From positions 1 through 42,500 of the forward strand of contig JAHBMJ010000456.1 in the NCBI GenBank assembly GCA_018398765.1: 42,500 nucleotides of DNA, in the 5' to 3' direction. The stretch comes from Chromera velia (lineage: Eukaryota > Sar > Chromeraceae). The notes beneath the pieces are model-generated. The model saw only the letters and a list, made by a program, of their open reading frames with translations. It did not search any database and was not told the origin of the DNA. Below are positions 1-42,500 of the stretch, piece after piece. The stretch's first letter is position 1, and each line of letters begins with the position of its first letter. A program made the translations under genes and the position numbers.

Positions 1-1
1 C

Positions 2-550
2 TCTGCTCCTCCCACAACACCCTCCACCCCCAAAATCAGCACTGCAGTAGCCCCTCCCGCCCCCGCACCCTTCACTCCAGGCTCCAAAGTCACTTCCGGC
101 ACCTCCACCGTCACACCCATCAAGCCCCCCGTGACCCCCGCAACCACAACTGCCACGTCTTCACCCTCCGGCTGCTCAGAGCTTGCCTCCATCAAGAGCG
201 CCATCGCCCAACTCGACCCCGGCATGAAAGATTACCGACTCTTCTCGGGTGTCGGAGCCCAGAACCAGAGAATCGGGGATGCCTCCGGCACTCATGGGTG
301 GGACTCTGAGCACAACAGAGGTAACGTGGCCAACCTGAAGAAGATTGTCTCCTTCATCGGAGAGTACATTCCTGGTGCCTCCAGCACAGTCACCAAGTTC
401 ACAAGCCACGTGTCCGCCAACCTGCCCAAAATCGTCCCTGGCACAAGGACCCAGAAGGAGACCTACACGCCCGTGATGAACACAAAGAAGCTGTACATCC
501 CCTGGCCCACAGTGAAGAAGACCATCGAGAACTACCTGGAGCAGTGCTGA
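2..550 (+). CDS. 3' end of unrecognised protein, Pro/Thr-rich linker plus C-terminal domain (partial)
   Basis: The frame is open from base 2 to the TGA at 548-550, so the 5' part lies outside the window. The first 50 or so residues are a low-complexity Pro/Thr/Ser/Ala linker. After it comes a compact soluble region of about 120 residues starting near CSELASIKSAI and ending ENYLEQC, with mixed charged and hydrophobic residues and no membrane segment. No domain is recognised. A proline/threonine linker before a small terminal module is typical of modular or secreted proteins, but that is inference. No ATG lies near the left edge; the GTG at 131 is not a convincing start. Codon choice is C-rich at third positions, like the other real exons here. 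Confidence 0.7.
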   Translation, partial: SAPPTTPSTPKISTAVAPPAPAPFTPGSKVTSGTSTVTPIKPPVTPATTTATSSPSGCSELASIKSAIAQLDPGMKDYRLFSGVGAQNQRIGDASGTHGWDSEHNRGNVANLKKIVSFIGEYIPGASSTVTKFTSHVSANLPKIVPGTRTQKETYTPVMNTKKLYIPWPTVKKTIENYLEQC

Positions 551-2417
551 TCATATCAATATTCTAATCGACCGTGATAGATAAAGGAGGGACCGGCTGA
601 TTCTCTCATTGCGACATCGAGAAGCATTCAGTTCGGTGTTTTGAGTCCATATTTCTGCAGTCTCATTTGAAATCGGAGGTCCGAGAACCGAATCAATCAA
701 TCCATCCAACAAGAAGTTTGAATCAATCGACTCATCAAGCAGTCCTCCAATCGTGATCGCAAATCTGATTCAAAATATACCGATCGATCCTTTACAGCGT
801 ACGTCCCTTTTTTTCATTGAAGAACTCGATGACGATTCGCATCTTTGAAGAAGTTTTATTCAGAGACTTGAGAGGATTCAGATGTGCTCAAACTGTGGTT
901 GTCTTTCTCTGGAACTAGCTTTGGTCCAGCCTTTGGAACTTAGAAGTTAGAAGACAACTTCTAAGAAGGGTAATCTGACCGTAATCAAGGTCACAATGAC
1001 CATCACAAAATTACTAGAATGATAAAAGTTTGTATACACAGTACTATACTGCTTACTAAGCCTGAGTATTAGACTTAGTAGATGAAATCTAAATGACTGG
1101 CATTTAGTAAATCACTTTAATTTAGTCTTTAAATCGCTCTAAATCATTTAGAAAGTTACTTCTAGAGTTACTTCACTAAAATTATATAAAACATCTAATA
1201 CCAGTGGTTAGATATTAATTAAATTGAATTACTTAAAATCAATATAACTTACCGAGTATATACGCATTACCACTGTAAAAGAAATGACTATCTTACTAGC
1301 GATCTTACAGAAATGACTCACACTCCCTAGCATTTAATCCCATAGGTTGTAAGATATAGTAGGGGCCTAATATGGCCTAATTAGAATATATATCTAGGTA
1401 CGTATTCTAGTACGTATTATATAAACAGAGTACTATAATAATAGCCAAAAAGTAGGTCTATCATTACTTTATATTGTTACCCAATATTGGATAATCTATA
1501 TAAATCGACTAGTGAATCGATAAGAGTAATTTTATAGATAATTTAATGTACAGATTCTATAGAACAATACAAAAATTAAAATGTAAGCAGCTTACAGTGT
1601 CTCACATGCATACAATAATATTTTTTTCAGTAATTCTGAGTGATCTAGTGACTGATTGATCATAAAACTGTAATTCAGTGGACCTTTCCTCCACAGTGTC
1701 CATGCACACTTAGATTCCAATATTAATTCAAATTTTTTCAATGACCAAATCATAAAGAAAGACAGCGAAAAGAAATGCTTAGAAATCGATGATATTTAAT
1801 CAATCAGAGATATGTGCTAGGATACGTGCTGGAACAGTGAATGACAGTGACTACCTAGGAAGTTTATACTAGGAAGTTTAGTAGGAAAAATTAAGAAGTG
1901 AATTAAGACAGCGCTGCTAATAATTTATACTAAAAAGATGCTTCCCTAGTTTTTAAAACGTTGTTTTTACTTTTTGAACAATTTATTAAAAAGAAAGCCT
2001 CAACAAGGCTTCTAAACCGTGGCCTCTTTGACTGGCTCTTTAACCCGTTGATCAATCCTTCGGCACAGGCTCTATGTGATTCATCAAGTTGGTTAAAGAA
2101 TTATTGGGGATGATTTATACTTGTGAGGGCTCGTATGAGGGTTAATAAAAGAATTTTGAGGTTTTAAAGTGACTCATATTGATTATATAGTGTTAATTGA
2201 CAAATTGCAATGATAATGGGTACCTGTAAAAATTGAAGCTGGATTGCACACTTGATTTTTCAAAATGTGCATGCTCTCAATTAAAGTTTCATACCCTCCT
2301 CCACTGCACCGCCCCAATGAAGAAGCCCGCACTGTCTGAGTCTACCGCGATGACCGGTGAGGTTCCGTACTTCTCTGCTCCATGCATATAGAAAGTGCAC
2401 TCAGATTATTCTGGAAG
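551..2417. other. Gene-free, AT-rich intergenic region
   Basis: No supported gene. From about 980 to 2330 the sequence is markedly AT-rich with many TAGTA, TTTAG and TATATA runs and stops in all frames, in contrast to the GC-balanced coding DNA on both sides. Similar islands occur near 22.3-22.8, 32.6-32.95 and 36.4-36.9 kb. 3' UTRs of the two flanking convergent genes must lie at its edges. Confidence 0.7.
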
Positions 2418-5189
2418 CTAGCGTGCGAGAGGAGAGTAACCTTTTGGACTCCTGGAGCCGCCGCCTCGACCAGTCGAGGGGCTCCGTGGCGACGCCGCAC
2501 CTCCATAGAGAGCACCTAGGGGAACGCGCGAGATGGGGCCAATCGACAGATGTGCCTGTGAGCTCATGTTTCCAGCTGCAGCAACATCCAAAACTTCAAC
2601 CCCCTCATCGATATCGCTCTCATCAGCATCCATCTCCGCAACGCTATTCTCGCTGCGTCCCTCATTCTCCACCACCCCACTCCCTCCGGCACTCTCCTGG
2701 TCTATATGCCGAAACGAAACGCGAAGACGCCCCCCGCTTTCCCCGAGTTCCTCGACAGATTCCAGAGCTTTTTTGGGCGGTTCACTGTTCCCCAATTCCG
2801 ACGCTTCCGGCACTGTCCTATTTGACCTCTGCCTGTCGTCCACCAGAAAAACAGACGAGCCCATGTCTGCCTCTTCCTCCTTGTCGTCTGCTGTGTCCGG
2901 CCCCTGACCCTGCGTAACGCCCCCCCCAGTGGCCGTGGAGGTCTCGGCAGGGAAGTGCCCTAGTTCCGGAAACCGGGACAGAACGGAAACGGCAGCCCTC
3001 GAGCGACGTCGCACCACCGCCCTGCAAACAAACAGACAGACAGATAGACAACGCCCTGACAGGGCATATGCACACTATCACAAACCTTGCGTCCGTTTTT
3101 TGTTTCCACCCAAGAAGAAACTAGCTCTCTGACTGCCCGACTGACTGATGAATGAGGAGTGACTTACAATGCCACGCTGACTGCCGGACTGCAAATCCAG
3201 GAGAGACTGACCGAATGATGAGAGTGACGAGGATTGCCGACATCACCGGACGAACAAGAGATTCGAGGACAAAGGAGAACCCCGAGGATGTGAAGAAGTC
3301 CCGAATGTCTTCTGGAGAGGCGGCGTAGACGAGGGAGAACATCAGAAGGTAGTAACAAGAGCCGACAAACAGAATCACGGCGAGTAGACGTCCCGCAAAG
3401 ACGAGCAGGAACGCACGGCGCATATGATCATTTCGAAAGTCTTCGGGCAGAAGCCACAATTCATCCTGGCCATCTGCCTTTTCCTTCTCTCCTCCTCCTC
3501 CTTCAGCGCCCCCGTTGCTCGACATCATGGTGCACTTTCGAGTCCTTGAGAAGATATCACGGAAGGACTGGGCTCCGTTTTTGGCTTTTGGGTGTGTTGA
3601 AACACTGCTTCGAAAGAGTGGATTGCGTTCGGAAAAGAAAGAGAAGGCTTTGCAAAGTCTGGTGGGTTTGCGATTGTTGTCAATTAGGGCCTTTCCGTGG
3701 ATTTTCGTTTTCAACAACGACTCGACTTTGCTCATTTTCACCTCCATCCCCGCCTTCAATTCTGCAATTAAAGGCTCTAAATGGTACACATAGGGTGGGC
3801 GCCTGTACAGGAGTTTTTCTACAGTGAACTGAGGAATGATGGCGAGGATTTCGGAAAAAAGAACTGCGAGGATGACTCTAGTGCTCCCACTGAGGAACAC
3901 TGTGAAGATGCCAAGAAGGGCATTCAACACCTCAGCCAGAGCGAAGTCTGCCGGTTTGTATTCAGTTGCGGCCGCCCCATCAGCTCCGAAGAAGAGAGCG
4001 AGGATCTGCAACAAAGGTCGGAGACGGAAGTGACAGGAGGAAGTACTTTCTGAAAAAAGAAGATTCTCATCGTTTTTTGCAGGAACAGACACCAGAAACG
4101 AGAGTGAAGAACCAACATGGGAATTGAAAACCGAAAGAGAAGACAAAGCACACACAGAGAAGGGGACGTTGGATCATCGTCGTTCTCAGAGGAAAGCGTG
4201 TGTGTCGATTATCTACAGAGACTTCTGCCGCAATGAACGCACGGTCCGACAGTCTATAGAGAAAAAGAGGAATCGGTCGAGAGAGGACAACAACAGAGAG
4301 ACAATTATCGAAGAAACGTGCATTGAGGCTCTTCCTGTGTTTCAGTCCATGACCGCTTTCTGCTGCTGACCGCAAGAGAAAAGAGAACGTCCACGCTGGT
4401 CAAAAGCGCCTTGTCCACTCTCGTCAGCCCTTCGTCTTCGCACTTGACCACGTAAACAAAAGGGTGATCTCGGACAAAAGAATTCCACAAGGCGCGGGGA
4501 GTGGTCCAAAGCGCAAATTCTGTGTTTTCCTTCTTCCCATTCTCCCTTGCCAACGTCTCCCTCTTTGCCCACGTGTTCCGAATAGCGAGCGCTCTTTGAA
4601 TTCTCATCCCCCCCAACCGATTCTCGAGTGCGTCTGCAAACCCTGTCAGTCTCTTTCCATTCCCAACCACAGGCACTCCATCATTAGTGGAACGGATGGA
4701 AATCACAAACCGCGTTCTGGCAATCTTACAAAACACCTGAAGCAACAAACCCATGCGTGCCATATTCTCACGCACAGACACCCCACCCCCATCTCCACCC
4801 TGTTCAAGAAGCTCGAACGGGATTCCGCGGTCCCCCCTTCTGGTCGTTCCAGGTGTCTTCTCTCCACTACTCGACTGCCTGAACGCTTTTTGCAAAAAAC
4901 TGCGACGCCGTTTGCCCCCCCCTGGTCCCTTTTCCCCTTCATCTGCGGTCAGTCTACAATACCTCATCGCAACGTGTTGAACCCTCGTGAGGGATATGAG
5001 AGCAGAGTTGCCCCCCTGGGAAAGGAAAAGAAGCTGCCCGACCTCCTTGGGAAAGATCTCCCCCATCTCAGAAGCATCCCTCTTTGTGTCGCTCTCCAGC
5101 TGCATGATCCATGAATGCGTCCACAGAAGGAGAGTGCGTCTTTCACGCAATACACGCATAGACATGAACACCCACACATCTGCACACAT
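2418..5189 (-). other. C-terminal multi-TM region of the receptor (exons 20-22)
   Basis: Hydrophobic stretches occur at LNALLGIFTVFLSG/TRVILAVLFSEIL, at RLLAVILFVGSCYYLLMFSLVY, and at LVRPVMSAILVTLIIR. The order, with charged RR before a TM, then VYAASPEDIRDF, then SFVLESLVRP, resembles the TM4-TM5 part of polycystin-1 proteins (my reading by eye, not an alignment). The tail in exon 22 is acidic and disordered and ends in a Ser/Arg/Gly-rich stretch. No polycystin channel pore block follows. For the last junction I chose donor 3211/3210 (CG|GTCAGT) and acceptor TTTGCAG before 3021 because both are strong and the phases fit; the alternative donor at 3167 gives an early stop. Confidence 0.65.
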
Positions 5190-5249
<60 letters not shown>

Positions 5250-8200
5250 GCAGAGACTACCTTTGAGTATCTCATCTGGCCGTCGAGCGTCTTTTTTGGA
5301 ATCGACTGACCTTGATGCTCCCCTGTTTGGTAATTCCGACAGTCAGAAGCCACTCCCTGTCATTCGAAGACACGCAGTGCTCTTCCTGCTCTTCCTTTGC
5401 TCCTTCCGCCCCAGCAGAACCCCCCTGTACATGGTCACGTTTGGGTTGTTCAGAGAATTTCTCCGGAAGAAGAGAAACGCAGACGAGAGCCTCAAAGCCC
5501 TCCTCTCGTTCGTCGCCGCTCTCCACAGACCCCCTAGAGGGCTGAGCGCCCGTCTCCTGAGCGGTCTCTTTTTTCGAGGCGGTTGTTGGATGAATGGGAA
5601 GGAACAGCGATGGTCTCTGGGGGGAATTCGGCTGTGAAGGAGGTCGGCTGTCTTCTCCTTTTTCACTCATTCCTTCCTTCCTTTCCTCTTTTTCTTTCTT
5701 ATAATTCAATCCTTCCTCCTCTCCAGATTTCTGTCCCTTCCTCGACATTGAACGGGAGAGACTCGAGAGAGCGAGAGGCATCGGTTGGAGCACACTCCTC
5801 TCTGTTCTTGTTGGAGAATATTCGTCCTCTTCTTCTGATGAAGCCGCACCCGGAGGGGAGCTTTGAATGTGAAAATTCCCCTCTCCGCTGCGGCCCATAT
5901 GCATCGGGTGGTTCGGCACAGGAATGTGGTCAAAGTGTCTGCTTCGTCCTGTGTACGCACTGGCAGATACTGTGCGGTCGCCTGTGGGGCTGAAAGCTTC
6001 CCTTCCGAAATGGAGACCTTCTGAGACCGTGCTCAGCTCTATCTGGTCTGTGCGTATGCTGTCGTCCACATCTCCGTCTCTCTCTCTGACACTCTGGCCG
6101 GACTCGCTGCCTTCCGATGCCGCTGCACACATTCAAATTGAAAACAAAAGAAGAAGAACATGTGAAGAAGAAGAGTCTCTTTCAAGGTCGATGCAGAAAT
6201 GTGGAGTCCCTATGAAATTCACACTATGTCTTTGTTTTTATTTACCACGAGAAGACGTCCGAGTTTCAAGCAAATGCCTCCAAACTAAGTTCAACGATAT
6301 AAACAGAAAACGGGGATTTCAAAAGACGGAACAACCTTTCTTTTTTTCCAGAATATTTGTGCACAGGACAGCAAGGCCTTCTAGAAACTCCCATCAATGC
6401 CAAACCAAGCACGTGCCCCATACACTGAACTGACGCGGTGGAGCACCGTGTGAGCCCTCAAAGACCACTAGGGGAACTTCCGAGCTCTCGACTTCGTTGG
6501 AGGAGGAGACGGCATCTCCATGACTCAATAACTCGTCTCGGGCAATCTCGGAAACTAAATCGTGCAGCATTCCTTCTTCCCCCCCCAAAGATCCCCCCCC
6601 TCTCTGCCCCCCCTCCTTCCCGGAATCGTCTTCACTCCCTCCACCCACAGACTGTTGCTGCCCCCCCTCTCGCTGCTCAAGCTCTTGCTGTTTTCTTTTC
6701 CTGCGTGCGAAGATCCATCGAGCAATACGAATTGAAGCCTGCAGCTCGAGCCGCAGCGTGTTGCGTTCCTTCGCAGCCAGATAATCTGCAAATGCCCCTG
6801 ATCTCACCAACAGCCTCATCACCCCTTCCGTTTCCTTCCACGTCGGCTTCGGGATGGACGGCCGTGGGATGAACAGGGTAGCCACTGCATCTCTAAGCCT
6901 CCAGTCTGACAGGGGAAGACGCAGAGACGCTTCTTCTTGGGGTTCTTGGACGTTTCTTTTGGATCCTAGGACGGATATGCTTTTCTTCAGGGGGGTCTGA
7001 GTCAGAAGAGAAGATCTTTTTCGTTTCTCACTCTTTGACGTCAAGTCAGCTGAAGTGCTGACTCCTTTGGCATGTGAAGGTTGTGTGACCACTCCCGCCT
7101 CTTTCCCAAAAACCAAAATTTCACAATCTGGAAGAACTGCGAATTCGTTTGTTGACGGCTTCATACCCGACCGCAGCGCTTTCTCTGCAGCCTCCTGTAG
7201 TTCTGCAACCAAAGCGGCTTGATGGGACCGCCCTCCCTTTGCCATGAACGTTTCTTGCCACCAATGCTTAACTCTCCATGTCTGCATTGCCCGCAGAGAC
7301 TTCCGAAGTCCCTTGCATTTGCACATTACTGCACACCCCCTCCGCAGGTCCCATAGAGGCCGCCCCTCCATCAACCGGCCTACCACCGCATCATTGCCAA
7401 CCAAGAGCGAAATTCTGTCTTTCGGGGTCAAGAAAGGGCTCTTGTAATCTAGGACTGCTGCCCGAATTATGAACCCCAGACACAGAAGGGTGACGGCTGC
7501 GGTAATCCAGAGCAACACATTGTCAACTTTCAAATTCTCTGCAGCTTTCCCGAAGTCCCCTAAAACTGCGTAATTGGTGGAGGCAACGACGGTTTTGGCC
7601 TCATTGAGGAAAGACCCAAAGTCCGTGAAGTGGTTGCACCGACACAGCAAATGCGAACCGTTGTGCATCAAAGTCAGGCACCCATTCACAGACCACTCTC
7701 TCTCTCCATCGTTCCAGAAACGACATTCCTGCACAAACAAGTACGGCCATTAAAGAAATTATCAAAGTTGATTGGTGGGAAAATGAACTGAAAAAGAAAA
7801 AATGTCAAACAGACCCATTCCAAAGAAGATTGAAGGAAACCCAGGGCAAAATCATATTGGAAGATCGATCATGACTCCGGAGAAAAAGCCAGTCAGCAAC
7901 TCTTGTCCTTCGTTTCACTCCAGTCAAACCAGCCCTTCAGTCGATGTTTCCACATACGGAACCCCGCTCTTGCAGAGACCTTCGAAAGTCAGTCACACAA
8001 AACATTTTTGTTTTGTACGTCAGCCCCCCTCCCCCGCATCAGCCTGCTGACCCTTCGTGGATCTGGAGGTTCAGGAAGACCTCCGATGAGGGAGGTGTTC
8101 ACAGGGATGAGGATGTCTGCCCACTGGTCATTCAGGTTCACCTCCCCTGCCTCATTCCCGCAAACCGCAAACCCCACTGTGGTGGTCTTCCCCGTGATGT

Positions 8201-9908
8201 TCCGGCTCGCCACCGAGTAGTCATGGGGACCGTTTTCCCATGAAACCGTCCGAATCCATGAGGACCCGTCTCGGCCGTCCGCACAACTTTGTGGTGTCAG
8301 GGCTGCCATCAGCGCTGGAGAGTCCTTTGGGGGTGGCAGCTCGATTCGCATTCCGTTGGAGGAGTCAGATATGACAACGGGTTCTGTGCGTGTCTCCACT
8401 TCCGCAGAGGTCCGGGCAAGCCGACGCACGCCAATCGTGAGTTCGTCTGACTGCATCACCTCCTCGTCTCCTTCGGCTACCGACTCCAGAATTTCAGCTG
8501 CGAAAGAAGAGAAAAACGATAGATGAAAAAGCATACAGATGAAAATGTGGATGGATACGATGACAGCACGTAGACAATGAAGAATCATAGGTGTGCTGCA
8601 ACATCACACTTTCTGTCCCCAAAATCGGAGACCTTAGGTGGAAAACGTCGGCGGGAAGGCCAAAGAAAAGTGACAGAATTAAGAAGAGACGAGGAGAGCA
8701 GGATACATCCTGCAGTCTCTCTCATCAGTCTTCTCATCTGATCCGGACTCACCGAGGAGGTTTACTGCCGAGACCATGGGAGTCGCGCAAACCTCCAAAG
8801 CGGCCGCTCTCTCCGACGCCACTCCAACGTCTACCACACTTCCCGCCGCTGCTGCCTGTCTGCCCGTCCCGCTTGCTCGAGAGAGAGACCCAAGATGATT
8901 CACCATCAGACGTGCAGCGTCAAAGAAAGAGTCTCTCACTGCGCGGGTGGCTGACTGGGGCTGCCCCCTCGATGTGTCTCGGAGGATTGCCAGTGTCTCC
9001 ACGAGACTTTCACCTGCCTGCAAAAGGAGGGAGGTCCAAACGAACTGAAACGCGACTGGAATGCGAATTGACATAAGTCATGTCAGTGTAGCCGCTTTCT
9101 CATCCGCTGTCACTGTCCAACAATATTTGTTACACAAAACGGTTGAGGTCTCCTCTCCACAAAAGGCCAACTGAATTCAAAGCGGAAAACAAGTCAGAAA
9201 GTTGAAAAAGCATTATCGGGGTGTAAGAAAGTCTGTGAACGGATACGCACGCAGCCATAGACATTTTGGACCTGTTTTGTGACGGAATGCTGTTGACTCT
9301 GCGAGCTGTGCGACGTTCCTCGATCACTCTGCTTCTCTACTGACCACTCTCTGGGCCTCTCTGAAAATTGCATGCATTTTCTTTCATACAGAATTCTTTT
9401 TCAGGGAGCGCTCTGTATGAAAGAATTCTGTATGAAAGAAAATGCATGCACTATTTCTTTACTGACCACTCTCTGGGCCTCTGCCGCACGTCGCACGCTC
9501 TCTGTCCCTCTTCCAACATCCGCCCGCACGTCCTCTTCAACAAGCGAAGCAACATCAGAGCTTGAGGTCGATCTGAGGGCCTCCAGGGTCTCTTCGGCCG
9601 CTGCCTCCATGTCTTCTTGGTCAAACTCATCCCTCTTGGCTGCCCTTCGGAACAGACTGGCTGCTTCACGGAGTTCATCCGCAATCGCTTCGACACTCTG
9701 CAGGACGCACAGGAAAAATCAGAAGACGCCAGAATTCTTCGATCGCACAAACACTCTAAATTATAGACACACAGGCTTACCTTTAGATGCGGAGACCCAG
9801 TGAAATGTACCCCAACCAACCCTCACCCACCCACCCATCTATTCACCCACCAGCCCGTACAGGGAGACAGAGAGACATGAGAGGGAAAGAGAGATAAACA
9901 GACCGACA

Positions 9909-9942
<34 letters not shown>

Positions 9943-9953
9943 CAAACAGACAA

Positions 9954-9994
<41 letters not shown>

Positions 9995-10414
9995 TGCAAA
10001 AACAGTCAAAGACGCACAGGTGCATTGATTTGTTTGTCTGGTTCTTAAGGTCACCCGATTGACGCGTTAGTCTTTCTTGACGACTTTAATTGATCTGTCT
10101 GCATGACCGATCATCTTGCGCTACCGGTAGATACCCTTTTGGTGTGTTCCGCTGACCTCCAAAATTGTTGGATCCTCTTTGATCCTTTCCTTGGCCTTTT
10201 CTTTGATTTTCTTGAATCTCTCCTTGACGGATTCGGATACCTCAACCTCCCCCGTCTCCCTGTCAACTGCAGGAAAGACGAAAAGCAGAATGGGCAAATA
10301 CAGTGGAACACTTTTTGGCTAGAAACGTAAGCTCGCACGCAAGAAGAGCGGCCGAAGAGAGCAAAGAATCAGCACACGAAAACACGCACACACATACACA
10401 CACACACACACATA

Positions 10415-10455
<41 letters not shown>

Positions 10456-13400
10456 CTGACCACACGCGAAAGCCCCGGGAATGTTCTGGCAGTCCTGGGT
10501 ATCCGTGTCACACGTGTGCTCACCCGAAGCACATTCGTCCTTGTCCTCACAGGTGATGGCTCCACTCGTGTCGCTGCATGCAAAGAGGACGTTGCAGAAA
10601 CTAACGCCTTTTTTTGATTGAGTGGGTGTGTTTTCTCCATTCTGGGTATGGCCATTGTCTCATTCAAAATTTTCACGAAGTGTGAGAGATCTTCCAATGG
10701 AAAAAAGGAAACATGAAAAAGGACCGAGCCACGCAGGTTCAAAGAAAGAGAAACCAGAGAGAGAGCCAGGAATGAAAGGGGTGGAGGCAGTGAAATGGAA
10801 GCAAAGATTCGAGCACAGCTACTGTGCACAAAAAGCCAGAAGGGAAAGAGTCAAAAATGAAAGGCATCATCTGAGCAGAGACCGCATCACCTGAGTACGC
10901 GGTTGAGCTATCCGTTCAGCAGAATTTAAAAAAGACATTGGTAAATCAGTCTAGTAAATCAGTAAATTCCACAGCAAATTCCACCAAACACCTGTGATCA
11001 TGCATGCTTACGTGTGTGTCTTCTTGAATCCGGATTTGCATTTGCAGTTGATCCCGGCTCCCTTTTCCTTACAGTCCACTTTTGCACTGGACCCGCAAAA
11101 GTTTGCACTTGATTGACAGAGGCTGCAAGTGACCGCGTCAACCTGATGGGTCACCAGCCAGTGTGTGGGGCATCGTTGGTGGCAGCCTTGGAAGATGTCA
11201 GAGCAGTCTTGGTTGGACAAAGTGCACTCGCTACACCCCGATGTAAGTACGTGGAAGTCCAGAGCTGCAAAATAAATTGAAATCAGTTCTTGTCTTGTGA
11301 TTCGTGTTTAATTTCTTGAGGCAAAGAATTCTTTAAAATTCTGCAAGTTTCTCCCCCAAAGAACTTCAACGCAAAAAAAGAGAAGTGAACAATGCCGAGT
11401 CAATAGAGATCAAAGCAAGAAGCCAAGAGTGAGGAGGAGGTCAGATGGGGCTTTTGGAAGAGAGAAAGAGAGAAATAAACACTCGCCTGTAGACTGAAGG
11501 GTCGAGAGCAAAAGAAGGAAGATACATTTGAATTCGTACGGCAGGAGAAAGCCAAGTAAATGAAAAAAAGAATGAAAACACATCAAATAAAATCGAGAGT
11601 GCTTGGCAGAAGCTCTATTGTGAAGTCAACTCATCAAAGCAAACCCTTCAGTTCAAAAACGAAAAGGAAACTGACTAGGGCCAAGTCCTGATAAGATGTA
11701 TGCCCCCCCTAATTGTCCCCTAAGGTTGTCCCCGAAGCACTGGATTTTGGCGCTTCCTGTTCGAACACAGCAGTGCTTTGCGAAGGCCCCGCAGAAGAGG
11801 GCGTCTGGTTGATCGTCGAACAAGATCATGTCTTTGAATTGACCGTTCACGAATTCGTTCCCGACTGCATGCTTGCATGGGAGCAGTTTTTGTGGATGGA
11901 TCAACTGTATTGAAGACTCCCCAAACGCAACAATGCAGAGGACAGGTCCAAAAAACAAATGTTTTTCTCATGCATGGCTTTGTATCTCTCATGGCCCCCA
12001 GTTGTCCAATCAATCTGTAAGGAGCAGAGGGAGCCTTTCGTTCTGCCATTTCATCAGTGGCTTGACTGACTCATTCTTCTTCTGATTGACTGACTGGGAA
12101 GCACATCCTGCAGTCTCTCAGTCAAACTCTCTCTCTCTCTCTGCCTGCCTGCCCTGCATCTTGCCTGTCTGACTAACTGCCAGTGAAAGCACATGAGGGT
12201 TGACCGACCGCAAAGAGCTCCGTAGTTTCCTGTTGTTGTGTTCCTTGCTCTGGCGCATGTTGCGTTCTGCAGGAAGACAAAACACCTAGTTTTCTGTGTA
12301 CGATAGCTCGTGGGTCTATGGATTCATGTTCTATGTAAGTCACGACCATCTGTCTCTCTCGCTTTGAACACTCCTCTCTGGTTCCTTGCAACACACGCGA
12401 AATTTGAATTAATGATGTGGAGGTTATTTGATTGACCCGTTCGGGCAGCGTATGACATGTTGTTAAAACACTGTTCTTCACCTTCAGTTTCCTTTTTCCG
12501 TGCCCTGCTCCAAGTAACCCGATAAACATATTTCCAAGACCCTTTTTCGACGAAGCGCGAAGTCAGAATGCGTTTCGCACTCTTTCTTGTTTAACAGCGA
12601 CTCACTCACGTTTCCTGCCGTCAGTCCGTGGATTGTGTAATCAGTTCCGTTGCCCCAATGCCACTCCTTGAATGTTGTTCCCGTATTGCCGAGCTCGTTG
12701 TTCTGGTCACCGACGTTGCGGGTGTCCCCATTGCCGAGCTGTCCGTCGGTGCTGGAAGGAGTAACAGAGAGGGAGACAAGGTGTAAGAGAGCATATTACA
12801 CATGTGGGGGACAGAATAGTAGGACTCAATCCCATTGGAAGGGGGAGTCAAAGAGAAACGCCAAGGGATCAATAGAAAGAGACAATCAAAGGCGAAGAGA
12901 CGTCTTCACGTATGGACAAGTCGACAGAAGAATCTGAAGGCACATGCATGCAGAGAAGGACTAGAGAGAACAAGAAGCAATTAAGGTGAACACGTGCGCA
13001 TGTTGATCTCCACTCCAAACTCACTCACTCACTCACTCACTCACCCACACACGCACTCATTACTGACTTCTGTCCCCAGCAGTACCACTTTTTCAGTACA
13101 CTTGTTCGCCCACACGCGTGAAAGTTTCCAACCTGCAAGACACATCCAGGAACAGCCAGAGGAAAACAAAAGGGCACATTCACCTCATTGGAATGTGATC
13201 TCCCTCTGATGCTGCACATTTATGTCGTGGAGGCCTTCAGGAAAGAGGCGTGAATAGACTCCCTGGTCGTGTTGCTTATTTGATCTCGGCTTTGTGTCTT
13301 TCGTTCCTGCTTTTCTTTTACGGGGACTCTCTGAAAAACCCCTTTGCCCTTGTCTGCTTGTCCCTGAAACGTGATACACATACAGGCATTCCTGGCGATT

Positions 13401-13816
13401 TTGGGAGCAGTCTGGGGAGCAAATACATAGACGCACAAGGAATGGTCGGGAGACACAGGAAGGAAAGGAAGATAGAGACAAAAGCCCACCGTCAGCTTAT
13501 CAGGCTCTGCTACCGTCCCTGGATCCTCGTCAGGAAACAAAACGTCCTCCAGTCCCGCCGCCATTTGCACTGCGGTTTGCGAACCCCCCGGCCAAACAGG
13601 TTCCGTTGCATTGTTCGTGCGCCCCAGCTGCAAAGTCGTTGAGTGGAGATCAAAACCGACTGCTTGAAAGAAAAGAAAATCGGAGGAAACGAACTTAAAT
13701 GGGACAAGACAAGCAACAACAACCACCGAGCACGCACCCCTTTGATCTGCCTTGTTTAGGTTTCTGACGCCAAAGTAAAAGAAACCATCTCGAGATTGAT
13801 TTTGCTCCTCCGTCAA

Positions 13817-13857
<41 letters not shown>

Positions 13858-13899
13858 CTCTCTCTGTCCAATTCAGCCGTCCAGATGCACAATCAGGCA

Positions 13900-13932
<33 letters not shown>

Positions 13933-16523
13933 GCAGACACACTCACCTGTCCAAATTGGTTCTCCCCCCAACTGCACAAACGCATGTCAAAGAAATGAGC
14001 AGAAGAATCGCACAGCAAACGCTGACACGCCTCAAAAGGGAGGGCATGAAACGATAAAACGGCATTAGAAACTTCTCTGTAACCAGATGAGCTGAAGCAA
14101 AGAGACTGTCATTATCGTCGAAGAAGATACCATCTCCCCTTAAGTACTATCACACTCGCAAGGAGATAGAGACGACCGCAAGTGAGGTGCAGACACGCGA
14201 AAAATCCCCCTATGAGCCCAAACACAGAGTTCCAATTTGCTGGTACAAAGAGAACTGCTTTGGAGCTTTAATTTCAGTAACAAGTGCCACAGATAGACAA
14301 AGTGATTCAGATATAAACAAAAACAACCCACAACCATGAACACGATTCTTCGTCTGCATCTTGTCAGAAACCGTTTTTGACCGTCAGTTCCTGACTATGA
14401 CATGCTCTAGAGACTGACCACCTGATGCTCTCCCTTCCCCAGGAGTTACCGACTCGGTAGGCCCCCAGGGCACACGCAAACTGATGTCCGCATCCCAGTT
14501 CCTTCGCCATCCAGGCTTCACTCGAACCGTTGGCTACGAACGGCACCCAGAATTGGCCTGGTGGGGGGCGCAGAGGTAAATGCAAAAATGTATAAAGGTG
14601 ACACAAAAGAGAAAAAGGGACAAAAAGGGCGGTCCAGGTGACTCTTTCTAGTGGTGAGTGAGTGAGTGAGTGAGTGAGTGAGTGAGTGAGTGAATGAGTG
14701 AGTGGGTGAGTGAGTGAGTGAGTGAGTATGTGTATGAGAGAGAGAGAAGAAGAAAGAAAGAAAGAAAAAAAGAAAGGAAAGAAGGAAGAAAGACAGAAGA
14801 CAAAAAAAAAAAGAAAGAAAGAAAAAAAGAAAGAAAGAAAGAAAGAAAACAGACAAGAAACAAAGAAAGAAAGAAAGAAAGAAATCCGGAAAACCTGTTC
14901 AGATTGAACGGTTCCATGGCATGTATGCGTTTTGACTCGTTTCCTCTCTCTCCCCTCCTTCCCTCCTTCCGGCACCCTTCTTTTTGTTCCGTCTGTCTGT
15001 GTGCCTGGTTGGCCTGGTCGTTTCACTGTCGTTCACATACTCACTTCCCCCCTTCCTTTTGTTGCTTGGGGTCTCTTCCTGCGAAAAAGACAAATTTTAC
15101 ACTACTCACTTGCTGCCGTCTGACACCAAACATTCCCATAGGCAGAGTCCGTTGCACCTGGGTGAACTGCACAAGAAAAGTCATCCCCTGCACAGACGGC
15201 GCTAGCAATGTCGGAATCCTCATCAGTGGCGTTGGCGATCTCGAAGAAGGGAAGGTTGTCTCCCATCCTGCAGAGAATTAGAAGGAGAACGGCGCTCACG
15301 GTGAGGTCGTCAGGTAGTCTTAGAAGCAGTCAGACTGTCAGACCGACAATTCACAAAAACAGAATGCTGCGTTCTCCATGAATTCTCTCTGTCGCTCGCC
15401 AATCAAGGAGGCAGGTAACCCGTTTTTGGCCTCGAACCAAACACGTGCTGGAAGGAACACCAAGGATCTCCTCTGCCCTCCCTCCCTTCCGTCCCCTTCC
15501 CTTTCAACTGACTCCATCGTGTCGTCTCCTCTGTTGCTTGTGTCCGTCGCGTTCATCGTCAACTGAGCGCTGTCTCCCCTCCCCCTGCATCCATTCATTC
15601 TTCCACTCAGAATGCATTGCAACAGAAAGCAAGCAGATGCTTGTAGAATGAAGAGAGACCCCGAGAGAGAAACATGGAAAAGAGATACAAGACAAACGCA
15701 TCGAACGACGACGCGTCTCTCTAGCTAGGTTCAGAAATCAGCGCGGCCGGGCAAAACAAAAGAAGCCCACCATGAATGAAAAACGAATAGTTGAATTTCA
15801 AACCCAATCCAGCGACCCTTCCTCCATCCATCCGGCATTCCTTTTTCTGCCGATTTTTCCCCCTCCCTCCTTCACACTTGCACAATTCCCCTGACTCACC
15901 AGCACTTGGCCCTTCTTGGATGCGCATCGTTGGTGAAACTCCGGTACTTCCCGGCCGCACAAAAGTGGTCGAGACCTCCAGAGATTTCCTCCACGATCGT
16001 CAGATCAGACCCGACGTCTATCTGCACATGCACTCACATTTGTATAGAAAAACATGCAGACGGACTGTTACACACACATGAACACACGCAAACTGGGACG
16101 CGAGCACAGAGAACCTTCTGCTGGAATGAAATCGAAAAACGGACCCCAAAACGCCGAACACACATCTACTGCACGCGAAGGAAGGAAGGTCACAAGGAAT
16201 TCAGGTGGGCGGCGAGAAAGATCCAGAGATCCTCAACTAAAAGACTCTTAAGCATCTGAAGGGGGGACGTAGGTCCTCTCTTCTTTCTCTGAATTCCAGA
16301 TGCGTACAGACAAGAGACGTGCAATGGTGCACCTTTACTCTCTTCCAGCATGTGTCTTTAAATTGCTTTCTATCTGTTCCATTTCGATCAAAGGTCTACT
16401 CCAGAGCAGGACCTGCTGACCAGCTGCGTTGCCGAAATCGAAAGGGGCGCTCCGCTAAATCCCCTGCCGAGCTGACCGTAGTCGTTCTGACCCCAACCTG
16501 AACACACACTCGCAGATGCAAAG

Positions 16524-16557
<34 letters not shown>

Positions 16558-17301
16558 AGACACACACGCTAGTCCGAATGCTACAGTCATAGAACGGAAA
16601 GGATCCGTGATTCGGGTGCAAGGAAGGAAACAAGGCGAAGAAGAAGCGGGGCTCGGACACAGAGGGGCACTCTCATGTACAGGAATGTTGTGTTAGATGC
16701 CCGAAAAGAGCTAGACAGGTGCGGAGAACAGAAGAAGAAGTTTGGATTTGGAACGGGGAACCATTATGGACCGTCCAATTGAATTTGCAGTTTCAGAAGG
16801 CAATGACTTCGTCAAGCTTGTGGAGTAGACCGACCGACCGACCGCCTGTCTGAGTGAGTGAGTGAGTGACTGACTGACTGACTTCTATGTATATTGACTT
16901 GCTGACTGACTCACCAATTGGATAACTCATCGAGGAACCAAACAGCTCACTTACTGCTGTACTGACTCACAAACTAAGAGACTTAGTTACTGCTGAGTGA
17001 GCAACTGACTGACTGACTGCCTGACTGCATGACAAATTGACTGACTGACATTTCATCTCCCCCGAAAATTCCCCGTAGGCGCATGTGGACTCGCTGGTCA
17101 TCACGACCTTCACGGCTGCATTTGATGAAGCAATGCAAAAAATGTTACTAATAGAGGCACGAATTGTGCATCGAAAGGTAGGCATGCGGCACTGTTAGTG
17201 AGAACTGACTGACACCCACAAGATCCTTGGCCCAAAAGTGAAAGAATGAGAATGCATGGAAGCAGGGTCCGGAAGCCTCTGTTCCACTGTGTGGGCTTCA
17301 T
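2418..17301 (-). CDS. RCC1-repeat/EGF/GPS receptor with polycystin-1-like membrane region (22 exons)
   Basis: Large cell-surface protein, about 2,321 aa. Exons on the minus strand: 17214-17301, 17050-17115, 16421-16497, 15900-16021, 15110-15267, 14419-14557, 13947-13971, 13514-13627, 13068-13132, 12610-12751, 11676-11904, 11012-11264, 10461-10573, 10157-10266, 9467-9697, 8753-9017, 8052-8497, 6435-7728, 5311-6122, 4371-5189, 3212-4005, 2418-3021. All junctions are GT-AG, the phases agree, and the total is 6,966 nt with one stop. Order: signal peptide (1-25), RCC1-like repeats (to about 408), EGF-like modules (about 409-530), Ala/Glu-rich helical stretch, GAIN-like region, GPS (882-918), first TM (about 952-974), long disordered cytoplasmic loop, further TMs, acidic tail. 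The GPS implies autoproteolysis in the ER, as in adhesion GPCRs and polycystin-1. Role inferred: sensing at the surface or cilium. Least certain joins: 8/9 (donor GTAGCA) and 21/22. Confidence 0.85.
5193..5249. repeat. (CA)n followed by (GA)n microsatellite in intron 19
   Basis: About 18 CA units (5193-5228) pass directly into about 10 GA units. On the transcribed strand this is (TC)n(TG)n ending in GCAG, so the microsatellite itself forms the pyrimidine/TG-rich tract of the exon 20 acceptor. Confidence 0.95.
6435..7728 (-). other. Exon 18 of the receptor: GPS cleavage motif, first TM, cytoplasmic loop
   Basis: The exon opens with a complete GPS: ECRFWNDG, then W, GC, and CRCNHFTDFGSF, i.e. 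C..W..W..GC..C-x-C-x-H-F-T-x-F. Cleavage is expected between F915 and T916. About 35 residues on lies a hydrophobic segment (VLLWITAAVTLLCLGFIIR). The remaining 320 or so residues are charged and Ser/Gly/Gln-rich, hence a cytoplasmic loop. The preceding exon 17 (8052-8497) has the beta-rich character of a GAIN domain (AVCGNEAGEV, WADILIPVN). Polycystin-1 has a PLAT domain after the first TM; I cannot recognise one here. Confidence 0.85.
9338..9482. repeat. 31-bp inverted repeat flanked by 23-bp direct repeats in intron 15
   Basis: Perfect inverted arms 9369-9399 and 9420-9450 (TGCATGCATTTTC at the outer ends) enclose a 20-nt loop. A 23-bp direct repeat (TACTGACCACTCTCTGGGCC core) lies at 9338-9360 and 9460-9482. 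The second copy contains the exon 15 3' end and its GTCAGTA donor; the first is a downstream duplicate of that splice site. Confidence 0.95.
9897..9994. repeat. Compound (GGCA)n/(AACAGACA)n/(GACA)n microsatellite
   Basis: Intron 14 of the receptor. GGCA units (9911-9943) change into AACAGACA and then GACA units. Open frames across it (Cys/Leu/Ser-Val repeats) are artefacts of the tetranucleotide repeat. Confidence 0.95.
10382..10453. repeat. (CA)n microsatellite in intron 13
   Basis: About 35 CA units with a few CATA interruptions. It begins within 10 bases of the exon 13 donor, whose intron reads GTCAGTCGTGTGTG on the transcript. Confidence 0.95.
10461..11264 (-). other. Cys-rich/EGF-like modules of the receptor (exons 12-13)
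   Basis: Exon 12 is cysteine-rich (CSECTLSNQDCSD, CHQRCPTH, CSLCQSSANFCG, CKCKSGFKK). Exon 13 carries a calcium-binding EGF signature: DKDECASGEHTC followed by CQNIPGAFAC, matching D-x-D/N-E-C...C-x-N-x-x-G-x-F-x-C. The join of the two (phase 2) restores the usual CKCKSGF-loop-DKDEC spacing between adjacent EGF modules, which supports both splice sites. Confidence 0.8.
13018..13050. repeat. (ACTC)n microsatellite in intron 9
   Basis: Seven or so ACTC units just downstream, in transcript direction, of the exon 9 donor. Confidence 0.9.
13819..13937. repeat. (TC)n and (CAGA)n microsatellites in intron 7
   Basis: (TC)17 and interrupted TC repeats at 13819-13865, then about eight (CAGA) units at 13903-13937. 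The second block ends about 10 bases from the 25-nt exon 7 (13947-13971). Confidence 0.9.
14653..14888. repeat. (GTGA)n followed by (GAAA)n long microsatellite
   Basis: About 19 GTGA units (14653-14728) followed by about 150 bp of imperfect GAAA units. It occupies much of intron 5. Lysine/glutamate-rich and Phe/Leu/Ser-rich open frames here are repeat artefacts. Confidence 0.95.
16521..16568. repeat. (CA)n microsatellite in intron 2
   Basis: About 22 CA units with one CAGA interruption, 25 bases upstream (transcript direction) of the exon 3 acceptor. Confidence 0.95.
17214..17301 (-). other. Exon 1 of the receptor: start codon and signal peptide
   Basis: The ATG at 17301-17299 starts a short basic segment (MKPTQWNRGFR) followed by a hydrophobic core (TLLPCILILSLLG) and small residues (GSCG), a classic signal peptide. 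Donor TGTCAGT, phase 1. This fixes the N terminus and extracellular orientation of the downstream RCC1 and EGF modules. Confidence 0.85.
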
Positions 17302-18175
17302 TGTCTATCGAAGGTCGTTCGAAATTGGTACGTCGGTCCAGTGATCCTGCTGATGCCTTCCTTTGAATGTGGAGATCAGTCTGTCCTCTTGATCCGGCAT
17401 GCTGAAGTGCTCAGAATTTAGAGCATGCATGGTTTACGCGGTTCCGTCCGGCGTACTGCATGACTTTACACCTGATGGAAGAAACGGCTTTGAGGAACGA
17501 CATGGTGCACGTGAAGGCGGTAATCTAGCTTCCTCTCGATCTGTGCACGATGACTCAATCGGGAAATCGAATTAACTTCATCGATCGAATCATTATTCAA
17601 CTCATTAATGTGACAGTGTCCATCCGTCCATGCATATATGCATCCACCGCAAGCAACATTCGCGTGCATGCATGCATGCATGTGATTTCGGGCTAATATG
17701 GGCTAATGCTAATGATTTCGACCTCGGAGGGCAGCAGTCTGCCGCATGCAGCACCTCCCGGCCGCAGTGCATGCCAGGAGGCCCCATGCATGCAGTCTGA
17801 AATTTAAATCGCATATACGCGGATGACGCACGCACGTAATCGCACGTAGCAGAAGACCTTCCAAAGACTTCAATCCATCTTCAATTCTTCAATTGGGCAG
17901 TCAAACCACGAATCATGAATAGTCATGCTACGCTCACTTCACCTATCTCAAACTTCTTCGAACAGCTTAAACTTCAATTTGCTCTTTTGATAGCGAGATC
18001 GCTATTCTGCTGCGTTTCCTTCACTTCGTGTTTGTTGGCAACCAGAGTTGCGTCGCGGAGACGGAAAAAGAAATTGCAACGTGAAGAACCATTCGACCTG
18101 GCGTGCGGACGGCATCAAAGCGCTAGAGAGACCTCTTTACTATCGTAGCCACTCAACAAATATAGGAGCACGAAA
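17302..18175. promoter_or_regulatory. Divergent intergenic region between receptor and dehydrogenase
   Basis: 874 bp separate the two start codons, which point away from each other, so 5' UTRs and promoters of both genes must lie here. Visible structure: two GGGCTAAT boxes plus a GCTAAT (17692-17713) between two copies of GATTTCG, a (GCAT)n run at 17666-17682, and several palindromic CATGCATG words. No clear TATA box can be assigned. Confidence 0.5.
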
Positions 18176-21100
18176 ATGCCCCTCCACGTGCCCTCTGAGT
18201 TTCACGGCTCCGTTGCACACGACGGCAAGGTGACCGACCAGGTTCTTAAGGTTCCGACCTTGAAGGATGGGGAGGTTCTTGTGAAGATGATTTGCTCGGG
18301 AGTGTGCCACACGGACCTGCACACGATGAAGGGTGACTTTAAGGGTTTCCAGAAGGATGCCGTGGTCGTTGGCCACGAGGGTGTCGGGAGGGTGGTCCTC
18401 CACGGCCCCGGAGTGACGGAGACGGACATGCCGTTGGGAACTCGGGTGGGACTTCCGTGGATGCACAAGTCTTGTGGGAACTGGTCAGTTGATCCAACAG
18501 GCTTTCAATCATCAGTCACATGCTTTTTTCAGTGGATCACGCATGCATGCATGCATGCAGGCAATCGTATGCTGAGGGAAGGAATTGAACCGGAACGTTG
18601 CTGGCCACTTGACAGAGATCAGAGCGAAAAGAAGAAAGAAAAAACTAGGGCCCAACGAAAGAGTGACGAATGTGTGACAAGTGGAAGTGAAGAGGATTGT
18701 ACGCACGTTGTGGGACGAGAGAGAGACAGAGACACAGTGATCCTTTCATCCGGTCTCGGACGCGAGCTTCGTCCTCTCCCTTTGAGCCATTGAATCTATC
18801 TCTGTATCAAATCCTCTTTTCCCCTTTGCAGCGACGAATGCCGCAGTGGCTGGGAGACGCTGTGTGGTCAAATGGGCTGTACGGGCTGCTCTGAAGACGG
18901 CACCCTGGCTGAGTATGCAAAGTTCCCCGCAGCGTTCCTGGCCCCCATCCCTGACGGTCTCTCTGACGAGCAGGCTGCACCGATTCTCTGTGCAGGGGTG
19001 ACGACGTACAAAGCACTCAAGGAATCGGCAGTGCGCCCTGGTGAGTTCAGTCGGTTCTGCCTTTTGGCTTATTTATCTGTCAATTTGTTTGTTTTTGCCT
19101 CTACCCGTGTGGAAATACAAAAAGGATGAAAGGTCTGTCTTCCAGTCCCTGTCTGCCTTCTTTCAAGCTGATGTATCCATGTGAGGAGATGAAAACAACG
19201 CAGAGAACGGCCTTCCGTTCATGCCTCCCATGCAGGTCAATGGATTGCGATCACTGGAGCAGGGGGGGGACTGGGGCACCTGGCTGTGCAGTACGCCAAG
19301 GCGATGGGGATGCGAGTGTGCGGACTCGACGGAGGCAGTGCGAAGATGAAATTCCTACACTCCCTCGGGTGCGATGCGTGCGTCGATTTCACTCAGGTGC
19401 GTTTTGTTTTGTGGTCTGCAGAGCTTCTCTCTCCCAACGGTTTTTTTGTGGGAGTAGTGCCTGAGAGCTGGTTTGTTTTTTTTTATTGTCGGCTGTACAT
19501 GGATGGGTTGACTCATGGAACGACTTTTTTTGAACAGGATATTAAGGATGCAGCACAACAGCAGACACATGTTTTATCATTGAAAGAAAGACGTGCATGG
19601 AATCTTCTATGCATGTGAGTGGTTCACACATCTCTTGTTCCCCGCCCTCTTCCCATTCGGGCTTTCTTTGCCACTTTCGCCGTCCGTTAAAGTGAAGTTC
19701 AATGCTCCGAGTCCTCTCGTTCCCCTGTCCTTCAATTGAGAGATGCATACATGGAAGTCTGTGTACAAACAAGGGCGATCATCTGAATGGACGGAGGGAG
19801 AGATGGTTGTCTGATCTGTCTGCAGAGTGCCGACGTCGGTGAGGAGATCAGAAAGGCCACCGGAGGAGGGGCCCACGGAGTTATCCTCCTGGCGGCCGTC
19901 TCCAAATCCTTCACTCAGGCTATCGACTACCTGCGTCCTCGTGCCACGGCCGTGTGCGTGAGCCTGCCGACCGGGGTGGGTCTGTTGTTTCCATGTCTTC
20001 CCCCTGTGTGTTTCGATTGATATCACCTTTTGTAGTGTGTTGTGGAGGGCTTTCTGATGATGCTTCGGTCCGCTGTACACCGAAAGAGAGAGAGACTGGC
20101 ATGCAGGAAATCGAATGTAAATATTTGCATGTACAAACAGGGGCTTAGATTTCTTAAGTGTCTGATGCCGAGGGGAACTTATGAGGGAAGTGAGAGTGGG
20201 AAGGTCCATACCGTAGTCATTCAACCAGTCTCCCTACAGTAATCTTTTCTTGTTTCACGTCGTACTAATCTATCTTTCTGTGTTGCATCTTCTGTATCAT
20301 TACGTACGTGTCTAGAGAAAACGAAATGAGCGGGAAAACGAATGATGAACTCGTGAAATTCTTCAATCTGCAGTATGTCTTTCCTTCCCTTCATGCATCT
20401 TTGTGTCCTTCCTTTCTTTCTGTCTTTCGTTCTTTGTTTGTGCAGAACTTCGGCGTTCCCCACACGTCTATCGTCCTGAAGTGTGTCAACTTCAAGGGAT
20501 CCTATGTCGGCACACGGTTGGACATGGCAGAGGCCATGCAGTTCGCTGCAGACGGAAAAGTGAAGTGCCAGGTGGAAGTCAGGTCTGTGGGTGGAGGGGG
20601 GAGGAAGAATTCCAGCTCGAATGGGTTAGGATGAGAATGAAGTCTGTCTGGTTTGTTCTGGCTGTCTCACTGTCTATTTCATCTGTTTGACCGCTATTGC
20701 ATTTGTTTATGGGTTCAGATAGATGCGTGAAGAAGTCTTGTGATATGGTCACTGGCTTGCACGACGGTCTCTTGTCTTTCGTTCGTTCGTTCGATCCACC
20801 CGAATCGAACACTTTTGCGTTGTGTGTCCATCTGTTTCTCATATAATCTGTTCTCTTATGTGTTTGTCTGTTTGTTTCTTCCGATGGTCGCTGCAGAGAA
20901 GGGCTTGATCACTTGCCGAAGATCTTTGAGGAGGTCAGGGGGGAAGCACGGGCTTGTTCATACGTTCCCTTTTCCTTCTGTTTGTTCGTTTCCTCTGAGT
21001 TCTACATTCAGGCCCCCATTTGGCCCTCTGATCTCTCTGATGCTTGCATGAAGCTGTTTTTCCTCTTTTCACACTCTGCCGTTTTTTCATTCTTTCCTTC

Positions 21101-21206
21101 TTTCCTTTTTTCTTTCTTTCTTTGATGTCTGCAGATGGAGGCTGGCAAGATCAACGGCCGCATCGTCATCAAAATCGGGTCCTGTGACGGCGCCTCTCCA
21201 AACTAA
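18176..21206 (+). CDS. Zinc-containing alcohol dehydrogenase, MDR family (7 exons)
   Basis: Oxidises alcohols or reduces aldehydes with NAD(H), probably in the cytosol as no targeting signal is seen. Exons: 18176-18483, 18832-19040, 19236-19396, 19826-19975, 20446-20582, 20897-20933, 21135-21206; phases agree and the product is 357 aa, normal for tetrameric microbial ADHs. Catalytic zinc ligands: C44 (GVCHTDLH), H67-E68 (GHEGVG) and the Cys of PILCAGVT. The structural zinc set is C100, C103, C106, C114 (CGNCDECRSGWETLC), with C103 made by joining exons 1 and 2. The Rossmann motif is TGAGGGLGHLA, and the Asp in CGLDGG favours NAD over NADP. The C terminus (GLDHLPKIFEE/MEAGKINGR) matches the family's last helix. 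It resembles the fungal/bacterial ADH1-type branch. Start: first ATG, with no in-frame alternative upstream. Confidence 0.95.
18542..18560. repeat. (CATG)n tetranucleotide run in ADH intron 1
   Basis: Four to five CATG/GCAT units inside the first intron of the dehydrogenase; like the run at 17666-17682 in the divergent promoter region. Confidence 0.85.
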
Positions 21207-23081
21207 CTGTGCGTGAAAATAAATAACCATGAGGAAAGGAAAAAAATACTTACTTATTCTCTTTTTGGAAGGAAGTCGAAAGAACAAGGGGGCGAGTGGG
21301 CTTCCCCACAGCTTCACGGATAGACATTGCAGCAGAGGGGAACAGAGAGAGAACCCCCATGCACGCACTTCTCGATGAGGCATGTCATACTGAGGTTTGA
21401 AGAGAAAAATTCTTCCCGACCTCCTCACTGCTTTCTTTGTGTGCATCAGTTTTGCGTCATTGGAGCTGGGGCTGCTCTCTGTAGGTGCATATATGAACTG
21501 CGTTGAGGCATTCGATCGTTCGATTGCCCGATGTAGCCCTCTGCCTGTATGTATGTAACTGCACAGCCTCGAGACATCCGTACGTGTGTCTTGATGTCAA
21601 ACCGGTTGGGGCAACAATGAATGATGGAATTGAAGAGGAAGGTTGGAGGGAGAAGATGACACGGGTCGCGGCAGGTAATCGAACCAAAAAAGAAGGGTCA
21701 AGCCAAGTAAGATAGACAGACAGCAGGACGTACCCCGAGAAGACGGTTGGTGCGGCCCTTTCGATCGATTCGTTGCATTTTCTTTCCATGTATTCATGTG
21801 AATCAGTTACAGCTCCGTTATGTGTTTGTGCCTTTGACATACAGCTCCGTTATATGTTTGTGCTTTTGAAATGAGGACTCTGTCGGTATGCGTGCGCATA
21901 CTGTTTTTTGCTTTGCGTGTTTGCCGTGGGTGTCGTCCGATAACGCGATCGATTGCGCATTTGCGGCTTGGCTCTTCGTGTGATGCATGCATGCTGTTCG
22001 TTGTCTGATGCTCGTTGAATAAATGGATGTGTGCACGGAAGTCCTCGCGTGTTCTTCTGACTTTCGTTAAGGGTCGCAGCCTCGCAACAGCTGCCAGTGG
22101 CACCAACGTTCTTTGCAGTCTGCGGCATGCACTCGAACTTCAAATGTATTCCTAGATGCATTATATAAGCAAAAGCTTTGATGTACTTTGATGTAATGTA
22201 TTGAATCCAGCGACCAAATTCGGACCACTTAAGAACTTGAAGTGACAGTCACTGGCAGAGCAGTCAGTGCCAGTCCGAGTCACGCGGCATGTCAGCGGGC
22301 AGAAGAATGCATTTTAAATACATATTCAAAAAAATACTTTATAAAATAACGTCACTATCTGAATTAGAGATGTTAAATTGGTTTAGCATCATAATAATTA
22401 CATCATAACTAATCTGAAAATAATCTTTTACCTGACTGGTTAGTTAAACTTGGCATAACTTCGTAAAATAGCAAACTGAACAGCTGAGCAGCCTAAGCAC
22501 TAGCCTAAGCATGTTTTATAACTTTTTGTGGGCCTATAAATATAAGTTCTATTATAGGACTTGGATAGAGTATTATATAATTTCATGGGATCTCTTATAG
22601 GTAAGCTGACGCGGCTACTCTAGAAAAAAACTTATTTAAAAAAAAAAAAAGACTTTATCAAATTATAATTTTAAAAGTCTCTCTATATATACACAACATT
22701 ATGGTAAGCGTTGGAGAATCTATGGGAATTGATAACAAAACTTAGGGAAATTCTAGTGAAATTCCTGGTGGGTTCAAATCTACGGGAAATTTAGAGGAAA
22801 TCTCACGTGATACTGATTTAATTGGTGCCCTCGGTAGAGCACTGTCGCCGTTCTACCAACTTGAAAAGTCGCCTCTGCGAACAGCAAAGGTGCGCTTCAC
22901 GGAGGAAATTTGCACTCAGAGGGGGGGGTAAAAGTTGCCGTAAAACGACCTCCCCCCCCCCGGGAATCTGAAGGTTAGGCACGCAATGCCACACATCCAT
23001 TCCCGCAAATAACGCATCAAACGCGGGATTCAAACCTATCTAACCACACACCACACACTTTTCTTCGCCTGCAGGAACGCA
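21207..23081. other. Convergent intergenic spacer
   Basis: No gene supported. It holds a two-unit tandem duplication (CAGCTCCGTTATNTGTTTGTG at 21809-21830 and 21842-21863), an AT-rich island at about 22300-22820, and a G8...C10 inverted homopolymer pair (22921-22928 and 22952-22961). Both neighbouring genes end towards it, so 3' UTRs are expected at each edge. Confidence 0.6.
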
Positions 23082-26000
23082 TCAAAATTGAATTCCCCTC
23101 TCGTGCAGCAACGGCTGTAGCAGCTCCATCACTTTGTTTTGCTCTTCTGCGTTCAACCGTTGCAGCACCTCCCTCACTCTCTCGGTCTGCCGCACCGTAT
23201 GAAACCGTCCCCAGTCTTGCTGGCTTGCGGGAAACATACCGAACTGCATTTGAAGACGTGCGCCCACGTCTCTCGCAACCTGACAGCGAGGCACGTGGGG
23301 GTGTGCATCCCCCTGGCAGTCCATCAGGCAATACCCACAGAAGGCGCAATTGCAACTCCTGCACGTCAACGCAGCACAACCTTCAAAATCAACGAATGCC
23401 GCACTGCAACGAGGGCACTTGAGGGTCAGGATTTCCTCTGTGATCTCTCTGACTTTTTTCTGTGCCCCGTCTTCCAGCAAGGCCTTTCGGAGTCTCTCTG
23501 TGAACTCTCTCTCCATTTCCCTCCTCACCCTCTCCTCAAATACCTCAAGGCGTGTATCATCCCAGAGACTGTATGAATAGATCTCTGCATCCAAATGCCC
23601 AGAGAGAGCGGGTGCACTGAAGGGCTCGGAGGGGCACCCTACATGGACGCATGTTACTTTGCATTCTCCTGCCTTGAACCGTGCTCTGACGTCACTGTGC
23701 TCTGGGTCAACACGGGTGAGTGCCTCGACGTGACGATTGAGACAGGGGGCGCAGAGGAAGTGAGGGGAGGCAGCGGTGCTGGAGACACCGCGGCTGCAGA
23801 GAATGACTTCATAACACACTATGCACTGCGCTGTCTGTGCAGTCTCTCGGGAGAAGAGACGGCATCGGAGCGCTTCTGCTGCTGAGGGACGGAGTGACGG
23901 ATCGTCTGACCTCATTTGACCTACCAACTCCTGCAAGGCCGCTGCCCTGTCAGGCTGCCCCTCCAACACCCCCCCACCGAGCAGCTCCTCGAGAAGCACC
24001 CCCGCTGCAAAAACGTCGCCTGCAGGTGTCATTTTCTTCCCCCCCTTCACTTCGGGTGCTACGTATCCCGACGTTGTGTGCAGGATTGTGGTGGCGGGAA
24101 AGAAAAGGTGGGTTTGGGAGGTTGACGGATTGACATCCTTTACCCCGTCCAAATCCCCCAACACCCCCCGACCTGCAGCAGTCAGAAACACGTCTTTCGG
24201 TTTCACGTCACAATGCACCTTTCCCTTCTGGTGGAGGAAGGAAAGGGCAGACAGAAGGTCCTCTGCCAACCGCAAACTCTCAGACGGGTCCCTCCCTCCC
24301 TCTGCCGGACGGGCGTCCATCCAGGCAGCGAGGTCGCCCCCCGGATACTTCGGCATCTGCACAAAACCAAAAATCCCCTCCTGCCATACGGCTGTCACCT
24401 GCACTATGTGCGGGTGCTGCAACTCCTGCAAAATTGCTGCCTGTCGGTAGAAATGCCGACTTGCAGCCGTGGCAGCGCTCAGTGACTGCCCCGGTCTTCC
24501 TCCTGCCCCCCCGATGTCATATCCCTTCAACACCCACTCCCCACCCTGAAGGTCGGTACACGCAGTCACACGGGCAAAACTGCCTGACTGAGGAGACGGT
24601 TCGGAGATTACCGTCTCGTTGGTGAAGTCGCAACGACTAGATCGCCCCTGCACCAACACCCCTCTCTCTAGCATAGAGGGGGCCTCAGCACGCACGACCT
24701 CCTGCACATCCAGACGGACGAGAGGAAGGAACGCGCCGCCTTCCCACAAAAGTTCAGGAAAGTGGAGAGAAGCGAGAGACAGCAGACGAGCTCTTTCACG
24801 GGCAATAGAAGCAGGTAGATCTTTTCTTTTTGAGTGCTCTCTCACCTGCTGCAATTCTGTCTCCAACCTCTTTGCCTCCTCTTCCTCTTCCTGAAGAGTT
24901 GCAAGACGGGCTTTCAGTTCTAGCGTTTCCTCCTTTTTCTTTTGCTGCTTCTGTTCTCTGAGAAGCTCACTTAGGCTTGCGAGGGGTCCAGCAAGGAGAC
25001 CACTTTCTTTCTCTTTCTCCATACACAACGAAACACCCTGCGCAATCTGCCCTACCTCCTTCTCTGCGCTCGCATGCAACCCACACAGACCCCCTACCTC
25101 TTCCAATCTTCTAACAACCATTTGACACTTAGTCAGGATCTCCCACACCACCTCTTTCCCTGTCTCTCCCGACGTATGCACGTCCTCCAAACGCCACATC
25201 TTGTCGTGCAATTCTGTCTGCACCTTCTCTGCCGCTTCCAGCTCGGCACAGATTTCCGTTTCGGGGAGCAGGCTATACTGTTCCAGCAGTCTCTCTGCAA
25301 ATTGCTGCCTGGATGCCGCTGTCTTCGCTCGGACCTCTTGGACTGCTGCGATGCGTCCCTCCACCCACTTGTCTGCTAGAGAAACCGCCTCTCTGCAGAT
25401 TTGGTCTGCTGAGGGATGTGAAAGGGATTCAGAGTCAGGCGGGGGCAGAGCTACACCAGCGAGTCGGCTGACAGCAGCACAAGCACTCTTGAGTCGCTGT
25501 GCAATCTCACTCACAGACTCACGGCCGCTGCTGCGACTGTAGGCGGCCAGACCCTCCAGTGCAGCGGTTCCAGAGAGGACTGACGCCTGCAGAGACTTCT
25601 GCACTTCGAGTCTCTTCTCATCTCTGTCTGCAATTTCGTCTGTCGTGAGTGGGTGGACAGGCGATGTTTCATTCTCACTGCGAGTCTGCTTGGCAAGCAA
25701 ACTGTTCCCCTCATACATCTTCTCCCTGAGGGAACCTTGGAGGGTCCGAAAATCATTTGCGTGCACTAGTGCCCCCTTTCTGCTTTCCACGGCCTGACTG
25801 GCCTCAGTCATGAGAGAAGAGAGGGAGCGCACTTGGCATATGGGGGAGTGTGGGGAGACGACAGCCATAGCGGCCCCAGGAACAACAGGGACGGAGACAG
25901 GGGAAGGGGCGGCTGCAGCGGCACCGGATGAACTACCGATGCAAGAAGAGCCTGGTGCAGAGGTGCAAAGAGGGTCTGGATCAGCAGCGGCAGCTGCAGC

Positions 26001-29000
26001 TGCAGCGGGGGGGACAGCGGCGGGAAGGGCGGAACGGGGGGCAGGGGCGGAGGGAGCTTCAATCACTCGGAGGATTCTCAGCATCTCCTTCCACGCGCGT
26101 GCAGGGAGCCCCCAGAGGCCCTCGTCTCCGTCACACACCCTCGAGGACGAGGAGTGACGACAAGCTCGAAAGAGGTGAGAACGGAAACAGGCAGCAGCTT
26201 GTGCAAGAGACGAATCGTCAAGACTCTTCTCCACGGCCTGAAGGTAACGAGTGATCTCGGAGTTGGAAGCAGCCAGATCAACTGCCGACTTCCCTGCCTG
26301 CACAGTCGGTCATCATGTACTTGACGTATGTGAAAGAATGGGGGAGTTCTCTTTGTGTACGAGTCAACACGCAGATTACAACCCTGGGGCCACCAACTTC
26401 CTCTCAGCTGAGCTTCCATTAGGAGTCTGCCGCTCTTGCCAACGCTTCATCTTAGCATCCCCATGGCTCGGCAAAAGTAGTTTAATGGACCCCTATTCTT
26501 TGAAAGACAACCCAAAGCCGGAAATGAATGCACTCGTCAAACGAGAAAAGACGGACTCACATGTGTCCTCGCCTTCACATCTGCCCCTGCTTCTACTAGC
26601 ATTTTCACGACTGCAAGGGAGGGCTGCTTGCGCTCTGTCGCATAGTGAAGGGGCGAGTAGCCTGCCTGCAAAAAGACGACGACAAAACTGGTGACCGACG
26701 TAGCACGCACCCCCTTTGCGCCCAACAAGAAGCCCATTGAAGAGCAGCGGGCATTTCACGAATTAAATGAATGACATTAATTTGTCGAGTGCACTGGAGA
26801 TCGAGATTCTATCGACTGCAACACAGTCAGTTCAGACCCCAAAAGTGAAAAAAACTGGACGCAAAAACAAGCAAATTTCGAATGGTTTCTCACGGAAGAC
26901 AGACAAGAGGCAAGGACGCAAACTGACATTGTTGATCTCTTTCACGTCGGCACCTGCCCGCAAAAACGACTCCACCGTTCCGGGGTGTCCCGAAAGAGCC
27001 GCCAGATGAAGAGCAGTGCTTCCACGCTGCAACGGAGCGGCAAACTCCCAACGAGGGAGTTGCTGTGTACATCTCAAGTGCAAAGGAAACGCATGACGTG
27101 GCACACCAATGCTCTCCGCTTCAAATGTCTGTGGACTCTGCATACCAATCGGGTGTCACTGAGTGGGAGTCGTAAAAGCATAAAGAAAAGGGCTGCGGCC
27201 GGCTAGCAAAAAAAAAAAACCTCAAACGAAATCCTCATGTGGGCCGACCTCATCTTTGGCCGTCAAGTCCAACCCCTCCTCCACAAGCATCTTTACGATC
27301 TCAGGGGCCGGCTCTTTTCGCGTTGCCATGGAATGAAGCAGGGTCCGCCCATCCTGCAAAAGAGAAACTCAACCCTTGCTACAATCTTCTGATATCAGAA
27401 GTCGGCTTTGAAACGGTGACAAAAAGGTTCAAAAATGAGTTTTGAAACCCAAATACAAGAAACACAGAACTGCATGACGACATCTCGGCGAATGCTTACA
27501 AAGAGAGGGTCCACAGGCAGACAAAACTGGAATGTAACGTTCAGGCACGAAAGACCACTGATCGACCCACTTTGAAGATCCTTTGCACATTCGCACCTGC
27601 CTCCAGGAGCGCCTGCGTATTGAGGGGGTGGCCATGGAAACTTCCCATGTCCAGCGGCGTCCATATATATATGCTCTGCGGACAACGTAAACAACAGACA
27701 ACATCAGCATGCGGCGTTTGCACCAGTGCAGAGACCATGACGTTTCCCTCTCAGACTGACAGGATGCCTCAAAACATTCGTCAAACGAAAGAAGTAAGGT
27801 TCAGAGTAAATTTGTGCTTTTTCTTGCGTTGCAGGAACAACAGTTTGCACATGGCAAGACAGAGAAAAGGGAAGGCAGCGGCAAGAAGAATTTGTGGTCT
27901 GGCTCACCTCCAGTCTAGCCTCCACGTCAGCCCCGGCATTCACCAGAATCTTGATGATCTCAGGGCACGGCCCTTTCCTAGAGGCAGCGACATGAAGCGC
28001 CGTCCACCTGAATCTCTGCAAAACAAGGGGAGCGGAAGCAGGCTTCTCATCGCCACGACAGTCTGAAATCCGAAGCGCTAGAACGGGGACACAGATGCAC
28101 GACACGACACGACACTGCAGCATCCGAAAGAGCCCCACACACAATAGACTAACCCCTCCAAAAGCCTTCACGTCGGCACCCGCCTCCAGCAGCATCCTCA
28201 CAATCTCGGGGGACGGTTCATGTCGTTCTGTGGCAGAAAGAAGGACCGTCCAGCCGTTCTGCGAAGACACGCAGAGAGAAGTTAAGTGGCCAACAATCCC
28301 ATCCATCAACCAATTCGTCAAAATTCATTTCACAAAATAAGAAAACAGGTCATCCAATCGACATCGGGGTTCTCTTCACGTTCCCACGTCACAAGGGGCT
28401 CCAAGCTTTTGTGAAAAACGAGACCACAAAGCTGCAAGAGCACTTGCCAACGCATGCACCTTTCGATAATCCTCTAAAAACCTTTTCCAACGAGGAGTTT
28501 TACTGAGCGGTTTGGTAGCAAACTTTCGGCGGAATGCACAGACACACACTCACATCGTAGGTCGAATTCACACCAGCACCTGCCTCCACAAAAGCCCTCA
28601 CTGCTTGGGGGTGTCCAAATTCAGCCGCACTATGAAGGGCAGTGCGTCCATTCTGCATCCAGCGTGACGCACATGCCAAATTGGTATCTGGAAAGTGTTG
28701 ATGAAAAGAAAAATGACACTTGGATGCAGGACCGCTCAAAATGAAGCTGGCCAGCCTAACCTTCACTGTTGTGTAGACAATGACAGACCCGCTCTGTCCC
28801 TGCGTATCTGAGCATGCGAGCAAAATGAAAAAAAAGCGGAAGACCGAAAATCAAGAGGGGCAGCTCTGATCACTTCAACGCCAGAATAACACAACCGGCT
28901 CACCTCTCCTGTCGCCATAATGTCTGCCCCCGCCTTGCACAGCATCTGGATGATCTCGGCGGCAGACGCTTCTTTCCGCCTTGCAGCGATGTGGAGAGCA

Positions 29001-29709
29001 GACCGCCCAGCCTGCACATGGAAGAAAGGGCAAACAGTTATCTTGCATGAGATAGCCTCCCCTGGGCACAACCTAGGGCACCAATTAAATCACTATCAAT
29101 ATCTCCCAGCGGATTTAAGACATCGTGACACAAAGCGAGGCACAGGACTGAACGAAGGTAGGGTGGAGTGGGGTTGAGAAAGGTGTGCATTCAGTGTGCG
29201 AAGAGGCGACTGGCAGCACGAAGGCAGAGGTAGTTGAGTTCTCCGCTTGCTCACTGACTGATTGGTGGGGAGTAACTGACTGCCTAGACGACGGACTTTA
29301 TCTTTTGCATTTGGGTCTGCTCCCGAGGCCAGAAGTTGCTCAACATCTGCGGGTTCCCCTTCCTGGACAGTCCACAGAAAGGTTTCCGCATCAGGGCTTT
29401 TTTTGGGGGGGGCACTTTCCTTCCTGCCCTTCTGCCCTTTCTTCTGCCCGTTTTCTGCCTCCTGTTTTGCCTCGTTTTCTGCCCTCTCTTTTGCGCCCCC
29501 TCCACTCCCGTGTCCCCCGTCCCTGGTTCTTTTGCTTCACCTCTTTCTGCATTTTCTCCATTGTGGTTTTCTCTGTTGTCTTCGTTTTCTGTTTCCCCCT
29601 TTCGAGAATCCTCCCCTCCCCCACACCCCTCATCCCCATTGTCCCCCTTCTCCCTCCTCTGTCTTTTGTTTGAATCTCCCCGTTCTCCCGTCTCCTCGCC
29701 GACCCCCAT
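23082..29709 (-). CDS. Ankyrin-repeat / protein-kinase-like / IBR-like fusion protein (10 exons, 5' end uncertain)
   Basis: Exons: about 29297-29709, 28904-29011, 28554-28652, 28154-28258, 27908-28015, 27571-27675, 27249-27353, 26928-27026, 26561-26665, 23082-26297. Exons 2-9 each encode one ankyrin repeat of 33-36 codons, all phase 0 (NGRTALHSAAEFGHP, AGYSPLHYATER). The last exon starts with a partial repeat (AGKSAVDLAAS), then an Ala/Pro-rich linker, a Glu/Lys coiled coil (24.78-25.0 kb), a kinase-like domain (VLKGYD, HCDVKPKD, GDLDG, APEV) and a C-terminal Cys/His domain (CIVC...LCAPC, CPRCSAAF, CRSCNCAFCGYC, HPHVPRC). Likely a cytosolic signalling or ubiquitin-related scaffold; substrate unknown. 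The first exon needs a frame change at a C8A7 run near 29394-29411 to join its acidic N terminus to its ankyrin repeat (FLWTVQEGEPADVEQLLASG); either the start lies in an unseen exon or there is a frameshift. Confidence 0.8.
23090..23860 (-). other. C-terminal Cys/His-rich IBR/RING-like domain
   Basis: Two clusters: CIVC and LCAPCLNRHV at the start, a helical Glu/Arg-rich spacer, then ILTLKCPRCSAAFVDF, GCAALTCRSCNCAFCGYCL and DAHPHVPRC. The second half follows the IBR/RING2 pattern C-x2-C...C-x2-C-x-C/x-F-C-x2-C...H-x-H...C. Whether it works as an RBR E3 ligase is not shown; a canonical RING1 is not clear. Confidence 0.6.
24130..24560 (-). other. Protein-kinase-like domain core within the ankyrin fusion
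   Basis: In protein order: VLKGYD with the candidate ATP-binding Lys (about 24529), HPHIVQVTAVW, HCDVKPKDVFL (about 24185-24220) with the catalytic Asp present but the usual Asn replaced by Asp, GDLDG in place of DFG (about 24150-24165), then SGYVAPEV (about 24050) and a D-x-x-A-x-G-V-L-L-E-E-L helix. The nucleotide-binding Lys and both catalytic Asps remain, so activity is possible, but two motifs are divergent. Confidence 0.75.
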
Positions 29710-30450
29710 GTCGGCATCGCCCTCTGCAGAGTGAGCGTCGCCCTGAAAATCCCATGAACACGTAGAAAGAAGAGCACACAGAGGAGGACACAATCAAAGA
29801 GCATTACCAGCACGGAATGAGCACTTTGTGATGAGTTGGAGAGAAAAGTCGAGACAGTACAGAAACGACACAGGTACAGGAAGACGTGGAGACGGATACG
29901 GAGACGGCGACGGAAGTGACACGCATTCGCCGGGCGATGGGGAAAACCATGACTGCAACCCGCTTTGTGGCGAACAAAGTTGCACCGACCCACCGAGAGG
30001 CTGCGCTTCGTCCCTTGCATATTCCCGGGTTGGTTCACGCAGATGCCCTGAAGAGAGCTGACTTCAAGGAGGAAGAATCCTCAGGAAGAGGGAAAACGAC
30101 TAGTGACCCTGCTAGATCACTCCGTTGCTCCAGTGCAATGTGAGAACACTCAAAAATTCAAGAGACACCTGCTGCAACTTGTAGCCCTTCCACAAAGCAG
30201 GTCAAGGCAATCTACGCTGGGAAGGGACTAGCTGGACACGTCAAGACGTTGATTCGTCGTTGAAGTCCGCGATCATGCATGTAACGCCCTTTGGCCCGGG
30301 GCTCGCGCGACGCGCGTGCTGCGCGCACGGCCGGGCCCGCGGCCGGGATGGGCCGGGACAGAGCGCGCGCGGCTCAGTATATACGTGGTTTACACTGGTT
30401 TTTTGTTTAAATTTTTATAATATTCATATTCTAATTTTTTGAAGCTGTAT
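29710..30450. other. Upstream region of the ankyrin-kinase gene, with GC-rich island
   Basis: No gene supported. Most likely 5' flank of the minus-strand ankyrin-kinase gene. 30291-30372 is an island of almost pure G/C (CGCGCGACGCGCGTG-type words, several overlapping palindromes) followed immediately by TATATA and then AT-rich DNA. Confidence 0.5.
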
Positions 30451-30715
30451 ATATGCTGTATATGCTCGCGTGTAATAGCGCCGTGTATCGGTCGGATTCT
30501 TCAATTGTCCATGATCGAGCATTGAATTAACAGAGGGTCACTTCAACCATTAAGTTCAATATGAAGGAAGCATGCCAGAATGCGATTCATGGGTAGAGGT
30601 AAAGGTGGAGAAAGTCTGGTCCATAGTCGCTCACTAAGTCTGCTCCCTCGGTTTGTTCTTCAGAAGGACATTGAAGAACTGCATATCCTGAGTTGAGCAT
30701 TCAAAGTCCGCTCGT
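30451..30715 (+). repeat. Direct duplication, copy A (265 bp)
   Basis: Matches 33195-33462 with about nine substitutions and one 3-bp indel, both starting ATATGCTGTATATGCTCGCG and ending AAGTCCGCTCGT. The flanks are unrelated. Copy A is followed by no recognisable gene. Confidence 0.95.
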
Positions 30716-31342
30716 GTCTAGCTTTGTACACCCCCGCGACCTGGCTCAAAGGGTAACGCACGCGAGTGAAGCCTAATCACGACACCCATCCGTCACGCAA
30801 CGTGCAATACAACAGCTCCGTACAAACGATCACGAAAAGTTTGTGCCAACGGTGGTGGAAAGTTCGAGCCATGCGCATAACTGTATCCGCGAAAACTTCA
30901 AGAAACGTGCCCCTCAAGCAACCTATGCGGGATTAACTCTTTGACGTAAGCATACAACTCAATTAATTGGGATGCATCTGTATAAAAAGATCGATCTCGG
31001 CCACGCAAATGCATTTAATTAAGCTATAGGATCTTCGAGGGCAAAAAAAAACTGGTATAGGACAGACATAGCTGCATATTCTCCTGTACATCTGGAGGAT
31101 GGAGGTAACAGGCCCACCAGTAGGTCCAAATTTGTAGTCAATCCTGCGTTTGTGCATGCAGCTAAGCAACAGCTTTTTGACTGACCTTGCTACGAGAATT
31201 AGTGAAGTCTGCATACATAGTTCAATTAAGCTTCTGTCTGAACACGTGGTAAGAGAATCAAATCTTCAGGCCAGAAGTCTTATATGAAGATAAACACGCA
31301 GACGTTGAACTTCTCTCCACTTTCACCTTTTCTACTTTAATA

Positions 31343-32200
31343 ACGGCCTCTCCACTTCCATCTTTCTATCTCTTTACATGACGGCCTCTCCACTTCCATC
31401 TTTCTATCTCTTTGCATGACGGCCTCTCCACTTCCATCTTTCTGTCTGTTTGCATGGCAGCCTCTCCACTTTCATCTTTCTGTCTGTTTGTATGACGGCC
31501 TCTCCACTTTCATCTTTCTGTCTATTTGCATGACGGCCTCTCCACTTTCATCTTTCTGTCTGTTTGCACGACAGCCTCTCCACTTCCATCTTTCTGTCTG
31601 TTTGCATGACGGCCTCTCCACTTCCGTCTCTCTGTTTGTTTGTATGACGCCTCTCCACTTCCATCTTTCTGTCTGTTTACATGACGGCCTCTCCACTTTC
31701 ATCTTTCTGTCTGTTTATATGGCAGCCTCTCCACTTTCATCTTTCTGTCTGTTTGCATGACGCCTCTCCACTTTCATCTTTGTGTCTGTTTGCATGACGT
31801 CTCTCCACTTTTATTTTTTTGTTTGTTTGTATGACGGCCTCTCCACCTCCATCTTTCTGTCTGTTTACATGACGGCCTCTCCACTTTCATCTTTCTGTCT
31901 GTTTACATGATGGCCTCTCCACTTCCATCTTTTTGTCTGTTTACATGACGGCCTCTCCACTTCCATCTTTCTGTCTGTTTGCATGGCAGCCTCTCCACTT
32001 TCATCTTTTTATCTATTTGCATGACGGCTTATCTACTTTAATCGTTCTGTCTTCTTGCACGACGGCCTCTCCACTTTCATCTTCCTGTCTGTTTGCATGA
32101 CGGCCTCTCCACTTCCGTCTCTCTGTCTATTTGTATGACGGCCTCTCCACTTCCATCTTTCTTTCTTTCTTTCTTTCTTCTTGCACGACGGCCTCTCCAC
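31343..32200. repeat. 38-bp minisatellite, about 22 copies
   Basis: Unit core GACGGCCTCTCCACTT followed by a variable CATCTTTCTGTCTGTTTGCAT-like half. Units vary by point changes and short indels (CATGACGCC versus CATGACGGCC). Degraded units run on to about 32480 and reappear at 32985-33065. Open frames across it on both strands arise from the repeat itself. Confidence 0.95.
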
Positions 32201-32240
32201 TTTCATATTCCCATCTTTCTTTTTTGCTTGCTTGGTGGGT

Positions 32241-33194
32241 CTCTACTTTCTTCTGTCGTGCGCTGTCAAACATGACAACTCTCCACTTTTGTCTATCTTG
32301 CCGGCTTGAATGACTACTTTCCGCTAGCTTCCATCTTTTCTGCTAGCTTCCATCTTTCCTGCCTGCGTGTTAAGGGCCTCTCCAGTTTCATCCTATCTGC
32401 TAGCCCGTCTGCTTGCAGAAAGTCTGCTTCACTTTCATCTTCCTTGTCTCCTCACATAACGACCTTTCAGTCTTTATCTTTCTTGTCTGTCTGCGTGTAT
32501 GACCCCTCATTGGAACAAACAATATGCTCTAAATCTCGTTTGGTTGATAATTCCGTACAAAAGCTGACGTCTGTTCCAGTTTCATTTCTCTAGTTCATTT
32601 CTCTGGTTTTCTTTTTTGTTTTCATATGCTTGGATGCTGGCTTTTCCTGGATCACAGAGAATGTTTTTGCCTTCCTAAAATGTGAAATTTAAAGTAGAAT
32701 CATTTGGAGGAGGATGGAGGATAGAGTTTACAACATTTGAACAAAAAACAACAAAGACTTCCTCACAAGGAATTTCTAGCAAAATTTTTAACATATATAT
32801 ACCACTGTGGGTAATTTACCAAATTTTGAATATTTTTGATAAAGATAGATAAAGAACTGTAAAAAAAAAAAATGATAGAACTTAAAATGGTTTGAACAGT
32901 TATGAATGGTTATGGAATAGTATAAGAACAAACCAGAACTCCTATATATAAAGATGAACATACAAACATTGAACTTCTCTTCACTTTCATCTTTCGTGCT
33001 TGAATGACGAACTCTCCACTTCTATCTTTCTGTCTGTTTGCATGATAGTCTTTCCACTTTCATCGTCCAGACTCCAGACTCCAGACAGTCTTTTTGCAAG
33101 ACGGCCCTGAGGATTAATACTAAGAGTCTTTGGTCCAGACGATTTTTTGCTGGGCCCCGGCATGCCACTGGAGCCTGTGGAAGTGGCATCCTGC
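32241..33194. other. Degenerate repeat and AT-rich spacer
   Basis: Contains decayed minisatellite units, an AT-rich stretch (about 32600-32960) and a segment at 32945-32995 resembling 31278-31330 (AANATTGAACTTCTCTNCACTTTCA core). No gene seen. Confidence 0.6.
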
Positions 33195-33462
33195 ATATGC
33201 TGTATATGCTCGCGTGTAATAGCGCCGTGTATCGGTCGGATTCTTCAATTGTCCATGCAGATCGAGCATTGAATTAACAGAGGGTCACTTCAACCGTTAA
33301 GTTCAACGTGAAGGAAGCGTGCCAGAATGCGATTCATGGGTAGAGGTAAAGGTGGAGAAAGTCTGGTCCATAGTCGCTCAGTGAGTCTGCTCCCTCGGTT
33401 TGTTCTTCAGAAGGACATTGAAGAAATGCATGCCCTGAGTTGAGCATTCAAAGTCCGCTCGT
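33195..33462 (+). repeat. Direct duplication, copy B (268 bp), adjacent to ankyrin gene start
   Basis: Second copy of 30451-30715. It ends 27 bp before the ATG of the ankyrin gene at 33490, so it probably contributes that gene's promoter or 5' UTR. Confidence 0.9.
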
Positions 33463-33489
33463 TCCTTCCTTGGGACACAGAGTCAGAAA

Positions 33490-35337
33490 ATGGCAGAGGG
33501 CCCTGAATCAGACGTCTTCGCACGTCTGGACCGTCTTAAGTCTTCCCTCTCTCGCATAGTGGAGAATGGGCAGACGAGGATTGACATGCTTAGCAAATTG
33601 ATCAAGGCAAAGCAGGATGAAAGAAAGCGGGAACTCGAAACCACAGCCACAGTCATCCCACCTGCGGACTTGCTCACCGAAAAAGAGCTCCAAGCAGTCG
33701 AAAAGCTCGAACTGGCTGTCCGTCAGCTTCATCACAGCATTTTAGGACAGATGGACGAACATGTTGGACAGTACTACAAAATGGATCTAAGTCCTCTGTT
33801 CCGAATGACTCCTGGACTTCGAGAAGTGCTTCGCTCCTTTCGTGCAGTGAGTGAGCTGGCCCTTCAGAAGGAGCTTTGTGATTGGATCAGCAGAAAGTCC
33901 AACGGGGACGGTTTCCGTCTGTGCATGAAGGTGGGGGCACTTGTAGACGGGCTTGTTGATGGGAAGACTGCGCTCCACAGGGCGGTTTCTGCCGGTCTGA
34001 TCGAGGCAGTCGAAATGCTCGTCAGCGACGGTGCCGATCTAAACATCATCCAGTCGTCACTCCCATCCCCCTATTTCGGTTTCACAGCCCTCATGATTGC
34101 CTGTCACAAGCATCAGTGGCATATGGCCAAGTTGCTCCTTCAGAAGGGGGCGAGGCCTGATCAATTCCTCCCTACCGATATCATCAGTGAGACTCAGACT
34201 GCCCTCAGCAGTGCCTGTCTGGCCGTGCAGTCATATCCAGACGGAGACCTCACGAGTCTTGATCCCTTGACACAGAGCGCAGTGAGAGATCTGATCGAAC
34301 AATTGGTCGTGCAGACACCTCGTGAGGTTGTGGAGTGTACCCGCTTGGGTGCGTATTCAGAGTCGTTCCTTCACTTTGCAGCACGACAGAAGGACATGGA
34401 GGATTTCGCGTTGGCCTGCCTTGCCGCGGGTGTTGACGTGAATGCACCCAACAAAGACGGTGACCGTCCCCTCCTGATTGCAGTCGGGAGGAGGAACGTG
34501 AACCTTGTCGCCCTGTTCTTGGAACACGGTGCGGACTTCCACGTGCACAACCGATGGGATGACTCCGCTCTGCACATCCTCGCAGGGGGTGGGTGGGAGT
34601 TGGGGTGGCAGTCGAGTGAGAGGGAGGCGATGGAAGAGAACGATCCTGAGGAGAGGGAGGCGAAGGCGTTTGAAATGGCAAAACTTCTCCTTGACAAGGG
34701 GGCCAATGTGAATCTGCAGGGGGGCAGCGGGTACACTGCTCTGCATCTGGCTGTGGAGAGCTGGAACGTGCGTCTGGTTGCGTTGCTCTTGCAGAGAGGT
34801 GCGAGTGTGTGTGTACAGAGTGAGAAAGGGTATCGTCCGATCGATTGTCTTCGTCCTCTCGCGAACAAATGGAGCGGTAATGTAGTGGACGAGGACACGG
34901 AGGCCGTCCTGAACAACCGATTCGATTCCATTCTGAAACTCCTGTGTGCACATGGAGCCAACGTGAACGCGTGGGATCCTAACGGGACCACACTGCTGCA
35001 CCAGGCAGGACAGAGCAACTCCCTCGACCGCGTCGAGAGTCTTCTGTCTGTGGGGGCTGACCCGATCGCATTTGATTATTGGATGCGGAAACCCGGTCAG
35101 CTGACGATGTGTCTGATGATGAGACTGGATGACCAGTGGTTCCGTGAGAACTTCTGTTGCGAAGCATGTCTGGAGAAATGGGAAGAGAGTGGAGAAGAGA
35201 TCCCAGAAATTAAAGACGCCAGACAGATCCTCCATGCCATAAACAGCCACGCAGCTCCCTCCCACACCGCTTCCTCCCACGCAGCAGCTTCTTCCTCCCA
35301 CTGGCATGCGGCTCCCTCCCATGCCTCTGGAGGATGA
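33490..35337 (+). CDS. Intronless ankyrin-repeat protein, 615 aa
   Basis: Single open frame from ATG (MAEGPESDVFARLDRL) to TGA. Residues 1-90 are a charged helical region. Ankyrin repeats follow at about 157 (DGKTALHRAVSAGLIEAV), 196 (FGFTALMIACHKHQ), 289 (ESFLHFAARQKD), 323 (DGDRPLLIAVGRRNV), 356 (DDSALHILAGGG, with a Glu-rich insertion), 413 (SGYTALHLAVESWNV), 446 and 498 (NGTTLLHQAGQ). The C terminus is a Ser/His/Ala low-complexity tail. No signal peptide or membrane segment, so probably a soluble binding protein; the partner is unknown. It differs from the minus-strand ankyrin gene in having no introns, which could mean retroposition or simple intron loss. Confidence 0.92.
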   Translation: MAEGPESDVFARLDRLKSSLSRIVENGQTRIDMLSKLIKAKQDERKRELETTATVIPPADLLTEKELQAVEKLELAVRQLHHSILGQMDEHVGQYYKMDLSPLFRMTPGLREVLRSFRAVSELALQKELCDWISRKSNGDGFRLCMKVGALVDGLVDGKTALHRAVSAGLIEAVEMLVSDGADLNIIQSSLPSPYFGFTALMIACHKHQWHMAKLLLQKGARPDQFLPTDIISETQTALSSACLAVQSYPDGDLTSLDPLTQSAVRDLIEQLVVQTPREVVECTRLGAYSESFLHFAARQKDMEDFALACLAAGVDVNAPNKDGDRPLLIAVGRRNVNLVALFLEHGADFHVHNRWDDSALHILAGGGWELGWQSSEREAMEENDPEEREAKAFEMAKLLLDKGANVNLQGGSGYTALHLAVESWNVRLVALLLQRGASVCVQSEKGYRPIDCLRPLANKWSGNVVDEDTEAVLNNRFDSILKLLCAHGANVNAWDPNGTTLLHQAGQSNSLDRVESLLSVGADPIAFDYWMRKPGQLTMCLMMRLDDQWFRENFCCEACLEKWEESGEEIPEIKDARQILHAINSHAAPSHTASSHAAASSSHWHAAPSHASGG

Positions 35338-35356
35338 ACGAACGAACGAACGAAAA
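35334..35356. repeat. (GAAC)n run at the end of the ankyrin gene
   Basis: Five GAAC units immediately spanning and following the stop codon. Confidence 0.85.
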
Positions 35357-37065
35357 GGTCTCAGAAAGATCCGCCCGCCCGACATGCAATGCACTCATTC
35401 TTTTTTCTCTTTTCTTCGACCTCTCTCCTGGCAGAGACTTCTTTTACTTCCGGGAAAGACAGAACACAAAGCCGTACAGAGAGTAGAAAAGCGAAATGGA
35501 CAAAAGAAAAAAAGTCGAGCGTTACTGCCACGAGACCCATTTGCGTTGGTTGTACAGCCTCTGTCTTCCCTCTTTCTTTCCCTCTTTCCTGCACTTTTCC
35601 TCTTGTATTCGCGTGTCGAGACTTGTGCGTGCGTCACGATGTGCACGACCTGACTCTGCCTGGGGAGGTGGGCAGGGAGAGAAAGGAAAGACATGTACGT
35701 GCGCTCTGTCTATGGAATTCATCGCTGGATGCTGCTGAGGGGGGACGGGCGAGGGAGAGGGGGGGGCTTCTTTAATTGGGATTTTCATCCTTAGACTTTC
35801 GCATTGAACTAGACTTTGGGCAGATGGGGAGGCAAAGAGAAGAAACAATGAAGTCTCACTGCAAATCGGAAACACCGGGGTGTCTTGTTGGCTTGACTTT
35901 TTCGATCGACCTCCCACATCAAAAGTCCCCCATCCATCAATCCGTCCATGCATCCATCCATCCATCCAAACAAAGACCGCCGCTCCATCGTAAATCCATT
36001 TCTCTTTCCGCTTCTTTCTTCATCCGTCTTCTCCATGCATGGTGGATTCATGGGACCCTCGTCTTCCTGTGGGGGGTCTGACGAACTTGGGCATACACGC
36101 TCAACATGATTGATTCTCCGGCCGGTCCGGTGTGGCAGTCAGAGACTGTCGGAAAAATTAAGCACGTTCGAAAACAAAAATAGACCAAAAAGCACTAGCT
36201 GAGAAGCAATGCTGCAGAATGCTCACATCTTCAGTTTGTCTGGTGGTTCGGATTCTCGCTGTGACTTCTCAGCAACTTCTGACATGTTGGATCACCCTTG
36301 CATGGCCTGGAGGATGTATGGGTTCACAAATGTTTAGCACACACATGATGTGACATATCTAAGCTTACTACTGCAAGTGAAAAGCAAATATGCAACTGCA
36401 AAGTTAAATATCTGAATTCTACTAGGTGACTATAGGAATAAGAGACGAGCTAGAAGCATTTTTTTGTCAGTATATTTGAAACTTAGGTTAAAAATCAATT
36501 GAGATTCAATCAATTAGGACCATAAAACTGTGTTTTAACCGAGGCTTTCACTCTCAATTGATATCTGATCTGATTGATATCTCATTTTCATTTATATTTT
36601 ATTTTAGTAGGTTTTTTTATTATTTTCAAGTGAATTATTTTACAACCATTATTATTGAACCATAGTTTAGTTTATATATAAAAAATCTTCCTAGTAAAAA
36701 AAACTGATGATGAATTAAGCCACCAGTCAAATTGTCATATACACTTATAGAAAACTACACACTAGACTACAGTGTCACTACACATTAGTACTGAAAGCTA
36801 GACTGAAAGAAATAGGCAAACATGCCTGGAGTGATAGCTCGAGTGATACTAATATTTAATAAGCGGAATATATTATAAGCCTGCATGATAAAAACGAGCC
36901 TTCTTATACCCCCTTAGGCCTCCCTATAGTGAGTCCCCACCAACCACTGCGAAGAGTGCTTCTTGCTAGGCTTCTTGCCCAGCCTACAGCTGTACAATAA
37001 AGCGCCTTGGTCAATGAAAAGGACTTTAATTGGTTTTCAATTCCAATGGGGTCCTTGTAAAGTGA
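35338..37065. other. Convergent intergenic region, no gene
   Basis: Contains pyrimidine-rich DNA (35400-35600), a short (CATC)n at 35945-35967, and an AT-rich island at about 36340-36920. ORFs here lack domain signal and have no plausible splice structure. Confidence 0.6.
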
Positions 37066-38736
37066 TCACACTTTCGCTTCTCGGTCTATTGCTATGAATT
37101 CGCAGCTCTGAAGAAATTCAAACAAAAAGGCATGTTTCTCTTCCATCCACACCTTCAATTCTCCAACCCACGGCGCCAAATCCACTGTGCCGTTCTCTAA
37201 ACTTTTCAAGATCTTCGCAGGCGTCTCTGGGTCAGCTTCTGTGACAACTGTATTCAAATACACCTTGGCCAAGAGAGGAGCAAACGAAGAAAAATCAGGG
37301 CGGCGGTCTCCTGCCGTCAGGTAGAGCACTGCGCAATTGTCTGCCACCCTCCCCACACCCATCTTCTCCGTTTGTCCAAGCACCGAGTTCCCCTCTTTTC
37401 TTGCCGTACTCGTATCCCCAGCAGACACGCTTGAAGCTGCTGACACCCCCCGAGAACACCCCCCTTCTCCACTTTCCCCTCTGCTCCCGTCTTCACCTCC
37501 TTTTGACCTCTCTCTCGAGACTGATACCCCCCCGTGCTCTATTGCATCAAAATCGCTTTCCAGGACCCCTTCACCATCATCCTGCAGGATCCTTTGACCA
37601 ACAAGGTCCGACTTGCACCCCCCTTTTCCTGCTCCTTTGGAAGTGCCCCTCCGCTTCTCTCCGTCATGACCCTGAGGCTGCTGCACAATCTCTTGAGAAG
37701 GCAGACCCTCTTTTGAGACATGCGAAGTGTCCAAGCACGCACTCCGACTCGATGCAAAATGCCTGATGTCGTCTGCAACCTGACGGAGCAGAGACAACCC
37801 GGCAGAAAGCTTGGGAGCGTCTGTGAGAATATCTTGTGCATTCAGTTTGCACTCCATCACTGCAACGATTGTCTTCTGCCCCTCTCCCGCTGAAAGTCCA
37901 GAGGCAACGACAACGGCATCCAACTCTGATTTCACGCCGTCAGTTTGCACACCCGGTTTGTGCACTTTCACATTTGCATAAACCTGAAGGTGCTCAGCCG
38001 TCTCCTCGGGCAGACGGATGCCGGCGAGTCTTTTGAAGACCTCCCTCTCAAATCCGGTCCCTGCTGTTGGGGGCTGAGGGACACTCGGGGAAGGGGGGGA
38101 ACTCACGTAGATGGTTTGCATGAGCTTCAATGGGAGGGGTCCGTTCTGTGTGAAGTCTTCTGCGGCTGTTCGAATTTGGGAGAACAGAGTCTCCGTGAGC
38201 GTCTCCAACTCTGCCGGTTTCTCTAAGCCTCCACCTCCACCAGTGCGACCCTCTGCAGGATCGTTTCCGTTCTTCCAGGGAGGGAACTCGTGCTGCCAGA
38301 GGTCAATGGCTTCTATCTTTGCCTTCAGGTGTTCTGGATGGGAGGCTGCAGAGAGGTCTTTCTTCAGCTTCTCATGCCGTCTCCACTGCTCTCTCCAGAT
38401 ATCCGAGAGCATCGACTTACAGGGAGACGGGTCAGAGAGAAGCAATGAGAGGCGGAGTTTTCTCTCATCTGCCCGTTTCTTCATATTCCCGCTTGGCTTG
38501 TCAATCTTCAAAAGCTCAAACACGTAGGCAGAAAAGGGGGGAAGATATCTGCCCAGCATTGCTGAGACTTCATCTGGGGAAAAGAAGACTTCCGTCGGGA
38601 CTTCCATTTTTTCTGGAAGGAAATCCTTGGACGAGTACCGCTGGCATCCTTTCGAGAAGCAGGAAAGCAAATGAGAAAGAGAAGGGGAGGCTCGTCGACC
38701 TGAATTCATCCTTGCTTCCGGCGCGTTGCAGGACAT
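37066..38736 (-). CDS. Probable PD-(D/E)XK nuclease-fold protein, about 556 aa
   Basis: Open frame ending TGA at 37066-37068. The start is uncertain: the first ATG in frame is at 38736, others at 38708 and 38606, and a pyrimidine-rich tract before AAAG near 38650 could be an acceptor. The N-terminal third is helical and charged. The core reads FEREVFKRLAGIRLPEE (helix with acidic residue), VYANVKVHK, then SELDAVVV and, 22 residues after that Asp, VAVMECKLNAQDI. This D...E-x-K arrangement after a conserved Glu helix is the PD-(D/E)XK nuclease signature. A Gly/Ser/Glu-rich disordered insertion of about 100 residues follows, then NCAVLYLTAG and a final helical segment. Likely acts on nucleic acid, target unknown. 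It ends just before an AT-rich island. Confidence 0.75.
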   Translation of the reverse strand: MSCNAPEARMNSGRRASPSLSHLLSCFSKGCQRYSSKDFLPEKMEVPTEVFFSPDEVSAMLGRYLPPFSAYVFELLKIDKPSGNMKKRADERKLRLSLLLSDPSPCKSMLSDIWREQWRRHEKLKKDLSAASHPEHLKAKIEAIDLWQHEFPPWKNGNDPAEGRTGGGGGLEKPAELETLTETLFSQIRTAAEDFTQNGPLPLKLMQTIYVSSPPSPSVPQPPTAGTGFEREVFKRLAGIRLPEETAEHLQVYANVKVHKPGVQTDGVKSELDAVVVASGLSAGEGQKTIVAVMECKLNAQDILTDAPKLSAGLSLLRQVADDIRHFASSRSACLDTSHVSKEGLPSQEIVQQPQGHDGEKRRGTSKGAGKGGCKSDLVGQRILQDDGEGVLESDFDAIEHGGVSVSRERSKGGEDGSRGESGEGGCSRGVSAASSVSAGDTSTARKEGNSVLGQTEKMGVGRVADNCAVLYLTAGDRRPDFSSFAPLLAKVYLNTVVTEADPETPAKILKSLENGTVDLAPWVGELKVWMEEKHAFLFEFLQSCEFIAIDREAKV

Positions 38737-39241
38737 GCTCGTCGCTCGAGCGCCTCTACGCACACCGAGTGTCTGACCTTTATTTGGAGACAGGACCGTC
38801 ACTGATCAAGAAAGGACAAGTAATCAAGACTCCACATGGGAATGCATTATGTGATTGGAGACTTCTTTCTGGTATTTTTCTGGAATTTGCTGCCAAACTT
38901 CAAGCGGAAAGTTCCCCAAACCTGAAGTGAATCGGGCGCTCGAATTTCTACAGCCAAACATTGCCCCATGCATCATTGCCCCTCAACTACGTGATACTTG
39001 GGTGAGTGCCTCCGGGGGCATCAGTGGTTTGAATTAAGATCCCGCGCGTGTCTCGACCGTGAAGGTTTATGCAAGTGCGCGCGCTATCTCCTGCAGGGCC
39101 CCCGGGCCGCGGGCTGAGCTGCATGCCCTCCGAGGCGACACAACTCCACGCGAGTGACTTGAGGGGCACGTGTATATTAAGCCAGCTCCGTGCAACTTTC
39201 TGTCATAATTTTGCGTGACATCGACGCGCTGCTCTTCCGCC
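38737..39241. other. 5' flank of the nuclease-like gene
   Basis: No gene supported. Includes a short GC-rich palindromic block at 39098-39122 (GGGCCCCCGGGCC). Confidence 0.5.
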
Positions 39242-39869
39242 CTAGGGTATGACACTCTTGAGCATTGTCAGTCAGTTTCACTCAGCAATACCCCCCTTTC
39301 ATCCCGCATACAACACATCAACATGTTAAAACATGTTTTTTGTGGTTATTAGACCAAAAGAACCAAATAAAGATAAAAAGTCTACCAGTTTTTGAATGAT
39401 TTTGACCTGAAAACACTTAAAAACATGTTAGTACCAACAAAAGTTCTGATTTACCGGTTCTGACGGTTCAGGAACCAAAACACCCCCCCCTGGAACTAAA
39501 TGATAAGACCTTCCATTATATTTATTTCACTTTGTTTTGAGTTCTTTTGCATGAAAGACTTTATGAAACCAAGAATTGCTCTGGTTTTTGATGGTTCAGA
39601 TGAGTTCCAGAAGTTCTCATTATGAGTTCATCGGTTCAAGAACCACCATCGTATGGAAAGCTGGAACCAACATTGGCACCCGACCTATAACCGTGCAGAA
39701 CCCCCCCTCTTTCTTTTGAACCACCCTGAAAACGTGTTTTTCTTGTATATCAAGATGTTTTCTCTTCAAAAAAAGATGTGAACGGGTGAAAATAAATGCA
39801 TCAAATGCAGTTCTTGCTGCTAGAACTCTCTATATATCGTAAAGTGTCTGCAGAGTGTCATACCCTAGC
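39242..39869. mobile_element. MITE-like element with 17-bp terminal inverted repeats
   Basis: CTAGGGTATGACACTCT at 39242-39258 is repeated as its exact reverse complement at 39853-39869. The 628-bp interval is AT-rich and without coding capacity, and it contains palindromic words (GGTTCAGGAACC 39465-39476, GGTTCAAGAACC 39633-39644, ACATGTTAAAACATGT near 39321). No clear target-site duplication is visible, apart from CTAG forming part of the terminus. Non-autonomous DNA transposon is the simplest reading. Confidence 0.6.
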
Positions 39870-40376
39870 TTTCGCCCTTTGTCCAGAGCCAGTCGCACGC
39901 TCTTACTGCTCGTGTTCTGCGTCTTTCTATCGAGCACGGCTGTTTTCCTGCTATCGGACCTCTATCTGCAGAGCGTCTTCACGAGCAGCCGCGCCCACTG
40001 GTCGCATCATTGCGGTTGTCACCTAGGTTGTCGCCCAAGCCTGGGCTACCTAGTGGGCTACAGGCTTGCTCTTTGCCTGACGGACCTTCCCGCGGACTTT
40101 TATGGCAGCTCAGGTCTAAGCGGAAGGGGGTCCAGCAGACGGGCGAAGAGCCCTTGACTTCCTGTCTTCCTTCATAATAGGCAGAAAGGCTCTTTTCGAC
40201 ATGCAGCGCCCCGGTTTATGGGCTTCCCGTGTGCTGTGGAAAGAGTGAGGGAACGCAAGGGGGTGGAGATGAGGGCGGGCGGTGGGATGGAGGCCTCAGT
40301 GGCATCTAGTGGCGTAGAAGGGAGCGACGGGAATGCAGGGGAGGGAGAGGGGCAGGAGAAGGAAGGGTCAATGACA

Positions 40377-40679
40377 TAGTTCCAGCACGTGGGTGGGAAG
40401 TTTCAGCCTCTTGTTGCTCAGGTTGAGGGGCCTTGGGAGGAGAGGGGGCTTTTCTTGTTTGCCATTACTCTCTTCTCCTTCAACCTACTCTCTGATGCTG
40501 CAGTGGCTGGCATCATATTAGGTTTGGGGAGGGAGACACCGAAGTTTTACTGGTTCGGCGTTACTATGGCTGTCCTAACAGTGTTCGATCTTGCGAATGT
40601 GTGGCTTGTACGCGAAGACTTAGTCAACAACCACGCTGAGGGGCGGGGGGGCGGGGAAGGGAGGATCTGGGGGGTGTAA
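40377..40679 (+). CDS. Possible exon or gene remnant encoding two TM segments
   Basis: Open stretch between TAG (40376-40378) and TAA (40677-40679) encoding hydrophobic segments (GLFLFAITLFSFNLL, FYWFGVTMAVLTVFDLAN) and ending in a Gly-rich tail. There is no ATG before the first segment; the only in-frame ATG of note is at 40566. It could be a terminal exon or a decayed gene copy. No family is recognised. Confidence 0.3.
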
Positions 40680-40771
40680 CAAGGTCGTCAAGGCCAATCT
40701 AATGCTGCATCCAAATCAGACTCTCCTCTTTGCGGCTTTTAACAGAAAACAGTGGGACCTTGTTCAACGTC

Positions 40772-41640
40772 TCATCGGTAGAGGAGCAGTACAGAGGGGG
40801 GAGAAAGAACAGATCTCACCTCTTCTCTTGTCCTGGGCACCATGATAGCCAAGAGACCCCACCTTTCAGCCAACGAGGCGATGGTACTGAGGTGACAGTG
40901 GAAGAATGATGACGGGTTGTGGGGTTTGAAGGGGGAGGGAGGGGCCAGATATTTATCAAACATAAACATAACAAGAGAGAAAGGAAATATACAGTGTCAT
41001 ATTATGGAATTGATCTCCTCATGTCCCTGTCCCTATAGTCGATCTACTGACCAAACTTTTTTGTCCCCGTTTGAGGGGGGGTTCTCAGCCTACTCTTGAT
41101 AGGGAACCCCAGAAGGGAGAAATAAGGATGGTCATTGAAGACGGATGAAAGAAAACACAGACCATTTGAAGGAAAAAAGAGGCCGGAAAGAGGGGAAAAG
41201 AGAGAGAATAATAGTTTAAGAGAGGGAGAAGGCGTATGAAAGGAAGAAAAGTAAGAGAGTGGAAGAAGGATAGAAATGAAGGGGGAAAAAAGGGAACCAG
41301 GAGAGAAGATTAGCAGAAAGAGACACCGAACGCGGCAACACGCAGAAGCAAAGGTGAAAAGAGCGGTAAGCAAAATGATAAGGGAATGAAAACATATCTG
41401 TATGCAGGCAACAAGTGACAACGATGAGGAGATCCAGCATGGGCTGAAACCAATGGAAAGAAAGAGGGGGGGAGGGAAGGAGAGAGAGAAGCGCTAGAGA
41501 GAAGGGAGACGGACGAGGAGCCTAACATACGGAAATAAAGTATAGACAGAAAGACAAGTGGAACAATTTGGAAAAGGATAAATACATGCACACAGGCATC
41601 CAGAAAGAGGAAAAGAAAAGATTATATAATAGAGAAAGAT
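40772..41640. other. Purine-rich non-coding region
   Basis: The + strand is dominated by GA/GGA words (GAGAGAGA, GGAAGAAGG). Minus-strand Ser/Leu/Phe-rich open frames across it are composition artefacts. Confidence 0.6.
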
Positions 41641-42022
41641 ACGAGGGAGAGGAAAGTGGGAAAGAGAACGAGAGAGAGCAGAAGAAAAAGAGATAGAGAC
41701 AGAGATAGACAGACAGACAGACTAGCTAGTAGATAGACAGACAGACAGACCGACCAACCGACCAACCAACAGACTAACAAACAGACAGACAGTCAGACAG
41801 TCACACAGACAGATAGACAGACCGACAGACTAGCAAACAGACAGACAGACAGCCAGACAGACAGACCGACCGACCGACAGACTAGCAAACAGACAGACAG
41901 ACAGACAAACAGACAAACAGATAGATAGACAGACAGTCATACAGACAGACAAACAGACCGACAGACTAGCAGACAGATAGACAGTCTGAGACAGACAGAC
42001 AGACTGACTGACAGACTAGCAA

Positions 42023-42054
<32 letters not shown>

Positions 42055-42400
42055 TCAGACAGTCAGACAGTCAGACAGTCAGACAGTCAGACAGTCATAC
42101 AGACAGACAGACAGACCGACAGACTAGCAAACAGATAGACAAACAGACAGAGAGTCAGACAGACCGACCGACCGACAGACTAGCAAACAGACAGACAGAC
42201 AGCCAGTCAGTCAGTCAGACAGTTACATAGATAAACAGACAGACAGACCGACAGACTAGCAAATAGACAGACAGACAGACAGACAGACAATCAGTCAGAC
42301 AGTCACATAGACAGACAAACAGACCAACACACTAGCAAACAGACAGACAGATAGAGACTCTGAGACAGACAGACAGACAGACAGAAAAAAAAAAAAGAGA
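41641..42400. repeat. GACA-type tetranucleotide satellite with higher-order spacing
   Basis: More than 700 bp of (GACA)n/(CAGA)n. The motif GACTAGCAAA (or a near variant) recurs inside it about ten times (e.g. 41827, 41879, 42012, 42121, 42179, 42253) at intervals of about 50-110 bp, giving a second repeat layer. Confidence 0.95.
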
Positions 42401-42500
42401 GAGAGAAAGGGCAGGGGAAGGAGGGAGAAAGAAGGGAGACGGGAATACTGACAAACAAAAAGGAAATATAGACAGAAAGACAGGGAAGACAGAAGACTTA

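Follow-up and report, generated by a model that had tools for sequence, protein, structure and literature searches.

A predicted Chromera velia gene combining RCC1 repeats, an EGF module, a GPS motif and a multi-pass membrane region

Introduction

Receptors with a GPS motif are best studied in animals, in the seven-helix (7TM) adhesion GPCRs and in polycystin-1. Several adhesion GPCRs bear an EGF module ahead of the GPS. In polycystin-1, the GPS is followed by TM1, a large loop and two helix pairs separated by a further loop, which together make up its first five helices.

A choanoflagellate GPCR paper (PMC12716839) already places the GAIN domain earlier than Holozoa. The word RCC1 is absent from the main text of that paper and from the first 300,000 characters of an adhesion GPCR review (PMC13197933). 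For the plant receptor CRINKLY4, the available portion of PMC4617170 reports a C(X10)CWG pairing in each RCC1-like repeat. Many apicomplexan-type CRMP proteins are reported in Chromera velia (PMC9815656) and CRMP proteins have been suggested to be possibly analogous to adhesion GPCRs (PMC9670195); 'GPS' does not occur in the accessible sections of these two texts.

Gene structure

The window analysed here is a stretch of 42,500 nucleotides from C. velia (contig JAHBMJ010000456.1, assembly GCA_018398765.1). Hand splicing of the minus strand from 17301 to 2418 gave 23 exons and a single open frame of 2,335 aa. The sequence-only reading had proposed 22 exons and 2,321 aa; its open, phase-matched multi-exon frame was recovered but the count is revised by our splicing. 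All 22 introns of the hand-spliced model are GT-AG and 18 of them have a donor starting with GTCAG or GTGAG. The splice sites were picked by eye for frame and phase agreement, partly steered by the RCC1 consensus, and the open frame alone is therefore no independent proof of the model; the independent evidence comes from paralogs on other contigs of the same genome, among them C3392 and C959.

The order of parts is a signal-like N-terminus (hydropathy segment aa 10-35), RCC1 repeats, a Cys-rich segment, a calcium-binding EGF module (EGF_CA), a helical stalk, the GPS, a TM helix, a loop, about four TM helices and a tail. The features are as follows.

17214..17301, minus strand, exon 1: translation start and signal-like stretch, aa 1-29 (splicing, hydropathy; no paralog support)
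17050..17115, minus strand, exon 2: N-terminal half of RCC1 blade 1; C-X10-CWG spans the exon 2/3 junction
16421..16497, minus strand, exon 3: RCC1 blade 1, WGQNDYGQLG (splicing, Pfam)
15900..16021, minus strand, exon 4: RCC1-like blade 2, by eye
15110..15267, minus strand, exon 5: RCC1-like blade 3; C3392 aligns here and shares the intron after aa 170
14422..14557, minus strand, exon 6: RCC1-like blade (splicing, C3392 alignment)
13947..13971, minus strand, exon 7: 25 nt, WGENQFGQ of an RCC1 blade
13490..13627, minus strand, exon 8: RCC1 blade (splicing, Pfam)
13068..13132, minus strand, exon 9: RCC1 blade with C-X10-CWG, completed by exon 10
12610..12751, minus strand, exon 10: RCC1 blade segment TDGQLGNGDT; the intron after aa 339 is conserved
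12174..12266, minus strand, exon 11: RCC1-like blade; its 3' boundary is the least certain exon boundary in the model
11676..11904, minus strand, exon 12: last RCC1 blade, CFGDNLRGQLG; intron after aa 446 conserved
11012..11264, minus strand, exon 13: Cys-rich segment (36% identity to C3392, E=2.6e-9)
10461..10573, minus strand, exon 14: calcium-binding EGF module (DKDEC...), PF07645
10157..10266, minus strand, exon 15: stalk (splicing)
9467..9697, minus strand, exon 16: stalk; intron after aa 682 conserved
8753..9017, minus strand, exon 17: probable GAIN subdomain A (alignment); intron after aa 770 conserved
8052..8497, minus strand, exon 18: probable GAIN subdomain B (alignment); intron after aa 919 conserved
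6447..7728, minus strand, exon 19: GPS and linker, then TM1 and the beginning of the cytoplasmic loop
7615..7728, minus strand, GPS motif: HF-T cleavage tripeptide (Pfam, pattern)
7450..7524, minus strand, TM1: aa 988-1012, within hydropathy segment aa 985-1015
5311..6122, minus strand, exon 20: cytoplasmic loop of low complexity; the intron after aa 1617 is conserved
4371..5099, minus strand, exon 21: loop end, conserved LWxxPRxLWxSFxRDHPFVY block, first half of TM2; intron after aa 1860 conserved
3182..4005, minus strand, exon 22: remainder of TM2, a short re-entrant-like helix and TM3 to TM5; C959 shares the intron after aa 2134
3814..3882, minus strand, TM3: aa 1902-1924 (hydropathy, model)
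3334..3414, minus strand, TM4: aa 2058-2084 (hydropathy, model)
3202..3282, minus strand, TM5: aa 2102-2128 (hydropathy, model)
2418..3021, minus strand, exon 23: cytoplasmic tail and stop codon (splicing, paralog alignment)

Pfam and hydropathy unite the signal-like N-terminus, RCC1, EGF_CA, GPS and several TM helices in one spliced product, as had been proposed from the letters, with Pfam support for both RCC1 and GPS. The RCC1-EGF-GPS multi-pass gene is confirmed as an observation, and its function, including the sensing role that the sequence-only reading had itself put down as inference, is predicted from sequence. We consider it reasonably probable that this is one intron-rich eukaryotic gene encoding a surface receptor of GAIN/GPS type, with putative self-cleavage, a putative ligand-binding head and putative signalling.

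RCC1 repeats and the EGF module

The N-terminal part was scanned against Pfam over aa 1-1085 of the spliced product (E ≤ 10). RCC1 (PF00415) was found in three stretches with E=1.7e-9 and 38.5 bits against a cut-off of 21.7, and RCC1_2 (PF13540) with E=6e-8 and 32.7 bits against a cut-off of 22. The strongest RCC1 stretch, aa 216-249, lies across exons 7 and 8. The full RCC1-like domain PF25390 scored 51.9 bits, under its cut-off of 150, and about seven blades were recognized by eye. EGF_CA (PF07645) at aa 541-569 scored 24.9 bits in the long protein, just under the 27-bit cut-off, but 28.8 bits, over this cut-off, when the Cys-rich segment was scanned alone.

The C(X10)CWG pairing was observed to be exact at aa 41 and 277, that is in two of about seven blades, with a CFG variant at aa 415. 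It was found in none of the six RCC1 frames sampled elsewhere in the genome. An RCC1 propeller outside the cell had been called unusual in the sequence-only reading; it is unusual, but the claim was overstated since plant CRINKLY4 is a precedent (PMC4617170, in the portion available).

The stalk and the GPS motif

A weaker hydrophobic stretch at aa 753-774 is read as part of the stalk. A conserved block of about 230 aa precedes the GPS in the paralog alignment. Outside the GPS part, the predicted GAIN region matched no solved GAIN in the comparison with PDB sequences. The GPS (PF01825) was located at aa 920-957 with E=1.3e-9 and 38.8 bits against a cut-off of 22.5, and its relatives in the PDB are ADGRL3 (E=1.3e-8) and other adhesion receptors. 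Its four cysteine and two tryptophan columns are invariant in all five aligned sequences. The cleavage tripeptide here is HFT, which fits H-X-S/T, and H-L/F-T was observed in 12/12 GPS frames located by pattern, a pattern that missed two of the 14 GPS loci in the genome. The GPS is spaced about 30 residues from TM1.

The membrane region and its relation to polycystin-1

Behind TM1 is a loop of about 830 aa that contains no TM segment and has conserved blocks near both ends. By eye, a large share of this loop is low-complexity. Hydrophobic clusters follow at aa 1845-1926, 2054-2090 and 2102-2133, and hydropathy gave no hydrophobic segment past aa 2133. A Pfam scan of aa 992-2335 (E ≤ 10) gave no match to PLAT, a channel, a kinase, 7TM or a known signalling domain; the TM block matched no Pfam family and, in searches with models of modest confidence, no solved structure significantly.

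The membrane region had been described as polycystin-1-like. This description is supported in part: the order of helices agrees with it, and Pfam gave no PLAT, REJ or channel match in this protein. A true polycystin-1-type subunit, in which the TM block would correspond to polycystin-1 helices 1-5 and the partner would be a separate PKD2-type channel, is a less probable alternative. In its favour, the helix order equals that of polycystin-1 TM1-5, two other GPS loci (C3608 and C3495) have REJ just upstream of the GPS, C3608 weakly matches the TM4-5 block (E=0.0072), and seven PKD_channel matches were found, all on contigs with no GPS match. However, REJ was not found in aa 1-1085, nor PLAT or the C-terminal channel domain (TM6-11) in aa 992-2335 (Pfam, E ≤ 10). 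PLAT was also unmatched in the whole genome, a weak argument as the controls were unmatched too. Profiles of the TM block retrieved no polycystin from PDB sequences, in a search that lacked a positive control for polycystin-1 being in the set, and structure searches with AlphaFold models of modest confidence (pLDDT 66.9 and 70.7) gave no significant match and listed no polycystin.

The other GPS loci that were examined bear EGF arrays or RCC1 plus EGF. The match to the TM block downstream of the GPS is strong on C185, C3948 and C1291, followed by C859 (E=4e-6) and C100 (E=0.013), and besides C3608 it is weak on C1987 (E=0.0056); the GPS contigs C3495, C612, C3575, C3801 and C1755 gave no TM-block match. 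From these alignments there appears to be a gene family in which a related core is constant and the outer part varies (RCC1 plus EGF, EGF arrays and probably REJ). It is rather unlikely, yet conceivable, that this family is a separate class of self-cleaving receptors having the polycystin-1-like first five helices with no channel or 7TM part, and exchangeable REJ, EGF or RCC1 heads. If true, such channel-less five-helix receptors would illustrate how polycystin-1 may have looked prior to its fusion with a channel.

An adhesion or wall anchor that does not signal, where the GPS lets the RCC1-EGF part be shed and the membrane block merely holds, is rather unlikely. The lack of a known signalling domain from TM1 to the end (Pfam) and the largely low-complexity loop would fit such an anchor. 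Against it, conservation is higher in the segment after TM1 (60% identity to C3392 and 40-44% to three other paralogs) and in the TM blocks than in the RCC1 repeats (31-37% with two paralogs), suggesting a functional role for the membrane and inner regions.

Paralogous loci and continuity of the gene

With BLAST and our own spliced aligner, C3392 was found to be co-linear with the protein from the RCC1 part via the GPS into the loop. Its introns are identical in position and phase to those of the window gene at 9/17 sites, where a slid control gave a mean of 0.07 and never more than one. Identical introns were also observed in C185 (4/19), C1291 (4/10), C3948 (4/9) and C959 (2/2), again with a slid control that never exceeded one. 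Pooled over the five paralogous contigs, half of the introns (11/22) recur exactly. None of these contigs confirms the introns after aa 29, 51, 77, 117, 215, 224, 270, 291, 370, 605 and 1346, and exons 1-4 have no support from any paralog. C3392 gives a poor spliced alignment that runs across one stop codon midway through the RCC1 repeats, and the RCC1 part of C185 is likewise poorly aligned. C3392 stops inside the TM2 motif and C959 starts directly past it; the two are therefore probably halves of one gene.

These comparisons bear on whether the locus could instead consist of two adjoining genes, the first (17301 to about 10150) encoding a secreted protein with RCC1 and EGF, the second (about 9700 to 2418) a multi-pass protein with the GPS. 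In favour of two genes, the Pfam matches form two clusters, and C1291 and C3948, which are aligned from aa 501 onward only and whose contigs end soon after, are uninformative on RCC1. Against this, C3392 keeps the same order and shares introns on either side of the possible break (after aa 446, 530, 568, 682, 770 and 919), and on C185 a single strand carries RCC1 motifs, EGF, GPS and TM block, arranged as in the window gene. The spliced frame also crosses the break with no stop, though the sites were chosen for that. Two genes are very unlikely. An ordinary 7TM adhesion GPCR, suggested by ADGRL3 as the nearest solved protein to the GPS, was already disfavoured and is highly improbable, as no 7TM family matched aa 992-2335 and a seven-helix bundle right after the GPS was rejected on hydropathy and the model, which give a single helix, about 830 TM-free residues and then about four helices.

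Proposed mechanism and significance

In the preferred reading of a single GAIN/GPS-type receptor, the protein would cut itself at HF|T of the GPS and the large RCC1-EGF fragment would remain bound outside. The propeller and EGF may bind a ligand or a neighbouring surface. Through release of this fragment, or tension on it, the new N-terminus (T-D-F-G...) could then become exposed to the membrane bundle, and this bundle might signal via the conserved inner blocks.

A family in a distant protist that kept the GPS and membrane core and varied RCC1, EGF and REJ would show head-swapping on a self-cleaving core to be an old design. It would also make it possible to ask where in the core the released peptide acts.

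Comparison with known systems

Like the polycystin-1/REJ proteins (suREJ, PKDREJ), the predicted protein has a GPS, one helix behind it, an extended inner loop and then helices in pairs, whereas Pfam found no REJ, PLAT or channel domain here and profiles of the TM block gave no match to polycystin among PDB sequences. With adhesion GPCRs it shares the four cysteines, the two tryptophans and the H-X-T of the GPS, and, with several of them, an EGF module ahead of the GPS. It differs from them in not having seven helices, in the long loop past the first helix and in the RCC1 repeats in front. The CRMP proteins, as described in PMC9815656 and PMC9670195, are also large and multi-pass with EGF-like modules, but they have nine TM helices.

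The plant receptor kinases CRINKLY4/ACR4 differ in that the pairing here is exact in only 2-3 of about seven blades, no kinase was matched by Pfam, and several TM helices are present together with GPS and EGF. They resemble the predicted protein, as far as the available portion of PMC4617170 describes them, in a secreted RCC1-like propeller with C(X10)CWG pairs on a membrane receptor and in a Cys-rich segment, which is TNFR-like in CRINKLY4. The C. velia gene would be a second setting, beside CRINKLY4, for an RCC1-type propeller serving outside the cell.

Gene model and domain architecture

Hand splicing of the receptor gene (minus strand, 17301 to 2418) gave 23 exons with GT-AG borders throughout and a product of 2,335 aa. 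Exon anchors were picked by eye and splice sites were selected for an open frame, so the matching exon phases are partly by construction. The single spliced open frame of the sequence-only reading was retained, while its 22 exons and 2,321 aa were revised; the model is weakest in exons 1-4 and at the 3' boundary of exon 11. That reading had also placed RCC1, EGF_CA and GPS in one spliced product, which the Pfam scans bear out. RCC1 (PF00415, E=1.7e-9; PF13540, E=6e-8) and GPS (aa 920-957, E=1.3e-9) were found in aa 1-1085, and EGF_CA at aa 541-569 scored slightly below the cut-off in the long protein and above it when scanned alone.

From aa 992 to the C-terminus no Pfam match was returned at E up to 10, in a search where the HMMER filters discard most weak ones. 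Hydropathy and charge counts fit an outside N-terminus with TM1 about 30 residues past the cleavage site, followed by an inner loop of about 830 aa and, after TM2 and TM3, another inner loop; TM4 and TM5 then lead to a tail on the inner side. A short helix between TM2 and TM3 comes from structure models and may be re-entrant-like, on our reading of two modest-confidence predictions (receptor membrane region, pLDDT 66.9 and pTM 0.47; distant homolog, pLDDT 70.7 and pTM 0.60).

The receptor gene and the neighbouring alcohol dehydrogenase gene, whose exons and end were assigned by eye, are arranged head to head, with about 0.9 kb between their start codons. Upstream of the kinase frame, ankyrin-repeat-like exons were noticed by eye to about 29.3 kb.

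Neighbouring features in the window
18176-21207, plus: alcohol dehydrogenase gene with introns; ADH_N (PF08240, E=1.6e-13) in first open frame
23082-26303, minus: 1,073-aa frame with a protein kinase domain (PF00069, E=6.8e-22)
30513-30731 and 33260-33478: 219-bp direct repeat, 93% identical
31343-32166: 38-bp minisatellite, 21.8 copies, flanked on both sides by the 219-bp direct repeat
33490-35337, plus: 615-aa ankyrin-repeat protein, single frame
37066-38802, minus: 578-aa open frame, zero Pfam matches at E<=0.001
41703-42385: long AGAC tetranucleotide array, 169.8 copies

Paralogs and conserved introns

A total of 14 GPS matches, the window's included, were found in the genome (177.8 Mb, 4,040 contigs), and neighbourhoods were examined for the window (contig C455) and seven of the other 13 loci (4,192 of 30,000 bases of C100 are N). 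A purpose-written spliced aligner, blind to the window introns, was run with the hand-spliced model protein. C3392 aligned from aa 117 on, to a query truncated at aa 1760, and C185 from aa 110 on; C1291 and C3948 aligned to a query of aa 501 onward only, and C959 to one of aa 1701 onward. Over these five contigs combined, 11 of the 22 window introns recur exactly (C3392, 9/17; C185, 4/19; C1291, 4/10; C3948, 4/9; C959, 2/2), and sliding the introns by 9-90 nt gave a mean of 0.006-0.16 matches with a maximum of 1.

Introns that the aligner set in poorly conserved stretches are probably spurious, and its count in C185 reached 33. Since the alignments pass one stop codon each, mid-RCC1 part in C3392 and in the loop of C185, these two parts of the models are unreliable; the RCC1 part of C185 is supported by motifs, not by spliced alignment. 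The sequence of C3392 stops within the conserved motif of TM2, where 31 residues show 84% identity, and C959 begins just past this motif; a single gene split by a contig end probably accounts for both.

Variable heads and a probable shared core

Identity between paralogs, somewhat inflated because the alignments were optimised, is 46-63% in GPS, 40-60% in the segment after TM1, 61-75% in the TM2 block and 48-58% in TM4-5. The RCC1 part, compared in two paralogs only, is less alike than all of these (31-37%). EGF motifs were observed upstream of GPS on the same strand in seven of eight neighbourhoods (C455, C3392, C185, C1291, C859, C100 and C3575), the exception being C3948, whose contig ends about 2.9 kb upstream of GPS. 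RCC1 lies upstream of GPS in four of eight, by motif in C455, C185 and C3575 and by alignment only in C3392; C3575, a putative single gene, was counted by its RCC1 and EGF motifs.

The TM2-5 block was matched downstream of GPS in C185, C3948, C1291, C859 (E=4e-6) and C100 (E=0.013), and weakly in C3608 (E=0.0072) and C1987 (E=0.0056), where the match shares the strand of the GPS and follows it by 5-6 kb. No TM-block match was found on the GPS contigs C3495, C612, C3575, C3801 and C1755. The block is also present in other proteins, as 16 further contigs match it (E below 1e-10) but lack a GPS match, and the members scanned fit none of the Pfam families. These are C9, C3760, C276, C686, C1128, C2471, C1379, C3521, C1532, C3675, C107, C216, C564, C3862, C693 and C182.

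Separately, exon 21 has its 3' portion copied at positions 1980-2381 of L061, a 5 kb stretch of C298; identity is 47.8% across 136 alignment columns and reaches 83% in the final 47 residues. No other receptor exon was credibly matched in these 5 kb, and the copy is perhaps a stray exon or a gene relic.

Proposed mechanism and relation to polycystin-1

The computation establishes the receptor's parts and their order. GAIN/GPS receptors are cut at the GPS into two fragments that stay in a non-covalent complex, and the freed N-terminus activates. By analogy, this receptor would be cleaved between F and T, its fragments would remain associated non-covalently, and activation would proceed through the freed N-terminus. 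The propeller may bind a ligand or surface, and signalling may run through the membrane block and conserved inner segments.

A review of adhesion GPCRs counts polycystin-1 as an atypical one, bearing a GAIN domain and responsive to its tethered agonist (PMC13197933). The sequence-only reading had called the membrane region polycystin-1-like; neither profile searches of PDB sequences nor fold searches with modest-confidence models matched this region to a polycystin, and Pfam found no REJ, PLAT or channel domain in the receptor protein. On these grounds it is classed as a new GAIN/GPS receptor variant rather than a polycystin-1. What keeps a polycystin link alive is that, among six REJ matches in the genome (five above cut-off), two (C3608 and C3495) share the strand of a GPS and precede it by some 2 kb, and one of these two loci, C3608, weakly matches TM4-5 of the same block; C1987 has no REJ match. 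A family of self-cleaving receptors with polycystin-1-like first five helices, neither channel nor 7TM, and exchangeable REJ, EGF or RCC1 heads is unlikely, and slightly more so given that the TM match is confined to a single one of the REJ-GPS loci.

Putative extracellular RCC1 propeller

The solved sequences nearest to the RCC1 part are those of UVR8 (best E=2.3e-5), the plant UV-B receptor, which is not a surface protein. The RCC1 part has 19 cysteines in 417 residues, with C(X10)CWG exact in two blades and a CFG variant in a third. A C-X(8-20)-C[WF]G pair occurred in none of six partial RCC1 frames sampled elsewhere in the genome, a sample drawn outside the RCC1 parts of C185 and C3575. 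In CRINKLY4 receptors, C(X10)CWG is likewise described for the propeller outside the cell, and these receptors carry a TNFR-like Cys-rich domain as well (PMC4617170).
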